A stretch of DNA of 64,000 bases from Pseudoduganella plicata (GTDB lineage Bacteria > Pseudomonadota > Gammaproteobacteria > Burkholderiales > Burkholderiaceae_D), in assembly GCF_004421005.1 (NCBI RefSeq), contig NZ_CP038026.1:4774001-4838000 (forward strand), read 5' to 3'. A program made the translations under genes and the position numbers. The notes under the pieces were generated by a model. That model saw only the letters and a list, made by a program, of their open reading frames with translations. It did no database searches and had not been told where the DNA came from. Shown one piece after another: positions 1 through 64,000 of the stretch (position 1 is the stretch's first letter; the number at the start of each line of letters is the position of its first letter).

Positions 1-506
1 AGTACTGGGATACCGGCCTTGGCCGCTGGCTGCGCGGCGATGCGTCGATGAACCGGCCCGTGCTCGAAGCGCTGGGCAATCCGGTGCAAATCGACTTGCG
101 CGACGTCGCCCCCGACCTGTCGCTGCCGATCGCCCAGGTCTGGCGCGACTGCCGCGCCGGGCTGGCCGATTTTGCCGGTTTCGGCGCCTCGGTCGAGAAC
201 CGCAAGCGCGCCGGCGCCGGCAATGTGGCGCTGAAGATGCTGCAGGACCTGGCCTGCCTGAACCACGTGGAAATGATGCCGTGGGACTTTGCCGCGCCGT
301 CGGCGCGCTTCCTGCGCTCGCGCCATCTGGACTTGCCGGCCTTCGACGCCCTGGCCGCGCTGATGCTGGAGGGCGACTGGCACGACTTGCTGTACGTGAA
401 CGGCCGACTGCCGTTTTTTGCGATACCGCGCCGCGTGTTGCGGCGCAGCCCCTACACGGGATGCAGTGTAACTCTGGTAAAGGATGGAATATGGATCACG
501 CAATGA
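1..506 (+). CDS. Transglutaminase-like protein, C-terminal part (5' truncated by window)
   Basis: Open from the first base; the first full codon is at position 3 and it reads YWDTGLGRW before the first internal Met at 48. The pattern YWD...GRW, then AWRDCRAG-like (here VWRDCRAG), FG, an Asn/Arg-rich stretch and LNHVEMMPWD matches the C-terminal half of bacterial transglutaminase-like proteins, where these blocks follow the catalytic Cys-His-Asp region. The catalytic Cys would lie upstream of the window. The stop at 504-506 overlaps the next gene's start at 491, which suggests it belongs to the same transcript as the PKS/NRPS cluster. Its role there is unknown: amide-bond formation or hydrolysis are possible, and this is inference. 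Family call is by motif memory only. Confidence 0.55.
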   Translation, partial: YWDTGLGRWLRGDASMNRPVLEALGNPVQIDLRDVAPDLSLPIAQVWRDCRAGLADFAGFGASVENRKRAGAGNVALKMLQDLACLNHVEMMPWDFAAPSARFLRSRHLDLPAFDALAALMLEGDWHDLLYVNGRLPFFAIPRRVLRRSPYTGCSVTLVKDGIWITQ

Positions 507-880
507 ACGACCAAATGATTGCCATCGTACGCTCGCTGTACACCGACGTATTCGACACCGGCAACTGTCCGGCCGTCAACAGCCACTATCACGACGATGC
601 GATCTGCCATTTCAACGGCAAGGACCTGAGCATCGAATCGCTGAAGTCGTCGATGCGCGACTTCGTCGAAGCCCATACGGATATCGAGACGAAGATCGAG
701 TCGGTATTCGCCAGCGGCGACCGTACCTTCGCGCGGCTGACGCGCAGCGTCACCGAGAAGGCAAGCGGCGTGCGGCGCCAGATCCAGCTGATGGTGGAAA
801 AACGCTTTGTCGGCAACAAGGTGCAGGAACTGTGGTTCATGGTCGATGACGAGCAGTACCGGACAACCTGGGACCGTTGA
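491..880 (+). CDS. NTF2-like / SnoaL-like small protein
   Basis: Encodes 129 aa. The layout (N-terminal helix with LYTDVFDTGN, then YHDDAICHFNGKDLS, a central helix and C-terminal beta strands ending in LWFMVDDEQY) fits the NTF2-like cone fold, which includes SnoaL-type polyketide cyclases, ketosteroid isomerases and many uncharacterised proteins. The start at 491 has an AGGA ribosome site about 8 nt upstream; an alternative ATG at 503 would give a 4-nt ATGA overlap with the preceding stop. The next gene starts 1 nt after the stop at 880, so it is tightly coupled to the KS-carrier-TE gene. A role as cyclase or dehydratase acting on the carrier-bound product is plausible but not shown by any diagnostic residue. 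Confidence 0.65.
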   Translation: MDHAMNDQMIAIVRSLYTDVFDTGNCPAVNSHYHDDAICHFNGKDLSIESLKSSMRDFVEAHTDIETKIESVFASGDRTFARLTRSVTEKASGVRRQIQLMVEKRFVGNKVQELWFMVDDEQYRTTWDR

Positions 881-881
881 G

Positions 882-3539
882 ATGACCGCACTAGCGCAGA
901 TGGACCACCGCATCGCGGTCATCGGGACGGCGCTGGCGCTGCCGGGCGCGGACTCGCTGGCCGGATTCGAGCGCATGGCGTTCGACGCCGCGGATGCGTT
1001 CTCGGCCCGGCCCGGCGCAGCCGCAGCCGGCGAGAACTGGGTCGACCGGGCCGCCTACCTGGACGACTGGTCCGGGTTCGACTATCGCCTGTATGGCTTG
1101 TCGCTGCGCGACAGCGTCATCATCGACCCCCAGCAGCGGCTGTTCCTGCAGCACTGCTGGAAGGCCGCCGAGGCGGCCGGCTACAACCCGCTGGCGCTGC
1201 CGGCCCGCAGTGCGGTGTTCTCGACTGCCTCCGACAGCGACTTCGTGCAGCTGGCACGCGCCGCGGCGGACGATGCCGGCAACTACCATCCGTTCGAGAT
1301 CGAGGTCGGCTCGAACAAGGAACAGCAGGCGCTGCGGGTGTCGCACGTGCTGAATCTGCGCGGCCCCAGCTTCGGGGTGCAGTCGGCCTGTTCCAGCGGC
1401 CTGCTGGTGCTGCACACGGCCATGCAGGCGCTGGCGCTGCACGACTGCGACCTGGCCCTGGCCGGTGGCGCCTGCCTGCCGTTCCCCCTGCACGAGGGCT
1501 ATGAATACCGCCCCGGCATGAATCTGTCGCGCAGCGGCGTGATCCGCTCGTTCGACCAGGACGCCGACGGCATGGTGCCCGGCTTCGGTTGCGTCGTCTT
1601 CGTACTGAAGCGGCTGGTGGACGCCGAACGCGACCGCGACCCGGTCCTGGCGGTGCTGGCCGCGAGCACACTGAACAACGATGGCAGCAACAAGGCCAGC
1701 TACGTGGCGCCCAGCTCGGCGGCCGTGGCCGAGAACCTGCAGGCGCTGCTGCGCAAGGGCGGCCTGGGGCCGGGCGCCATCGATTTCGTCGAGGCCCACG
1801 GTTCCGGCACCTACATTGGCGACGTGATCGAGGCGGCTGCGCTGCGCCAGGTGTTTCGCGCCAGTCCGCGCGCGGCGGCCGGCACCGCGGTGGCGTCGGC
1901 AAAGGCCTCGGTCGGCCACCTCGACACGGTGGCCGGGCTGGTCGGCCTGCTGCGCGCAATCGTCCAGATCGGCCGCGGCAGCATCGCGCCGGCGGCCAAT
2001 TTCACCGCGCTCAATCCGCGCATCAGTTTCGACGGGACCCCGCTGTACGTGCCGACCGCGGCCGTCGCCGCTAGCCGGCCACTCACCGGCATCGTCAATG
2101 CGCTCGGCATCGGCGGCACCAACTGCGCGCTGCTGGTCCAGTCGGCACCGCCGTCGCCGGCGGTGAGCGCGGCCGCGGGCGGCGTGCTGCCGGTGCGCGT
2201 GGGCGCAGGCAGCGCGGAACGCCTGCGCGCGGCCGTCGCACGCGCCGCTGCGGCACTGACCACCACGCACGCCGATTTCGAAGCAATCGCGTTTTCGTTG
2301 AACCGGCGTGCGCAGGGCAAACCGTTCCTTGCGCAGTTCGCGGCCGCCGACGCCAGCGCGCTGGCGGCCCAGATGGCCGCTTACGATGGCGCGGCCTTGC
2401 CGGCCACGGCGCCGCAGCCAGAGGTGGGCGCCGGCCCCCGCGCCGTCGACCTGGGCTGGAGCGAAATCGATCCGCAGGCGCGGGTCGGCCTGCCGCAGGC
2501 GCCCATGGCCGAGGTCGCGCCTGCCGGCGCCAACGATGCCGCCCAGCGCCTGCGCGCCATCTGGCAGTCGGCGCTGCTGCTGCAGGACGTGGCGCCGCAG
2601 ATGTCGTTCCGTGACGCCGGCGGCCATTCGATGCTGGCGCTGACGATGCTCGACGATATCAACGGGGCGTTCGGCACGCAGCACGACCTCGACTGGATCG
2701 ACCAGCACGACCGCTTCGACCAGCAACTTGCCGCGCTCGACGCGCCGTCCGGCCCTGCGCCGGCGACCCGTCTCGTCAAGCTGATCCGCCCCGCGCAGGG
2801 TACGCCGCGGCTGCGCCTGGTGCTGGTGCATGCAAGTATTTCGGGCTACGAAACCTACCGGCCGCTCGCGGCCCAGCTGGCGCCCGATATCGAACTGCTG
2901 GCGATCGATTCGCACAACCTGTATGCGGAGGAGGGGCAGCTGATCCGCGACGCGGCCGCGCTGGCCGCGCTGTATGCCGACCAGTTGCGCGCCGCGCTGC
3001 CGCAGCGCGCGGTGCCGCTGTACCTGGGCGGCTGGTCGCTGGGCGGCATGCTGGCGGACCTGATGGTGCCGTTGCTTGCCGCCGATTACCCGCTGTGCGG
3101 CACGGTGGCGATCGATTCGGTGGTGTACCGCGAGGAACATGCCGCGCTGTTCGCCGACAGCGCGCTGGCGTATTTCATGGACCAGACCAGCCTGCTGGCC
3201 GACCGCTTCGAGGCCGACCAGTTGCAGCGCCAGGCGCGCCGCCTGCAGCAGGTGTTCGCCGCCGAACGGGCGATGGCGCGCGCATTCGTGCCGGGTGGGC
3301 GGGAGCTGCCGTTCCTGAACATCGTTGCCGTCGGCACGCGTATGCCGCTCACCGAGCCGGCGCTGTTGCAGGCATTCGATCGCGCCAAGAACGACAACGG
3401 ATGGCGCCGTCACACGGGCGAGCCGATCGTGCGCATCGACGCCCACCACGTACAGATCGTCGATCCGGCCCACCTGGCCATGATCGCCTTGCACATCAAC
3501 CGATTCACGAGGTCCGCATGTACTACCACGTCATCCTGA
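882..3539 (+). CDS. Polyketide synthase: KS - carrier - thioesterase (no AT)
   Basis: Encodes 885 aa starting MTALAQMDHR. Ketosynthase: residues about 8-440, with active-site Cys170 in QSACSSG, His306 in EAHGSGT and His346 in KASVGH, so the C-H-H triad is intact. Carrier domain: about 545-610, phosphopantetheine Ser583 in GGHSM. Thioesterase: about 640-885, nucleophile Ser719 in GWSLGG, with an Asp in AIDSVVY and a His near the end in IDAHHVQI. There is no acyltransferase, ketoreductase or dehydratase, so extender units must be loaded in trans or the KS accepts an acyl chain differently. The TE makes this the likely last step of the line. It overlaps the Dabb gene by 22 nt. It may alternatively act early with the TE only for editing. 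Confidence 0.88.
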   Translation: MTALAQMDHRIAVIGTALALPGADSLAGFERMAFDAADAFSARPGAAAAGENWVDRAAYLDDWSGFDYRLYGLSLRDSVIIDPQQRLFLQHCWKAAEAAGYNPLALPARSAVFSTASDSDFVQLARAAADDAGNYHPFEIEVGSNKEQQALRVSHVLNLRGPSFGVQSACSSGLLVLHTAMQALALHDCDLALAGGACLPFPLHEGYEYRPGMNLSRSGVIRSFDQDADGMVPGFGCVVFVLKRLVDAERDRDPVLAVLAASTLNNDGSNKASYVAPSSAAVAENLQALLRKGGLGPGAIDFVEAHGSGTYIGDVIEAAALRQVFRASPRAAAGTAVASAKASVGHLDTVAGLVGLLRAIVQIGRGSIAPAANFTALNPRISFDGTPLYVPTAAVAASRPLTGIVNALGIGGTNCALLVQSAPPSPAVSAAAGGVLPVRVGAGSAERLRAAVARAAAALTTTHADFEAIAFSLNRRAQGKPFLAQFAAADASALAAQMAAYDGAALPATAPQPEVGAGPRAVDLGWSEIDPQARVGLPQAPMAEVAPAGANDAAQRLRAIWQSALLLQDVAPQMSFRDAGGHSMLALTMLDDINGAFGTQHDLDWIDQHDRFDQQLAALDAPSGPAPATRLVKLIRPAQGTPRLRLVLVHASISGYETYRPLAAQLAPDIELLAIDSHNLYAEEGQLIRDAAALAALYADQLRAALPQRAVPLYLGGWSLGGMLADLMVPLLAADYPLCGTVAIDSVVYREEHAALFADSALAYFMDQTSLLADRFEADQLQRQARRLQQVFAAERAMARAFVPGGRELPFLNIVAVGTRMPLTEPALLQAFDRAKNDNGWRRHTGEPIVRIDAHHVQIVDPAHLAMIALHINRFTRSACTTTSS

Positions 3540-3832
3540 TGCGCTTCGCGCCGGCCGTCACGGCGCAGCAGGCCGAGCACGCCCTGCATGCGCTGGGCCA
3601 GTTGCGCGCGCAGATTCCGCAGATGCTGTCCTATTCCTACGGGCCGAACGATCCGGACAACCCGCATCAGCGCGGTTTCAGCCACGGCTTCGTCATGGGC
3701 TTCGCGGGCCGCGCCGAACGCGACCTATACCAGCAGCACCCGGCGCACCTGGACTTCATCGGCACCCATCTGGAACCGCTGCTCGACGAAGCCGTCGTGT
3801 TCGACTTCGCCGACCTGGGCGGCCGCGCATGA
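3518..3832 (+). CDS. Dabb-family (stress-responsive A/B barrel) protein, possible polyketide cyclase
   Basis: Encodes 104 aa, starting MYYHVILMRF inside the end of the PKS gene and ending in a 4-nt overlap with the next KS gene. The sequence shows the Dabb ferredoxin-like pattern: HVILMRF at the N-terminus, then the block DLYQQHPAH (70-77). In plant olivetolic acid cyclase, a Dabb protein, the catalytic Tyr and His lie in the corresponding YxxHPAH block, and Tyr71 and His77 here align with them. That block is also common in Dabb proteins of other or unknown function. Being sandwiched between two ketosynthase genes favours a role on the polyketide intermediate, for example aldol or Claisen-type cyclisation; this is inference. 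Confidence 0.8.
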   Translation: MYYHVILMRFAPAVTAQQAEHALHALGQLRAQIPQMLSYSYGPNDPDNPHQRGFSHGFVMGFAGRAERDLYQQHPAHLDFIGTHLEPLLDEAVVFDFADLGGRA

Positions 3833-6687
3833 GCGCGCCCGTACACGAGCCGCTGGCCATCGTTGGCATGGCCTGTGCGTTGCCCGGCGCCGCCGATTAC
3901 GGGGCGTACTGGCGTGCGCTGGCCGATGGCGCTCCCGCGCTGGCGCAGGACACGGCGTATGCCGAACTGTTCGATCCGGCGCGCTACGGCATCACCGAGC
4001 AGGAGGCGCGCATCATGGACCCGCAGTGCCGCCAGTTCCTGATGCTGGCCGAAGCGGCCTTCGCCGACGCGGGTTACGAGCGGGGCCAGGGCATGGGCAA
4101 GGTCGGCGTGGTGGCCTCCCAGGCCTGCAACGGCACCTATCACGATTACCTCGCCACGCTTGCCGCGCAAGGTCATATCCCCTCGTTGCCGACGCTGCTG
4201 GAAAACGTCAACCGCGGCAGCGATTTCCTGGCCACGCGGGTCAGTTATACATTCGACCTGAACGGCCCGGCCTTCAACCTGCAAAGCGGTTGCTCGTCTT
4301 CGCTGGTGGCGGTCAGCGAAGCCTGCCACCTGCTGTGGAGCGGGCGCTGCGATGCCGTGCTGGCCGGCGGCGTGGCAATTACCTATCCGCTTGACGGTCA
4401 GTATGTGTACCAGGCCGGATCGATTTATTCCGAGGGCGGCGTGTGCCGGCCGTTCGATGCGCGGGCCGACGGTACCGTGCCGGCCGGCGGCGGCGGGGCC
4501 GTGCTGATCAAGCCGCTGGCGCAGGCGCTGCGCGACGGCGACCGGATCCATGCGCTGGTGCGCGGTGCCGGCGTCAACAACGATGGCGCGCGCAAGGTCA
4601 GCTTTGCCGCGCCGTCCAGCGACGGCCAGCTGGCGCTGCTGCGCGAGACGTACTCGGCGGCCGGCGTGGCGCCGGCACGGCTGGCGTTTGTCGAGTGCCA
4701 CGCGACCGGCACAGTGGTCGGCGATCCCATCGAAGTGCGCGCGTTACGGCGGCTGGTCGAAGCGTATCCGCCGGCGCAGCCGCACCGGCCGATCCTGCTC
4801 GGTTCGGTCAAGGGACATATCGGCCACCTGTTCTGGTCGTCCGGGATCGCGTCGCTGGTCAAGGCGGTGCTCGCCCTCGACCATGCGTGCTACCCGGGCA
4901 CGGCCAACCTCGAGACGCCGAATCCCCTGTTGAAGCTGAACGATTCGCCCTTCGCGGTGGCCGCCACGGCCAGCGTGCTCGACGTTGACACGCACGACTG
5001 CTGCGGCGTCAGTTCAATGGGTGTCGGCGGCACCAACGCCCACGTGATCCTGCAGCGCTACCAGGGGCAGCCTGGCAGCCGCGCCCGGCTGCCAGCGCCG
5101 GACTGGCAGTTGCGCCGCTTCAGCCTGGTCCCGGAAAAAGCCGCATCCGGCGTGGCCGCCGGCTCGGCCGCGGCGCTGCCAAAGGCGCCGCCGGGCGAGG
5201 CCCAGCTGTGCGCCGCCATCGTGGCGCTGTACGAGGAAGCGCTGTCCGATACCGGATTGGATGAAAACAGCAATTACTTCGACCTGTACGGCGATTCGAT
5301 CACGGCCATCACGCTGATCGACCAGCTGGACGCGCAATTCGGCATCGTGCTGACCCAGGACGATATCTATCAGCATCCGACGCCGCTGGCGCTGGCACGC
5401 CACCTGGTGACGAAGCTGGGGCGGGCGGCCGCGCCGGTCGCAGCGGAACCGCCGGCGCCCGCCGAGACGTGCCTGAATCCCTACCAGTCACGCTTTTACC
5501 TGCTGGAGAAGATGCAGCGCGGTGCCTACAGCCACTACAACGTTCCGCTGTGCCTGACCGGCGCCGTTGCGCCCGATTGGGAGCGGCTGAGCCAGGCGTT
5601 GCTGGCGGTGCTGGCCGCGCAGCCGTCATTTGCCCGTTGCCTCAAGTGGAACGCCGGCACGATCGAACTGGGACCGCCACGCGCGGAGCTGCTGGTCGCC
5701 GAGCGGCGCGAACTGGCGCCGGATGAAGACCCGGCGGCCACGTTGACGGCCTTCTTCGGCCATCGTTTCGGCCTGGAGACCGGGCCGACGGCACGCCTCT
5801 TGCTGCTGCGCCACGGCGCGCAGCACTATCTGGCCTTGAATTTCCCGCATCTGCTGATCGACGGCGTGGGCCTGGAAAACCTGCTGCGCGCGCTCGAACG
5901 CGCGCTGGCGGGGCAGAGCATGGCGGCCGTGGTCGCGCCGCCGGTGCGTGCCTGGGACGACGCCGACCAGCAGTTCTGGCGCGACCGGCTGGCCGGCGTC
6001 GCGCCCAGCACCCTGGCGGCGCGGCCGCCGCGCGGCGCCGGCAGTGCGCCGCAGTACCCGGCCGGCAGCGTCGAAGCCGTCGTGCCGCCCGCCCTGTATG
6101 GCGCGGCGCGCGCCGTCTGCCGGGCCAACAACTGCACGCCATTTGTCCTGTACTACGCCATCTTCAATGCGCTGGTGGCGCAGCAAAGCGGGGCGCGCCA
6201 TGTCTTGACGGGCACGACGCTGAACAACCGCGACGGCGCCGCCCTTCAGCGGATCGACTGCCGCATCAACAACCTGCCGCTGCACGTGCCGGTCCAGGAC
6301 GCGCACGACTACGGCGCGATCCTGGCGGCGACCGCCAGCCAGTTGAGCGCCGCATTGCAGCACGCGGCGGTGCCGCTCGACGTGATCGTGCAGGCCGCCG
6401 GGGGCGGCGTGCCTTACCGCATGCTGTTCATGTTCCAGAACCAGAACGACGGCTACCGGCTGGAACTGGACGGCGCGGTGTGGCGCGAGGGTGGCTGCCG
6501 CTACCAGCCGGTGTATGGCGAACTGTGTTTCCAGTTCAAGGCGGACGCCGGCGACGGGCTGCGGCTGGTCGTTCACCATGACCCGGACTATCACAGCCAG
6601 GCGGATGCGGACAGCATGATCGTCGCGTTCTTCGCGCTCGGCACCCAATTCACCCATCATTTACTGGAAGCTGACCGCCATGCTTAG
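3829..6687 (+). CDS. Hybrid PKS/NRPS: KS - carrier - condensation domain (no AT)
   Basis: Encodes 952 aa. Ketosynthase: about 8-415, Cys155 in QSGCSSS, His291 in ECHATGT, His333 in GHIGH, ending GVGGTNAH. Carrier: about 460-530, Ser490 in GDSIT. NRPS condensation domain: about 545-952, with His674 and Asp678 in PHLLIDG, where the first His of the usual HHxxxDG is Pro but the catalytic second His is kept. Again there is no AT. The C domain sits directly before the separately encoded A-carrier protein, so the natural reading is that the polyketide chain made by this KS is passed to the amino acid on the next protein as an amide. It overlaps both neighbours (ATGA at 3829, 8 nt at 6680). Confidence 0.88.
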   Translation: MSAPVHEPLAIVGMACALPGAADYGAYWRALADGAPALAQDTAYAELFDPARYGITEQEARIMDPQCRQFLMLAEAAFADAGYERGQGMGKVGVVASQACNGTYHDYLATLAAQGHIPSLPTLLENVNRGSDFLATRVSYTFDLNGPAFNLQSGCSSSLVAVSEACHLLWSGRCDAVLAGGVAITYPLDGQYVYQAGSIYSEGGVCRPFDARADGTVPAGGGGAVLIKPLAQALRDGDRIHALVRGAGVNNDGARKVSFAAPSSDGQLALLRETYSAAGVAPARLAFVECHATGTVVGDPIEVRALRRLVEAYPPAQPHRPILLGSVKGHIGHLFWSSGIASLVKAVLALDHACYPGTANLETPNPLLKLNDSPFAVAATASVLDVDTHDCCGVSSMGVGGTNAHVILQRYQGQPGSRARLPAPDWQLRRFSLVPEKAASGVAAGSAAALPKAPPGEAQLCAAIVALYEEALSDTGLDENSNYFDLYGDSITAITLIDQLDAQFGIVLTQDDIYQHPTPLALARHLVTKLGRAAAPVAAEPPAPAETCLNPYQSRFYLLEKMQRGAYSHYNVPLCLTGAVAPDWERLSQALLAVLAAQPSFARCLKWNAGTIELGPPRAELLVAERRELAPDEDPAATLTAFFGHRFGLETGPTARLLLLRHGAQHYLALNFPHLLIDGVGLENLLRALERALAGQSMAAVVAPPVRAWDDADQQFWRDRLAGVAPSTLAARPPRGAGSAPQYPAGSVEAVVPPALYGAARAVCRANNCTPFVLYYAIFNALVAQQSGARHVLTGTTLNNRDGAALQRIDCRINNLPLHVPVQDAHDYGAILAATASQLSAALQHAAVPLDVIVQAAGGGVPYRMLFMFQNQNDGYRLELDGAVWREGGCRYQPVYGELCFQFKADAGDGLRLVVHHDPDYHSQADADSMIVAFFALGTQFTHHLLEADRHA

Positions 6688-8434
6688 TGGACGCATCACC
6701 TCGGGCTATCCCGACTTCATCGCGCGCTTCGACGGCGCGGCCGCACGCTGGCCGGAACGCACCGCCCTGCGTTGCGGCACGCTGGAATGGACCTACGCCC
6801 AGTTGCGCCAGCAGGCCATCGACAGCGCCGCGCTGCTGGCCGGCCTGACGCTGGCGCCGGATGCGGCTGTGCTGTTGTGCCTGCCACGCGGCGCGGCGCT
6901 GCTGGCGGCCATGATCGGCTGCCAGTACCTCGGCGTGCCGTACATTCCGATCGGCTGGAGCACACCGCCCGCACGCCTGCAGCAGATGCTGGGCGCGCTG
7001 CCCGGCAGCGTGGTACTGCACGACAGCGCCAGCCCGTCCCATCCGGGACTGTCCGGCATCGGTGCCGGGGTTGCCCTGGTCGACCTGGCCGCGCGCAACG
7101 CGGGGCAGCCGCGACCTGCGCATGCCGGCGGCCGCGAGGCCTACCGCATCTTCACGTCCGGCTCGACCGGCGTGCCGAAGGCGGTGATGGTCACCACGCT
7201 AGCCTGCGCCAACCTGCTCGACCATTTCAGCGTGCTGCTGGCCGACCACGCGGCGCCGCTGGTACTGTCCAGTACATCTCCCGGCTTCGATATCTTCTAC
7301 CTGGAATATGCGTTGGCCCTGGCGAATGGCGCCACCCTGGTGCTGGCCGACGAGCAGCAGGCCGCTTCGCCCCAGGCGCTGGCGCGCCTGCTGACGACGC
7401 TGCGACCCGCGCTGTACCAGTCCACCCCATCCCTGCTGAAATGCCTGCTGCCCTATCTGGCGCCGGACTATCGCTTCGATACGGTGCTGGTGGGCGGGGA
7501 GGCGCTCGGCCAGCAGCTGTCAGGCACGCTGTTCGCCCGCGCGCGTCACGCCTACAACGTGTACGGCCCGACGGAAACCACGGTGTGGTCGACATGGATG
7601 CGGCTGGAGGCACCGGGAGAGCGCCGGATCGGCGTGCCTATCCAGAACACCCTTATAGCTATTGTCGATGCCGACGGTCGCGCCGTGGCATCGGGCGAGT
7701 CAGGCCGACTGCTGATCGGTGGTGACGGCCTGGCGCTCGGCTATCTCGGCCAGCCGCAACTGACTGCTGAAAAATTCGGCCACGCCATGCACGATGACGT
7801 GCTGTGGTACGACACCGGCGATATCGGCTTCATCGACGCCGATGGCCTGCTCAATTTTGTCACCCGCGCCGGCGACTACGTAAAGGTCAACGGTCACCGC
7901 ATCGAATTGCTCGAAGTCAGCGACGCGCTCGAAGCGCTGCCGTTCGTGGCCGAGGCCGCCGTGTTGTGCGTGCGCGACCGGCATGACGTGGACACGCTGG
8001 CGGCGTTCATCAAGACCGATCCCCGCACGCCGTGCGCGGACCCGGTCGGCAGCGCCCGTGCCGAGCTGGCACGGCTGCTGCCGGCGTATATGCAGCCGCA
8101 CAGCCTGACGGTGGTCGCCGATTTTCCGCGCAACAGTGCCGGCAAGCTCGATCGCAAGGCGCTGGCGCCGCTGGTGCAGGTTCCGGTGACGCCGGCCAGC
8201 CCGGCGACTGGCCTCGCCGGCGATATCGCGGCGCTGCTGGCGCCTTACCTGAACGTATCGCGGCTGGGCCCGGACGACAACCTGTTCGCCCAGGGGCTGA
8301 CGTCGATGCACGCCGTGTCGTTCCACCTCGACCTGGCGGCGCACTGGCCGCACATCGAGCTGTTCCATGTTTTCGAGCATCCCACGCTATCGCGTCTGTC
8401 GGCCCTGGCGGCCGAGCAGCCGTGCACGGCATAA
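6680..8434 (+). CDS. NRPS adenylation - peptidyl carrier protein, predicted glycine-activating
   Basis: Encodes 584 aa. Adenylation domain about 15-500 with core motifs TSGSTGVPK (A3), YGPTETT (A5), YDTGD (A7) and SAGKLDRKAL (A10). Carrier domain about 510-575 with Ser542 in GLTSM. Hand alignment to the GrsA pocket gives D-I-L-Q-L-G-V-V-W-K; the Asp in GFDIFYLE marks an alpha-amino-acid substrate. This is 8 of 10 to the remembered glycine signature DILQLGLIWK. There is no condensation domain here; it is at the C-terminus of the preceding protein, so the module C-A-PCP is split over two proteins. It overlaps the preceding gene by 8 nt. Confidence 0.88.
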   Translation: MLSGRITSGYPDFIARFDGAAARWPERTALRCGTLEWTYAQLRQQAIDSAALLAGLTLAPDAAVLLCLPRGAALLAAMIGCQYLGVPYIPIGWSTPPARLQQMLGALPGSVVLHDSASPSHPGLSGIGAGVALVDLAARNAGQPRPAHAGGREAYRIFTSGSTGVPKAVMVTTLACANLLDHFSVLLADHAAPLVLSSTSPGFDIFYLEYALALANGATLVLADEQQAASPQALARLLTTLRPALYQSTPSLLKCLLPYLAPDYRFDTVLVGGEALGQQLSGTLFARARHAYNVYGPTETTVWSTWMRLEAPGERRIGVPIQNTLIAIVDADGRAVASGESGRLLIGGDGLALGYLGQPQLTAEKFGHAMHDDVLWYDTGDIGFIDADGLLNFVTRAGDYVKVNGHRIELLEVSDALEALPFVAEAAVLCVRDRHDVDTLAAFIKTDPRTPCADPVGSARAELARLLPAYMQPHSLTVVADFPRNSAGKLDRKALAPLVQVPVTPASPATGLAGDIAALLAPYLNVSRLGPDDNLFAQGLTSMHAVSFHLDLAAHWPHIELFHVFEHPTLSRLSALAAEQPCTA

Positions 8435-8455
8435 CCATTCATCCAAGGAGAGTTC

Positions 8456-9010
8456 ATGAAATCGCTGCACATTGCCGCCCTGACGCTGGCGGTCCTGGCC
8501 AGCCCGCTGGCCGCCGCCCACGGTCCCAAGTCGCAAGTCATCCATGCCAAGACGGCGGAGGCGGTGAAGTTCGGCCCCGACCTGACCGACATCCAGATCC
8601 TGATTCCGAACGACGACGGGCAGGGTACGATGACGGCCGGGACCGAACGCCTGCCGTCCAAGGTCAGTATTCCGGTGCATTTCCATCCCGGCACGGAGGA
8701 ATTCATCTATATCGTCGAAGGCGAGGGTGAGGCGTCGCTCGACGGCGAGGTGAGCAAGGTGACGGCGGGCGACATCATCCTCATCGCGCCCGGCACCCAT
8801 CACGGCCTGAGCAACACCGGCACGGGCACCCTGAAAATGCTGTGGAGCTACAACAACAAGAAGATGGTCGACTTCTTCCGCGAATTCAGCTTCAAGGACG
8901 CGGCCGACCGCGATGCGCGCGCCACCCGCGCGTATTGGGATGTGCTGGCCGAAAAGTACAAGAGCGCGATCGTCCTGCTGCCGCCACCAGGGGGCGCCAA
9001 GCATGACTAA
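8456..9010 (+). CDS. Cupin-domain protein with signal peptide
   Basis: Encodes 184 aa. The N-terminus is a Sec signal peptide (MKSLHIAALTLAVLASPLAAA, cleavage near residue 21), followed by a single cupin barrel: VHFHPGTEEFIYIVEGEG is the first metal-binding motif (two His and Glu), and GDIILIAPGTHHGLSN the second with a His. The metal ligands therefore appear complete. A good AAGGAGA ribosome site precedes the ATG. It is unusual for a compact PKS/NRPS operon, because the product is predicted to act in the periplasm. It could be a late tailoring or dioxygenase enzyme, or a protective binding protein; the fold does not decide. It overlaps the next gene by 8 nt. Confidence 0.8.
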   Translation: MKSLHIAALTLAVLASPLAAAHGPKSQVIHAKTAEAVKFGPDLTDIQILIPNDDGQGTMTAGTERLPSKVSIPVHFHPGTEEFIYIVEGEGEASLDGEVSKVTAGDIILIAPGTHHGLSNTGTGTLKMLWSYNNKKMVDFFREFSFKDAADRDARATRAYWDVLAEKYKSAIVLLPPPGGAKHD

Positions 9011-10154
9011 GGACAGCATCCTGGCCAATGTGCGTCGCCTGCTGCCCGAGCTGGCGGCCGCGCCCGACCTTGAGGCAGGGCATACGCTGCCGGCCTGGGT
9101 GGTGGCGCGCCTGAAGGAGGCAGGTTGTTTCCGCATGTGTATGCCGCGCAGCTGGGGCGGTCCCGAGCTGACCACGCTGGAGCAGCTGGAGATCATCGAA
9201 GCCTTGGCGAGCGTCAGCGCCTCGGTGGCCTGGTGCGTGATGATCGGTTGCGATTCGGGCCTGTATTCGGGCTACCTGGAGGATGGCGCGGCACGCGAGC
9301 TGTATGGCTCGCTGGATGCGGTACAGGCCGGCTGGGTTTATCCGGGCGGGCGCGCTATCGAAACCGACGGCGGCTACAAGGTGACCGGGCGCTGGATTTT
9401 CGGCAGCGGCATCAAGCACGCCGACGTGATCGGTGCCGGTTGCCTGATCTACGAACACGGCAGCCCGCGGCTGGACGAGGGGCGGCCCGAATGGATCGTG
9501 GTGCTGGGCAAGCAGGGCGACTTTGAAATCGAGGACAACTGGGATACCACCGGCCTGCACGGCACCGGCAGCCACAACTATCACGTCAAGGGCGGATTCT
9601 TCCCGCGTGCGCACAGCTTCAGCTTCCGTCAGCCGGCGCAGCGGGCCGGCCTGCTGTGGCAACGCAACGATACCTTCCTGCGCAAGATGGCCGCCGTACC
9701 GCTGGGCGTGTGCCGCTCGGCCCTCGATTTCACGCATGGCTACCTGAAGGAGCGGCAGGATTTCAATACCCGCACGCCGCTGCGCAATTCGCCGATCGTC
9801 CAGCACAAGCTGGCCGAGTGCGAGATGAAGCACAATGCCGCCCGTGCCTACCTGTACCGTACGCTGGAACGCCAGTGGCAGTGCCTGGAAAACGGCGAAG
9901 TGCCGGACGAGCGCTTGCGCGCGGACGTCTGGCTGTCGCGCGTGAGCGCGTTCCGCACGTCGCGCGAAGTGATTCTGGCGCTGTACGACCTGGTGGGCGG
10001 GCCGGCAATCCGGCGCGGTGAGACCCCCATCGAGCGGGCGATGCGCGATTCCCTGACGTGGTGCCAGCACCTGGTGGGCAAGGAAAGCGGGTACGAGGCG
10101 GTCGGCAACCTGCTGCTGAATGGCAATGTGGCGGAAGGATTCCCGATGCTGTAG
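9003..10154 (+). CDS. Acyl-CoA-dehydrogenase-like flavoprotein
   Basis: Encodes 383 aa. The sequence follows the acyl-CoA dehydrogenase / group D flavin monooxygenase fold: an N-terminal helical part (LPAWVVARLKEAGCFRM, PRSWGG), a central barrel containing GGYKVTGRWIFGSG and a GLHGTGSHNY block resembling the GLRGTGSxD of this family, and a C-terminal four-helix bundle with FRTSREVILALYDLVGG. In secondary metabolism such proteins dehydrogenate carrier-bound aminoacyl or acyl groups, or hydroxylate with a reductase. I cannot tell which; no partner reductase is visible. Its start overlaps the cupin stop. A G+C-rich imperfect hairpin directly follows the stop, but without a T-tract. Confidence 0.75.
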   Translation: MTKDSILANVRRLLPELAAAPDLEAGHTLPAWVVARLKEAGCFRMCMPRSWGGPELTTLEQLEIIEALASVSASVAWCVMIGCDSGLYSGYLEDGAARELYGSLDAVQAGWVYPGGRAIETDGGYKVTGRWIFGSGIKHADVIGAGCLIYEHGSPRLDEGRPEWIVVLGKQGDFEIEDNWDTTGLHGTGSHNYHVKGGFFPRAHSFSFRQPAQRAGLLWQRNDTFLRKMAAVPLGVCRSALDFTHGYLKERQDFNTRTPLRNSPIVQHKLAECEMKHNAARAYLYRTLERQWQCLENGEVPDERLRADVWLSRVSAFRTSREVILALYDLVGGPAIRRGETPIERAMRDSLTWCQHLVGKESGYEAVGNLLLNGNVAEGFPML

Positions 10155-10302
10155 GCCTGCCACCCGGCAGGGCCGGCTGTGCACGGTGTGGACGGACCGG
10201 CGCCGGCGCGCCCCGCAAGTTTCTTTTTTTACAATTTCTGTCCCGTGCTCCCAAGGCCCTGCCGCCAGGTGGCACCGGATGGAGACGGCGATATGAGGTT
10301 AC

Positions 10303-11028
10303 GTGGCAAGCGATAAAATTTTCCGTTGGCAAGAGCCTTTCATGCAGGTGCTGGAGGTGGTAAAGAGCGAAGCCGAGGTACTTGAAGTACTCATCGCGGC
10401 GGTGCTGGAGCTGGGGTTCGAATACTGCGCTTTTGGCGTGCGCTGGCCCCTGCCTGTCATCAGGCCGGCGGTGTCGATGATCTCCAACTACCCGGAATCC
10501 TGGCGGCAGCGTTATCTGGAAAGGAATTACCTTGCGTGCGACCCCACGGTGGCCCATGGCCTGACGTCGCAGACAGCGCTGGTCTGGTCAGATCAGGTAT
10601 TCGCGGCAGCGCCAGCGCTGTGGGACGACGCCCGCGACCATGGCTTGCGCGTCGGCGTGGCGCAATCGTCCTACAATGCACGGGGCGTAGCCGGCCTGCT
10701 GACGGTCTCGCGTTCGCACGAGCAGCTCGGCGAGGCCGAGCTGCGCGAGCATGCCGCGCACTTGTGGTGGTTGTCCCAGGCCGCGCTCGACGCGATGTCG
10801 CGGGTGGCGCCGCAGAGTGGCCGGGTCGAGGCCGACATCTGCCTGACGGCGCGCGAAGTGGAAGTGTTGCGCTGGAGTGCGGACGGCAAGACCGCCAGCG
10901 ATATCGCGGAAATCATCCAGATCACCGAGCGCACGGTCGGCTTTCACATCAACAATGCGCTGCTGAAGCTGGGCACTGCGAACAAGACGGCGGGCGTGAT
11001 CAAGGCCGCGCTGCTGCGCCTGCTGTGA
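10303..11028 (+). CDS. LuxR-type transcriptional regulator with AHL-binding domain
   Basis: Encodes 241 aa from a GTG at 10303 with a TGAGGT ribosome site 4 nt upstream; an ATG at 10342 is the alternative. The N-terminal autoinducer domain keeps the acyl-homoserine-lactone pocket: Trp67, Tyr71, Asp80-Pro81 and Trp95 in the spacing WxxxY...DP...W. The C-terminal HTH (about 177-240) has LTAREVEVLRWSADGKT and ITERTVGFHINN. No luxI synthase is in the window, so it is either a LuxR solo or its synthase lies to the left. It lies between the biosynthetic genes and the PPTase in the same direction, so it probably controls this cluster. A TACAAT sequence at 10230-10235 may be a -10, with no clear -35. 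Confidence 0.88.
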   Translation: MASDKIFRWQEPFMQVLEVVKSEAEVLEVLIAAVLELGFEYCAFGVRWPLPVIRPAVSMISNYPESWRQRYLERNYLACDPTVAHGLTSQTALVWSDQVFAAAPALWDDARDHGLRVGVAQSSYNARGVAGLLTVSRSHEQLGEAELREHAAHLWWLSQAALDAMSRVAPQSGRVEADICLTAREVEVLRWSADGKTASDIAEIIQITERTVGFHINNALLKLGTANKTAGVIKAALLRLL

Positions 11029-11045
11029 CGGCGCCGGCCCGTTCC

Positions 11046-11729
11046 ATGCTGCTCGCGCCGACCCCGGGTGCGGATGGGGCGCTGGAGCTGTTCTACACAA
11101 CGTTCGACACGGCGCACTTCGACGTGGCGTGTTTTGCCGAACATGCCATCGTGCTGCCGCCGGCACTCGCGCACGCGGTGCCGAAACGCCAGGGCGAATT
11201 CTTTTTTGGCCGCTGGTGCGGCCGTGCGGCGCTGGCGTATCATGGCCGCGAGGGCACCATCGGCGTCGGGCCGGCGCGCGAGCCGCTCTGGCCGCGTGGC
11301 GTTACCGGCAGTATCACTCATAGCCACGGCATCGCCGCCGCAGTGGCAGTGCCCCGGTCGACGTGCCGCGGGGTTGGCATCGATATCGAGACTGTCGCCC
11401 AGGGCCGCAGCCTGCAGGCATTGCGCCAGGTCGTGCTGTCGGCCCGCGAGCGCGCCTGGCTGGCGGCGCTCGACTGTCCGATCGCGCCCGACACGTTGCT
11501 GACGCTGGTGTTTTCGGCCAAGGAGAGCTTCTACAAGGGCGTATTCGAGACCGTGCGGCGCTTCCTCGACTTCGACGCGATCGAGATCGTTGGCATCGAC
11601 ACCGAAGGGCGGCGCTTGTGGTTTGACGTGGTGCACCCGCTCGACCCGCCGTTCGTGCCCGGGTTCAGGTTTGCGGTCGGCTACACGCTGCTGGAGCAGG
11701 GGCGCGTGATGACCGATTTCCGGTGGTGA
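11046..11729 (+). CDS. 4'-phosphopantetheinyl transferase (EntD/Sfp type)
   Basis: Encodes 227 aa from ATG 11046; an in-frame GTG at 11025 would overlap the luxR stop by 4 nt (GTGA) and add 7 residues, and neither start has a clear ribosome site. Diagnostic motifs are present: GVGIDIE at 109-115, which binds Mg-CoA, and FSAKESFYK at 156-164 with Lys159, Glu160 and Lys164. The N-terminal region with KRQGEFFFGRWCGRAAL is typical of the EntD branch. It transfers phosphopantetheine from CoA to Ser583, Ser490 and Ser542 of the three carrier domains upstream, making the cluster self-sufficient for carrier activation. Confidence 0.92.
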   Translation: MLLAPTPGADGALELFYTTFDTAHFDVACFAEHAIVLPPALAHAVPKRQGEFFFGRWCGRAALAYHGREGTIGVGPAREPLWPRGVTGSITHSHGIAAAVAVPRSTCRGVGIDIETVAQGRSLQALRQVVLSARERAWLAALDCPIAPDTLLTLVFSAKESFYKGVFETVRRFLDFDAIEIVGIDTEGRRLWFDVVHPLDPPFVPGFRFAVGYTLLEQGRVMTDFRW

Positions 11730-11756
11730 CAGGCGCCGTGGCCGGCTGACGGGCCG

Positions 11757-11933
11757 CTATTTCAGCTCGTCATCGAGCGGATCGGCAGGCGCGGCCGCAG
11801 GAATCGTGTACTTTTCCTCAGCCCAGGCACCCAGGTCGATCTGCTTGCATCGTTCGGAACAGAAGGGGCGGAATTTGTTCTTCTCCGTCCACTCCACTTT
11901 GGTGCCGCAGGTAGGGCAATCAACGGTAGGCAT
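11757..11933 (-). CDS. yacG: DNA gyrase inhibitor YacG
   Basis: Encodes 58 aa, [15 protein letters not shown] at the N-terminus and [16 protein letters not shown] in the middle. The four Cys (CxxC ... CxxxC) form the zinc site of YacG, and the length and LGAW motif are typical. YacG binds GyrB and inhibits gyrase. The start lies 12 nt after the zapD stop, so the two are probably co-transcribed from the promoter upstream of zapD. It converges on the PPTase gene with only 27 nt between them. Confidence 0.93.
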
Positions 11934-11945
11934 GGTTCGTAAATC

Positions 11946-12701
11946 TTAAAACGCGCAAAGCGTGAGTTCGAAAGGGACGTCTTCTTCCAGCGGCTTCGGT
12001 TTCAGGTCGCCGCCCTGGGTGGTGAAGCGTACCCACAGCATGTATTTATTGGCCGAGATTTCGGGGATCGCACCGAGCGAGCTGTCCACGGTCAGGCGCA
12101 GCATCTGGTACACCTTGCCCTGCAACATCTGCTGATAGCTGCCGGCGTTGGCGATCATCTTCTTGGCCGCACCGGAATCGCGCAGCAGCCGCAGCACGAG
12201 CGCCAGCGCATCGAACAGCGGCGCCAGCGGCGCGAACCACGTCACGATGTCGCCATAGCGCTGCTCGGCGGAACGCTGTTGCCAGGCATAGTACGACGGC
12301 AGGTCGAATTCGCAGGCGCCGCCAGGAATGATCGTACGGCCGCGGATGCTCATCAGCCATTCGTTGTCGCGCACGTTCTGGCCCGTTTTTCCCTGGCTTG
12401 AGACCAGCGCGCCGGATACGCTGTCCACCTCGGCCAGCACGGCATCGAGCATTTCGGTCTGGACGTTCGGGTTGGAACGGTAGCCCAGCAATGTCTGGCG
12501 CTGGCGCTCCAGCTCCTGCAGCAGGTCGGATTTCAGGTCGGCGCGGCCGGCCACTTCGAGCATGTCGAAGATCGTGGACAGCGCCACGTGATGCTGCATC
12601 GGGTGTTCCTGGTGAACGAAGAACTTGAATTTGTCGTACAGATCTTCCAGCCGCAACAACGTGCGTATGCGCTCGTTGAAAGGATATTCATAGACGATCA
12701 A
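11946..12701 (-). CDS. zapD: Cell division protein ZapD
   Basis: Encodes 251 aa using a TTG start ([20 protein letters not shown]), with AGAGGGA about 8 nt upstream; in-frame extension upstream lacks similarity, and E. coli ZapD is 247 aa. The N-terminal helical domain with [20 protein letters not shown] and the C-terminal part [12 protein letters not shown] are characteristic. ZapD binds the FtsZ C-terminal tail and bundles protofilaments at the division ring. It is in the usual betaproteobacterial order coaE-zapD-yacG but separated from coaE by a 198-nt spacer with its own likely promoter. Confidence 0.93.
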
Positions 12702-12849
12702 AGTGAATCCCTCTGTTGGTAGACCTGGAAAGGAACTCGGCACCATGGTGCAGCGGCGCGGTGCCGGCGCTCTGAAAACGACCGGCAGCACAACAGACAG
12801 GCGAAGAGGCAACTATCAGCTTCCCGAGCTCCCTGAAAGAATTCTCGTG

Positions 12850-12878
12850 ATTCTGAACCATGCGAGGCAAAAATACAA
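12850..12878 (-). promoter_or_regulatory. Candidate sigma70 promoter for zapD-yacG
   Basis: On the - strand TTGTAT (12878-12873) and CAGAAT (12855-12850) are separated by exactly 17 nt. It lies in the coaE-zapD spacer, 149 nt upstream of the zapD TTG. Both hexamers deviate from consensus, so strength is probably modest. Confidence 0.4.
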
Positions 12879-12899
12879 ACGTTGTTAATTGTTTCGCGC

Positions 12900-13526
12900 T
12901 CAGCCGGGGCCCTGTGCCGCCGCCATTCGATTGTAAAACGCATGCAGGCGGTCGATTTGCGGCGCCAGCGCGGCCAGGTCGCCGCTGTTGTCGACAACGT
13001 CGTCGGCTGCCGCCAGCCGGACCTGGCGTGGCACCTGCGCGGCCATGATGGCCCGCACTTGCGCCTCGGGCAGGCCGTTGCGGGCGATCACGCGGGCCAG
13101 CTGCATGTTCTCGGGGCAGTCCACCACCAGTACGCGCTGCAGCCGTTCGCGCCACGTGCCCGATTCGACCAGCAGGGGGATGTCGAAAATGACGTACGGC
13201 CCCGTCCCCAGCAGGCTGGCGGCATACACGGCCTCGCGGATCATCGGGTGCAGGATCGCTTCGAGGCGGCGCTTGGCGTCCGGGTCGGAGAAGACGAGGG
13301 CGCGCATCCGTGCCCGGTCCAGCGCACCATCCCGGTCGGCGAAGTCGGCGCCGAACGCCGCCAGCACCGCCGGCATCGCGGCGCCACCGGCGACCGTCAG
13401 GCCGCGCGCGATCCGGTCGGTGTCGACGATGTCCACGCCCCGCTCGGCAAACATGCGTGCCACGACGCTTTTTCCGGAACCGATGCCGCCGGTCAGGCCG
13501 ACGGTAAAGCGCGCCGTTGCCGCCAT
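12900..13526 (-). CDS. coaE: Dephospho-CoA kinase
   Basis: Encodes 208 aa. P-loop GLTGGIGSGKS at residues 10-20, then FAERGVDIVDTDRIAR, the LVFSDPDAKRRLEAILHPMIR segment and YVIFDIPLLVESG, all diagnostic for CoaE. It phosphorylates the 3'-hydroxyl of dephospho-CoA to give CoA in the cytosol. The start overlaps the pilD stop by ATGA, the standard arrangement in this group, so it is translated with the pil genes. Confidence 0.95.
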   Translation of the reverse strand: MAATARFTVGLTGGIGSGKSVVARMFAERGVDIVDTDRIARGLTVAGGAAMPAVLAAFGADFADRDGALDRARMRALVFSDPDAKRRLEAILHPMIREAVYAASLLGTGPYVIFDIPLLVESGTWRERLQRVLVVDCPENMQLARVIARNGLPEAQVRAIMAAQVPRQVRLAAADDVVDNSGDLAALAPQIDRLHAFYNRMAAAQGPG

Positions 13527-14401
13527 CACGCGCCGCCCAGCAGGCCGGTCGTGAAACCGGCGATCTGGCCGCCGAACAGCAGCGCAATCATGCCGGCCGC
13601 GGCCAGGTAAGGGCCGAACGGAATGGGATTGCCGCGTCCCCGACCAGCAAAGACGATCAGGCCGATGCCGACGAGGGCGCCGACGACGGACGACAGCAGG
13701 ATAATCGTCGGCAGCATCGTCCAGCCCAGCCATGCGCCCAGCGCGGCCAGCAGCTTGAAGTCGCCGTAGCCCATGCCTTCCTTGCCGGTGGCAAGCTTGA
13801 ACAGCCAGTAGACGGTCCACAGCACCAGATAGCCTGCCGCCGCGCCGATGACGGCATCGGCCAGCGGCACGAAAGTGCCATTGATGTTGACCAGCAGGCC
13901 GGCCCACAGCAGCGGGTAGGTCAGGTCGTCCGGCAGCAGCTGCGTGTCGGCGTCGATGAACGTCATCGCGATCAGCAGGTACGCGAACAGCAAGGTGGCC
14001 AGGCCCATCACGCCGCTGCCGAACTGCCAGATCAGCAGCGCGGACAACAGGCCGGTCAACGCTTCGATGACGGGATAGCGCGCCGAGATGCGCGCCTTGC
14101 ACTGGCTGCACTTGCCCCGCAACGCCAGCCAGCTGATGACGGGCACGTTTTCCAGCGCCGTGATCTTGTGGCCGCAATGCGGGCACGCGGAGCGGGGCAG
14201 CACCAGGTCGAAGCGCTCTGTGTAAGGCAGCGGCTGGCCCGATTCGGCGGCCACGTAATTGGCGGACTCGCGCCGCATCATCTCCGGAATGCGGTAGATG
14301 ACGACGTTCAGGAAGCTGCCGATCAACAGGCCGAAGATGCCGGCGAGGATGGCGGCGCCAGCGGTGGCGGGTGGGGCGAACAGGTAGAGGTCCTGGAGCA
14401 T
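13526..14401 (-). CDS. pilD: Type IV prepilin peptidase / N-methyltransferase PilD
   Basis: Encodes 291 aa, integral membrane. Tetra-cysteine zinc motif at Cys73, Cys76, Cys98 and Cys101 (CPHCG ... CSQC), in the N-terminal methyltransferase part (MRRESANY). Aspartate protease residues are in FIDADTQLLPD and GMGYGDFKLLA. It cleaves the leader of type IV prepilins and methylates the new N-terminus at the inner membrane. Downstream of pilC with an 83-nt gap that contains a single repeat half-unit. Confidence 0.95.
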   Translation of the reverse strand: MLQDLYLFAPPATAGAAILAGIFGLLIGSFLNVVIYRIPEMMRRESANYVAAESGQPLPYTERFDLVLPRSACPHCGHKITALENVPVISWLALRGKCSQCKARISARYPVIEALTGLLSALLIWQFGSGVMGLATLLFAYLLIAMTFIDADTQLLPDDLTYPLLWAGLLVNINGTFVPLADAVIGAAAGYLVLWTVYWLFKLATGKEGMGYGDFKLLAALGAWLGWTMLPTIILLSSVVGALVGIGLIVFAGRGRGNPIPFGPYLAAAGMIALLFGGQIAGFTTGLLGGA

Positions 14402-14436
14402 GGTTGACTTTTCGGATTCGGCAGCTTCGTGGGATG

Positions 14437-14454
14437 AAAACCGGGGTCAGTCCC
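14437..14454. repeat. Half-unit of the AACCGGGGTCAGTCCC intergenic repeat family
   Basis: The 18-nt string is shared, allowing end variation, with the internal arm of the composite element at 43086-43301. It lies between pilC and pilD; the following bases (GGAAACGGACCCC) form a degenerate mirror. Confidence 0.6.
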
Positions 14455-14484
14455 GATGGAAACGGACCCCTTGAAAACCGAAGC

Positions 14485-15714
14485 TTACACCACCGAACCC
14501 AACTTGAAGATAGGCAGATACATCGCCACGACCAACCCGCCGATCAGGACGCCGAGAATGACCATGATCGCCGGCTCCATCAGCGCCGCCAGCGAGGCGA
14601 CCGCCTCGTCCACTTCGTCCTCGTAGAAATCGGCCACCTTGCCCAGCATGGCATCGAGCGCGCCCGATTCCTCGCCGATCGACACCATCTGCGTGACCAT
14701 GTTCGGGAACACCTCCACGTTCTGCATCGCCACCGTCAGGCTCGTGCCCGTGGAGACTTCGTTCTGGATCTTGCGCGTGGCCTCCAGGTAGACGGCATTG
14801 CCGGCCGCGCCGCCGACGGAGTCGAGCGCCTCGACCAGCGGGACGCCGGCCGCGAACATCGTCGACAGCGTGCGGGTCCAGCGCGCCACGGTGGCCTTGC
14901 GGATCACGTCGCCGAATACGGGCACGCGCAGCAGCAGCCGGTCCATCGCCTGCTGCATCCTGATCGAGCGTTTCCACGACTCGAAGAAAAAGTAGACGGA
15001 CCAGAACACGACGAGCAGCATGATGTACCAGTTGTTGACGAAAAATTCCGACATCGCCATCACGAACAGCGTGGGCGCGGGCAGGTCGGCACCGAAGCTG
15101 GTGAAGACTTCCTTGAACGCCGGAACCACCCAGATCATGATGACGGCCGTGACGATGAACGCCACGGCCAGGATGGCGATGGGATACGTCAGCGCCGACT
15201 TGATCTTGGCCTTCATCGCCAGCGTCTTTTCCTTGTATATCGCCAGCCGCGTCAGCAGGTCTTCCAGGATGCCGGCCTGTTCGCCGGCGCCGACCAGGTT
15301 GCAAAACAGCGGATCGAAATACAGGGGGAACTTGCGGAACGCCTGGTTCAGGCTCGTGCCCGTCTCGATGTCCGCGCGCAGGTCCATGATCAGTTTCGAC
15401 ACGGACGGATTGGCGTGGCCCTTGCCGACGATATCGAACGACTGCAGCAGCGGCACGCCGGCCTTCATCATCGTGGCCAGCTGGCGCGTGAACAGCGTGA
15501 TGTCCTTGTCCGTGACCTTTCGCCCGGACCGGTACACCTTCTTCTTCACTTTCGTGACCATGATGCCCTGGCGCCGCAGTGTCACGTTCACCACGGCGAC
15601 GCCGCCGGCGCGCAGCTCCCCGCGCACCGTCTTGCCCGTTTTGTCCTTGCCTTCCCAGGCGAAGACGGATTCCTTGACCTGGTTGCCCGTGGATGCCATC
15701 GCGCTTGTCCTCAT
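14485..15714 (-). CDS. pilC: Type IV pilus inner-membrane platform protein PilC
   Basis: Encodes 409 aa with two T2SSF domains. Typical blocks: FAWEGKDKTGKTVRGE at the start, FTRQLATMMKAGVPLLQSFD, KFPLYFDPLFCNLVGAGEQAG, and in the second repeat WTRTLSTMFAAGVPLVEALD, ending in a transmembrane helix (MVILGVLIGGLVVAMYLPIF). PilC sits in the inner membrane, couples the PilB and PilT ATPases to pilus polymerisation and starts 7 nt after pilB. Confidence 0.95.
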   Translation of the reverse strand: MRTSAMASTGNQVKESVFAWEGKDKTGKTVRGELRAGGVAVVNVTLRRQGIMVTKVKKKVYRSGRKVTDKDITLFTRQLATMMKAGVPLLQSFDIVGKGHANPSVSKLIMDLRADIETGTSLNQAFRKFPLYFDPLFCNLVGAGEQAGILEDLLTRLAIYKEKTLAMKAKIKSALTYPIAILAVAFIVTAVIMIWVVPAFKEVFTSFGADLPAPTLFVMAMSEFFVNNWYIMLLVVFWSVYFFFESWKRSIRMQQAMDRLLLRVPVFGDVIRKATVARWTRTLSTMFAAGVPLVEALDSVGGAAGNAVYLEATRKIQNEVSTGTSLTVAMQNVEVFPNMVTQMVSIGEESGALDAMLGKVADFYEDEVDEAVASLAALMEPAIMVILGVLIGGLVVAMYLPIFKLGSVV

Positions 15715-15721
15715 GTTCGTC

Positions 15722-17446
15722 CTACTCGTTGGTGCAGCCCAGCACTTCTTCCAGGCTGGTCAGACCCGCCTTGACCTTCACGAGGCCCGACTGGCGCAGC
15801 GAGCGCACGCCCTCAAGCTCGGACTGCGCGGCGATCTGCATGGCATTACCGTGCGCCAGGATCAGCGCCTCGATTGCCGGCGTGATCGGCATGATCTGGT
15901 AGATGCCCACGCGGCCCTTGTAACCGGTGCCGTTGCACCGTTCGCAGCCCACCGGGCCGTACGGCTTCCAGCTGCCATCGAGTTGCGCCGGCCGGAAGCC
16001 GGCCCGCAGCAGCAGGTCGGTCGAGACGTCGACGGGACGCTTGCATGCGCACAGCCGCCGCGCCAGGCGCTGCGCCGTGATCAATACAATCGACGATGCG
16101 ATATTGAACGGCGCCACGCCCATGTTCATGAGGCGCGTCAACGTCGATGGCGCATCGTTCGTGTGCAGCGTCGAAAACACCATGTGGCCCGTCTGCGCCG
16201 CCTTGATGGCGATGTCCGCCGTCTCCAGGTCGCGGATCTCGCCGACCATGATGATGTCCGGATCCTGGCGCAGGAAGGACTTCAGCGCGACGGGGAACGT
16301 CAGCCCCGCCTTGTCGTTGACATTGACCTGGTTCACACCGGGCAGGTTGATCTCGGCCGGGTCTTCCGCCGTCGAGATATTGATGCCCGGCTTGTTCAGG
16401 ATGTTCAGGCAGGTGTACAGCGACACCGTCTTGCCGGAGCCTGTCGGACCCGTCACCAGCACCATGCCGTACGGGCGCGAGATCGCATCGAGCAGCAGCG
16501 CCTTCTGGTCCGCGTCGTAGCCCAGCGCATCGATGCCCATCTGCGCCTGCGTGGGGTCGAGGATACGCATCACCGTCTTTTCGCCGAACAGCGTGGGCAA
16601 CGTGGAGATACGCAGGTCCACCGTTTTCGTCGGCGAGACGATCAGGCGCATGCGCCCGTCCTGCGGGACGCGTTTTTCCGAGATGTCCAGTTTCGCCAGC
16701 ACCTTGATGCGCGACACCAGCTTGTCCTTGATGGCGATAGGCGGCTGCGCATGCTCGACCAGCACACCGTCGACACGGAAGCGGATGCGGTAGAACTTCT
16801 CGAACGGCTCGAAGTGCAGGTCCGACGCCCCCATGTTGACGGCGTCCATCAACATCTTGTTCAGGAAGCGCACGATCGGCGCATCCTCGACGTCCGTGGC
16901 CGGCGCCTCCACCAGCGCCGCTTCCTGTTCTTCGGCGAACTGGATCTCTGCCTCTTCACCGGCCAGCTCGCCCATCAGCTGTTCGCTGTTCTTGGCCAGC
17001 TCCGCCAGCAGGCGCACCAGCGCGTCGTGCGGCACGATGACGGGTTCCACCGACGTTTCGGTCTGGAACTTGATCTGGTCCAGTGCCTGCGTGTTGGTGG
17101 GGTCCGATATCGCCACGGACATCTTGTTGCCCCGTTTCGACAGCGCCACCACCCGCTGGCTCTGCATCAGTTTCGGGTCGATCGCCTTGGCGGGCAGTGC
17201 GGCCGGGGAGAGCGCCTGCAGATCCAGCATCGGATAGGCGAAGGTGTCGGCGCAGAACACGGCCAGTTCGCGGCCGCCGATCGCACCGCTGGCCAGCAGC
17301 ACGTCGATGAACGGCAGTTTTTCCAGGATGGATTTTTTCAGCAGCGCGTCCGCCTGCGGCGGCGTGAGACGCCCCGCCTGCATCAAGGCACGCGCCAGGC
17401 CCGACATGGGAGCGCCTGCCGCCGTGGTGGGTTGGACTGCTGCCAT
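15722..17446 (-). CDS. pilB: Type IV pilus assembly ATPase PilB
   Basis: Encodes 574 aa from MAAVQPTTAAG. N-terminal MshEN domain, then the GspE/PilB ATPase: Walker A GPTGSGKT around residue 332, Asp box, Walker B (DIIMVGEIRD) and His box (FSTLHTND). The zinc-binding pair CACK and CERCNGTGYKGR lies around 470-505. It powers pilus extension from the cytoplasmic face. No strong ribosome site is visible before this ATG; the assignment rests on family length. It is first in the pilB-pilC-pilD-coaE run, with a 109-nt spacer to the preceding gene. Confidence 0.95.
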   Translation of the reverse strand: MAAVQPTTAAGAPMSGLARALMQAGRLTPPQADALLKKSILEKLPFIDVLLASGAIGGRELAVFCADTFAYPMLDLQALSPAALPAKAIDPKLMQSQRVVALSKRGNKMSVAISDPTNTQALDQIKFQTETSVEPVIVPHDALVRLLAELAKNSEQLMGELAGEEAEIQFAEEQEAALVEAPATDVEDAPIVRFLNKMLMDAVNMGASDLHFEPFEKFYRIRFRVDGVLVEHAQPPIAIKDKLVSRIKVLAKLDISEKRVPQDGRMRLIVSPTKTVDLRISTLPTLFGEKTVMRILDPTQAQMGIDALGYDADQKALLLDAISRPYGMVLVTGPTGSGKTVSLYTCLNILNKPGINISTAEDPAEINLPGVNQVNVNDKAGLTFPVALKSFLRQDPDIIMVGEIRDLETADIAIKAAQTGHMVFSTLHTNDAPSTLTRLMNMGVAPFNIASSIVLITAQRLARRLCACKRPVDVSTDLLLRAGFRPAQLDGSWKPYGPVGCERCNGTGYKGRVGIYQIMPITPAIEALILAHGNAMQIAAQSELEGVRSLRQSGLVKVKAGLTSLEEVLGCTNE

Positions 17447-17555
17447 AAGGACACTAATGCCGAAACTACATGAATGAAAGGGACCTGACCAACAAACGAT
17501 GATGCCCGTGGGCATTATTTTTGTAAAGCGAAGACGGCCGGATTTCGGCTTCCGT

Positions 17556-18827
17556 TCAATGCTGTCGTAATTTGACGACTTTAATCGACTGATTCTGCAC
17601 TTGCACCACTTCGATGATGCAATTGCCAATACGCACGCTGATGGGCGCATCGGGGATGTCCTGCAGCCATTCCAGCAACAGGCCGTTCAGCGTTTTCGGG
17701 CCGTCCAGCGGGAAGTTCAGTCCGAGGCGCTTGTTGACGTCGCGCAAAGCCGTCGTGCCTTCGAGCAGGCATTCGCGCTTGCTGTCCCAGCCGAAGCTGT
17801 CGGCACGGGCCGCGCTCGGCGTGGACGTGGTGAATTCGCCGATCATCTCCTCGATGATGTCGTCCAGTGTGACCAGGCCCTGCACTTCGCCATACTCGTC
17901 GACGATGATGGCCAGGCGCTCGCGGTTCTCCTGGAAGTTCTGCAACTGTGCGAACACGGCGGTGTCCTGCGGAATGAAGTAGGGCTCGGACAGCAGCGCA
18001 CGGAAATGGTCCGCCGTCAGCTCGTCTTCCTCGTTCAAGAGGCCAACGGCCTTGCGCACGTGCAGGATGCCGACGATCTGATTGATTTCGCCATCGTAGA
18101 CGGGCAGCTTGTTGTGATAGCACGTCGTCAGTTGCTGCTTGATCTCGTCGACCGGCACCGCCAGGTTCAGGGCCTCGATCTGCGCGCGCGGCGTCATCAC
18201 GTCCTCGACGGAGATGGTATCCAGGTCGAACAGGTTCAGCAGAATACTCTTGTGTTTTTGCGGAATGAAATTGCCACTCTCCAGCAATACCGAGCGCAGC
18301 TCTTCCGACGACAGCCCGCCGTCCTGCGGGTTCAGCGCCGCCTTGACGCGAAACAGCCGGAACAGCGTCTTGACGAACAGGTTGACGAACCAGATCACGG
18401 GAGACATCGCCCGCAGCAGCGGGCGCAGGATGACGCTGGCCGGCAGCACGATCTGGTCGGCATAGCGGGCGCCGACGATTTTCGGCGAGATCTCCGCCAG
18501 CACGATGAGCATAAAGACCACGGCGCCGGTGGAAATCAGGATGACGTGTTCTTCCAGGCCGAAGGCATTGATGGCAATGGCCGTGACGAGGGCGATCGCC
18601 ATCGCGTTCAGCAGCGTGTTGGCAATGAGGACGAGCGACAGCAGCTGTTCGGTACGTTCAAGCAACCACAGGGTGGCAATGGCGCGACGGCTGCCGCGCT
18701 TTGCCTCGTGGCGCAAACGGAAACGGCTGGCCGCCATCAGGGCGGTTTCGGCCATGGCAAAGAAGGCCGACAGGAAGATCAGGCAGGCGAGTGCAAGAAT
18801 CTGCACCCATAAGGGAATGTTGTCCAA
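17556..18827 (-). CDS. HlyC/CorC-family membrane protein (CNNM + CBS domains)
   Basis: Encodes about 423 aa if the TTG at 18827 is used (LDNIPLWVQILALACLI); a TTG at 18869 would add 14 residues. Neither has a clear ribosome site. An N-terminal CNNM (DUF21) membrane domain has four hydrophobic segments (AETALMAASRFRLRHEAKRG, LAEISPKIVGARYAD), followed by two CBS domains starting near DVMTPRAQIEAL and a C-terminal CorC/HlyC domain (VDEYGEVQGLVTLDDIIEEMIGE). Family members are implicated in Mg/Co export or resistance, with limited direct evidence. Upstream of pilB on the same strand. Confidence 0.88.
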   Translation of the reverse strand: MDNIPLWVQILALACLIFLSAFFAMAETALMAASRFRLRHEAKRGSRRAIATLWLLERTEQLLSLVLIANTLLNAMAIALVTAIAINAFGLEEHVILISTGAVVFMLIVLAEISPKIVGARYADQIVLPASVILRPLLRAMSPVIWFVNLFVKTLFRLFRVKAALNPQDGGLSSEELRSVLLESGNFIPQKHKSILLNLFDLDTISVEDVMTPRAQIEALNLAVPVDEIKQQLTTCYHNKLPVYDGEINQIVGILHVRKAVGLLNEEDELTADHFRALLSEPYFIPQDTAVFAQLQNFQENRERLAIIVDEYGEVQGLVTLDDIIEEMIGEFTTSTPSAARADSFGWDSKRECLLEGTTALRDVNKRLGLNFPLDGPKTLNGLLLEWLQDIPDAPISVRIGNCIIEVVQVQNQSIKVVKLRQH

Positions 18828-18996
18828 AGCGTGGGAGAAGTGGCGCGGATTGCGGCCGCAGAGCGTCAAATTCTACGGTAACGGGGTGGGCGGTGCAAGC
18901 AGCGTCCGGCTGACCCCGCCAATGGGAGAGTTGCAGGCGTGCTCACTACATGACGGTTGCGCTATGATGAGCCGAACCATACGAGGAGGGCAATGC

Positions 18997-20226
18997 ATGC
19001 GCAGGATGCTGATCGGGTTGGCGGTGTCGATGGTCTGTGGCGCGGCGGCGGCGGGGGTGGCCGATACCGCGTTGCTGGCAAAGGCGGAAGCGCGCAAGGC
19101 GCCCGCGCTGGCATTGCTGGAGAGGCTCGTCAATATCGATTCCGGCACGTTCAACGGCAAGGGGCTGGACGACGTGGGCGCCATCGCCGCGGCGGAACTG
19201 AAAGGGCTGGGCTTTGCCGTGGAGACGGTTCCCGCCACGCCCGCGCTGAGCAGGAACGTCGTCGCCACGCTGGACGGCCAGGGCCGTGGCCGCATCCTGC
19301 TGGTGGCGCATATGGACACCGTATTCGGCGACGGCACGGCAAAGGCGCATCCGTTCCGCATCGACGGCAAACGGGCTTATGGTCCCGGCATCATGGATGA
19401 CAAGGGCGGCATCGTCATCGGCATCGAGGCGCTGCGGGTGTTGCGCGAAGGCGGATTTGCAGACTTCAGGCGTATCACGGTGCTGCTCAATACGAATGAA
19501 GAAACGGGCTCGCATGGCTCGCGTGCGCTGATCGAGCGCCTGTCGAAAGCGCACGATATCGTCTTCAACCTGGAGCCGGGCCGGCCGGCCGACGGCCTCG
19601 TGGTCACGCGCAAGGGCAGCGGCGACATCGAACTGGCGGTGCGCGGCAAGGCCTCGCATGCCGGCGTGGCGCCGAAGCAGGGCGTCAATGCGGCGCTGGA
19701 AGCTTCCCACCAGCTGGTGCAGCTGTCGAAACTGGGCGACGACGCCAAAGGCACGACCGTCAACTGGACCGTCATCAAGGGCGGTGAGCGCAGCAATGTG
19801 ATCCCGGACCAGGCCACGGCGCAGGCGGACGTGCGCGTGGTGCGGGCCGAAGAATTCGACCGCGTCGAACAGGACATGCGGCGCATCGCGGCAAGGCAGC
19901 TGGTGCCGGAAGCGAAGGTGGAGATCGCGCTGAAACGCAGCTTCCCGCCCATGCCGCCCAGCCCCGTGACGGATGCAGTGGCGCGCGCCGCGTCGGACAT
20001 CTACGCGGAACTGGGCCGCAAGCTGACATTGGAAAGCTCCGGCGGTGCGGCCGATTCGTCGATCGTGTTCGCGGCCGGCGTGCCGACGATCGACGGCCTG
20101 GGCATCGTCGGCGGCGGCATCCATACGCTAGAGGAGTATGCGGAGGTGGACAGTATCGCGCCCCGCATCTATCTGCTGGCGCGGCTGCTCCAGCAGTTCG
20201 GAAAGGACCCTCAGCTGCCCCGGTAA
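18997..20226 (+). CDS. Secreted M20-family metallopeptidase (glutamate carboxypeptidase-like)
   Basis: Encodes 409 aa from ATG 18997, chosen because GAGGAGGG ends 6 nt upstream. A Sec signal peptide (MRRMLIGLAVSMVCGAAAAG) is followed by the M20 fold. Zinc and catalytic residues are visible: HMD in LLVAHMDTVF, the bridging Asp in GPGIMDDKGG, the Glu pair in NTNEETGSHGS, FNLEPG, and the last His in GGGIHTLEEYAEVDS. The dimerisation domain contains GKASHAGVAPKQGVNA. Closest in style to CPG2-like carboxypeptidases that remove C-terminal glutamate or other amino acids in the periplasm. Its 3' end overlaps uraH by 16 nt in convergent orientation. Confidence 0.9.
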   Translation: MRRMLIGLAVSMVCGAAAAGVADTALLAKAEARKAPALALLERLVNIDSGTFNGKGLDDVGAIAAAELKGLGFAVETVPATPALSRNVVATLDGQGRGRILLVAHMDTVFGDGTAKAHPFRIDGKRAYGPGIMDDKGGIVIGIEALRVLREGGFADFRRITVLLNTNEETGSHGSRALIERLSKAHDIVFNLEPGRPADGLVVTRKGSGDIELAVRGKASHAGVAPKQGVNAALEASHQLVQLSKLGDDAKGTTVNWTVIKGGERSNVIPDQATAQADVRVVRAEEFDRVEQDMRRIAARQLVPEAKVEIALKRSFPPMPPSPVTDAVARAASDIYAELGRKLTLESSGGAADSSIVFAAGVPTIDGLGIVGGGIHTLEEYAEVDSIAPRIYLLARLLQQFGKDPQLPR

Positions 20227-20564
20227 GTCGAGTACGACCAGGGCGAGACCACCAGGGGCACGTGGCAGTTCTGGTCGGTGTGGGCGATGCCGAAGGCGAT
20301 GGTGACGACGTCGATGAAGCGCGGTACCGGCAGCTCGACGCCCGCCTGCGCGAAATAGTCGCCGGCGTGGAAGGCCAGTTCGTACTGGCCTGCATGCAGC
20401 GCGTCGCCTTCCAGCAGCGGCGTGGCGCAGCGGCCGTCGGCATTGGTGACATCCGTTTTCAACAGTTGCCGGCTGCCGGCCCGGACGGCATACAGGTGGA
20501 CCGTGACGCCGGCGCCGGGGCGGCCGTGGGCGGTGTCGAGAACGTGCGTGGTGAGTTTTCCCAT
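20211..20564 (-). CDS. uraH: 5-hydroxyisourate hydrolase
   Basis: Encodes 117 aa, MGKLTTHVLDTAHGRP to the C-terminal tetrapeptide YRGS that marks HIU hydrolases and separates them from vertebrate transthyretin. Catalytic His9-type residue in THVLD, Arg in the TDVTNADGR region and HVPLVVSPWSYSTYRGS are present. It converts 5-hydroxyisourate from urate oxidation to OHCU in the ureide pathway. No urate oxidase or OHCU decarboxylase is in the window. It diverges from the esterase-puuE genes across a 91-nt intergenic region with an inverted repeat. Confidence 0.95.
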   Translation of the reverse strand: MGKLTTHVLDTAHGRPGAGVTVHLYAVRAGSRQLLKTDVTNADGRCATPLLEGDALHAGQYELAFHAGDYFAQAGVELPVPRFIDVVTIAFGIAHTDQNCHVPLVVSPWSYSTYRGS

Positions 20565-20597
20565 ATCGATTCCAGTGACAGTCGTATGCATCGGATC

Positions 20598-20625
20598 ATA
20601 TACTGTTGTGAGCTGGACAATATAT
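20598..20625. promoter_or_regulatory. Inverted repeat, candidate operator between uraH and the esterase gene
   Basis: ATATACTGT (20598-20606) and ACAATATAT (20617-20625) are inverted with one mismatch and a 10-nt spacer, so half-sites are about two helical turns apart. It lies 33 nt upstream of uraH and 30 nt upstream of the esterase ATG, well placed to control both. The regulator is not identifiable from this window. Confidence 0.5.
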
Positions 20626-20655
20626 CGTTGTGCTGATGGAGACAGGACGAAAAAC

Positions 20656-22197
20656 ATGATGATCAGGTTTGCGTATCCGGGTGTGCTGTTGCTGTCCTTG
20701 GCGACGCCGGCGTTTGCCGCCTCCGCGCTGCCGGCGGTAGCGCACGTCGAGGGCGGTGCCATCGAAGGCACCATCAGCGACGGCGTGCGCGCCTTCAAGG
20801 GCGTGCCGTTTGCCGCGCCGCCTGTCGGCACATTGCGCTGGAAACCGCCGCAGCCGGTGCAGCCGTGGAACGGCGTGCGCCCGGCAAAGGATTTTGGCAA
20901 CCGTGCGATGCAGCTGCCGCTGTTCGCCGACATGGTGTTCCGCTCGCCCGGCACGGACGAGGATTGCCTGTACCTGAACGTCTGGACGCCGGCGGCGCGG
21001 GCGAAGAAAAAGCTGCCGGTCCTGGTCTACTTCCACGGTGGCGGCCTGGCAGCGGGCGACGGCTCCGAGCCCCGCTACGATGGCGCCGCGATGGCGCGGC
21101 AGGGCATCGTCGCGCTGACGGTCAACTACCGCCTGGGCGTGTTCGGCTTCCTCGCGCATCCTGAACTGAGCGCCGAAGGGCCCGTGCGCGCCTCCGGCAA
21201 CTACGGCCTGATGGACCAGGCGGCCGCGCTGCGCTGGGTGCAACGCAATATCGCGTCGTTCGGCGGCGATCCGGCGCAGGTGACGATTGCCGGCGAATCG
21301 GCCGGTTCCTATTCCGTCAGCGCGCAGATGATCAACCCGCAGGCGCGCGGCCTGTTCGCGCGCGCGATCGGCGAGAGCGGCTCCGTGCTGGGCCGGGAAC
21401 CGCTGCCCACGCTGACGCAGGCGGAGCAGCAGGGCGTGGCATTCGCCGGGGCGGCGGGGGCGACGTCGCTGGCCGAGCTGCGGGCGATGCCGGCGCAACG
21501 CCTGCTGGAAGTCGTCCGCCAGCCCGGCATGCCATGGTTCGGCATCGTCCAGGATGGCGCCGTCATCGAACGCGCGCCGCTGGAGACGTACCGCCGTGGC
21601 ATGCAGGCGAAAGTGCCGCTGCTGGCCGGCTGGAATTCGCAGGAGATGCATGCGGGCGCGATCCTCGGCAAGGAAGCCGTCACGAAGGAGAACTTCGCGG
21701 CCGCGCTCGAAAAACTGTATGGCGACTCCGCCCGCGACGCCGCGCGCGCTTACGACTACGACGTCGCGGAGGCGGCGCGCGACCTGGCCAGCGACCGCTG
21801 GATCGTCTACGGCACGTGGAAGTGGATCGACCTGCACAGCCGCATCGCGCCGACGTACCGCTATTACTTCTCGCGGCCCCGTCCGGAGACCACCGCCGGC
21901 AAGCCGGCCGATGCGGGCGCCGTGCATTCGGGCGAAATCGAGTACGCGCTGGGTAACCTGGACGGCAACAAGGTCTACCGCTGGAGCGAGGACGACCGCC
22001 GTGTCTCCGCCACGATGCAGGGCTACTTCGCCAATTTCATCAGGACGGGCAATCCGAATGGCGCCGGCATGGCCAATTGGCCGGTCGTCAATCATCCCGC
22101 GCCGAACGTGATGCGCATCGACGTGCGGTCCGCGCCGTACAACCCGCGCGACCGCGAGCGCTTCGAGTTCCACGACCGCCAGCAAGAGAAACCATGA
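20656..22197 (+). CDS. Secreted type-B carboxylesterase/lipase
   Basis: Encodes 513 aa with a signal peptide (LLLSLATPAFAA). Alpha/beta hydrolase of the carboxylesterase type B family: RAFKGVPFAAPPVG, the DEDCLYLNVWTP box, oxyanion YFHGGG, nucleophile Ser in TIAGESAGS, and the C-terminal HSGEIEYALGN containing the His region. Start at 20656 (a second ATG follows immediately). The 3' end overlaps puuE by 4 nt (ATGA), so it appears to be in the ureide operon, yet no ester is known in that pathway; its physiological substrate is unknown. Confidence 0.88.
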   Translation: MMIRFAYPGVLLLSLATPAFAASALPAVAHVEGGAIEGTISDGVRAFKGVPFAAPPVGTLRWKPPQPVQPWNGVRPAKDFGNRAMQLPLFADMVFRSPGTDEDCLYLNVWTPAARAKKKLPVLVYFHGGGLAAGDGSEPRYDGAAMARQGIVALTVNYRLGVFGFLAHPELSAEGPVRASGNYGLMDQAAALRWVQRNIASFGGDPAQVTIAGESAGSYSVSAQMINPQARGLFARAIGESGSVLGREPLPTLTQAEQQGVAFAGAAGATSLAELRAMPAQRLLEVVRQPGMPWFGIVQDGAVIERAPLETYRRGMQAKVPLLAGWNSQEMHAGAILGKEAVTKENFAAALEKLYGDSARDAARAYDYDVAEAARDLASDRWIVYGTWKWIDLHSRIAPTYRYYFSRPRPETTAGKPADAGAVHSGEIEYALGNLDGNKVYRWSEDDRRVSATMQGYFANFIRTGNPNGAGMANWPVVNHPAPNVMRIDVRSAPYNPRDRERFEFHDRQQEKP

Positions 22198-23141
22198 GCA
22201 CTTATCCACGCGACCTGGTCGGCTACGGCCGCACGCCGCCGCACGCGAACTGGCCGAACCGCGCCCGGGTGGCGCTGCAGTTCGTGCTGAATTACGAGGA
22301 GGGCGCCGAGAACAGCGTGCTGCATGGCGATCCTGCCTCGGAGACGTTCCTGTCCGAGATCGTCGGAGCGGCGGCGTTCCCGGCGCGGCACATGAGCATG
22401 GAGTCGCTGTACGAGTACGGCTCGCGCGCCGGCCTGTGGCGCCTGCTGCGCATGTTCGAGGAGCGCCGGCTGCCGTTGACGGTGTTCGGCGTCTCGATGG
22501 CGTTGCAGCGCAATCCGGAAGCGGTGGCGGCGTTCCGCGAACTGGGGCACGAAATCGCCTGCCACGGGCTGCGCTGGATCTCCTACCAGAACGTGGACGA
22601 GGCAACGGAGCGCGCGCACATGAAGGAAGCGGTGGACACCATCCGCGACCTGACCGGCAGCGCGCCGCTGGGCTGGTACACGGGCCGCGACTCGCCCAAC
22701 ACGCGCCGGCTGGTGGTCGAACACGGCGGCTTCCGCTACGACGCCGACTACTACGGCGATGACCTGCCGTTCTGGCAGCGGGTCGAACACACGGGGGCCG
22801 ATGGCCAGCCGGCCGTGACGCCGCAACTCATCGTGCCGTACACGCTCGACACCAACGACATGCGCTTCGCCGCCATGCAGGGCTTCAACAGCGGCACGCA
22901 GTTCTTCGATTACCTGAAGGATGCGTTCGACGTGCTGTACGCCGAAGGCGATCCGCATGGCATGAACCGGCCCAAGATGCTGTCGATCGGCCTGCACTGC
23001 CGGCTGGTGGGGCGGCCTGCGCGGGCGGCCGCGCTGGCGCGCTTCCTCGATTACGTGCAGGGCCATGCGGACGTGTGGATCGCCCGGCGCATCGATATCG
23101 CCGAGCATTGGCACACGCACCATCCGTTCGACGGCGCCTGA
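22194..23141 (+). CDS. puuE: Allantoinase PuuE (polysaccharide-deacetylase fold)
   Basis: Encodes 315 aa, beginning MSTYPRDLVGYGRTPPHANWPNRARVA-type N-terminus typical of the metal-independent allantoinase PuuE. NodB-fold features include VLNYEEGAENS, FGVSMALQRNP, GHEIACHGLRWI and GWYTGRDSPNTRRL. It hydrolyses allantoin to allantoate. It overlaps the esterase stop and abuts the acetyltransferase gene with no gap, and together with divergent uraH gives a partial urate-to-allantoate route. Confidence 0.92.
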   Translation: MSTYPRDLVGYGRTPPHANWPNRARVALQFVLNYEEGAENSVLHGDPASETFLSEIVGAAAFPARHMSMESLYEYGSRAGLWRLLRMFEERRLPLTVFGVSMALQRNPEAVAAFRELGHEIACHGLRWISYQNVDEATERAHMKEAVDTIRDLTGSAPLGWYTGRDSPNTRRLVVEHGGFRYDADYYGDDLPFWQRVEHTGADGQPAVTPQLIVPYTLDTNDMRFAAMQGFNSGTQFFDYLKDAFDVLYAEGDPHGMNRPKMLSIGLHCRLVGRPARAAALARFLDYVQGHADVWIARRIDIAEHWHTHHPFDGA

Positions 23142-23768
23142 ATGGCGGTGGACACGGCGCTGATCGGCAAGTGGCTGCGGGCGCGCTCGATCTGCCACGG
23201 CCTGCCGCCGCCCGTGTCCGACCGGGGCGGCTGGCGGCTCGACACGGCGCAGCCGGGCGAACTGCGACGCTACGTTTTCGGCGCCCCTTGCGACGGATTG
23301 CGCGAGCTGGGCGAGTCGATCGTCATCCCGCGCGTGTACCTGAAGCTGTGCGGCGACGCGGAAGAACTGCGCGCGCTGCTGCCGTCGCGCTGGCATCTGG
23401 ACGAGCCGCGCCACGTGATGGTCGCCGACGAATGGCCTGCCGCCGCACCGCTGGCGCCGGGCTGTACGCTGCGGCTCACGCGCGTCGGCGTCGTGACCAC
23501 AGCGCACGTCGTTACCGATGCCGGCGCCATCGCCGCCAGCGGCTACGCGGCCGAGTGGGGCGGCGTGTTCATCTACGACCGCATCGAGACCGCCCCGGCG
23601 CACCGGCGGCGCGGGCTGGCTGCATGCGTGATGGGCGCATTGCGGCAGGTGCGGCGCGATGCGCAGGCAATCGAAATCCTCGTTGCCACGGACGCCGGAC
23701 AGGCGCTGTACACGTCGCTGGGATGGCGCACGATCTCCCCGTACAGTACGGCTTTTATCCCTGCATGA
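23142..23768 (+). CDS. GNAT-family N-acetyltransferase
   Basis: Encodes 208 aa starting immediately after the puuE stop. The acetyl-CoA binding motif A is visible as a beta strand (GGVFIYDRIET) followed by APAHRRRGLAACVMGAL, i.e. the R/Q-x-x-G-x-G/A loop, near residues 140-165. The N-terminal half is less conserved. The C-terminal LYTSLGWRTISPYST is typical of the last GNAT strand. Substrate unknown; the tight coupling to puuE hints at a ureide or amine derivative. Confidence 0.8.
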   Translation: MAVDTALIGKWLRARSICHGLPPPVSDRGGWRLDTAQPGELRRYVFGAPCDGLRELGESIVIPRVYLKLCGDAEELRALLPSRWHLDEPRHVMVADEWPAAAPLAPGCTLRLTRVGVVTTAHVVTDAGAIAASGYAAEWGGVFIYDRIETAPAHRRRGLAACVMGALRQVRRDAQAIEILVATDAGQALYTSLGWRTISPYSTAFIPA

Positions 23769-23889
23769 GAGTTGTATAATTGCATCCTGTGAATAAGATA
23801 AGCATTTGAGGCACTGTCTCCGTTGCCGGTATTCCTGATCCAGCAGGAATATCTCCGATATAAATCGTCAAGTTGAATGGGAAGTCTTG

Positions 23890-24633
23890 ATGAGTTCAGA
23901 GAATGACACCTTCCTGCCACGGGGCGCGATGGCGTTTCCAGGGCCTGAATTGGTCTTTAGCGAGGATCAGCAGGATCTGGCTTCGTATTTATTGCCCCTG
24001 CTGTCCGTAAGGCTGGACGATATAAGGCCATCCGATCCGGCCTGGCGCGGCTTCCTGCACGTCCTCGCGCCCGCCGAGCCTGTATATGGGGTAATCGGAG
24101 GCGAAACGGAGCATGCCCACGCCCCATTGCTCAGACCGAACTGGATCGGCTTTACCGTGAAAGACGGCCGGTATAGTCTCGCAGGCGATCCGCGTTTCTT
24201 TGTTTCCCACCCCGATAACCGGGATCTGGAGCTGCAGGAGTCTACGCGCGCGGACATCCTGAAAGGGCGCGACGAGGCTTTTGCCATGCTCGCCGCCGCG
24301 CGTGAACGCTACGAACGCGATGGTACGTTGCAGCGGGTCGATTGGGACGAACCCGGAGAAGAACCGCAGCCGCAGGAATGGGTGGAGCAATACGGCGGGC
24401 CTGTGGATGCCTTGGGAAACTGGGTGGAGCTGGGAGATTTCCCCATGAGCTTCGAAGACAGCAGTGATGGCGGAGAGGCGGAACAGTATGCCTATCCGGT
24501 AAGCCCTGCCGGCCACCGCTTTCATCACGTGGTGACGATTCCCGGTCACTGCTATCTTCCGGACCAACCTTGTATCCTGCTTTTCTTCGAGCCGATCGAG
24601 CAACTGGCATTGCTGACCTTCGACTGGTCATGA
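23890..24633 (+). CDS. Hypothetical protein, 247 aa
   Basis: ATG 23890 with GGGAAG about 5 nt upstream (a TTG one codon earlier is possible). Acidic protein without signal peptide or membrane segments. It contains DPRFFVSHPDNRDLELQEST, a helix DEAFAMLAAARERYERDG and a C-terminal strand-rich stretch, HHVVTIPGHCYLPD...ILLFFEPIEQLALLTFDWS. I do not recognise the family with confidence; the C-terminal style recalls DUF1963/immunity-type proteins. Base composition is visibly less G+C-rich than the purine genes on both sides, which suggests a separate origin. A TATAAT at 23775-23780 could be its -10 element. Confidence 0.6.
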   Translation: MSSENDTFLPRGAMAFPGPELVFSEDQQDLASYLLPLLSVRLDDIRPSDPAWRGFLHVLAPAEPVYGVIGGETEHAHAPLLRPNWIGFTVKDGRYSLAGDPRFFVSHPDNRDLELQESTRADILKGRDEAFAMLAAARERYERDGTLQRVDWDEPGEEPQPQEWVEQYGGPVDALGNWVELGDFPMSFEDSSDGGEAEQYAYPVSPAGHRFHHVVTIPGHCYLPDQPCILLFFEPIEQLALLTFDWS

Positions 24634-24661
24634 CAAGCCCCTGTCAAAGGAAGATTCAGTA

Positions 24662-25065
24662 ATGACGCAAGATGTAACAGAATCGCTGGACGACCTGCCC
24701 GAAGAACTGCATGCGCCGGTCAGGGCATACATGGCGAACTTCATTAATATGGTCAAATCCGGAGTGGCTGTCGTCAATGGAGAGTCGAACCACAGCGGCC
24801 CGGATAAGCACCCTGATTCAGACGAGGTCGATCGGGACTGGCGGCAGAGTTTCATGGATGACGGGTATCTGGTCACCGCCTGGCGAGCGAACCAGAAACA
24901 ACCCGCTGGGCGATATTCAAGGAATGGCGGCTGGTGCCAAAGCCAACGGTATTCGTGTTCATTGACCTGCATTCCGAGAGCAGTGACCGCAAGCTGCAAA
25001 TTTATGCCGCACTGGCTCCGGCTGCGGATGGCCGCCTCAAACAGTGTTACGACGTGATGAAGTAA
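24662..25065 (+). pseudogene. Hypothetical gene broken by a frameshift
   Basis: The reading frame from ATG 24662 (MTQDVTESLDDLPEELHAPV) looks genuine to about 24880 (FMDDGYLVT). After that it becomes Cys/Arg/Ser-rich and ends at 25057. A second frame picks up at about 24880 and reads LASEPETTRWAIFKEW, then VFVFIDLHSESSDRKLQIYA, ending with TAA at 25063-25065. The joined product would be about 134 aa. A one-base deletion (or two-base insertion) near 24875-24885 explains it; sequencing error cannot be excluded. It starts 28 nt after the preceding unknown gene and shares its lower G+C. Confidence 0.65.
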
Positions 25066-25160
25066 GATATCGCAAGACATATAACGCTCATCTACGTTAT
25101 CCCATAAGCCAAGCCCGCCGGAGTGTTAGTCTGGGAAGATAGGACCATTCCGAGGCCAGC

Positions 25161-26636
25161 ATGTCTGAACCCATCCGTTTTTATTACCGCGGCGCCGTGC
25201 ACGAAGTGCGCGATGCCGCTCCCACGCAGACTGTTTTGCAGCATCTGCGCGAGGACCTGCACTGTACCGGCACCAAGGAAGGCTGCGCCGAAGGCGACTG
25301 CGGTGCCTGCACTGTGGTGCTGGGCACGGTGGTGGACGGCCGGCTGGAGCTGAAGGCCGTCAATTCCTGCATCCAGCTGACGCCCACGCTGGACGGCAAG
25401 GCGCTGTTCACGGTGGAGGACCTACAGCAGCCGGACGGCGCGCTGCATCCGGTGCAGCAGGCGCTGGTCGAGTGCCACGGCTCGCAGTGCGGCTTCTGCA
25501 CGCCGGGCTTTGCGATGTCGCTGTGGGGCATGTACCTGAAGCTGGACGGCCAGGCGCCGCAGCGCAAGCAGATCGACGACTGCCTGTCCGGCAATCTGTG
25601 CCGCTGCACCGGCTACCGTCCCATCATCGACGCGGCGCGGCGCATGACTGAGCTGCCGCGCGTGACGTTCGACACGGCGCAGCTGACGGAACAACTGGCG
25701 GCGCTGAAGCGCGACCGCCTGGCCGTCTACAGCGCGCACGGCCAGACGTTCCTGGCGCCGCGCACGCTGGACGAGTTGATCCAGCTGCGTGCCGCCAACC
25801 CGGCCGCCACCTTGCTGGCCGGCTGCACGGACGTGGGCCTGTGGATCACCAAGGGACTGCGCGAACTGAACGACATCATCTATCTTGGCCACGTCGATGC
25901 GCTGAAGACCGTGACGGAGCGCGACGGCATGATCGAGATCGGCGCCGGCGTATCGCTGGAGACCGCGTACGGCGCGCTGTGCCGGCACTATCCGCAGGAA
26001 CTGGGCGAGATGCGCCAGCGCTTTGCCTCGCTGCCGATCCGGAATGCGGGCACCCTGGGCGGCAACGTCGCCAACGGTTCGCCCATCGGCGACTCGATGC
26101 CGTGGCTGATCGCACTGGGCGCGCAGGTCGTGCTGTGCGGCGCGGGCGGCGACCGCGTGCTGGCGCTGGAGGATTTTTACCTGGATTACATGAAGAAGGA
26201 CCTGCAGCCGGGCGAATTCGTGCGCGCCGTGCGCGTGCCGCTGCGCCGTCCGGAGGTTGCGTTCCGCACGTATAAACTGGCGAAGCGCTTCGACCAGGAT
26301 ATCTCGGCCGTCTGCGCCGCCTTCGCGTTCACGCTGGACGGCGACACCATTGGATCCGCCCGCATCGCCTTCGGCGGCATGGCCGCCACGCCGAAGCGGG
26401 CCCGCACGGCCGAAGCGCTGCTGGCCGGCCGCCGCTGGGACGAACCCGCGCTGAAGGAAGCGATGGCAGCGTTGGCGCTGGATTACGCGCCGCTGTCGGA
26501 CATGCGCGCGTCCAGCGGTTACCGGCTGCGCAGCGCGCAGAACCTGCTGCGCCGCTTCTGGCTGGAGACGCGTCCCGATGCGCCGCTGGCTGCCAGCGCC
26601 GTCAACGCTTTCGCCTGCGTGAAGGAGCTGTCATGA
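25161..26636 (+). CDS. xdhA: Xanthine dehydrogenase small subunit XdhA
   Basis: Encodes 491 aa with GAGG 5 nt before the ATG. N-terminal plant-type [2Fe-2S] domain with Cys37?-type pattern CTGTKEGCAEGDCGAC (Cys35, 42, 47, 50) and Cys70; second [2Fe-2S] helical domain with CHGSQCGFCTPG and CLSGNLCRCTGYRP; then the FAD domain from about 190 with LLAGCTDVGL, IRNAGTLGGNVANGSPIGDS. It passes electrons from the molybdenum subunit to NAD. The stop overlaps xdhB by 4 nt. Confidence 0.96.
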   Translation: MSEPIRFYYRGAVHEVRDAAPTQTVLQHLREDLHCTGTKEGCAEGDCGACTVVLGTVVDGRLELKAVNSCIQLTPTLDGKALFTVEDLQQPDGALHPVQQALVECHGSQCGFCTPGFAMSLWGMYLKLDGQAPQRKQIDDCLSGNLCRCTGYRPIIDAARRMTELPRVTFDTAQLTEQLAALKRDRLAVYSAHGQTFLAPRTLDELIQLRAANPAATLLAGCTDVGLWITKGLRELNDIIYLGHVDALKTVTERDGMIEIGAGVSLETAYGALCRHYPQELGEMRQRFASLPIRNAGTLGGNVANGSPIGDSMPWLIALGAQVVLCGAGGDRVLALEDFYLDYMKKDLQPGEFVRAVRVPLRRPEVAFRTYKLAKRFDQDISAVCAAFAFTLDGDTIGSARIAFGGMAATPKRARTAEALLAGRRWDEPALKEAMAALALDYAPLSDMRASSGYRLRSAQNLLRRFWLETRPDAPLAASAVNAFACVKELS

Positions 26637-29011
26637 ACCATCCCGTCACGCCTGAACTGACCGCGCCCTGGACGGCCGTCGGCGTCGCGCGCCCGCATGA
26701 ATCGGCCGAGCTGCACGTCCTCGGCCAGGCCACGTATACGGACGATATCCCGGAAGTGCAGGGCACCCTGCACGCGGCATTGGGCCTGTCGTCGAAGGCG
26801 CACGCGAAAATTCTCAACCTGGACCTGGCGCCCGTGCTGGCCTGCCCCGGCGTCGTGGCCGCGTACACGGCTGGCGATATTCCCGGCACCAACGACTGCG
26901 GCCCGATCATCCACGACGATCCGATCTTCGCGGTGGACGAAGTGCTGTACGTGGGCCAGCCCATCTTCATCGTGGTGGCCGATACGCATACGAACGCACG
27001 GCGCGCCGCGCGCAAGGCCGTCGTCACGTACGAAGAACTGCCGGCCATCCTGACGCCGCAGGCGGCCAAGGCGGCCGGCTCCTACGTGCTGCCGCCGATG
27101 CGGCTGCAGCGGGGCGATGCGCAGGCCGCGTTCGAGCGCGCGCCGCACGTGGTGCGGGGCGAGCTGTTCGTCGGCGGCCAGGAGCAGTTCTACCTGGAAG
27201 GCCAGATCGCGTACGCGATCCCGAAGGAGAACCGCGGCATGCTGGTGCAGTGCTCGACGCAGCACCCGAGCGAGATGCAGCACGTCGTCGCGCATGCGCT
27301 GGGACTGCACTCGCATCACGTGACCGTCGAATGCCGGCGCATGGGCGGCGGCTTCGGCGGCAAGGAGTCGCAGTCGGCGCTGTGGGCAGCGGCGGCAGCG
27401 ATCGCGGCCGCGCTGACGAAGCGTCCCGTGAAGCTGCGCGCGGACCGGGACGACGACATGCTCGTCACCGGCAAGCGCCACTGTTTCTACTATGAATATG
27501 AAGTGGGCTACGACGATGCCGGCAAGATCGTGGCCGCCCGTGTCGACATGACGTTGCGGGCCGGCTATTCCGCCGACCTGTCCGGCCCTGTCGCCACGCG
27601 TGCCGTCTGCCACTTCGACAATGCATATTATTTGTCGGACGTGGACATCCGCGCCGGCTGCGGCAAGACCAACACGCAGTCCAACACGGCGTTCCGTGGC
27701 TTCGGCGGACCTCAGGGCGCGATCGCCATCGAATACGTCATCGACGAAATCGCCCGCAACCTAGGGCGCGACCCGCTCGATATCCGCCGCGCCAATTACT
27801 ATGGCAAGAGCGAGCGTAACGAAACGCCGTACGGCCAGGTCATCGTCGACAACGTCCTTGACGAGTTGACTGCGGAACTGGAAAGCACCAGCGCCTACCG
27901 CGAGCGTCGCGAAGCCATCGCCGCATTCAACGCCACCAGCCCCGTGCTGAAGAAGGGCCTGGCGCTGACCCCGGTCAAATTCGGCATCGCCTTCAATGTC
28001 ACGCACCTGAACCAGGCGGGCGCGCTGGTGCACGTGTACGTGGACGGCTCGGTACTCGTCAACCATGGCGGCACGGAGATGGGGCAGGGCATCAACACGA
28101 AAGTGATGCAGGTCGTCGCGCATGAACTGGGTGTGGACATGTGCCACGTACGCGCCAGCGCGACGGACACGGGCAAGGTCGCCAACACGTCCGCCACGGC
28201 CGCCTCCACAGGCGCGGACCTGAATGGGAAGGCGGCGCAGGATGCGGCGCGCCGGATCCGCGAGCGGCTGGCAGCCTTCGCGGTGAAGCAGTACGGCGGC
28301 GACGTGGCGGCGGTGCGCTTCCACAATGACGCCGTCCACGTCGACGGCCACGCCGTACCTTTCCCGGAGCTGGTGCAGAAAGCCTACCTGGCGCGCGTGC
28401 AGCTGTGGTCCGATGGCTTCTATGCGACACCCGGCCTGCACTGGGATCCGAAGACGATGACCGGCCACCCGTTCTCGTACTACTCATACGGTGCCGCCGT
28501 CTCGGAGGTCGTCGTCGATACGCTGACGGGCGAATGGAAGTTGCTGCGCGCCGATGCGCTGTACGACGCAGGCGCCTCGCTCAACCCCGCCATCGATATC
28601 GGCCAGGTCGAAGGTGCCTTCATCCAGGGCATGGGCTGGCTGACGACGGAGCAGCTGTGGTGGAACGATGCGGGCAAGCTGATGACGCATGCGCCGTCGA
28701 CGTACAAGATCCCCGGCATCTCCGACTGCCCGGAAGATTTTCGGGTACGCCTGTTCGACAACCGCAATGTCGAGGACAGCATCCATCGCTCCAAGGCGAC
28801 GGGCGAGCCGCCGCTGCTGCTGCCGTTCTCCGTCTTCTTTGCCATCCGCGACGCGATCTCCAGCGTGGGCGAACACAAGGTTAACCCGCCGCTGAACGCC
28901 CCCGCGACGAGCGAAGAAATTTTGCGCGCCATCGACGCCGTGCAGGTTAGCGTTTCCTCAAAACAGGGGTCTGTCCCGGGTTTTGTGTCCCGGGTTTTTG
29001 CCGATGAATGA
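26633..29011 (+). CDS. xdhB: Xanthine dehydrogenase large (molybdenum) subunit XdhB
   Basis: Encodes 792 aa. Molybdopterin-binding subunit with ATYTDDIPEVQGTLHAALGLS at the start, GGQEQFYLEGQIA, RMGGGFGGKESQ, FRGFGGPQGAIAIEYVIDE and GTEMGQGINTKVMQVVA; the catalytic Glu is expected in the C-terminal TGEPPLLLPF region. It oxidises hypoxanthine and xanthine to urate. The last residues, after AIDAVQ, are encoded by an intergenic repeat (28960-28999), giving the tail VSVSSKQGSVPGFVSRV... that is not family sequence. This tail overlaps the xdhC start by 8 nt. Confidence 0.95.
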   Translation: MNHPVTPELTAPWTAVGVARPHESAELHVLGQATYTDDIPEVQGTLHAALGLSSKAHAKILNLDLAPVLACPGVVAAYTAGDIPGTNDCGPIIHDDPIFAVDEVLYVGQPIFIVVADTHTNARRAARKAVVTYEELPAILTPQAAKAAGSYVLPPMRLQRGDAQAAFERAPHVVRGELFVGGQEQFYLEGQIAYAIPKENRGMLVQCSTQHPSEMQHVVAHALGLHSHHVTVECRRMGGGFGGKESQSALWAAAAAIAAALTKRPVKLRADRDDDMLVTGKRHCFYYEYEVGYDDAGKIVAARVDMTLRAGYSADLSGPVATRAVCHFDNAYYLSDVDIRAGCGKTNTQSNTAFRGFGGPQGAIAIEYVIDEIARNLGRDPLDIRRANYYGKSERNETPYGQVIVDNVLDELTAELESTSAYRERREAIAAFNATSPVLKKGLALTPVKFGIAFNVTHLNQAGALVHVYVDGSVLVNHGGTEMGQGINTKVMQVVAHELGVDMCHVRASATDTGKVANTSATAASTGADLNGKAAQDAARRIRERLAAFAVKQYGGDVAAVRFHNDAVHVDGHAVPFPELVQKAYLARVQLWSDGFYATPGLHWDPKTMTGHPFSYYSYGAAVSEVVVDTLTGEWKLLRADALYDAGASLNPAIDIGQVEGAFIQGMGWLTTEQLWWNDAGKLMTHAPSTYKIPGISDCPEDFRVRLFDNRNVEDSIHRSKATGEPPLLLPFSVFFAIRDAISSVGEHKVNPPLNAPATSEEILRAIDAVQVSVSSKQGSVPGFVSRVFADE
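28960..28999. repeat. Repeat unit of the GGGGTCTGTCCC family inside the xdhB 3' end
   Basis: AAAACAGGGGTCTGTCCCGG and a second GTGTCCCGGGTTTTT copy sit in tandem. The core matches the terminal repeats of the elements at 43086 and 62189. Here it is translated as part of XdhB. Confidence 0.65.
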
Positions 29012-29987
29012 GTGGCTGACGGCGACCGCCGGGCTGGCCGTGCTGGTCACGGTGGCGCGGGTGGAAGGATCGAGCCCGCGCGCGACCGGCACGAAGATGC
29101 TGGTGACGGCGGGAGCGCAGCTGGACACCGTCGGCGGTGGCCATCTGGAGCTGCGCGCCGCTGAAATCGCACGCGAAATGATCGCTGCGGGCGACGTGGC
29201 TGTCCGTTATGAACGCTTCCCGCTCGGTCCCAGCCTCGGCCAGTGCTGCGGCGGCGTGGTGTGGCTGACGCTGGAACCCGTCCGCGCCGACCTGGCGGGC
29301 GTGCTGCAGGCGTTGCGTGGACGACGCCGTGCAGACTCCTGGCGCGTGACGGCCATCGACGGCGAGCCCGCATGCGCACTGTTCGACGACGCCGGTGCGC
29401 TGATCGCGGGCAGCGCCATCGCACCGGTCGGCAACGGCACCGCGCGCCTGATCGCTGATGCCTCCGGCCGCCGCTGGCTGGTCGATCCTGTCCTCGCGCC
29501 GCGCGCCAACGTGCTGCTGTTCGGCGCCGGCCACGTGGGCGCGGCGATCGTGCGCGCGCTGGCGGAGCTGCCGTGCAGCGTCACGTGGGTGGACGAGCGC
29601 GACGACATGTTCCCGGCCGTCATACCGGCCAACGTGACGGTGGAGGTGACGGATACGCCGGAAACGCTGGTGGCGCTGGCGCCGCCGAACGCCACGTACC
29701 TCGTCATGACGCACAGCCATGCGCTGGACCAGCGCCTGTGCGAAGCCATCCTGGCGCGCGAGCGCGTCGGCTGGTTCGGCCTGATCGGCTCGAAAACCAA
29801 GCGCGCCCAATTCGAAAGCCGCATGGCCGCGCGCGGCATTGCGCCCGAGCGCATTGCCACGATGGTGTGCCCGATCGGCCTGCCGGGCATCGATGACAAG
29901 GCGCCGCCCGTGATCGCCGCCTCCGTCGCCGCGCAATTACTGATACTGTGGCAGGCGCAAGCCGCCCTTGACCCCCAAGAGAACTGA
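29004..29987 (+). CDS. xdhC: Xanthine dehydrogenase accessory protein XdhC
   Basis: Encodes 327 aa. N-terminal XdhC/CoxI domain with VLVTVARVEGSSPRATGTKMLV and GQCCGGVVWL; C-terminal Rossmann domain with LLFGAGHVGAAIVRAL and GLIGSKTKRAQFESRM. XdhC binds molybdenum cofactor, protects it for sulfuration and inserts it into XdhB. The start at 29004 (MNEW) is preceded by repeat sequence, so the usual N-terminal dozen residues are short; the open frame reaches 28983 but that part is repeat-derived. It is followed 4 nt later by guaD. Confidence 0.93.
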   Translation: MNEWLTATAGLAVLVTVARVEGSSPRATGTKMLVTAGAQLDTVGGGHLELRAAEIAREMIAAGDVAVRYERFPLGPSLGQCCGGVVWLTLEPVRADLAGVLQALRGRRRADSWRVTAIDGEPACALFDDAGALIAGSAIAPVGNGTARLIADASGRRWLVDPVLAPRANVLLFGAGHVGAAIVRALAELPCSVTWVDERDDMFPAVIPANVTVEVTDTPETLVALAPPNATYLVMTHSHALDQRLCEAILARERVGWFGLIGSKTKRAQFESRMAARGIAPERIATMVCPIGLPGIDDKAPPVIAASVAAQLLILWQAQAALDPQEN

Positions 29988-29991
29988 AGAT

Positions 29992-31299
29992 ATGACCGCA
30001 ACAACCCTGCAAGCCTACCGAGCCGGCTTGCTGCATTTTCACGCCGATCCGGCCTTCGCGGAACACGCCCATGCGTGGCACGAGGACGGGTTGCTGATCG
30101 TCGCCGACGGTAAAGTCGTCGCGGCCGGCGACTACGCGCAACTGGTGGGGACGCTGCCCCCGGATACGCCTGCCGCCGACTACCGCGGCAAGGTGATCAC
30201 GCCGGGCTTCATCGACGTACACGTGCACTATCCGCAGACCGACATGATCGCCTCGCCGGCGCCAGGCCTGCTGCCTTGGCTGGAGCAGTACACGTTCCCG
30301 ACCGAGCGCGCGTTTGCCGATCCGTCGCATGCGGCGGGCGTGGCGGAGTTCTTCCTCGACGAGCTGCTGCGCTGCGGCACCACGACGGCGATGGTGTATT
30401 GCACCGTGCATCCGCAATCGGTGGACGCGTTCTTTACGGCCAGCGAGGCGCGCGGCCTGCGCATGATCGCCGGGAAGGTGCTGATGGACCGCAACTGCCC
30501 GGACTTCCTGCGCGACACGGCCGAAAGCGGCGCGCGCGAGACGGAAGAGCTGATCCGCCGCTGGCACAGGCACGAGCGCTCGCTGTATGCGATCACGCCG
30601 CGCTTCGCGCCCACGTCCACGGAAGCGCAGATGGCCGTCACGGGCGAGCTTGCAAACGCCTACCCGGATACGTTCCTGCAGACGCACGTGTCCGAAAACG
30701 AAGCGGAGTGCGGCTGGGTGAAGACGCTGTATCCGCAGGCGCGCAGCTACCTGGACGTGTACGACCGCTACGGCATGCTGCGTCCGCGCGCCGTGTTCGG
30801 CCACTGCATCTGGCTCGATGGCGAGGATCGCGCGCGCATGGCAGCCACCGGCTCGGCGGCCGCCGTGTGCCCGACGTCGAACCTGTTCCTTGGCAGCGGC
30901 CTGTTCGATTTTGAAAAGGCCGACCAGGCGGGCATGCGCATGGCGCTGGCGACGGACGTGGGCGCAGGCACGTCGTTCTCGATGTTGCAAACGATGAATG
31001 AAGCCTATAAAGTAGCGCGCTTGAAGGGCAGCTACCTGCCGGCGCTGCGCATGTTCTATTTGTCCACGCTGGGCGCCGCGCGCAGCCTGCACCTGGACGA
31101 CACGATCGGCAGCTTTGCCGCCGGACGCGAGGCCGACTTCATCGTCCTCGATCCTCAGGCCACGCCGCTGCTGGCGCGCCGCACGGCCAACTCGGACAGC
31201 CTGGAAGAACTGCTGTTTGCGCTGGCGCTGCTGGGCGACGACCGGGCCGTCGCCGCCACGTATTCGGCGGGGCGGCTGGTGCACGAACGCCGGGACTGA
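29992..31299 (+). CDS. guaD: Guanine deaminase
   Basis: Encodes 435 aa. Amidohydrolase with zinc motif PGFIDVHVHYPQ (His77, His79), the guanine-deaminase-specific CGTTTAMVYCTVHP, HVSEN around residue 235 and the final Asp in LATDVGAG. It deaminates guanine to xanthine, the XdhAB substrate. It is placed directly behind xdhC with a 4-nt gap, so xdhA-xdhB-xdhC-guaD is one transcription unit. Confidence 0.95.
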   Translation: MTATTLQAYRAGLLHFHADPAFAEHAHAWHEDGLLIVADGKVVAAGDYAQLVGTLPPDTPAADYRGKVITPGFIDVHVHYPQTDMIASPAPGLLPWLEQYTFPTERAFADPSHAAGVAEFFLDELLRCGTTTAMVYCTVHPQSVDAFFTASEARGLRMIAGKVLMDRNCPDFLRDTAESGARETEELIRRWHRHERSLYAITPRFAPTSTEAQMAVTGELANAYPDTFLQTHVSENEAECGWVKTLYPQARSYLDVYDRYGMLRPRAVFGHCIWLDGEDRARMAATGSAAAVCPTSNLFLGSGLFDFEKADQAGMRMALATDVGAGTSFSMLQTMNEAYKVARLKGSYLPALRMFYLSTLGAARSLHLDDTIGSFAAGREADFIVLDPQATPLLARRTANSDSLEELLFALALLGDDRAVAATYSAGRLVHERRD

Positions 31300-31323
31300 C
31301 CTTCCTCACACACAGGAGCCGTC

Positions 31324-32781
31324 ATGCAGAAAAACCTCATCATCGCAGCGGCCGTCATCGCTGCCTTTGCCGGCAGCGCGCAAGCGGCCAGCAACGAAGA
31401 CATCGTCAAGCGTCACTTTGCCACCCTGGTGGCCGGGCCGCAGCCGAAGACGGCCGAACTGACGATGTTCCTGACGATGATGCCCAAAGGCGGCGACCTG
31501 CATCATCACTACTCCGGCGCCATCTATGCGGAGCAGTATCTGGAGTGGGTGGACAAGCAGGGCTACTGCGTCAACAAGACGAACTTGCGCATCAATACCG
31601 ACAAGGCGGCAGTCGCCGCTGAAAAGGCCAAGGCGGCGCCGCTGCGGTCCTGCGTTTCCGGCGCCGACCTGGTGGCCGACAACAACGCGTATCGGGCGCT
31701 GCTGCAGAAGTGGTCGACGCTGGATTTCTATAACCACAGCACCGACCAGTCCCCGCCCGACCAGACATTCTTCGACACGTTCGGCTATTTCGGTCCCGTC
31801 GCGTCGACCAACTCGAACGAAGGCCTGCGCACGCTGAAGAACCGCGCAATCGCCGAAAACCTGGCGTACATCGAAACGATCTTCGAGCTGGCCCCGGTGA
31901 CGCCCGATCCGGACTTCGACAAGCTGGTACAGTCGCCCGGCTTCGATCCGAAGGCGCTGGATGGGGCGCTGACGGCGCTGGCGGCGAAGCTGGAGGCCAA
32001 TCCGGCTTTCGCCAAGGGGATCGACGATTACCTGGCCAACGTGAGAACCAGCAGCGCCGGCATCGACGACGACCAGTTTACGATGCGCTACCAGCCTTAC
32101 GTGCTGCGTTTCCTGTCACCGTCAATCGTGTTCTCGCAGATGCTGTCGAGCTTCAAGCTGGCGCAGGCCAGCCCGCAGATCGTCGGCGTCAATATCGTCG
32201 GGCAGGAAAGCCTGAATGTGTCGATGCGCGACTACAGCCTGCACATGCAGATGTTCCGCTTCCTCAAGACGAAGTATCCGGACGTGAAAACGGCGCTGCA
32301 CGCCGGCGAGCTGAAGCTGGGTATCGTGCCGCCGGAAGGGTTGACGTTCCACATCGCCGAAGCGGTGCGGGTGGCGGGCGCGGACCGCATCGGCCATGGC
32401 ATCGACATCGCACATGAAAAGGATGCACTCGGCGTGTTGCGCAGCATGCGCGAGCGCAAGGTGCCCGTGGAGGTGAACCTGACGAGCAACGAGTTCATCC
32501 TGGGCGTCAAGGGCGCGGAGCACCCGATCGAGCTGTACCGCAAATATCGCGTGCCGTTCGTGCTGTCCACGGACGATGCCGGCGTCACGCGCCACAACCT
32601 GTCGAACGAGTACGTGCTGTTTGCCACGCGCTACAAGACCGATTACGCGGAGGTGAAAAAGCTGTCGTACGACAGCATCCGCTACGCGTTCCTGGCCCCT
32701 GCCGACAAACAGCGCCTGCTCAAGCAGCTGGACAGCCGGTTCAGCAAGTTCGAAGCCGGCATCGTCGCAGCCATCAAATAA
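31324..32781 (+). CDS. Secreted adenosine deaminase-like protein (ADGF/ADA2 type)
   Basis: Encodes 485 aa with a Sec signal peptide ending AGSAQA and CAGGAG before the ATG. Metal-dependent deaminase fold: GGDLHHHYSGA (His60 and His62 region), an insertion around 130-250, TALHAGEL near 325, the catalytic RIGHGIDIAHE, and STDDAG near 418. ADGF-type enzymes are extracellular or periplasmic adenosine deaminases, which fits the signal peptide. It would convert adenosine released outside the cytoplasm to inosine, feeding uptake and PunA. It follows guaD by 24 nt and its 3' end is partially duplicated downstream. Confidence 0.9.
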   Translation: MQKNLIIAAAVIAAFAGSAQAASNEDIVKRHFATLVAGPQPKTAELTMFLTMMPKGGDLHHHYSGAIYAEQYLEWVDKQGYCVNKTNLRINTDKAAVAAEKAKAAPLRSCVSGADLVADNNAYRALLQKWSTLDFYNHSTDQSPPDQTFFDTFGYFGPVASTNSNEGLRTLKNRAIAENLAYIETIFELAPVTPDPDFDKLVQSPGFDPKALDGALTALAAKLEANPAFAKGIDDYLANVRTSSAGIDDDQFTMRYQPYVLRFLSPSIVFSQMLSSFKLAQASPQIVGVNIVGQESLNVSMRDYSLHMQMFRFLKTKYPDVKTALHAGELKLGIVPPEGLTFHIAEAVRVAGADRIGHGIDIAHEKDALGVLRSMRERKVPVEVNLTSNEFILGVKGAEHPIELYRKYRVPFVLSTDDAGVTRHNLSNEYVLFATRYKTDYAEVKKLSYDSIRYAFLAPADKQRLLKQLDSRFSKFEAGIVAAIK

Positions 32782-32806
32782 TGCTGGGGCCAGGCACCTT
32801 GGCGCG

Positions 32807-32858
32807 GAAACCGGTGACAGGCTCCGTTTTCGGAAAACCGGAGCCTGTCACCGGTTTC
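32807..32858. repeat. Palindromic repeat, AACCGGTGACAGGCTCCG family
   Basis: A 20-nt arm at 32807-32826 and its exact reverse complement at 32839-32858 flank a 12-nt loop. The same words occur singly at 32957-32985 and as a pair at 50936-50992. It begins 25 nt after the adenosine-deaminase stop. Confidence 0.85.
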
Positions 32859-32860
32859 AC

Positions 32861-32953
32861 GCCTTCCTGGTCCCGGCCAACAAGACGCGCCTGCTGAAGC
32901 AGCTCGACAGCCTCTTCGACAAGTGCGAAGCGGACATCGCCGCAGCCATCAAG
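32861..32953 (+). pseudogene. Duplicated 3' fragment of an adenosine-deaminase-like gene
   Basis: Ninety-three nucleotides encode AFLVPANKTRLLKQLDS followed by LFDKCEADIAAAIK. This aligns without gaps to the last 31 codons of the intact gene at 32686-32778: 23 of 31 residues are identical. It has no start, no stop in frame at the equivalent place and lies between two copies of the palindromic repeat. It is the remnant of a diverged second copy. Confidence 0.85.
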
Positions 32954-32956
32954 CCA

Positions 32957-32985
32957 GAAACCGGAGCCTGTCACCGGTTTTTTCC
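32957..32985. repeat. Single unit of the AACCGGAGCCTGTCACCGG repeat
   Basis: Same sequence as the right arm of 32807-32858, with a T-rich 3' end (GGTTTTTTCC). It closes the interval that contains the duplicated gene fragment. Confidence 0.75.
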
Positions 32986-33009
32986 GCCAGGGGCAATCAA
33001 CCAGCCGCC

Positions 33010-33046
33010 CAAAAAAATATCCCGGTGACCGAAGCCACCGGGATAT
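33010..33046 (-). terminator. Strong intrinsic-terminator-like hairpin on the - strand
   Basis: ATATCCCGGTG (33017-33027) pairs perfectly with CACCGGGATAT (33036-33046); the 8-nt loop contains TTCG on the - strand. Seven A's at 33010-33016 become a T-tract after the stem on the - strand. No protein gene on that strand precedes it, while + strand transcripts from the adenosine-deaminase gene would reach the hairpin without a T-tract. Confidence 0.6.
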
Positions 33047-33380
33047 CCCCCTTCCTGACAATCTCTTCGGCCATCCCAAACCGAAAATGTTGTCTGCTCT
33101 TCTTTTTATTCCGACAACTCTGTGGTCGCCGCGCTACAGTTTGTGGTGTGTCTGCCACCGATTTTGCAATTTCTAAATGAATTAATTTCATCAAGAAACC
33201 GCTCATTTATAATCGCGCCGGTCAGCCGGCTCCCGCCAGCGCACTCATTCCAGCGAGTTTTTACCATCGATTTATTGCTTGCGCATATAAGTAAGCGCCG
33301 TAAATCGAATTTGTCACGTCTTTGGCACTCATGCATAGTAATTCGACAGCTATGAGTCTAGCCCGAAGGTGCGCTTGGGT
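33047..33380. other. A+T-richer intergenic stretch, no gene recognised
   Basis: About 330 nt of lower G+C sequence between the hairpin at 33010-33046 and the Pho-box array. No protein with recognisable features was found on either strand. It could carry a small RNA on the - strand ending at that hairpin, but no promoter stands out. Confidence 0.4.
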
Positions 33381-33435
33381 TGTCACGAAAGTGTCATAAA
33401 GATGTCATGGTTGTGACATTGACCCCCGCTAGAAT
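33381..33435 (+). promoter_or_regulatory. Pho-box array and -10 element upstream of the Oar-like receptor
   Basis: TGTCA occurs at 33381, 33392 and 33403, with the variant TGACA at 33414: four direct repeats at an exact 11-nt period. PhoB binds 11-nt direct repeats of CTGTCAT-like sequence. TAGAAT at 33430-33435 begins 10-11 nt after the array, the spacing seen in PhoB-activated promoters where the box replaces the -35. This leaves a leader of about 150 nt that includes a CTGCAA/TTGCAG hairpin at 33491-33507. Confidence 0.8.
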
Positions 33436-33592
33436 TCCGGGTCGGCTAGGGGACCCTCGTACAGTCAGCCGTGTGGTTGCGAGGTCGTCCCTGCAATGAT
33501 TTTGCAGCACAAGTAAAGAGTGGCGTCGACGGCGTAACTTGCAGGAACTACGCCAAAAACGCCTATAAAACAGTCCTTTTTGGGGTTAGATA

Positions 33593-36500
33593 ATGATGAA
33601 TCAAAAACGGCTCCGGCTAACGCAGATCGCGCTCAGCCTGTCCATCGCACTGGCTGCGGCACCGGCGTTCGCCCAGAACACTACTTCCGCCATCGGCGGT
33701 CGCGTGTCCGGCGCGGACGGCAATCCTGCCGCTGGCGCAACGGTCACCATCCTGCACGTCGAGTCCGGCTCCGTCAGCAACGTCACCACCGACGCACAGG
33801 GCCGCTACGTCGCGCGCGGCCTGCGCGTAGGCGGTCCGTATACGATCACGATCGAGAAGAACGGCGTCATCGAAAAGCGTGACAACGTCTTCGTCAACCT
33901 CGCCGAAACGGCCGCGATCGACGCCCAGCTGGGCCAGCCGATGCAGACGGTCGTCGTGGCCGGCAGCGCCGTGCGCAACGACCGCTTCTCGAAAACCACG
34001 ATGGGCGCCGGCACGAACATCAGCGCCACCGAACTGGCAATCCAGGGTTCGATCAATCGCAACCTGCAGGACTACGCCCGTACCGATCCGCGCGTATCGC
34101 AGACCGACAAGGAACGCGGCGAACTGTCCGTGGCCGGCCAGAACAGCCGCTACAACACGCTGACCATCGACGGCGTGTCCGTCAGCGACACGTTCGGCCT
34201 GGAAGCCTCCGGCTCGCCGACGTCGAAGCAGCCGATCTCGATCGAAGCGATCCAGTCGGTGCAGGTCAACGTCGCCAACTACGACGTCACGCAGAAGGGC
34301 TACACCGGCGGCAACATCAACGCCGTGACGAAGTCCGGCACGAACAAGGTGCGCGGCAGCGTCTACTACGTCTTCCGTAACGACAGCACCGTGGGCGACC
34401 GCTTCAACCAGTCCACCGGCGAGTACTACGAGCCAGCCAAGTTCAAGGAAACGACGAAGGGCGCCACCGTCGGCGGCCCGCTGATCAAGGACAAGCTGTT
34501 CATCTTCGCCAACTACGAGAAGCTGGAATCGACCCGTACCGCGCCGTCGTTCGGCCCGGTCGGCAGCAACCTGACGAACGTGGCCATCACGCCGGCAGCA
34601 ATCGCCCAGGCGCAGCAGATCGCCAAGGACCGTTACGGCATGGACGTCGGCAGCTCGACCGTCCCTGGCGGCACGATGCTGGACGTTACCGACAAGCTGC
34701 TGAAGTTCGACTGGAACATCAGCGACGATCACCGCGCGATGTTCCGCTGGTCCAAGACCGAGCAGACCGAACCGATCTTCCCGGGCCTGTCCGCCACCGG
34801 CATCTCGCTGAACTCGTACTGGTATAACCAGGCTAAAGTCATCGAGACCAAGGTTGCGCAGCTGACGTCCGACTGGACCCCGACCTTCTCCACCGAAGTC
34901 AAGCTGTCCACGCGCGACTACGACAGCGTGCCCAAGCTGAACTCGCAGCTGCCGCTGGTCGGGCTGCGTTTCTCCGGTGCGCTGCCGGCCGGCACGCCAT
35001 CGGGCACGTCGACCAACGACCGCAACCTGAACTTCGGTACGGAAAACAGCCGCCAGCGCAACGTGCTGGGCACGAAGACGGACGACTACTACGTCGGCGC
35101 CAACTGGCAGCTGGGCGCGCATGAAGTCAAGTTCGGCGCGGACTACCAGAAGAACGAGATCATGAACGCATTCGTCCAGAACGTGTACGGCAACTACACG
35201 TTCGCCTGCCAGCAGGGCATCGGCTACCAGTTCCTGCCGCGCGACGCGCAAGGCAACGAAGGGGTGCTGGCATCGTGCGGCAACAACGTCGCCGCCTCGA
35301 CGATCGAAGCGGCGGTGCTGGAGAACTTCCGCCGCGGCCGTCCGACGTCGTACCAGAGCACCATCGCCAATACGGGCTACTCGCTGGAAGACGCGGTCGC
35401 CAGGTTCACGATGAAGAACACGGGCCTGTTCCTGCAGGACACATGGACCGTCACGCCACAGCTGACCGTCAGCGGCGGCTTCCGCGTCGACAGCATCGAC
35501 GTCGGCTCGCGTCCGCTGCGCAACAACGCCGTGGCCGCCGCCACCGTGGCGCGCACGTCGCCGACGGGTCGCCAGACGGGCGGCTTCGGTCTGGACAACA
35601 CGAACACATTCGACGGCCAGAAACTGTGGCAGCCACGCTTCGGCTTCAACTACAACTTCGAATCCGCACGCCGCACGCAGCTGCGCGGCGGTGTGGGCCT
35701 GTTCCAGGGTTCGGCCATGGCCGTCTGGCTGGGCAACCCGTTCCAGAACGCCGGCGTGGCAACGGCAGTCGCCGGCTGCGGCACCAGCGGCCTGGCAGCC
35801 TGCAACACCACGGGCGGCCTGTTCAGCCCGGACATCGCCAACCAGCCGATCCCGTCCACCGGCACGCCGGCGGCATCGGTCGACATCCTGGCGCCTGGCC
35901 TTCGCCAGCCGTCGGTGTGGAAGGCCAACCTGGCCATCGATCACGAACTGCCATGGTACAACCTGGTCGTCAGCGCGGAATACCTGAAAACGGACGTGCG
36001 TGACGCGATCTACTACCGCAACCTGAACCTGGGCGAAGCAACGCGCATCGGCAGCGATGGCCGCGAGCTGTACTACACCAGCCAGGCCTACAACACCGAT
36101 TGCTGGACCTCGACCGGCGCCCGCGTCACCACCGGCGCCTGCTCGGGCCTGCGTGCCCGCTCCGGCGCCAATGCCGGCTTCGCCAACGTGCTGGTTGCCA
36201 CCGGCACCAAGCAGGGCGGCAGCAACCTGGCGACGCTGTCGCTGAGCCGTCCGATGATCTCGGGCCTGGGCTGGTCGGTGTCGTACACGTACACGGAGTC
36301 GAAGGAAGTGTCGCCGCTGACGTCGTCCACGTCGAACTCGAACTGGAACGGCCGCTCGGTCTACAACCCGAACGAAGAAGTCGTCGCCAACTCGAGCTAC
36401 CTGGTCAAGGACCGCATCAACGCGGTGCTGAACTTCCGCAAGCGCTTCTTCGGTGCGTACAACACGACCTTCGGCCTGTTCTACGAAGGCCGTTCGGGCA

Positions 36501-37030
36501 AGCCATACAGCTGGACGTTCAACAACGACATGAACGGCGACGATATCGCCGGCAACGACCTGATGTACATCCCGAAGGCGTTCGGTTCGGGTGAAGTCGT
36601 GTTCAAGGGCGATTCGGCAACGAACCACGCCAACGAGCAGAAGTTCTGGAGCATCGTGGACGCGAACCGCGGCCTGCGTGACTCCGCCGGCAAGGTCGTC
36701 GGCCGCAACACGAGCTTCTCGCCATGGACCAACACGTTCGATCTGCGTATCTCGCAAGAGGTGCCTGGCTTCTGGCAGGGTCACAAGGGTGTAGTCACCT
36801 TCGACCTGTTCAACGTGGGCAACCTGCTGAACAAGAAGTGGGGCCGTATCAACGAGGTGGGCTTCCAGTCCGTTGGTGGCGCGCAGGCGCGTAACTTCGT
36901 CGACTTCGCCGGTATCGAAGGCGGCAAGTACGTCTACCAGGTACGCGACAAGGTCGAGGACTTCGAAGTGCGCCAGGTCAAGGGCGAATCGCAGTGGGCC
37001 CTGCAGGCTACCGTGAAGTACGAATTCTAA
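33593..37030 (+). CDS. Oar-like TonB-dependent receptor with N-terminal carboxypeptidase-regulatory-like domain
   Basis: Encodes 1145 aa (ATG 33593; another ATG directly follows). Signal peptide ending AAAPAFAQ; CarboxypepD_reg-like domain at about 30-105 (GGRVSGADGNPAAGATVTIL, TTDAQGRYVARGL); plug domain at about 110-240 with YNTLTIDGVSVSDTFGL and GGNINAVTKSGTN; then a long outer-membrane barrel ending in VKYEF. This Oar-type architecture lacks a classic TonB box; ligands of most members are unknown. The upstream Pho-box array and the downstream phosphohydrolases suggest uptake or export connected with phosphate-containing polymers. A terminator follows the gene. Confidence 0.9.
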   Translation: MMNQKRLRLTQIALSLSIALAAAPAFAQNTTSAIGGRVSGADGNPAAGATVTILHVESGSVSNVTTDAQGRYVARGLRVGGPYTITIEKNGVIEKRDNVFVNLAETAAIDAQLGQPMQTVVVAGSAVRNDRFSKTTMGAGTNISATELAIQGSINRNLQDYARTDPRVSQTDKERGELSVAGQNSRYNTLTIDGVSVSDTFGLEASGSPTSKQPISIEAIQSVQVNVANYDVTQKGYTGGNINAVTKSGTNKVRGSVYYVFRNDSTVGDRFNQSTGEYYEPAKFKETTKGATVGGPLIKDKLFIFANYEKLESTRTAPSFGPVGSNLTNVAITPAAIAQAQQIAKDRYGMDVGSSTVPGGTMLDVTDKLLKFDWNISDDHRAMFRWSKTEQTEPIFPGLSATGISLNSYWYNQAKVIETKVAQLTSDWTPTFSTEVKLSTRDYDSVPKLNSQLPLVGLRFSGALPAGTPSGTSTNDRNLNFGTENSRQRNVLGTKTDDYYVGANWQLGAHEVKFGADYQKNEIMNAFVQNVYGNYTFACQQGIGYQFLPRDAQGNEGVLASCGNNVAASTIEAAVLENFRRGRPTSYQSTIANTGYSLEDAVARFTMKNTGLFLQDTWTVTPQLTVSGGFRVDSIDVGSRPLRNNAVAAATVARTSPTGRQTGGFGLDNTNTFDGQKLWQPRFGFNYNFESARRTQLRGGVGLFQGSAMAVWLGNPFQNAGVATAVAGCGTSGLAACNTTGGLFSPDIANQPIPSTGTPAASVDILAPGLRQPSVWKANLAIDHELPWYNLVVSAEYLKTDVRDAIYYRNLNLGEATRIGSDGRELYYTSQAYNTDCWTSTGARVTTGACSGLRARSGANAGFANVLVATGTKQGGSNLATLSLSRPMISGLGWSVSYTYTESKEVSPLTSSTSNSNWNGRSVYNPNEEVVANSSYLVKDRINAVLNFRKRFFGAYNTTFGLFYEGRSGKPYSWTFNNDMNGDDIAGNDLMYIPKAFGSGEVVFKGDSATNHANEQKFWSIVDANRGLRDSAGKVVGRNTSFSPWTNTFDLRISQEVPGFWQGHKGVVTFDLFNVGNLLNKKWGRINEVGFQSVGGAQARNFVDFAGIEGGKYVYQVRDKVEDFEVRQVKGESQWALQATVKYEF

Positions 37031-37054
37031 GTTCTTCATGACTTGATTCGATCG

Positions 37055-37086
37055 AAAGGCCGGCGCGCAATCGCCGGCCTTTTTTT
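37055..37086 (+). terminator. Intrinsic terminator after the Oar-like receptor gene
   Basis: AAAGGCCGGCG and CGCCGGCCTTT form an 11-bp stem with a 6-nt loop and run into seven T's. It separates the receptor from the nucleotidase gene, which must therefore have its own promoter or depend on read-through. Confidence 0.9.
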
Positions 37087-37200
37087 GCGGTCGCATCGGC
37101 GTCGGACAGCCATGTAACGTAAGGTTTCAACGCATAATTTGCCGTCCGGCGAGCACCGTCGCGCCTGTACAATAAACAGTTCCCGTTCCGTATCGATCCC

Positions 37201-38883
37201 ATGAAATTCTCCCCACATTCCCTTGCCGTTGCCGCCGCCCTGATCGCGCTGGCCGGCTGCGCCACGCGCCCCACCGAAGGCACGACCGAAATCAACCTGG
37301 TCGCCATCAACGACCTGCACGGCCACCTGGAAGCCGACAAGTTCACCTATGCCGGCGTCGGCGAGAAGAAGGAACGCACGGTGCAGGCAGGCGGCATCGA
37401 CACGCTGGGTGCCGCGCTGCAGGCGTGGCGCAAGGAAGACCGCGAGCTGCTGCTGGTGGGCGCCGGCGACATGATCGGCGCCAGCCCGGCACTGTCGGCC
37501 ATGTGGGCCGACGAACCGACGATCGGCGCGCTCGACCTGCTGGGGTTGCAGGTCTCGTCCGTCGGCAACCATGAATTCGACCAGGGCCGGATCGAGCTGC
37601 TGCGCCAGCAGAAGGGCGGCTGCGCGTCGCCACGTGCCGAGAAGGCATGCAAGTTCGACGGCGCCTGGGGTGGCGCGAAATTCGATTACCTGGCCGCCAA
37701 CGTCATCGATGCCAATACGCGCAAGCCCTTGCTGCCCCCGTACCGCATCCTCGAATCGAAAGGGGTCAAGATCGCCTTCATCGGCGCGGTGCTGAAGGAC
37801 ACGGCCGAAGTGGTGGCCTCTGCCAACATCGCCGGCCTGCAGTTCGGCGACGAAGCCGAAGCCGTCAACCGGCTGCTGCCGGAACTGCGCAAGCAGGGCG
37901 TGGGGGTCTTTGTCGTACTGCTGCACCAGGGCGGCCGTACCGCCGCCGAATTCGACAAACAGTATTGCGACGACCTGGAAGGCGATCTCGTCCCGGTCGT
38001 CAGAAAGCTCGACCCGGCGATCAAACTCGTCATCAGCGGCCACTCGCACAAGGGTTACCTGTGCAAAGTGGACGGCAAGCTGGTGACGCAGGCGCAGATG
38101 GGCGGCCATATGCTGTCGCGCATCAAGCTGGTCGTCGACCGCCAGACCAACCAGGTGGTCGATGTCAGTGCCCGCAACGTCGTCATGGAAAAAGGCGCCT
38201 TCGGCAGCGATCCACGCGCCGAAGCGTATCTGGCGAAAGTGCGCCAGCGCGGCAACGCGGAACTGGCCAAGCCCGTGGCGCGCATCGCCGTACCCGCCGT
38301 CACGCGCGATGCGAAAGGCGGCGACGAATCGGCGCTGGGCAACCTGGTGGCCGATGCCACGCTGTTCGGCGGCCGTCCCTACGGCGCGCAGATCGCGTTC
38401 ATGAACACGGGCGGCATCCGCGCCACCCTGGAAACGGGGGAGGGCAACGTCGTCTCGAAAGGCCAGGCGCTGGCCGTCCTCCCGTTCGGTAACACGACCA
38501 CGGTGATGAACCTGACGGGCGCGCAGATCCGCGCATTGCTGGAACAGCAGTGGGTCGGCGACAAGGCCGAGACGCGCGGCCTGCTGCAGGTATCCGAAGG
38601 TTTTACGTACCAATACGACCTGCGCAAGCCGGCCGGCCAGCGCGTGCTGGAGGCGAGCCTGAACGGCATCCCGCTGGACGACAACGCATCGTACCGCGTC
38701 GCCGCCAACAACTTCCTGGCCGAAGGGGGCGACGCGTTCCCGATGTTCGCGAAAGGGACGAATCGCGCCGAGACGGGCATCCGCGACATCGATTCGCTGA
38801 ACGCCTACCTGGCGCGCCGCGAGCAGGACCAGAAACCGGCCGGCCTCGCGCCGGCACAGCCGCGCATCGTGCGCGTCCGATAA
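37201..38883 (+). CDS. Lipoprotein 5'-nucleotidase / 2',3'-cyclic phosphodiesterase family
   Basis: Encodes 560 aa. Signal peptide with lipobox LAGC (Cys20), so it is a lipoprotein. Metallophosphoesterase domain: NDLHGHLE (Asp38, His40), GAGDMIGA, GNHEFDQG near residue 122, ISGHSHKG. C-terminal 5'-nucleotidase domain from about 350: DESALGNLVADA, AFMNTGGIRATLE and substrate-stacking region YRVAANNFLAEGGDAFPMF. It would dephosphorylate nucleotides at the cell envelope, releasing nucleosides and phosphate. It is 9 nt from the phospholipase-D-like gene. Confidence 0.93.
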   Translation: MKFSPHSLAVAAALIALAGCATRPTEGTTEINLVAINDLHGHLEADKFTYAGVGEKKERTVQAGGIDTLGAALQAWRKEDRELLLVGAGDMIGASPALSAMWADEPTIGALDLLGLQVSSVGNHEFDQGRIELLRQQKGGCASPRAEKACKFDGAWGGAKFDYLAANVIDANTRKPLLPPYRILESKGVKIAFIGAVLKDTAEVVASANIAGLQFGDEAEAVNRLLPELRKQGVGVFVVLLHQGGRTAAEFDKQYCDDLEGDLVPVVRKLDPAIKLVISGHSHKGYLCKVDGKLVTQAQMGGHMLSRIKLVVDRQTNQVVDVSARNVVMEKGAFGSDPRAEAYLAKVRQRGNAELAKPVARIAVPAVTRDAKGGDESALGNLVADATLFGGRPYGAQIAFMNTGGIRATLETGEGNVVSKGQALAVLPFGNTTTVMNLTGAQIRALLEQQWVGDKAETRGLLQVSEGFTYQYDLRKPAGQRVLEASLNGIPLDDNASYRVAANNFLAEGGDAFPMFAKGTNRAETGIRDIDSLNAYLARREQDQKPAGLAPAQPRIVRVR

Positions 38884-38892
38884 GGAGCCGTC

Positions 38893-40134
38893 ATGCGCCG
38901 CATCCTGTTCTCTTTGCTGCTGGCCGCCGGCACGGGCAGCGCCCACGCCGACTTCCGCATTCCCGGCTTCGAGCTGGTGCTGACGACGCCCGTCGAGACG
39001 TCGCTCGCCAACCCCGACGTGCGCGACGCCATCACCGTCTGGTGCGAGCTGTTCGACAATGCCCGCCAGGACATCGCCATCGGCCAGTTCTACGCCGTCG
39101 GCAAGGCCGGCGCACCGTTCGAGAAAGTCATCGAGCGGCTGGAAGCTGCCGGCAGGCGCGGCGTCAAGATCCGCTTCCTGCTCGATAAAAAGGGCGTGAA
39201 CCTGTCCGATGCGGCGACGCTGGACCGCCTGCGCGCCATCCCCAACCTGGAACTGCGCATCCTCGACTACAGCCAGATCACGGGCAACGGCATCATCCAT
39301 GCCAAGTACGCGCTGGTCGACGGCAAGGTGGCGTTCGTCGGCAGCCAGAACTTCGACTGGCGCTCGTTCACGCATATCCACGAGACGGGCCTGAAGATCG
39401 ACGATGCCACGGTCGTCGGCCAGGTCAAGGCCATCTTCGAGCAGGACTGGGCGGCGCAAGGCACGCTGGCGCACGGCGCGAAAGTGGCGCCGCTGCAGGC
39501 AAAGGCCGCTGCCGCCGTCGCGCCGACGGAACTGGCGCGGCCGGCGTATCTGCTGGCCAGCCCCGCCGCGTACAACCCGCCCGGCGTGCGCGACTCCGAA
39601 ACGGGACTGCCGGCATTGCTGGCGGACGCCAGGGAAGAAGTGCGCATCCAGCTGCTCGACTACGCGCCGCTGTCGTATGGACCGAATGGCACGCGGCCGT
39701 ACTACGCCGTCATCGACAACGCCGTGCGTGCCGCCGCCAACCGGGGCGTGAAGATCAAGCTGATGGTGTCGAACTGGAACCTGGAAGCGCCCGCGCTGCC
39801 CTACCTGAAAAGCCTGGCCGTGCTGCCGAACGTGGAGATCCGCGTCGTCACCTTGCCGCGCGCCTCCACCGGCTTCATTCCGTTCGCCCGCGTCATTCAC
39901 AGCAAGACGATGACGATCGACGGCAAGCTGGCATGGGTCGGCACCAGCAACTGGGCCGGCGGCTATTTCGACCTGTCGCGCAACCTGGAAGTCGTCATGC
40001 GCAACGAAGCCATGGCGCGCCGGCTGACGGCGCTGCACGAGCAGACCTGGAGCTCGCCGTATGCGCAGAAGCTGGACATCAACCGCGATTACCCGAAACC
40101 GAACAAGGCAACCGAAAAGGCTGTAGCAGAATGA
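38893..40134 (+). CDS. Secreted phospholipase D-like (HKD) protein
   Basis: Encodes 413 aa with a signal peptide (MRRILFSLLLAAGTGSAHA). Two complete HKD motifs: IHAKYALVDGKVAFVGSQN in the first half and IHSKTMTIDGKLAWVGTSN in the second, each HxK(x)4D. The PLD superfamily includes phospholipases, cardiolipin synthases and the Nuc/BfiL-type nucleases, so the substrate could be phospholipid or nucleic acid. Placement between a nucleotidase and a nuclease, with 4-nt overlap into the latter, favours phosphodiester scavenging in the periplasm or outside. Confidence 0.88.
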   Translation: MRRILFSLLLAAGTGSAHADFRIPGFELVLTTPVETSLANPDVRDAITVWCELFDNARQDIAIGQFYAVGKAGAPFEKVIERLEAAGRRGVKIRFLLDKKGVNLSDAATLDRLRAIPNLELRILDYSQITGNGIIHAKYALVDGKVAFVGSQNFDWRSFTHIHETGLKIDDATVVGQVKAIFEQDWAAQGTLAHGAKVAPLQAKAAAAVAPTELARPAYLLASPAAYNPPGVRDSETGLPALLADAREEVRIQLLDYAPLSYGPNGTRPYYAVIDNAVRAAANRGVKIKLMVSNWNLEAPALPYLKSLAVLPNVEIRVVTLPRASTGFIPFARVIHSKTMTIDGKLAWVGTSNWAGGYFDLSRNLEVVMRNEAMARRLTALHEQTWSSPYAQKLDINRDYPKPNKATEKAVAE

Positions 40135-41192
40135 AGAAACTCGCATGCATCGTGGCGCTGGCCGGCGCCTTCGTCACGTCCAACGCGCTGGCATGGGGCA
40201 GCGACGGCCACCGCGCCGTGGGCGCCATTGCCGATAAGCTGATCAAGGGCAGCAACGCGGAGAAACAGGTGGCGGCACTGCTGCTGCCCGGCGAGAGCCT
40301 GGAGAAGATCGCCGTCTGGGCCGACTGCGTCAAGGGCAACTGGTGCGGCCCGCAAACGGCGGAGATGACGGAATACGTCAACGCCAATCCGAAGCACTCG
40401 GAATACCACTACACAGATGTGCCGTTCCAGCTGGACGCGTATCACGACCACGGCGTCGGCACGTTCGACGACGACATCGTGCAGACTCTGAAAGGGGCGA
40501 TTGCCGTCCTGCAGGGCAAGGACACGCCGCAGACCAATCCGCACAAATTCACCAAACGCCAGGCGCTGCTGATCGTCACGCACCTGGCCGGCGACATCCA
40601 CCAGCCACTGCACGTGGGCGCGGGCTTTGTCGGCAAGGATGGAAAATTCGTCGTGCCCACGAAGCAGGCGGAGGTCGATGCGCTGAATGTCTTCGATTCG
40701 CGCGGCGGCAACAGCCTGCTGCTGGACGATGCGGTGCTGGCGGCGACGTCGAGCAAGCTGATTCCGCCGGCACCACCGAAAGACGACGCCGCGCCTGTGC
40801 CGGCGCAGAAGTCGCCGACGAAGCCGTTCCACTCGTACTGGGACACGACGGTCGTCGATTATGCGATGCGCCGCTCCAGCACCCGCACGCCGGAGCAATT
40901 CGCGCAATACGCCATCGACACCAAGCCGACGGTTTCCGTCAACACGGGCGATGTCATGAACTGGCCATACCAGTGGGCCAACGACGCGCTGGTCGTGTCG
41001 AAGCTGGCGCACACGGGCGTCACGGTCGGCGCGGTGTCCACGCAGACCAGCAAGAGCACGGGCGAGTCGTACAAGGTGTGGGCGCTCACCGTACCGGAGA
41101 ATTATCCGGTGCCGTCGTCCGCCATCGCGCGCGAGCAGCTGATCAAGGGCGGGTATCACCTGGCCGCGCTGCTGCAGACGATCTGGCCCTGA
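40131..41192 (+). CDS. S1/P1-family secreted nuclease
   Basis: Encodes 353 aa. The signal peptide is predicted to be cleaved in NALA|WGSDGH, which exposes the N-terminal Trp whose amine and carbonyl bind zinc in S1/P1 nucleases. Further ligands: His in SDGH, Asp in AVWADCVKG, His in YHYTDVPF, and HLAGDIHQPLHVG. These enzymes cut single-stranded DNA and RNA to 5'-nucleotides and remove 3'-phosphates. Its products are the substrates of the nucleotidase two genes upstream. It overlaps the preceding gene by ATGA. Confidence 0.92.
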   Translation: MKKLACIVALAGAFVTSNALAWGSDGHRAVGAIADKLIKGSNAEKQVAALLLPGESLEKIAVWADCVKGNWCGPQTAEMTEYVNANPKHSEYHYTDVPFQLDAYHDHGVGTFDDDIVQTLKGAIAVLQGKDTPQTNPHKFTKRQALLIVTHLAGDIHQPLHVGAGFVGKDGKFVVPTKQAEVDALNVFDSRGGNSLLLDDAVLAATSSKLIPPAPPKDDAAPVPAQKSPTKPFHSYWDTTVVDYAMRRSSTRTPEQFAQYAIDTKPTVSVNTGDVMNWPYQWANDALVVSKLAHTGVTVGAVSTQTSKSTGESYKVWALTVPENYPVPSSAIAREQLIKGGYHLAALLQTIWP

Positions 41193-41288
41193 ATCATCTG
41201 GTCCTGATTCGCTTTGAGGTGAACGTCGGGGGCAGGCACGTTCCACAGGGTAGGAGACCCCGAGAAACGAGCCAGTCCCCCATGTCTC

Positions 41289-42044
41289 CTACGCCAACGT
41301 TACTTCGATCCCCATCTCCCGGTACGGCGCCAGCAGCGCCGCATCCGTCTTCCCGCTGACGACGATGCCGTCGATTGTCGCCAGCGGCGCAATCGCGAAC
41401 GGCGCCGCGGTGCCCAGCTTCTCGGGCGACGCCAGCACAATTGTCCGCTGCGCCGTCGCGCTGATCGCGCGCTTCATGCACGCCTCGTCGTAATCTCCCG
41501 TCGTGATCCCCGCCTCCGGATCGAGGCTGCACACGCCCATGAAAAACACGTCGCAGCGGATGCCGGCGATGGCTTCCAGCGCCTGCGCGCCGCAGGCCAC
41601 GATCGAGTGCTTGAACAGCCGCCCGCCGACGATGATGACCTCAACGTGCGGGTGTTCGACCAGCTCCACCGCAACGGATGGGCTGTGCGTGACGACGGTG
41701 GCGCGCAGGTCGCGCGGCAGCGCGCGCGCCAGCTGGACGGACGTCGTGCCGCCGTCGATGAACACGACCTGGCCGGGTTCGATCAGCGCGGCGGCGGCGC
41801 GGGCGATGGCAGGCTTGGCGTCCGTGGAGATGGTCTCGCGCACGGCGAAGTTGGCCTGCGCGGGCGAGGCGGGCAGGGCGCCGCCGTGCACCCGTTGCAG
41901 CAGACCCTCCTTGGCCAGTTCGCGCAGGTCGCGCCGGATCGTGTCCTCGGACAGCCCCAGCGATTCGGACAGCGTCTTGGCGACGATCTGTCCCTCCTCA
42001 TCGAGAATCTTGAGCAGCAGTTGTTTGCGTTGTCGGGTCAGCAT
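41289..42044 (-). CDS. DeoR/GlpR-family transcriptional regulator
   Basis: Encodes 251 aa. N-terminal DeoR HTH (MLTRQRKQLLLKILDEEGQ, SEDTIRRDLRELAKEGLLQRVHGGAL) and C-terminal phosphosugar-sensing DeoRC domain with FIDGGTTSVQLAR and the signature MGVCSLDPEAGITTGDYDEA. Such regulators bind a sugar phosphate and usually repress adjacent genes. It diverges from the NudK-like gene over a 72-nt region with two direct repeats. It might instead control the deo genes about 15 kb away; neither is proven. Confidence 0.92.
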   Translation of the reverse strand: MLTRQRKQLLLKILDEEGQIVAKTLSESLGLSEDTIRRDLRELAKEGLLQRVHGGALPASPAQANFAVRETISTDAKPAIARAAAALIEPGQVVFIDGGTTSVQLARALPRDLRATVVTHSPSVAVELVEHPHVEVIIVGGRLFKHSIVACGAQALEAIAGIRCDVFFMGVCSLDPEAGITTGDYDEACMKRAISATAQRTIVLASPEKLGTAAPFAIAPLATIDGIVVSGKTDAALLAPYREMGIEVTLA

Positions 42045-42063
42045 ATGCGCGAAATTTCTTGAG

Positions 42064-42083
42064 ATTGCATGATATTGCATGAT
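42064..42083. promoter_or_regulatory. Tandem ATTGCATGAT repeats, candidate DeoR-family operator
   Basis: ATTGCATGAT occurs twice head to tail (42064-42073, 42074-42083), about one helical turn apart, between the divergent regulator and NUDIX genes. DeoR-family proteins often bind short direct repeats. Confidence 0.55.
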
Positions 42084-42116
42084 ATCGTAAAAACAACGCA
42101 AACAGATGGAGCCATC

Positions 42117-42740
42117 ATGGACATACGCATCAGGGAAGTGACAACGCTGTCGGACGACTGGTATCTGCTGAAGAAAACCACGTTCGACTACCGCCGCCGC
42201 GACGGCACGTGGCAGACGGTCTCGCGCGAGACGTACGATCGCGGCCACGGCGCGACGATCCTGCTGTACAACCTGGCACGGCGCACCGTCATCCTCGTAC
42301 GCCAGTTCCGCTTTCCTGCCTGGCGCTACGGCGGCACGCACGACGGCTTCCTGCTCGAAGCGCCCGCCGGCCTGCTGGACGCCGCCACGCCGGAAGAGCG
42401 CATCCGCGCCGAGGTCGAGGAGGAGACGGGTTACCGCGTCGGTGAAGTGCGGCGCGTCTTCGAGGCGTTCATGAGCCCGGGGTCCGTCACCGAACGGCTG
42501 CACTTCTTTGTCGCCGAATACGGCGCGGACAAGCGGATCGGGCAGGGCGGCGGTGTGGTGGAGGAGGGGGAAGACATCGAGGTTGTGGAGCTCGACATCG
42601 ATGCGGCGCTGGCGATGGCGGCCGGTGGCGCCATCGAGGACGGCAAGACGATCATGCTGCTGCAGTACGCGGCGTTGCACCTGTTTTCGCGGGGCGATGT
42701 CGGCGCCGTCAAAACGCGGGATGCTCTAGAATCGGAGTAA
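42117..42740 (+). CDS. nudK: NUDIX hydrolase, GDP-mannose pyrophosphatase NudK-like
   Basis: Encodes 207 aa starting [20 protein letters not shown]. The N-terminus ([35 protein letters not shown]) and Nudix box ([22 protein letters not shown] with the REx2-3EExGx core as EVEEETG) match the NudK/YffH group, which cleaves GDP-mannose and related nucleoside diphosphate sugars. Length is slightly above the E. coli protein. It is divergent from the DeoR-type gene, which may repress it. Confidence 0.82.
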
Positions 42741-42760
42741 TTCAATCAGGGGAGCACACA

Positions 42761-43081
42761 ATGAAGAAACAACTTGTCGCAGCAGGTCTGCTGTCGTTTG
42801 CAGCAATCGTCAGCGCTTCGCTGGCACACGCCGCCACGCCGGAAGAGTTGGCGAAATCGAAGAACTGCATGGCCTGCCACGCCGTCGCAACGAAGCTGGT
42901 CGGCCCGGCCTACAAGGACGTCGCCGCCAAGTACAAAGGGCAGAAGGATGCCGAGGCCAAGCTGGCACAGAAGATCATCAAGGGCGGCGCCGGTGTCTGG
43001 GGCCCGGTGCCGATGCCGCCGAATGCCGTCTCCGATGCCGAGGCGCATACGCTGGTGAAATGGGTGCTGGCGCAGAAATGA
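42761..43081 (+). CDS. Small periplasmic c-type cytochrome (class I)
   Basis: Encodes 106 aa. Signal peptide (SASLAHAA), single heme motif CMACH, GPAYKDVAAKY after it and the distal Met in GPVPMPPN. Size and layout match cytochrome c-551/c5-like electron carriers. GGGGAG ribosome site upstream. A composite repeat element follows directly after the stop. Confidence 0.93.
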   Translation: MKKQLVAAGLLSFAAIVSASLAHAATPEELAKSKNCMACHAVATKLVGPAYKDVAAKYKGQKDAEAKLAQKIIKGGAGVWGPVPMPPNAVSDAEAHTLVKWVLAQK

Positions 43082-43085
43082 CGCG

Positions 43086-43301
43086 TGGGGTCTGTCCCCG
43101 GTAAGGAAAGGCTTTCACCACAGTCGTTAGCGCAGTCAGGGGACCGACCCCGGTTTTTTGCCCGAGGCACAGGCAAAATTCAAAAACCGGGGTCAGTCCC
43201 CTGAATAAGCCGGCGACTCCGGCACACCCACCACTTACCGGGGACAGACCCCAGCGCCGGCGACCAAGGCAAGGCCGCCACTTACCGGGGACAGACCCCA
43301 G
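43086..43301. repeat. Composite palindromic element (about 216 bp)
   Basis: Outer arms: TGGGGTCTGTCCCCGGTAAG at 43086-43105, with its inverse at 43234-43253 and again at 43281-43300. Inner arms: AGGGGACCGACCCCGGTTTT near 43138-43157 and its inverse (one mismatch) near 43182-43205. No open reading frame. The same architecture is present at 62189-62424. It fills the space between the cytochrome gene and the 3' end of the nucleoside permease gene. Confidence 0.85.
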
Positions 43302-43340
43302 CGGATCAGCCGCCAGCCGCGACCTCAAGCCCCGGCACCA

Positions 43341-44312
43341 TCAGCGCGACTTCACGAACGGCACCCCGATCGCCTTCGGCGCCACCGACTTCGCCATCAA
43401 CCCGGCCAGCACGATCACGGTCACGACATACGGCACCATCTGGATCAGCGCGCCGGGAATGCGGCCCACGACCGGCAGGTCGACGCCTTCCAGCTGGATC
43501 TGCACGGCGTTGAAGAAGCCGAACATCAGGCAGCCCAGGAAGGTAAACGTCGGGCGCCAGTTACCGAACACCATGGCCGTCAGCGCCAGGTAGCCCATGC
43601 CGGCCGACATGTCGCGCAGGAAGAAGCCGCTCTGCACGATGGCCAGGTACGCGCCCGAGAACGAGCACAGTGCGCCGGCAATCAGCATCGCCGTATAGCG
43701 GGTGCGTTCGACGGAGACGCCGGCGGCATCGGCCGCGTGCGGGTTCTCGCCGCAGGCACGCAGGCGCAGGCCGAAGCGGGTGTGGTACAGCAGCCAGTGC
43801 ACCAGCGGCACCAGCAGGAATGCGGCGTACACCAGCACCGAGTGGCCGCCCAGCAGCTGCGTCCAGATCCAGCCCAGCACCGGCACGTCCGCCACCGCTT
43901 CGCTGCCCGGCAGGGTCACGTACGGCAGGCGCGCTTCGCCCAGGTCCGGCGTGCGGCCGCCCTGCTGGAAGAAGTACTGCGCCACGACGAACGTCAGGCC
44001 GCTCATGGCGATATTGATGGCGATGCCGGCGACGAGCTGGTTGCCCTTTTGCGTGACGGCCACGTAACCCTGCAGCGTGGCCAGCGCGATCGACACGGCC
44101 ATGCCGGCCAGGATGCCGTACCAGGGGTTCTGCGTCGCGAATGCGACTGCCGCAGAGACGAAAGCGGAGGCCAGGATCTTGCCTTCCAGGCCGATGTCGA
44201 TGACGCCGGAGCGCTCCGCGAACAGGCCGGCCATGGCGGCGAAAATCAGGACCGGCGCGTTGCGCACGGTCGAGACGACGATACTGCCCAGATGAAGATC
44301 TTCGAAGGTCAT
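43341..44312 (-). CDS. Nucleoside-type ABC transporter permease (second permease)
   Basis: Encodes 323 aa, polytopic. BPD_transp_2 family with GLFAERSGVIDIGLEGKIL near the N-terminus, KGNQLVAGIAIN, the motif GENPHAADAAGV, and GMGYLALTAMVFGNW. This form accompanies BMP-lipoprotein binding proteins in nucleoside importers such as the NupABC/BmpA systems. It starts 4 nt after the first permease gene and is last in the unit bmp-ATPase-permease-permease. Confidence 0.92.
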   Translation of the reverse strand: MTFEDLHLGSIVVSTVRNAPVLIFAAMAGLFAERSGVIDIGLEGKILASAFVSAAVAFATQNPWYGILAGMAVSIALATLQGYVAVTQKGNQLVAGIAINIAMSGLTFVVAQYFFQQGGRTPDLGEARLPYVTLPGSEAVADVPVLGWIWTQLLGGHSVLVYAAFLLVPLVHWLLYHTRFGLRLRACGENPHAADAAGVSVERTRYTAMLIAGALCSFSGAYLAIVQSGFFLRDMSAGMGYLALTAMVFGNWRPTFTFLGCLMFGFFNAVQIQLEGVDLPVVGRIPGALIQMVPYVVTVIVLAGLMAKSVAPKAIGVPFVKSR

Positions 44313-44316
44313 GATC

Positions 44317-45399
44317 TCAGCCCTTTTTCCCTTTGATCAGTTTGATGAGCACGGGCGCGTACAGGTTTTCCATCGCGCCGCAGAACAGGATGATCAGGCC
44401 CTGGATAAAGATGAACGTCTCGGTCGGGATGTTCGGCTTTTCCAGCGACAGGTCGAAGCCGCCCTGGATCAGCGCGCCGAACAGCACGGACGACAGGAAG
44501 ATGCCGACCGGATGCTGGCGTCCCATCAGCGCAATCGCAATGCCGACGAAGCCGGCGCCGCCGACGAAGTTCAGCGACAGGTAGTGCGTCGAGCCCATGA
44601 TGGAATTGACGGCGCCCAGGCCGGCCAGGGCGCCCGAGATCAGCATCGTGACGATGATCATGGCGGAGATCTTCACGCCGGCGTAGTGCGCGGCGTGCTT
44701 GTTCAGGCCCGTGGCGCGCAGTTTGTAGCCCCACGCGGAGCGCGACACGACGACACCGTAGATCACCAGCGCGATGATGGCCAGGAAGAAGCTGATGTTC
44801 AGCGGCGTATCGCCCAGCACGGGGAACCAGGCGTTCAGCGGCGGCAGCGCGGCCGCATCCGAGAACACGCGGCTGGCGGTATTCTGCTCGCCCGGCGGGA
44901 TCAGGTATTTGACGATGACGAAGTTCATCAGCGACGCGGCGATGAAGTTGAACATGATCGTCGTCACCACGACATGGCTGCCGCGTTTGGCCTGCAGGTA
45001 GCCGGGAATGAAGGCCCACAGCGCGCCGAACAGGGCCGCGCCGATCATGCCGGCCAGGATCAGCAGGTACCACGGCAGCGCTGCGTCGAACGCCAGCATC
45101 GCCAGCGTCAGGCCCAGGCCGCCGAAGTACATCTGGCCTTCGGCGCCGATATTGAACAGGCCCGCCTGCATCGCGATCGATACGGCCAGGCCCGTGAAGA
45201 CGAAGGTCGACGCGTAGAACAGCGTGTACGACAACCCTTCCGGATTGACGATGGCGCTGTTGATCAGGATCTGCATCGACTCGACGGGGTCTTCGCCCAG
45301 CAGGTGGATCACCAGCGCGGCAACGAGCAGCGCGGAGAGCAGGTTCAGGATCGGCAGGACAATGCCGGTTGCCCAGCGTGGCATATCGTTAGTGGTCAT
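44317..45399 (-). CDS. Nucleoside-type ABC transporter permease (first permease)
   Basis: Encodes 360 aa, polytopic, BPD_transp_2 family. Distinctive pieces are VESMQILINSAIVNPEGLSYTLFYASTFVFTGLA-like N-terminal region, GLFNIGAEGQMYFGG, TIMFNFIAASLMNF, NKHAAHYAGVK and GAGFVGIAIALMGR. It pairs with the following permease to form the channel. The start overlaps the ATPase stop by 4 nt. Confidence 0.92.
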   Translation of the reverse strand: MTTNDMPRWATGIVLPILNLLSALLVAALVIHLLGEDPVESMQILINSAIVNPEGLSYTLFYASTFVFTGLAVSIAMQAGLFNIGAEGQMYFGGLGLTLAMLAFDAALPWYLLILAGMIGAALFGALWAFIPGYLQAKRGSHVVVTTIMFNFIAASLMNFVIVKYLIPPGEQNTASRVFSDAAALPPLNAWFPVLGDTPLNISFFLAIIALVIYGVVVSRSAWGYKLRATGLNKHAAHYAGVKISAMIIVTMLISGALAGLGAVNSIMGSTHYLSLNFVGGAGFVGIAIALMGRQHPVGIFLSSVLFGALIQGGFDLSLEKPNIPTETFIFIQGLIILFCGAMENLYAPVLIKLIKGKKG

Positions 45400-46922
45400 G
45401 ATTTTTGCATCCCGCCCATCAGCAGCCCGATACGGGTGGTGTCGAATTCTTCAATCTTCAGTTCGCCGGTAATGCGGCCGCCGCACATCACGAGGATGCG
45501 GTCGGCCAGTGCCCGGACTTCTTCCAGTTCCACCGACACCAGCAGGATGGCGACGCCGGCGTCGCGCAGTGCCAGCAGCTGGGTGTGGATCGCCTCGATG
45601 GTGCCGATGTCGACGCCGCGCGTCGGCTGGCCCACCAGCATCAGCTTCGGCTTGGCCAGCACCTCGCGGGCGATGACGACCTTCTGCTGGTTGCCGCCCG
45701 AGAGCAGGCCGATACGCAGGTCCGGATTGGGCGGACGCACGTCGAATTCCTTCAGCAGGCTTTCGCAGCGCTCGGCGATGTGGCCGAAGTCGAACAGGCC
45801 GAAACTGCCTTTCAGGTGGTCCTGGTACCCCAGCACCGTGTTCTGCATGACCGAGAAGTTCTTCACCACGCCGTCGCGCAGGCGGTCTTCCGGAACGTGG
45901 GCGATGCCCAGGTGGCGAAACACCAGCGGCAGGCCATCGGCGTCGGAACGGTCGAAGGGGAGGGGCTTGCCTTCGAAGTCGGCCGCGCCGGACGTCGGCA
46001 GGCGCATGCCCGACAGGATCTCCATCAGTTCGCTCTGGCCGTTGCCGGAGACGCCGGCGATCGCGACGATCTCGCCGGCACGCAGCGTGAAGCCGATGTC
46101 CTCCAGCAGCGCCACGCCGGTGCTGTCCTTCAGTTGCAGGTCGCGCACGTCCAGCACCGCCTTGCCCGGGTTGTACGGCGCACGCGGCAGGTTGTTTTCG
46201 ATGGGGCGGCCGACCATCATGTTGGCCAGCTCCTCCTTCGTGGTCTGCGCCGTTCGCACGGCACCGACCACGCGGCCGGCGCGCATGACCGTCACGCTGT
46301 CGGTAATGTCCATGATCTCCTGCAGCTTGTGCGTGATCAGGATGATGGTCTTGCCCTGTTCCCTGAACAGCCGCAGGATCTGGAACAGCGACTCCGTCTC
46401 CTGCGCCGTCAGCACGGCCGTCGGCTCGTCCAGGATCAGGATGTTGGCGCTGCGATAGATCTGCTTGAGAATCTCCACGCGCTGCTGCGCGCCGACGGAC
46501 AGGTCGTGGATCGTGGCAAGCGGATCGACGTCGAGGCGGTACGTGGCGCAGATCTCGCGCAGCTTCTTCTCCGTGGCGGCGCGGTGCGACGACAGGCGAA
46601 AGCCCCCCTCGGTCCCCAGCATCACGTTATCGAGCACGGTCATGTTCTCGACCAGCATGAAGTGCTGGTGCACCATGCCGATACCCAGGCGGATGGCTTC
46701 CTGGCTGCTGCGGATCTGGCGCGGCTGGCCGTCAAGCAGGATCTCGCCGCCGTCGGCGTGATAGTAGCCGTACAGGATGCTCATCAGGGTCGATTTGCCG
46801 GCGCCGTTCTCGCCTACGAGGCCGTGAATGGCGCCCTTGGCGATCGCGAAGCTGACGTCCGTATTCGCCTTGACCGCTCCGAAGTGCTTGGAGATGCCGC
46901 GAAATTCAACTGCTGGCTGCAT
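45396..46922 (-). CDS. ABC transporter ATP-binding protein, duplicated (nucleoside import)
   Basis: Encodes 508 aa with two ABC domains. First: Walker A GENGAGKST, signature LSVGAQQRVEIL, Walker B ILILDEPTA. Second (from about 260): degenerate Walker A GVSGNGQSE, signature LSGGNQQKVVIAREV and Walker B LMLVGQPTRGVD. This pattern is typical of sugar/nucleoside importers of the BMP type. It is preceded by a terminator-like hairpin that separates it from the binding-protein gene. Confidence 0.93.
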   Translation of the reverse strand: MQPAVEFRGISKHFGAVKANTDVSFAIAKGAIHGLVGENGAGKSTLMSILYGYYHADGGEILLDGQPRQIRSSQEAIRLGIGMVHQHFMLVENMTVLDNVMLGTEGGFRLSSHRAATEKKLREICATYRLDVDPLATIHDLSVGAQQRVEILKQIYRSANILILDEPTAVLTAQETESLFQILRLFREQGKTIILITHKLQEIMDITDSVTVMRAGRVVGAVRTAQTTKEELANMMVGRPIENNLPRAPYNPGKAVLDVRDLQLKDSTGVALLEDIGFTLRAGEIVAIAGVSGNGQSELMEILSGMRLPTSGAADFEGKPLPFDRSDADGLPLVFRHLGIAHVPEDRLRDGVVKNFSVMQNTVLGYQDHLKGSFGLFDFGHIAERCESLLKEFDVRPPNPDLRIGLLSGGNQQKVVIAREVLAKPKLMLVGQPTRGVDIGTIEAIHTQLLALRDAGVAILLVSVELEEVRALADRILVMCGGRITGELKIEEFDTTRIGLLMGGMQKS

Positions 46923-46946
46923 AGGATTTTCAGGTGGTTGTTACTG

Positions 46947-46984
46947 AAAAACGCGCCGCAGGAGAATGCCCCTGCGGCGCGTTT
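46947..46984 (-). terminator. Attenuating terminator between the BMP gene and the ATPase gene
   Basis: A perfect 14-bp stem (46949-46962 with 46971-46984) around an 8-nt loop ends in five T's on the - strand. It lies inside the transporter operon, so it should reduce expression of the ATPase and permeases relative to the binding protein. Confidence 0.85.
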
Positions 46985-47014
46985 CTACGGGAAGTCCCGA
47001 TCGTTAGAGGATGG

Positions 47015-48010
47015 TCAGGCCGGGCAGGCGGCGCCCGAGCGGATGTCGATGACCTTGACCTTGCCATCGATGATGTCCTTGCGGGCACCCAGCACCTTCT
47101 TCTCGATTTCCGGCGTGATCAGCTTGCGGTTGTGGGCGTCCAGCGCCCAGTCCACGCCGCCTTCCTTGATGCCCTTGGCCGTGACGCCGGCCTTCCACGT
47201 ACCGTTCTTCATTTGCATGAAGCTGTCGTAGACGGCGTTGTCGACGCGCTTGACCATTGAGGTCAGGACCGAGCCGGGATACAGGTGGTTCTGGTTGGAG
47301 TCCACACCGATGGCCAGCTTGCCTTTGTCCTTGGCCATCTGCAGCGTGCCCATGCCCGAGCCGCCCGCGACGGCAAACACGACGTCCACGCCGCGCTCGA
47401 ACTGCGAGCGCGCCAGTTCGCCGCCCTTGGCCGGGTCGTTCCAGGCCGCAGCCGTGGTACCGACCATGTTCTGCACGACTTCCGCTTTCTTGTCGACGGC
47501 CTTCGCACCCTGCGCGTAGCCGCAGGCGAACGTGCGGATCAGGGGGATGTCGATGCCGCCGATGAAGCCCAGCTTCTTCGACTTCGATGCCATCGCGCCG
47601 GCAACGCCCACCAGGTAGGAGCCTTCTTCTTCCTTGAACGTGATCGAGTTGACGTTGTTGCCCTGGGCGACGCCGTCGATCAGCACGAAGCGCACGTTGG
47701 GGAATTCCTTGGCGACCTTCTGCACCGCCTGCGTCTGCGCAAAGCCGATCGAGGCGATCAGGTCCAGCTTCTTGCGGGCCAGCCCGCGCAGCACCTGTTC
47801 GGCCTGCGTGTCGGACGAGGCCTGCACTTCGATGAAGTTGATGTTCGTGTCCTTCTTGAAGCGCGAGGCGCCTTCGAAAGCGGACTGGTTGAACGACTTG
47901 TCGAACTTGCCGCCCGCATCGTAGACGATGCCCAGTTTCGGGTTGGCCGCCGCAGCGCTGGCCGATACCGCCACTGCGGCGATCATCATCGTTACTTGTT
48001 TGATTTGCAT
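47015..48010 (-). CDS. BMP-family nucleoside-binding periplasmic protein
   Basis: Encodes 331 aa with a signal peptide (MMIAAVAVSASAAAA, no lipobox Cys), so it is soluble rather than a lipoprotein. BMP/PnrA-type fold: LGIVYDAGGKFDKSFNQSAFEG, FIGGIDIPLIRTFACGYAQGA, VVFAVAGGSGMGTLQMA, GVDSNQNHLYPGSVLTSMVKRVD. The Asp in GGKFDKSFNQ and the aromatic and acidic residues typical of nucleoside binding are present. AGGAGCC precedes the ATG. It captures purine or other nucleosides for the permeases downstream. Confidence 0.93.
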   Translation of the reverse strand: MQIKQVTMMIAAVAVSASAAAANPKLGIVYDAGGKFDKSFNQSAFEGASRFKKDTNINFIEVQASSDTQAEQVLRGLARKKLDLIASIGFAQTQAVQKVAKEFPNVRFVLIDGVAQGNNVNSITFKEEEGSYLVGVAGAMASKSKKLGFIGGIDIPLIRTFACGYAQGAKAVDKKAEVVQNMVGTTAAAWNDPAKGGELARSQFERGVDVVFAVAGGSGMGTLQMAKDKGKLAIGVDSNQNHLYPGSVLTSMVKRVDNAVYDSFMQMKNGTWKAGVTAKGIKEGGVDWALDAHNRKLITPEIEKKVLGARKDIIDGKVKVIDIRSGAACPA

Positions 48011-48043
48011 GAGTAGGCTCCTGGAAGTTCGTTATTGTATAGT

Positions 48044-48057
48044 TTTTGCGAGCAAAA
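48044..48057. promoter_or_regulatory. Palindrome TTTTGC-GA-GCAAAA upstream of the BMP gene
   Basis: A perfect 6+6 palindrome 34 nt upstream of the BMP start, next to TATACAAT on the - strand that could be its -10. Candidate operator for a nucleoside-responsive repressor. Confidence 0.4.
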
Positions 48058-48569
48058 CATGTAGACCACTATTGCCTGCATCTCGGAAACCCGCCGATTT
48101 AGAGGGCTTGCTCAGTGCATTCGCGCTAACAAGCGTTGCTAGATTTCCATCAGTTGCACATTATTTAACGCAATGAATTAACGATCTGTTATCACTGTCG
48201 CGTTGGCGCAACATTACGTCGGTGGTTCGAGCAACGCCTCTAGCGTTGTTTTTCGCGCCGGACGACCGGTGCCGTCATTTTCAATACGCCTCCCACTATT
48301 TGCCTTCTTCCCTCTGCGCGCCCTGCCACAGAGCGCTCGCCGCTGTCTCGAGCGCGACGGAAGGGTAGCTCTCAACTATGCAACAGCCATGATATGTATG
48401 ACAAATACGTTTTTGATTAGCGATTTATATATTTTTCATATCAATGGAATGGGGCTGCGGGCAATTTTCGCACCTGTCAATTGGTGCTAGCATCGCGTTT
48501 TGCCTGCACGTTTCGTCTGCTTTTTCCGCATAGCTGCGGTGTTTTTTAATCCATAGAAGGAGCTGGTCC
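48058..48569. other. Divergent intergenic region between BMP transporter and TonB receptor genes
   Basis: About 510 nt, A+T-richer than the genes, with no recognisable protein. It contains CCATGATATG (near 48387-48396) and CATATCAATGG (48437-48447), which are inverted copies 40 nt apart, flanking an A+T-rich tract. A ribosome site AAGGAG lies 8 nt before the TonB receptor ATG. No promoter hexamers stand out clearly. Confidence 0.45.
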
Positions 48570-50849
48570 ATGACTGAACCCACCCGCTACGCTGCGCGTA
48601 CGCTGATCGCGCTGGCAGTCGCCGCGGCATTCCCGCTGCACGGTGCCGTTGCACAGGAGGCGCGACAGCCTGCCGCCGACGGCATGTCCGACGTTGTGGT
48701 CGAGAAACGCCAGCCGGGCCAGCTCGAACAGGTCATCGTCACGGCCCAGCGCCGCGCCGAGAACATCAAGGACGTGCCGATGTCGATCGCCACCGTCAAG
48801 GGCGAGAAGCTCGACGTGCTGACGTCCGGCGGCCAGGACATCCGCTTCCTGTCCGGCCGTTCGCCGTCCGTTGCGATCGAATCCGATTACGGCCGCACGT
48901 TCCCGCGCTTTTATATCCGTGGCCTGGGCAATACGGACTTCGACCTGAACGCGTCGCAGCCGGTCGGCCTGGTGATGGACGACATCGTCCAGGAAAACCC
49001 GATGCTCAAGGGCTTCCCCGTGTTCGACGTGGACCAGGTGGAAGTGCTGCGCGGTCCACAGGGCACCCTGTTCGGCCGTAACTCGCCGGCCGGCGTCATC
49101 AAGTTCGACTCGGCCAAGCCGGTGTTCAAGACGGAAGGCTACCTGTCGGCCGGCTTCGGCAAGGACCGCATCCGCAATGTCGACGGTGCGTACAACATCC
49201 CCGTCAGCGATACCGTGGCGATCCGCTTCTCCGGCCAGTCGCAGCACCGCGGCAACCGCGTGGACAACAACCGCCCGACCGGCACGCGCGAATTCGAAGG
49301 CTACAAGGACAACGCTGCGCGCCTGCAGGTGCTGGTCAAGCCGACGTCGAACTTCAGCGCGCTGTTCAACGTCCATGGCCGCGACATGGATGGCAACGCG
49401 ACGCTGTTCCGCGCCAATATCCTGAAGAAGGGCACCAATGAGCTGGTCGACAACTTCGACTTCGGCAGCTACCCGACCGACGGCATCAACGAGCAGCATC
49501 TGAAGAACAAGGGCGCCAACCTGCGCCTGCGCTGGGACCTCCCGGGCGTGACGCTGCACTCGATCACGGGCTACGAAACGCTGGACTTCTACAGCCGCGC
49601 CGACGTGGACGGTGGCTACGGCGCCGTGTACGCGCCGCCGATGGGCCCGGGCTTTATACCGTTTGTCGTCGAGACGGCGGACGTGATCCCGAACCACAAG
49701 CAGCTGTCGCAGGAGTTCCGCGCCGAGTCGACGAACAAGGGCCCGCTGCAGTGGATCGCCGGCGTGTTCTTCTTCAAGGAAGACATCCAGATCGACAGCA
49801 TCTCGTTCGATTCGCTGGCACCGGGCAATCCGCAGAACGCCAACTACGCAACGCAGGAGCAGAACGCGAAGTCGTGGGCGGCCTTCGGCTCCGTCAACTA
49901 CGCGATCAACGACCGCCTGAAAGTGCGCGGCGGCCTGCGCTACACCAGCGACAAGAAGGACTTCGTGGCGCAGCGCATCGAAACGACGGGCCGCACCTAC
50001 CTGCCGCTGTCGGACGACTCGACCAACGTCAGCTGGGATGCCAGCGGCACGTACGTCGTCACGAAAGACACCAACGTGTTCGCCCGCATCGCCACGGGCT
50101 ACCGCGCGCCGTCGATGCAGGGCCGCCTGAACGACCTGGCCAGCCGTCCTTCGATGGCTGGCGCCGAGAAGGTGCTGTCGTATGAAGCCGGTATCAAGCA
50201 GGACCTGTTCGACCGCCGCGCGCGCCTGTCGGCCACGGTGTTCCACTACCGCGTCAAGGACAAGCAGCTCACCGCCGGCAGCGGCACGGTCAACATGAAC
50301 CAGCTGCTCAACGCCGACAAGGCGACCGGCAAGGGCGTGGAGCTGGACATCCAGGCCAATCTGTCCGATGCCCTGTCGATGACGTTCGGCAGCAGCTACA
50401 ACGATACCGAGATCAAGGATTCGAGCCTGTACGTGCTGCCATGCGGCTCCGGCTGCACGGTGACGAACCCGGTCTCGTTTGTCGGCGGCACCCGCGTCGC
50501 GCTGATCAACGGCAATCCGCTGCCGCGCGCACCGAAGTGGCAGCACAACTTCACGCTAAAATACAGCGTGCCGGTGGCGAACGGCGAGGCCTACGCGTTC
50601 ACGGACTGGTCATACCGCTCGTCGTACAACTTCTTCCTGTACGAAGCGGTGGAGTACAAGGCCAAGGACCTGCTGGAAGGCGGCCTGCGCGTCGGCTACA
50701 AGTGGGGCGACGGCAAATACGACCTGGCGCTGTACGGCCGCAACATCACCGACGAGGTGCAATCCGTCGGTGCCATCGATTTCAACAACCTGACCGGCAT
50801 CCTGAACGAGCCGCGCACGTACGGTGTGCAGTTCAAGATGAATTTCTGA
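48570..50849 (+). CDS. TonB-dependent receptor, candidate nucleoside/nucleic-acid-component receptor
   Basis: Encodes 759 aa. Signal peptide (FPLHGAVAQ), TonB-box-like LEQVIVTAQRR, plug domain with PRFYIRGLGNTDFD, VEVLRGPQGTLFGRNSPAGVI, and a 22-strand barrel ending YGVQFKMNF. No N-terminal extension. Ligand is not determined by sequence; being divergent from a nucleoside ABC importer suggests an outer-membrane route for nucleosides or oligonucleotides. A terminator lies 27 nt after the stop. Confidence 0.9.
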   Translation: MTEPTRYAARTLIALAVAAAFPLHGAVAQEARQPAADGMSDVVVEKRQPGQLEQVIVTAQRRAENIKDVPMSIATVKGEKLDVLTSGGQDIRFLSGRSPSVAIESDYGRTFPRFYIRGLGNTDFDLNASQPVGLVMDDIVQENPMLKGFPVFDVDQVEVLRGPQGTLFGRNSPAGVIKFDSAKPVFKTEGYLSAGFGKDRIRNVDGAYNIPVSDTVAIRFSGQSQHRGNRVDNNRPTGTREFEGYKDNAARLQVLVKPTSNFSALFNVHGRDMDGNATLFRANILKKGTNELVDNFDFGSYPTDGINEQHLKNKGANLRLRWDLPGVTLHSITGYETLDFYSRADVDGGYGAVYAPPMGPGFIPFVVETADVIPNHKQLSQEFRAESTNKGPLQWIAGVFFFKEDIQIDSISFDSLAPGNPQNANYATQEQNAKSWAAFGSVNYAINDRLKVRGGLRYTSDKKDFVAQRIETTGRTYLPLSDDSTNVSWDASGTYVVTKDTNVFARIATGYRAPSMQGRLNDLASRPSMAGAEKVLSYEAGIKQDLFDRRARLSATVFHYRVKDKQLTAGSGTVNMNQLLNADKATGKGVELDIQANLSDALSMTFGSSYNDTEIKDSSLYVLPCGSGCTVTNPVSFVGGTRVALINGNPLPRAPKWQHNFTLKYSVPVANGEAYAFTDWSYRSSYNFFLYEAVEYKAKDLLEGGLRVGYKWGDGKYDLALYGRNITDEVQSVGAIDFNNLTGILNEPRTYGVQFKMNF

Positions 50850-50876
50850 TACTGTTGGTTACGTAGCTTGAAGTCT

Positions 50877-50902
50877 GCCCCGCCCATGTGCGGGGCTTTT
50901 TT
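50877..50902 (+). terminator. Intrinsic terminator after the TonB receptor gene
   Basis: GCCCCGC and GCGGGGC form a 7-bp stem with a 6-nt loop, followed by six T's. Confidence 0.9.
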
Positions 50903-50935
50903 ATGCCGCGATATTTCTGCGTTAGCACAGCCGTC

Positions 50936-50992
50936 GAAAACCGGAGCTTGTCACCGTTTTTCTGTAAAACCGGTGACAGGCTCCGGTTTTTT
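50936..50992. repeat. Paired palindromic repeat, AACCGGTGACAGGCTCCGG family
   Basis: GAAAACCGGAGCTTGTCACC and its inverse ACCGGTGACAGGCTCCGGTT are separated by a short loop; the left copy carries two differences. Same family as 32807-32858. It lies between the terminator and the DUF969 gene. Confidence 0.8.
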
Positions 50993-51012
50993 CGAATTTT
51001 CTGGGAGGAACG

Positions 51013-51714
51013 ATGCAGTCTGCTGTCAACCTGTGGCCCCTGCTGGGTGTCGCCGTCATCATCGCCGGCTTCCTGTTGCGCCTGCACCCTGTGCTGGTGG
51101 TGATCGCCGCGTGTCTTGCCACCGGAGCGGCCGTGCTGATGCCGCCGCTCGATTTGCTGGCCGCGTTGGGCAAGGCGTTTGTCGAGACGCGCAACCTGCC
51201 GCTGATCCTGCTGCTGCCGCTGGCGGCCATCGGCCTGCTGGAGCGCTTCGGCCTGCGCGAGCATGCGCAGGCTGCGATCAGCCGCGTGCGGTCCGCCACT
51301 GCGGGCCGGCTGCTGATCCTGTACCTGGCCATCCGCGAGGGCTGCGCGGCCGTCGGGCTGACGTCGATCGGCGGGCATCCGACGATGGTGCGTCCGCTGA
51401 TGGCGCCGATGGCCGAAGGCGCCGCCGAGCGCCAGGCCGCGGCGCGCGGCGCGGTCCTGTCCGATGCGGCGCGCCAGCGCGTGCGGGCGATGACGGCCGC
51501 CACCGATAACGTCGGCCTGTTCTTCGGCGAGGACATCTTCGTGGCCTTCGGCGCCATCGTGCTGATGCAGACCATCCTGCGTGCCGAGGGCATCGAGGTC
51601 GATCCGCTGCACATGGCACTCTGGGGCATCCCGACGGCGATATCGGCCTTCGTCATCCACGCATGGCGCCTGCGCCGGCTTGACCTGTATCTGGCACGCG
51701 AGGCCCGCAAATGA
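51013..51714 (+). CDS. DUF969 family membrane protein, putative 5-oxoproline permease subunit
   Basis: Encodes 233 aa, GGAGG before the ATG. Hydrophobic protein with several membrane spans (WPLLGVAVIIAGFLLRLHP, LPLILLLPLAAIGLLERFGL) and a conserved cytoplasmic-looking part, AIREGCAAVGLTSIGGHPTMVRPLMAPMA and DNVGLFFGEDIF. DUF969 and DUF979 proteins always travel together and here precede pcp, so they likely form a two-part carrier for pyroglutamate released by Pcp or present outside. The pairing is known from genome context; substrate is inference. Confidence 0.85.
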   Translation: MQSAVNLWPLLGVAVIIAGFLLRLHPVLVVIAACLATGAAVLMPPLDLLAALGKAFVETRNLPLILLLPLAAIGLLERFGLREHAQAAISRVRSATAGRLLILYLAIREGCAAVGLTSIGGHPTMVRPLMAPMAEGAAERQAAARGAVLSDAARQRVRAMTAATDNVGLFFGEDIFVAFGAIVLMQTILRAEGIEVDPLHMALWGIPTAISAFVIHAWRLRRLDLYLAREARK

Positions 51715-52670
51715 TCCTGCGGCTGGAGGACTTCTATTATGTGGTCGGCGCCATCCTTGCCATCGTCGCGTGGATGTCGGCAACGGATCGCAGCAATGGG
51801 CGGCGCTGGACCACGGCTCTGTTCTGGGGGCTGTATGCATTGCTGTATCTCGCCGGCGAAGCGCTGCCGCCGGCGTTCGCTGGCGCCGTCGTGGTCGCGA
51901 TGGCGCTGCTGGCGGGGTTCGGGGGCGTGCGCAGCGGCACACCGGACGTGCTGCCGGACGACGTGCGCCGCGCCAGCGCGCGCCGGCTGGGGCATTGGCT
52001 GTTCCTGCCGGCGCTGGCCATCCCGCTCGTCACCGTGATCGCTTCGACGCTGCTGAAGGATGTGAAGGTCGGTGAGTTGTTCCTGATCGATCCGAAGCAG
52101 GCCACGCTGGTCGGCCTGGGCTGCGCGTCGATCATCGCCGCGGCGCTGGCCTGCCGGCTGACGCGGTCCACACCGGTCCAGGCGATGCGCGAGCACCGCC
52201 GCCTCGTCGATGCGCTGGGCTGGGCGTTCTTCCTGCCGCATCTGCTGGCGATTCTTGGGCTGCTGTTTACCCAGGTGGGCGTCGGCAAGGCGGTCGCGCA
52301 CATCGCCACGTCGTACATTCCGATGGATTCGAAACTGGTGGCCGTAACGGTGTATTGTGTCGGCATGGCGCTGTTTACGATCGTCATGGGCAACGGCTTC
52401 GCGGCGTTTCCCGTGATGACGGGCGGCGTTGGCATACCGGTGCTGGTCGGCGTCTTCCACGCCAACCCGGCCGTGATGGCGGCGATCGGCATGTTCAGCG
52501 CTTATTGCGGCACCCTGATGACGCCGATGGCGGCGAACTTCAATATCGTTCCGGCCGCGCTGCTGGAGCTGCCGGACAAGCATGCCGTCATCAAGGCGCA
52601 GGTGCCCACGGCGCTGCCGCTGCTGGGCGTGAATATCCTCTTGCTGTATTTTCTGATGAACCGACCATGA
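51711..52670 (+). CDS. DUF979 family membrane protein, putative 5-oxoproline permease subunit
   Basis: Encodes 319 aa, about eight to ten hydrophobic segments. Family features are the N-terminal LEDFYYVVGAILAIVAWM and the C-terminal GNGFAAFPVMTGGVGIPVLV followed by SAYCGTLMTPMAANFNIVPAALLEL. It overlaps the DUF969 gene and pcp by 4 nt each, so the three proteins are translationally coupled. Confidence 0.85.
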   Translation: MILRLEDFYYVVGAILAIVAWMSATDRSNGRRWTTALFWGLYALLYLAGEALPPAFAGAVVVAMALLAGFGGVRSGTPDVLPDDVRRASARRLGHWLFLPALAIPLVTVIASTLLKDVKVGELFLIDPKQATLVGLGCASIIAAALACRLTRSTPVQAMREHRRLVDALGWAFFLPHLLAILGLLFTQVGVGKAVAHIATSYIPMDSKLVAVTVYCVGMALFTIVMGNGFAAFPVMTGGVGIPVLVGVFHANPAVMAAIGMFSAYCGTLMTPMAANFNIVPAALLELPDKHAVIKAQVPTALPLLGVNILLLYFLMNRP

Positions 52671-53314
52671 AGACTGTGCTCCTGACGGGCTTCGAGCCCT
52701 TTAACAAGCAGCCCATCAACCCCGCATGGGAGGCCGTGCGTGCGCTGGAAGGATGGGCGGAGGAGGGCTTTGACGTCCAGGTGCGGCAGCTGCCCTGCGT
52801 GTTCGGCGCGGCCATCGAAACGCTGCTCGATGCCATCGGGGCCACGGCGCCGGACGTCGTCATCGCCGTCGGGCAGGCAGGCGGCCGCGCCGACATCACC
52901 GTGGAGCGCGTCGCCATCAATATCGACGATGCGCCGATCATGGACAATCGCGGCAGCCAGCTGGTGGACGAGCCCATCGTCCCGGACGGCCCGGCCGCCT
53001 ACTTCGCCACCTTGCCCATCAAGGCCATCGTGCACGCGCTGCGTGGCGCCGGCCTGCCGGCCTCCGTGTCGCAGACGGCAGGCACCTTTGTCTGCAATCA
53101 CGTGTTCTATGGGCTGATGCATGCGGTGCGCGCACAGCCGTCGACCCGTGCCGGATTCATTCACATCCCGTTCCTGCCGCAGCAGGCCGCGCACCAGCCG
53201 GCGCCGACGCCCAGCATGGCGCTGGCCGATATGATCGAGGGGTTGAAGGTTGCGGTGCGAACCAGCTGCGGCGCCGAGGCAGACCTGCGCGAAGCCGGCG
53301 GCCGCACGCACTGA
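52667..53314 (+). CDS. pcp: Pyrrolidone-carboxylate peptidase (pyroglutamyl peptidase I)
   Basis: Encodes 215 aa, MKTVLLTGFEPFNKQPINPAWE at the N-terminus. Cysteine peptidase C15 triad: Glu in VGQAGGRADITVERVAIN, Cys in AGTFVCNHVFYGLMH and His in GFIHIPFLPQQ. It removes N-terminal pyroglutamate from peptides. Coupled by ATGA to the DUF979 gene. Confidence 0.95.
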   Translation: MKTVLLTGFEPFNKQPINPAWEAVRALEGWAEEGFDVQVRQLPCVFGAAIETLLDAIGATAPDVVIAVGQAGGRADITVERVAINIDDAPIMDNRGSQLVDEPIVPDGPAAYFATLPIKAIVHALRGAGLPASVSQTAGTFVCNHVFYGLMHAVRAQPSTRAGFIHIPFLPQQAAHQPAPTPSMALADMIEGLKVAVRTSCGAEADLREAGGRTH

Positions 53315-53329
53315 CGAACAGCAGACATC

Positions 53330-53482
53330 GTGACAACCCTGGGGTCAGGCACAAAAACTATCAGGTCCGAGCGCAGCGGAGCCGGTCCCACCAGAGCTGC
53401 GCACGCAGGCTTATCCGGCCAGCAATCGGCGTGTAATTGTTCAGGTCGTGACAGTTTTTGTGCCTGACCCCGATGTTGTCAC
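53330..53482. repeat. 153-bp element with long terminal inverted repeats
   Basis: GGGGTCAGGCACAAAAACT (53341-53359) is perfectly inverted at 53453-53471, and GTGACAAC (53330-53337) is inverted at 53475-53482, so each arm is 30 nt with a 3-nt mismatch. The interior (about 90 nt) has no reading frame. It separates pcp from the convergent lysR gene. Confidence 0.85.
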
Positions 53483-53498
53483 GGGCTCTGCCTGGTGC

Positions 53499-54404
53499 TT
53501 ACTCTCTGGCGGGCGGCCGCAGGATGTTCAGAAACGCCCGCACTACCGGCGCGTCGTCCGTGGTGGCGTAGGTGATGTACAGATTGGCCGACGGCGGATT
53601 GGTGCGGATCGGCAGGAACACCACGCCCGGCCAGCCGATGCGGCTGGTCGTTTCCGGCATCAGCGTCACGCCCAGGCCCGCGCCCACCATTGCCAGCAAG
53701 GTTTGCGGTTCGGACGCTTCCTGGAAAATGGCCGGCTGGAAGCCGGCGTTGACGCAGCACCCGATCAGGTAGCGGGGGAATGCGGACTTGTCGAGGGCGA
53801 GCGTCAGCATCGGCTCGTCGGCGATGTCGGTCAGTTCGATTGCTTCGCGTTTGGCCAGCGGATGATGCTCGTTGACGGCCACGCAGACGTTCTCGCGAAA
53901 GCACAGCTCCTGGCGCAGGTTGTCGTTTTTGAGGTCGTTCTCGTCGAGCTTCGGCTCGCGCCAGAAGCCCACGTCGATCTGCCTGGCGCGCAGCGCGTCG
54001 TACTGCACCGTCGGGCCGAACTCGTGCAGCGTCCACGTCACGCGCGGATACTGGCTCTGGAACTGCTCGAGCAGGCTCGGGATCGGTCCCCACATCGCCG
54101 ATCCGACGATGCCCACGCGCAGGCGCCCGACCTCGCCGCGGTCGATCTGCCGCACGGTGTCGATGGTCATGCGCATTTTCGCCAGCAGCTCCGCCGCCTC
54201 GTTCATCAGCGCGCGGCCCGCGACCGTCAGCTCGAAGCTGCGCGTGGTGCGGGCAAACAGCTTCACGCCCAGCTCCGCCTCCAGCTTCATGATCTGCTGC
54301 GACAGCGGCGGCTGCGAGATGTGCAGCCGCTCGGCCGCACGGCTGAAGCTTTTTTCTTCGGCGACGGCCAGGAAATACTTCAGCTGTTTCAGGTCGATGG
54401 ACAT
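53499..54404 (-). CDS. LysR-family transcriptional regulator
   Basis: Encodes 301 aa. N-terminal winged HTH (LKQLKYFLAVAEEKSFSRAA, ISQPPLSQQIMKLEAELG) and C-terminal substrate-binding domain (VGIVGSAMWGPIPSLLEQF, GAGLGVTLMP). It begins 10 nt after psuG and is the third gene of the psuK-psuG-lysR unit, so it may respond to pseudouridine or another nucleoside metabolite; effector unknown. Confidence 0.92.
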   Translation of the reverse strand: MSIDLKQLKYFLAVAEEKSFSRAAERLHISQPPLSQQIMKLEAELGVKLFARTTRSFELTVAGRALMNEAAELLAKMRMTIDTVRQIDRGEVGRLRVGIVGSAMWGPIPSLLEQFQSQYPRVTWTLHEFGPTVQYDALRARQIDVGFWREPKLDENDLKNDNLRQELCFRENVCVAVNEHHPLAKREAIELTDIADEPMLTLALDKSAFPRYLIGCCVNAGFQPAIFQEASEPQTLLAMVGAGLGVTLMPETTSRIGWPGVVFLPIRTNPPSANLYITYATTDDAPVVRAFLNILRPPARE

Positions 54405-54414
54405 GGCCCGTGGC

Positions 54415-55335
<921 letters not shown>

Positions 55336-55340
55336 ATCTG

Positions 55341-56456
55341 TCAGTCCTGTTCTTGAGGAGAAGGCGCGCTGAACGCATCGGGTGTCAGCGCGGGGGAGAC
55401 GGTGTGCGGGCTTTGCACGGTAAGCGCGGCGGCCTGCAGGCCGCGCAGGCAGGCGCGCGTCAGGTCGGCGTCGCCTTGGGCCAGCGACCAGCACACGGCC
55501 GCAGAAAAGGCGTCGCCGGCGCCGGTGACGTCGATCACGTCGGCGGCCGGTATCTCATGCGCGGGCAGCCAGTGCAGGTCGCCCGGGACCGTGTGGTAGA
55601 CGCCGGCCGCGCCGCACGTGACGATCACGTCCTGCGCGCCATCGGCCTGCAATGTGCGGCATGCTTCGCGCACGTGCGCTTCCGTGGGCAGCGCACGGCC
55701 GGCGCGCGCTTCCAATTCACCGCGGTTCAGGATCAGGAGGCGCAGGCCGCGCAGGTCGCGGGGCAGCCGGTCCATCTTCGGCTGCGATACCGCGACGATG
55801 ACAAGTTGCGCGCTGCCCCGTTGCGCGTCCCCCAGCAGCAGGGCGACGCTCGCTTCCGGCAGGTTCAGGTCCGCGACGACCAGCGATGCTGCGGCGCGCT
55901 GCGGCTGCCGGTCGGCCAGGAAGGCCGGTGTGATGTGGTCGTACAGTGCCATGTCGGCGAGCGCGACGACCATCTCGCCCGCGCCGTCCAGCACTGCCGT
56001 GTAGGTGCCGGTCGCGCTGCCGGGCAGTTTCAGCGACCCGGTCATGTCGATGCCTGCGCCTTCCGCATGCTTGCGTAGCGCGTCGCCGGCGCTGTCCATG
56101 CCGACCGCCGTCAGCAGAGCGCTTGGGGTGCCAAGCCGGGCCAGGTTTTCCGCGATATTGCGTGCGACGCCGCCGTAGGTTTCGGTTGCACTGGCGGGAT
56201 TGGACGTGGCCATGCGCAGCACCCCCAGCGTGCGCAGCTTGCGGTCCAGGTTCGCCGCACCGATGCACAGCACGGTGCGTGACGCCGGCAGCACATAGGC
56301 GCGGCCCAGCAAGCGACGCTCGCGGATCAGACTGGCGATATGGCCCGCCACGGCCGAGCGCGACAGGCCGAGCTGGTCCGCCAGCTGCTGCTGGGAAACG
56401 AAAGGATTGGAACGGACCAGCTGAAACAGCTGTTCTTTCTTGGGGATGTCGCTCAC
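55341..56456 (-). CDS. psuK: Pseudouridine kinase-like PfkB sugar kinase with N-terminal HTH
   Basis: Encodes 371 aa from GTG 56456 ([14 protein letters not shown]) with CAAGG 5 nt upstream; a TTG at 56483 would add 9 residues. Residues about 5-55 form a winged-helix HTH ([20 protein letters not shown]). Residues about 60-360 are a PfkB kinase: [25 protein letters not shown], and the ATP/anion-hole motif [13 protein letters not shown]. The partner psuG identifies it as the kinase making pseudouridine 5'-phosphate. The HTH may let it sense or control its own operon, as in E. coli YeiI-type fusions; that function is inferred. Confidence 0.88.
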
Positions 56457-56536
56457 GCAGGCCTTGAGAATGATTTCAAACAACTGTCTGCAATCGTAAA
56501 CACTTGTTCACTTCATGTCAAACTGGACCGGTCCGT

Positions 56537-56598
56537 TATAATAGAGCACTATTTATATATCCTGCATATAAATGGCAAAGAAAAATGGTATTTGCCAT
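56537..56598 (+). promoter_or_regulatory. TATAAT element and two inverted repeats upstream of punA
   Basis: TATAAT at 56537-56542 is a perfect -10 with no good -35. Downstream of it ATTTATAT (56551-56558) is inverted at 56566-56573, and ATGGCAAA (56572-56579) is inverted at 56591-56598. The overlap of -10 and palindromes suggests a repressor- or activator-controlled promoter for the punA-deoB-deoC operon, in the 247-nt region divergent from psuK. Confidence 0.55.
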
Positions 56599-56703
56599 AC
56601 ATATCAGGGATGATGCATAGTGTCGCCTTGTCAGTGCAGCCCCCTTTTTTCACGGGAATGCCGGCGCCACTGCATCGTCACAGACCGACACTCAGAGGAC
56701 CTC

Positions 56704-57546
56704 ATGTTGAACAATTCCCCCTTCCAGGCAGCCGCCATCGTCCGCTCGCGCATGCCCGCGAACTTCCAGCCGCGCTGCGCGCTGATCCTGGGTTCCGGCC
56801 TGGGCGTGCTGGCCGAGCAGATGACGGACTCGGTGTCCATTGGCTTCGACGAGCTGCCGGGCTTCCCGATCAGCACCGTGCATGGCCATGCGGGCCAGAT
56901 GGTTCTGGGCACGCTGGCCGGCGTGCAGGTGGTCTGCCTGAAGGGGCGCGGTCACTTCTACGAAGGCTATGGCCTGGGCGTCATGACGAGCGCCGTGCGC
57001 ACGTTGAAGCTGTTGGGCTGCGAATTTGTCTTCGTGACGAATGCCGCCGGCTCGCTGCGTCCGGAAGTGGACGCCGGCTCGCTGGTGGCGCTGAACGACC
57101 ATATCAACTTCCTGCCCGGCACGCCGATGATCGGCCCGAACGACGAGCGTTTCGGCCCGCGCTTCTTCAGCATGGCGAACGCGTATGACGCGGACCTGCG
57201 CAAGCTGCTGCAGGACACTGCCGCCGAGCAAGGTATCACCCTGCACGAAGGCGTCTACATCGCCTACGCCGGCCCGAACTTCGAAACGCCTGCGGAGATC
57301 CGCGCCTTTGGCCGCCTGGGCGCCGATGTTGTCGGCATGTCCGTCGTGCCCGAAGTCGTGCCGGCCCGCCACTGCGGCCTGAAGGTCGTGGGCGTGTCCG
57401 TCATCACCAACCTGGCCGAAGGGCTGTCGCCGTTCCCGCTGTCGCACGAGCAGACGCTGAAGTACGCCGCCATCGGCGCGGAAAGCCTGGTGAAGCTGAT
57501 CCACGCGTTCATGTCCAACATCGCCAAGACGCCTGCACAGGCATAA
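56704..57546 (+). CDS. punA: Purine-nucleoside phosphorylase (trimeric, PunA/XapA type)
   Basis: Encodes 280 aa, AGAGG before the ATG. NP-II family: ILGSGLGVLAEQM, phosphate site GRGHFYEGYG, LVALNDHINFLPGTPMIG, purine site AYAGPNFETPAEIRAF and GMSVVPEVVPARHCGLKV, VITNLAEGL. The Asn/Glu residues that set 6-oxopurine preference in this type lie in YAGPNFET and the VITNLA motif. It phosphorolyses inosine, guanosine and possibly xanthosine and deoxy forms to base and (deoxy)ribose 1-phosphate, the substrate of DeoB. An intrinsic terminator follows. Confidence 0.93.
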   Translation: MLNNSPFQAAAIVRSRMPANFQPRCALILGSGLGVLAEQMTDSVSIGFDELPGFPISTVHGHAGQMVLGTLAGVQVVCLKGRGHFYEGYGLGVMTSAVRTLKLLGCEFVFVTNAAGSLRPEVDAGSLVALNDHINFLPGTPMIGPNDERFGPRFFSMANAYDADLRKLLQDTAAEQGITLHEGVYIAYAGPNFETPAEIRAFGRLGADVVGMSVVPEVVPARHCGLKVVGVSVITNLAEGLSPFPLSHEQTLKYAAIGAESLVKLIHAFMSNIAKTPAQA

Positions 57547-57561
57547 ATCAAGCGTTTCAAC

Positions 57562-57589
57562 GGGCGGCTGCGGCCGCCCTTCATTTTTT
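57562..57589 (+). terminator. Terminator/attenuator between punA and deoB
   Basis: GGGCGGC and GCCGCCC make a 7-bp stem with a 4-nt loop, followed by TTCATTTTTT. It lies in the 55-nt gap to deoB and should cause partial termination inside the operon. Confidence 0.85.
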
Positions 57590-57601
57590 ACGGGACACAT
57601 C

Positions 57602-58795
57602 ATGTCACGCGCATTCATCCTCCTGCTCGACTCCTTCGGCCTTGGCGCCACGCCGGATGCCGATAAATACGGCGACGCCGCCGCCAACACCTTCGGCAGC
57701 ATCGCCGCCTGGGCCGCCCGCGAAGGCAAGCCGATGGCGCTGCCGAACCTGGAACAACTGGGCCTGGCCGCCGCCGCCCACACAGCAACCGGCAAGTGGG
57801 CCGAGGGCTTCAGCCTGCGCGATGGTTTCAAGGGCGCCTATGGCGTCGCGCGCGAACAGTCCACCGGCAAGGACACCCAAAGCGGCCACTGGGAAATCGC
57901 CGGCGTGCCGGTGCTGTTCGACTGGGGCTACTTCCCGAAAACCGTGCCGTCGTCCCCGCAGGAGCTGACGGACAAACTGCAGGAACTGGGCAAGCTGCCC
58001 GGCTTCCTGGGCAACTGCCACGCCTCCGGCACGACGATCATCAACGAGCTGGGTGACGAGCACGTGGCCACCGGCAAGCCGATCCTGTACACGTCGGCCG
58101 ATTCCGTGCTGCAGATCGCCGCACACGAGGAACACTTCGGCCTTGAGCGCCTGTACGAGATCTGCGAGATCGCCTATGAGCTGGTCAAGCCGTACAACAT
58201 CGGCCGGGTGATCGCCCGTCCGTTCACGGGCGCCAACGGCGACTACAAGCGCACGGCCAACCGCCACGACTACGCCGTGCCGCCGCCGGCGCCAACCCTG
58301 CTGGACCACGTCAAGGACGCGGGCGGCGAAGTCATCGCACTGGGCAAGATCAGCGACATCTACGCCGCCAAGGGCGTATCGCGCGTCGTGAAAGGGCCGG
58401 ACAACATGGCGCTGTTCGACGCGCTGCTGAAGGTGCAGGATGAAGCGGGCGACAAATCGCTGACGTTCGTGAACTTCGTCGACTTCGACATGCTGTTCGG
58501 CCACCGCCGCGACGTGCAGGGCTATTCGAATGCGCTGCACGAACTGGACGCGCGCCTGCCGGAATTCATCGCGAAGCTGAAGGACGGCGACATGGTCGTC
58601 GTCACGGCCGATCACGGCTGCGACCCGACGTCGCCCGGTTCGGACCACACGCGCGAGCATATCCCGATGATCTTCTTCGGCCCGGCAGTGCAGCCGCGCG
58701 CGCTCGGCATCTCCGAAACGTTCTCCGACATCGGCCAGACGCTGGCCCATCACCTGGGCGTGAAACCTCTTTCCAACGGAACCAACCTGTTATGA
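57602..58795 (+). CDS. deoB: Phosphopentomutase DeoB
   Basis: Encodes 397 aa. Alkaline-phosphatase-like metal sites: LLDSFGLGATPDADKYGD at the start and VVTADHGCDPTSPGSDHTREHIP near the end; catalytic Thr region STGKDTQSGHWEIAG. It interconverts (deoxy)ribose 1-phosphate and 5-phosphate, linking PunA/DeoA to DeoC. Overlaps deoC by 4 nt. Confidence 0.96.
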   Translation: MSRAFILLLDSFGLGATPDADKYGDAAANTFGSIAAWAAREGKPMALPNLEQLGLAAAAHTATGKWAEGFSLRDGFKGAYGVAREQSTGKDTQSGHWEIAGVPVLFDWGYFPKTVPSSPQELTDKLQELGKLPGFLGNCHASGTTIINELGDEHVATGKPILYTSADSVLQIAAHEEHFGLERLYEICEIAYELVKPYNIGRVIARPFTGANGDYKRTANRHDYAVPPPAPTLLDHVKDAGGEVIALGKISDIYAAKGVSRVVKGPDNMALFDALLKVQDEAGDKSLTFVNFVDFDMLFGHRRDVQGYSNALHELDARLPEFIAKLKDGDMVVVTADHGCDPTSPGSDHTREHIPMIFFGPAVQPRALGISETFSDIGQTLAHHLGVKPLSNGTNLL

Positions 58796-59754
58796 GCATC
58801 CCTGCAGATTTCAAGCGCAACGAGGCCATCGGCCTTGACCTGGGCTGGCTGAATCACATTCACGTCAACAAGGCGGCGGCCGACCGCCGCGCCGCGTCGC
58901 TGGCGAACCGCCGCACCGTCAAGAAGGAATATCAGGCCGCGTGGCTGGTCAAAGCCATCGAGCTGATCGACCTGACGACCCTGTCCGGCGACGATACGCC
59001 CGGCCGCGTCGAGCGCCTGTGCATGAAGGCGATGCGCCCGCTGCGCACGGACCTGGTGGAAGCGCTGGGCCTGCAGGAGCGCAATCTGATGACGGGCGCC
59101 GTCTGCGTCTATCACGAGATGATCCGCCATGCGGACAAGGTACTGAAGGGCCGCCTGCCCATCGCCGCCGTGTCGACGGGCTTCCCGGCCGGCCTGACGA
59201 GCATGGAAACGAAGGTGCGCGAGATCGAGCTGTCGGTGGCCGACGGCGCCCAGGAGATCGACATCGTCATCACGCGCCAGCACGTCCTGACCGGCAACTG
59301 GCAGGCGCTGTACGACGAGATGGTGGCTTACCGCCAGGCGTGCGGCGAAGCGCACGTCAAGGCGATCCTGGCGACGGGCGATCTCGTCACCCTGGAAAAC
59401 GTGGCGAAAGCCTCGATGGTGTGCATGATGGCGGGCGCGGACTTCATCAAGACGTCCACCGGCAAGGAAGGCGTCAACGCGACGATTCCCGTGTCGCTGG
59501 TGATGGTGCGGGCGATCCGCGAGTTCCACGAGCGCACGGGCTTCAAGGTGGGCTACAAGCCGGCCGGCGGCGTCTCGACCGCCAAGGCCGCGCTGCAGTA
59601 CATGACCGTCATGAAGGAAGAGCTGGGCAACGAGTGGCTGGAACCGCACCTGTTCCGCATCGGTGCATCGAGCCTCCTGACCGACATCGAGCGCCAGCTG
59701 GAGCACCACGTGACCGGCAACTACTCCGCTGTCCACCGTCACGCGCAACCTTAA
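58792..59754 (+). CDS. deoC: Deoxyribose-phosphate aldolase
   Basis: Encodes 320 aa. TIM-barrel class I aldolase: IDLTTLSGDDTP, TGFPAG, EIDIVITR, KAILATGDL and the Schiff-base Lys220 in ADFIKTSTGKEGVNAT; GYKPAGGV supplies the second Lys. It splits deoxyribose 5-phosphate to glyceraldehyde 3-phosphate and acetaldehyde. The longer form (about 320 aa) is the DeoC2 type. Acetaldehyde is the likely substrate of the next gene's product, 10 nt away. Confidence 0.95.
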   Translation: MSIPADFKRNEAIGLDLGWLNHIHVNKAAADRRAASLANRRTVKKEYQAAWLVKAIELIDLTTLSGDDTPGRVERLCMKAMRPLRTDLVEALGLQERNLMTGAVCVYHEMIRHADKVLKGRLPIAAVSTGFPAGLTSMETKVREIELSVADGAQEIDIVITRQHVLTGNWQALYDEMVAYRQACGEAHVKAILATGDLVTLENVAKASMVCMMAGADFIKTSTGKEGVNATIPVSLVMVRAIREFHERTGFKVGYKPAGGVSTAKAALQYMTVMKEELGNEWLEPHLFRIGASSLLTDIERQLEHHVTGNYSAVHRHAQP

Positions 59755-59764
59755 AGATCACGCC

Positions 59765-62149
59765 ATGCCTACAATTACTGAGATTCTGAACACCATGGAA
59801 TACGGCCCTGCACCGGAAAGCACGAAAGAAGCGCAAGCGTGGCTGGACCAGCATGGCCGCACCTTCGGCCTGTTTATCGACAATGAGTGGACCTCGCCCG
59901 GCGAGACCTTCGCCTCGACCAATCCGGCCGATGGCCGGGAGCTGGCGCAGCTGACGCAGGCCACGAGCGAAGACGTCGACCGCGCCGTGCAGGCCGCGCG
60001 CCGTGCGCAGCCGGCTTGGGCCGCCATGGGTGGTCCTGCCCGCGCGCGCATCATGTATGCGATTGCGCGCCTGATGCAGAAGCATGCGCGCCTGTTCGCC
60101 GTGCTGGAAACGCTGGACAACGGCAAGACGATCCGCGAAACGCGCGATGCCGACCTGCCGCTGGTTGCCCGCCACTTCTACCATCACGCCGGCTGGGCAC
60201 AGCTCTTGGACGAGGAATTCCCCGGCCACCGCGCCGTCGGCGTTGTCGGCCAGATCGTCCCATGGAACTTCCCGCTGCTGATGCTGGCGTGGAAGATCGC
60301 TCCGGCCATGGCGGCCGGTAACGCCATCGTCTTCAAGCCGGCCGAATTCACGCCGTTGACCGCACTGCTGTTTGCCGAGATCTGCGTGCAGGCCGGCGTG
60401 CCGGCCGGCGTGGTGAACATCGTCACGGGCGACGGCCGCACGGGCGAAGCCATCGTCAAGCACGATGGCATCGACAAGCTGGCGTTCACGGGCTCCACCG
60501 AAGTGGGCCGCCTGATCCGCGAAGCCACGGCCGGCAGCGGCAAGAAGCTGTCCCTGGAACTGGGCGGCAAGTCGCCGTACATCGTCTTTGAAGATGCCGA
60601 TATCGACGCGGCCGTCGAAGGCCTGGTCGATTCGATCTGGTTCAACCAGGGCCAGGTCTGCTGCGCCGGTTCGCGCCTGCTGGTGCAGGAATCCGTTGAA
60701 GAGCGCTTCCTGAAAAAACTGAAAAGCCGAATGGACAACCTGCGTCTCGGTTCGCCGCTCGATAAATCGATGGACATCGGCGCGCTGGTCGACCCGATCC
60801 AGCGCCAGCGTATCCATGGCCTGGTGGAAGCGGCACGCGCCGAGGGCTGCGAGATTTACCAGCCATCGGCGTGCGAGATCCCCGCCGAAGGTTCGTGGTT
60901 CCCGCCGACCTTGATCACGGGCGCATCGACGTCCGCTGCCGTGGCCCAGGCCGAGATCTTCGGCCCCGTGCTGGTGGCAATGAGCTTCCGCACGCCAGCC
61001 GAAGCGGTGCAGCTGGCGAACAACACGGTCTACGGCCTGGCCGCGTGCGTCTGGAGCGAGAACATCAGCCTGGCGCTGGACGTGGCGCCGCAGATCAAGG
61101 CCGGCGTGGTGTGGATCAACACGGCCAACCAGTTCGACGCCGCCTGCGGCTTCGGCGGCTACAAGGAATCGGGCTATGGCCGTGAAGGCGGCCGCGAAGG
61201 CATGTTCGAGTATCTGGTGCCGGTGTCCGAAGACGCGCGTCCGGCACTGCCGGCAGTAGCGAAATCCGCTGCCGCCAAGCCTGCCGCCGCGTCGAGCGAT
61301 CCGTTCGCCATCGACCGTACCGCCAAGCTGTACATCGGCGGCAAGCAGGCCCGCCCCGACGGCGCCTACAGCCGCGCCATCCATGGTGCGGACGGCACGT
61401 TCCTCGGCGAGATTGGCGAAGGCAATCGCAAGGACATCCGCAACGCCGTCGAAGCGGCGCACAAGGCGTCCGGCTGGACCAAGGCCACGGCGCACAACCG
61501 CGCGCAGGTGCTGTACTACATCGCCGAGAACCTGGCCGCCCGCGGCAGGGAATTCGCCGAGCGCATCGCCGCGCAGACCGGCAGCAAGACTACGGAAAAA
61601 GAAGTGCAGGCATCCATTGAGCGCCTGTTCTACTGGGCCGCGTGGGCCGACAAGTACGACGGCGCCGCGCACCAGCCGCCGATGCACGGCATCACCGTCG
61701 CGCTGAACGAAGCGATCGGCGTGATCGGCATCGTCTGCCCGAACGAGAACCCGCTGCTGGGCTTCATCTCGCTGGTCGCGCCGGCCATCGCCGTGGGCAA
61801 CCGCGTCGTGGCCGTGCCGTCGGAAGCGCACCCGCTGTCGGCCACGGACCTGTACCAGGTGTTCAACACGTCGGACCTGCCGGGCGGCGTCGTCAACATC
61901 GTTACGGGCAGCGCCGACGAGCTGGCGCGCACCCTGGCGTCGCACAGCGATATCGATGCCGTCTGGCGTCACGACGGCTCGGCCGCCGGCTGCGCCGAAG
62001 TGGAGAAGCTGTCGGCCGGCTCGCTCAAGCGCACCTGGACAAGCGGCGGCAAGGGCCGCGACTGGTTCAGCACGCAGCAGGCGGCCGGACGGACGGTGCT
62101 GGCGCATGCCACGCAGGTGAAGAATATCTGGATTCCTTACGGCGTTTGA
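59765..62149 (+). CDS. Tandem-domain aldehyde dehydrogenase (ALDH16-like)
   Basis: Encodes 794 aa. First ALDH domain (about 1-490) is complete: VPWNFPLLMLAWKIAPAMA, GSTEVGRLI, Glu in LELGGKSPYIV, catalytic Cys299 in GQVCCAG, GPVLVAMSFRT and GFGGYKESGYGREGG. A Pro/Ala-rich linker (490-515) leads to a second, shorter ALDH-like domain (about 515-794) with an NAD-fold part (PNENPLLGFISLVAPAIA) but no GQxCxA segment. This one-active, one-degenerate tandem is the ALDH16 layout. In this operon it probably oxidises acetaldehyde from DeoC, or deoxyribose-derived aldehyde, to the acid. Confidence 0.9.
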   Translation: MPTITEILNTMEYGPAPESTKEAQAWLDQHGRTFGLFIDNEWTSPGETFASTNPADGRELAQLTQATSEDVDRAVQAARRAQPAWAAMGGPARARIMYAIARLMQKHARLFAVLETLDNGKTIRETRDADLPLVARHFYHHAGWAQLLDEEFPGHRAVGVVGQIVPWNFPLLMLAWKIAPAMAAGNAIVFKPAEFTPLTALLFAEICVQAGVPAGVVNIVTGDGRTGEAIVKHDGIDKLAFTGSTEVGRLIREATAGSGKKLSLELGGKSPYIVFEDADIDAAVEGLVDSIWFNQGQVCCAGSRLLVQESVEERFLKKLKSRMDNLRLGSPLDKSMDIGALVDPIQRQRIHGLVEAARAEGCEIYQPSACEIPAEGSWFPPTLITGASTSAAVAQAEIFGPVLVAMSFRTPAEAVQLANNTVYGLAACVWSENISLALDVAPQIKAGVVWINTANQFDAACGFGGYKESGYGREGGREGMFEYLVPVSEDARPALPAVAKSAAAKPAAASSDPFAIDRTAKLYIGGKQARPDGAYSRAIHGADGTFLGEIGEGNRKDIRNAVEAAHKASGWTKATAHNRAQVLYYIAENLAARGREFAERIAAQTGSKTTEKEVQASIERLFYWAAWADKYDGAAHQPPMHGITVALNEAIGVIGIVCPNENPLLGFISLVAPAIAVGNRVVAVPSEAHPLSATDLYQVFNTSDLPGGVVNIVTGSADELARTLASHSDIDAVWRHDGSAAGCAEVEKLSAGSLKRTWTSGGKGRDWFSTQQAAGRTVLAHATQVKNIWIPYGV

Positions 62150-62188
62150 GTTGACCGGCGGGTGATGCATCCGCTACGGCCTGATCCG

Positions 62189-62424
62189 CTGGGGTCTGTC
62201 CCCGGTAAGCAGCGGCTCTGGCGCTTGCCGTTTGCTTTACGAGGGGACTGGAGCGGATGATGGCAAGTATGCCATCATCCGCTGCGCAGGCGCGGAGCAT
62301 GCTCCGCGAAACCCCTGCTTCGCCCCCGGTTTTTTCCAGTGCTTCGCGATAAATACCGGGGTCGTTCCCCTAACGAAGCCGCTGGCAAGCGCTGGAGCTG
62401 ACACTTACCGGGGACAGACCCCAG
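62189..62424. repeat. 236-bp composite palindromic element with perfect terminal inverted repeats
   Basis: The 21-nt arm at 62189-62209 (core GGGGTCTGTCCCCGGTAAG) is exactly inverted at 62404-62424. Inside are a perfect 14-bp hairpin around 62252-62284 (AGCGGATGATGGCA / TGCCATCATCCGCT), the palindrome GCGGAGCATGCTCCGC, a CCCCCGGTTTTTTCC block and a TACCGGGGTCGTTCCCC block. Further outer segments also pair (GGCGCTTGCC with GGCAAGCGC), so the whole element can fold as one long stem. No reading frame. It splits the ALDH gene from deoA. Confidence 0.88.
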
Positions 62425-62457
62425 GCACACGCCAACAAAGTTAAGAAAGAACAAATC

Positions 62458-64000
<1,543 letters not shown>

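Follow-up and report, generated by a model that had tools for sequence, protein, structure and literature searches.

Described pathways closest to the cluster

Andrimid is a blocker of bacterial fat synthesis, and its adm gene clusters occur in Serratia and Vibrio. Aryl-polyene-type enzymes elsewhere make pigments on their own, and aryl-polyene (APE) pigment clusters carry an MMPL exporter, LolA and an acyltransferase, which serve pigment anchoring and export. In April 2026, the butuanimide (btm) cluster was described from the shipworm bacterium Teredinibacter sp. 2052S (PMC13151354). According to its authors, moiramide B, in 1994, had been the last natural product of the class to be reported, and the btm gene cluster family is a singleton, found in one Teredinibacter strain so far (PMC13151354).

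The cluster of Pseudoduganella plicata described here has the same composition as btm and, by the btm lettering, the same order, the comparison being with the text of the btm paper and not with its sequences (PMC13151354). Both have an ammonia lyase and an aryl-polyene-type PKS as polyene maker, and both have AdmK, L, M, N, O and P homologues in the same lettered order with no admI or admJ (PMC13151354). The btm figure legend also lists a transglutaminase-like class (PMC13151354). As descriptions compare, the butuanimide pathway is the closest published relative of this cluster, and it is highly probable that the cluster encodes an andrimid-class pathway of the butuanimide type. The product is very probably a coloured antibiotic, a polyene that shares the business end of andrimid.

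Extent and gene content of the cluster

The window analysed is a stretch of 64,000 nucleotides (contig NZ_CP038026.1), and its left edge cuts the cluster, so that only the right-hand half lies within it. The whole cluster spans about 22 kb, from L003:9325 (about 10.7 kb before the window starts) to position 11729, and all of its 21 reading frames are open. Genes g01–g19 lie on one strand, overlap or are separated by at most 21 bp, and form a single operon, which bears out the overlapping genes seen in the initial annotation. Directly to the left of the window, the same strand encodes two dehydratases, a KR and a further SDR, as well as a KS, an ACP and another A-carrier protein. This part of the operon also encodes an ammonia lyase, an AMP ligase and an aryl-polyene-type chain-length factor, and its KS is of type II. 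The locus had been called compact and devoid of AT, KR and DH; the first was an impression from the window edge, and only the lack of an AT in the cluster stood, since KR and DH genes belong to the 22-kb cluster and lie directly to the left.

Within the window, all genes of the cluster are on the forward strand. The 3′ part of g12, an AdmS-type transglutaminase homologue, occupies 1..506 (whole gene L004:7589-8506, or window −411 to 506; 305 aa). It is followed by the AdmL homologue g13 (488..880; SnoaL/NTF2 fold, PF07366; 58% identity to AdmL), the KS-carrier-thioesterase AdmM homologue g14 (882..3539; domains by Pfam; 41.5% over 884 columns), the Dabb protein and AdmN homologue g15 (3518..3832; PF07876; 42%), the KS-carrier-condensation AdmO homologue g16 (3829..6687; Pfam; 39% over 962 columns) and the adenylation-carrier AdmP homologue g17 (6680..8434; Pfam), each of them a reciprocal best hit. 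Two further genes have no adm counterpart: g18 (8456..9010) encodes a cupin with a hydrophobic N-terminus (PF07883; 91% conserved in a second genome, G310), and g19 (9003..10154) an HsaA/Rv3094c-like flavin protein (PF08028; 96% in G310). The HsaA model scores below its cut-off on g19, for which Rv3094c is the best solved relative. The domains named in the initial annotation, including the cupin and the acyl-CoA-dehydrogenase-like protein, are thus all present, by Pfam save for the carrier of g17.

Downstream, g20 (10342..11028) encodes a LuxR-type regulator with an autoinducer-binding domain (PF03472 and PF00196, in a Pfam run that used an alternative possible start at 10303), and g21 (11025..11729) a 4′-phosphopantetheinyl transferase that is the AdmR homologue (30% identity, reciprocal best hit; EntD-like and related models below cut-offs). 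A divergent FAD monooxygenase gene at L003:8021-9181 is a possible tailoring gene. In the two intergenic stretches that precede g01 and g20, no 20-bp palindrome reached 16/20.

All 22 aligned KS-carrier-TE relatives, drawn from 72 matches, keep the KS cysteine and two histidines, the carrier serine and the presumed TE Ser/Asp/His. The g17 carrier is missed by Pfam, and its GLTSM site is visible in the sequence. The earlier view that all catalytic residues were present holds for KS, carrier and presumed TE; in the C domain of g16, HxxxDG is kept (H674) and Pro replaces the first His of HHxxxDG. With the PF00698 profile, no AT gene was found inside the cluster and two AT-family proteins were found genome-wide, both far away. 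This supports the AT-less reading; malonyl loading would occur in trans, most simply via a FabD-like AT.

Comparison with andrimid and aryl-polyene genes

Eight proteins of the cluster are reciprocal best hits of the Vibrio coralliilyticus adm cluster (AdmK, S, L, M, N, O, P and R), with 30–58% identity. Those to K, L, M, N, O and P share 39–58% and are collinear, and the admS-type gene sits between K and L. The K–P order also occurs in Serratia marcescens MSU97 and Vibrionales SWAT-3. The eight hits identify the transglutaminase, NTF2 and Dabb proteins as AdmS, AdmL and AdmN homologues, so that these three members of what had been taken for an unusual tailoring set belong to the Adm core. Nor can the locus be said to lack a described pathway of its composition: a close match to characterised clusters was largely found, in these eight adm genes and in the text on btm (PMC13151354). 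A so far undescribed PKS/NRPS line without AT and without relation to known products, for which the lack of adm counterparts of g18 and g19 would speak, is very improbable in the face of the eight hits and of matching adenylation codes. The g11 code, DAFWLGGVFK, equals that of AdmK for valine (DAFWIGGVFK) at 9/10 positions, and the g17 code, DILQLGVVWK, is identical to that of AdmP for glycine (10/10).

Because SolG and SolL models match g11, g17 and g10, solanimycin was weighed as a relative, and it was rejected. Those scores lie far below the cut-offs, and the solanimycin pathway includes a trans-AT PKS of 5,358 aa together with an AT-AH protein, with no lyase listed in its table.

A genuine pathway to andrimid or moiramide, with β-phenylalanine, could draw on the collinear K–P core and on the lyase g05, which is 32% identical to AdmH (L075 served for the comparison of upstream adm genes; L071, chosen for those of Serratia, carries another lyase match instead and was set aside). 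It is nevertheless extremely improbable. The unit that makes β-Phe in andrimid proper (AdmH-type mutase, AdmI, AdmJ and AdmF) is not found in the cluster: BLAST returned no counterpart of AdmB, G, I, Q or T, and none of AdmJ by reciprocal best hit, and the AdmJ code, DMLSLGAMCK, is unlike those of both g11 and g17. The sole transglutaminase homologue is of the AdmS type, compared to two in the adm cluster. Moreover, the selectivity site of g05 is Phe-His, while it is Ala-Val in both AdmH. The regulator also differs, as a LysR gene lies beside the Vibrio adm cluster. Finally, the polyene half is of the aryl-polyene type, unlike that of adm.

The best solved-structure match of the g06 KS is 6qsp_A (7.4e-84), and the sole matches of the g01 chain-length factor among solved structures are 7f28_A and 6qsp_B. 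We take 6qsp to be ApeO/ApeC, which makes g06 and g01 an ApeO-like KS with an ApeC-like partner. One dehydratase, g07, matches the Pfam ApeP-like model, barely above cut-off. In a lyase tree of 49 rows (46 of the 120 listed lyases, P0074–P0122 minus P0075, P0086 and P0088, with g05, AdmH and a SWAT-3 lyase), g05 nests among lyases presumed to be APE lyases. It belongs to a 13-row clade (100/99) together with five lyases from contigs shared with KS-carrier-TE relatives, the sharing being deduced in all five cases from equal contig size and same source and not read on DNA. For a sixth lyase, P0179, the contig size (5,020) equals that of a KS-carrier-TE relative but the source differs, and it falls outside the clade. 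One clade member, P0076, has Phe-Leu and not Phe-His, and tyrosine use is therefore not fixed in the clade. In a Legionella relative, no lyase was found at E 1e-40 in its MAG, which is possibly incomplete, so the warhead genes may not always accompany an aryl polyene.

Because the left half is built from aryl-polyene-type enzymes, it could be a separate pigment cluster next to a warhead pathway that uses an acyl starter of its own. This arrangement is improbable, as g01–g19 form one operon with the valine A-carrier protein and the transglutaminase homologue in its middle. In addition, the annotation of the scanned genes shows none of the MMPL exporter, LolA and acyltransferase known from pigment clusters, and the acyl chain would be passed to valine, unlike in APE clusters. 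The five linked lyases that share one clade with g05 also argue for one pathway. Lyase and aryl-polyene genes adjoin the K–P set without admI/J, as in gene content described for btm, which provides a precedent (PMC13151354).

Predicted product, distribution and significance

For the andrimid-class pathway of the butuanimide type, we infer the chemical steps and the target as follows. The MIO-type lyase g05 would deaminate an aromatic amino acid, tyrosine being likelier than phenylalanine, and the AMP ligase g03 would load the (hydroxy)cinnamate onto the ACP g02. On this ACP, the KS g06, chain-length factor g01, KR g08 and dehydratases g04/g07 would build the aryl polyene, which g12 would join to valine on g11. 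The g16 KS would add malonate, its C domain would attach glycine from g17, and the g14 KS would add a second malonate in the predicted last extension. The g14 TE, alongside g13 and g15, would then release a methyl-succinimide warhead. The order first proposed (starter, extension, amide, second extension, TE release) fits this andrimid warhead logic. The MATE pump g10 would export the product and g20 would control the pathway; the btm product is made under quorum sensing (PMC13151354), and the LuxR gene hints at the same here. The predicted product is an aryl-polyenoyl-valine-methylsuccinimide that would inhibit acetyl-CoA carboxylase at its carboxyltransferase.

The product would be modified by g19, a candidate tailoring oxygenase, by g18, whose putative role may be in tailoring or protection, and perhaps by the divergent FAD monooxygenase. 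These tailoring candidates are unlike the four oxidative genes of btm, whose product is a halogenated epoxyquinone (PMC13151354). The ring could be a substrate of the two flavin proteins and the cupin. The genome has three halogenase-family genes, all of them outside the cluster.

Some features count against the main reading. In g12, Gln stands where AdmF has His, a change found in all 17 AdmS-type proteins aligned (P0207, one of 16 matches, was left out), and this may tell against the proposed role, as may the Pro for the first His in the C domain. No AdmT-like duplicate accD is in the cluster; genome-wide, the four PF01039 matches, assigned by neighbours or length, are accA, accD, a carboxyltransferase of 545 aa and a match next to malonate decarboxylase genes. 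The missing resistance copy counts against the reading, since an ACC inhibitor might require one. In btm as well, the acc genes are not duplicated (PMC13151354). A more tentative proposal, possible but short of probable, joins three parts: a new unhalogenated (hydroxyphenyl)polyenoyl-valine-succinimide ACC inhibitor, a distinct Cys-Gln-Asp (versus Cys-His-Asp) AdmS-class transglutaminase homologue that forms the polyene-valine bond, and self-protection that needs no additional carboxyltransferase and might come from a final step, activating or inactivating, carried out by g18 or g19.

The cluster is rare in the genus (2/74 genomes). With the KS-carrier-TE protein, 40 of 294 genomes in the family matched at E 1e-60, the listed places never extending beyond residue 595 of 885 except in its own genome, which was also the only one of 369 in the class at E 1e-120; neither scan thus yielded another full-length relative. 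Among 920 plasmid records, one, from V. coralliilyticus, matched over 80% or more of the query. A KS tree (26 of 72 matches, two as outgroups, with AdmM, AdmO and g16) has an open fork (80/46) and leaves open how the lyase-bearing lineages relate to the andrimid clade. This rarity, together with one apparent frame change inside the g17 gene of the G310 copy, would suit a silent or decaying cluster without product. Such a state is quite improbable for a cluster whose frames are all open and catalytic residues kept, and whose proteins share 74–96% identity with their G310 counterparts.

A complete second cluster of btm composition, from an unrelated order and in a one-contig genome, offers another possible producer. 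As a control, it helps to sort out the oxidative genes that take part in ring chemistry, and it allows one to test how producers survive with no second accD. With the Gln-for-His change, the role of AdmS becomes directly testable.

Extent and gene content of the cluster

The host genome is a single contig of 5.89 Mb, in which the window occupies G000:C1:4774001-4838000. Reading the window together with its left flank, L003, which stops at the window's start, reveals a continuous set of 21 same-strand genes (g01–g21) that runs from L003:9325 to window position 11729. From g01 to g19, adjacent genes overlap or lie no more than 21 bp apart. The genes that the initial annotation had described within the window are real, but the set continues left of the window edge.

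The first genes encode a KS2-type chain-length factor (g01), an ACP (g02), an AMP ligase (g03), a FabA-like dehydratase that scores slightly below the Pfam cut-off (g04), an aromatic amino acid lyase (g05), a FabF-type KS (g06), an ApeP-like dehydratase (g07), a KR (g08), an SDR (g09) and a MATE pump (g10). These are followed by an adenylation-carrier protein (g11), a transglutaminase homologue (g12), a SnoaL/NTF2 protein (g13), KS-carrier-TE (g14), a Dabb protein (g15), KS-carrier-C (g16), a second adenylation-carrier protein (g17), a cupin (g18), a flavin-oxygenase-like protein (g19), a LuxR protein (g20) and a phosphopantetheinyl transferase (g21). An FAD monooxygenase-like gene on the minus strand (L003:8021-9181) adjoins g01 divergently; it could hydroxylate the ring in this pathway, or simply be a neighbouring gene. 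The DNA match to G310, a second genome of the genus that carries the cluster, extends through this gene.

Aryl-polyene-type enzymes and the lyase

In a search of solved structures, the closest match of g06 is 6qsp_A, and g01 matches only 7f28_A and 6qsp_B; no solved relative was found for g07. The 6qsp structure is the aryl-polyene KS/chain-length-factor pair ApeO/ApeC. By BLAST, g05 has about 32% identity to AdmH, the lyase of the andrimid (adm) cluster, but 59–64% to a SWAT-3 lyase, which we take for that strain's aryl-polyene lyase, and to lyases of Kangiella, Pseudidiomarina and Vibrio. Among 14 aligned lyases, the selectivity position reads Phe-His in nine, including g05, Tyr-His in two, Phe-Leu in one (P0076) and Ala-Val in both AdmH proteins. 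Characterised enzymes with His at this position use tyrosine. A tree of 49 lyases places g05 within one 13-row clade (support 100/99) with five lyases whose contigs equal those of KS-carrier-TE relatives in size and source; a sixth, from a contig of equal size and other source, lies outside it.

Homology to the andrimid cluster

A protein search with g14 returned 72 matches, including Massilia sp. YMA4 (88%), Burkholderia vietnamiensis (62%), B. ubonensis (60%) and a Legionella MAG (52%), with Serratia, Photorhabdus, a Pseudomonas and further proteins at about 40–47%. Eleven loci emerged when named genomes were scanned, among them those of Serratia marcescens MSU97 and Vibrionales SWAT-3, which are reported andrimid producers (PMC5334600, PMC3559943). 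Both strains show the order A-carrier, NTF2, KS-carrier-TE, Dabb, KS-carrier-C, A-carrier, which is that of g11 and g13–g17. Against the annotated plasmid copy of the adm cluster in Vibrio coralliilyticus, reciprocal best hits pair g11 with AdmK (40%), g12 with AdmS (36%), g13 with AdmL (58%), g14 with AdmM (42%), g15 with AdmN (42%), g16 with AdmO (39%), g17 with AdmP (40%) and g21 with AdmR (30%). Weaker reciprocal hits link g02 to AdmA, g04 to AdmE, g05 to AdmH, g06 to AdmD and g08 to AdmC. In the same comparison, AdmB, AdmG, AdmI, AdmQ and AdmT have no match in this cluster, and AdmJ matches g11 best, but not reciprocally, as g11 prefers AdmK. The Adm letters used here were assigned by gene order, except where the butuanimide paper names them itself.

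In g11 the adenylation code reads DAFWLGGVFK, compared to DAFWIGGVFK in AdmK, and that of g17, DILQLGVVWK, is the code of both AdmP proteins compared. AdmK, M, O, P and S have been assigned to the valine-succinimide warhead (PMC13151354). In the KS tree, YMA4, Burkholderia and Legionella form a group with the host lineage (support 94/95), separate from the andrimid clade; the fork that joins the lyase-bearing lineages to the host group and the andrimid clade is poorly supported (80/46).

Two further loci were observed. The Legionella MAG (JACCWN010000074.1, L037:5019-17681) carries an AdmK-P-type set whose neighbours are an ACP, an RPE65-type carotenoid oxygenase and a divergent transglutaminase homologue of the AdmS type; no aromatic lyase was found in this MAG at E 1e-40, and its warhead is possibly capped with a carotenoid-derived polyene. 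A Serratia quinivorans contig of 1,550,249 bases encodes a KS-carrier-TE (P0012) and a transglutaminase homologue (P0204), both at 44%. The P0012 KS lies outside the andrimid clade, and the two genes may represent another variant of this class.

Genomic setting and relation to butuanimide

The cluster appears to have been inserted into a conserved locus, because MutT and zapD are 23.9 kb apart in the host compared to at most 1.4 kb in all seven other genus loci examined (out of 15 other genomes matching). The ATPase gene behind MutT was seen in six of these seven. Cluster G+C is 67–68%, compared to 64% in the flanks. G310 has the whole cluster at the same place with 74–96% protein identity, making two of 74 genus genomes including the host; among 369 class genomes drawn, only the host itself matched. 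The G310 copy of g17 appears to change frame once, near residue 290 (L054:6850 region, G310:C1 about 964850), which may be real or a sequencing error.

The initial annotation had seen no AT in the cluster, and a genome search for a stand-alone enzyme found two AT-family (PF00698) matches, both far away, at 1.536 and 3.498 Mb. These look like FabD and a malonate decarboxylase AT, because lepA and rpoE adjoin the former and malonate decarboxylase genes the latter. All four PF01039 proteins of the genome lie away from the cluster: one at 2,274 follows genes for a cysteinyl-tRNA synthetase and a DNA glycosylase and is interpreted as AccA; another, with the size of AccD, is beside trpA (2.016 Mb); one has 545 aa (3.781 Mb); and one adjoins the malonate decarboxylase genes (3.501 Mb). 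The LuxI family has two matches elsewhere in the genome, of which the second is weak at 26.7 bits against a cut-off of 24. Three tryptophan-halogenase family genes are also far from the cluster (G000:C1:3717452-3722079 and 2401138-2402535). Within the window, xanthine-dehydrogenase-like, deaminase-like and nucleoside-transport-like reading frames, recognised by eye at 25161-32781 and 43341-48010, suggest a putative purine salvage locus.

By its published description, the butuanimide cluster has the same composition as g05–g17 and, by its lettering, the same order (PMC13151354). That paper describes the family as a singleton known so far from a single strain of Teredinibacter; neither Massilia nor Burkholderia is mentioned in the main text. 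No description of the present cluster was found in the literature searched on andrimid in Massilia or Burkholderia ubonensis, on butuanimide, on YMA4 and on moiramide gene clusters in Burkholderia. Two papers on YMA4 use neither the word andrimid nor arylpolyene in their main texts; the YMA4 cluster list is in a supplement. The novelty first proposed for the cluster was not sustained: most likely it encodes a butuanimide-type pathway of the andrimid class, in a host that the 88% match to Massilia sp. YMA4 suggests is Massilia-like. The features that still count as new are the lineage of the host, a tailoring set of different make-up, the lack of a resistance copy, and Cys-Gln-Asp as the signature of the AdmS class.
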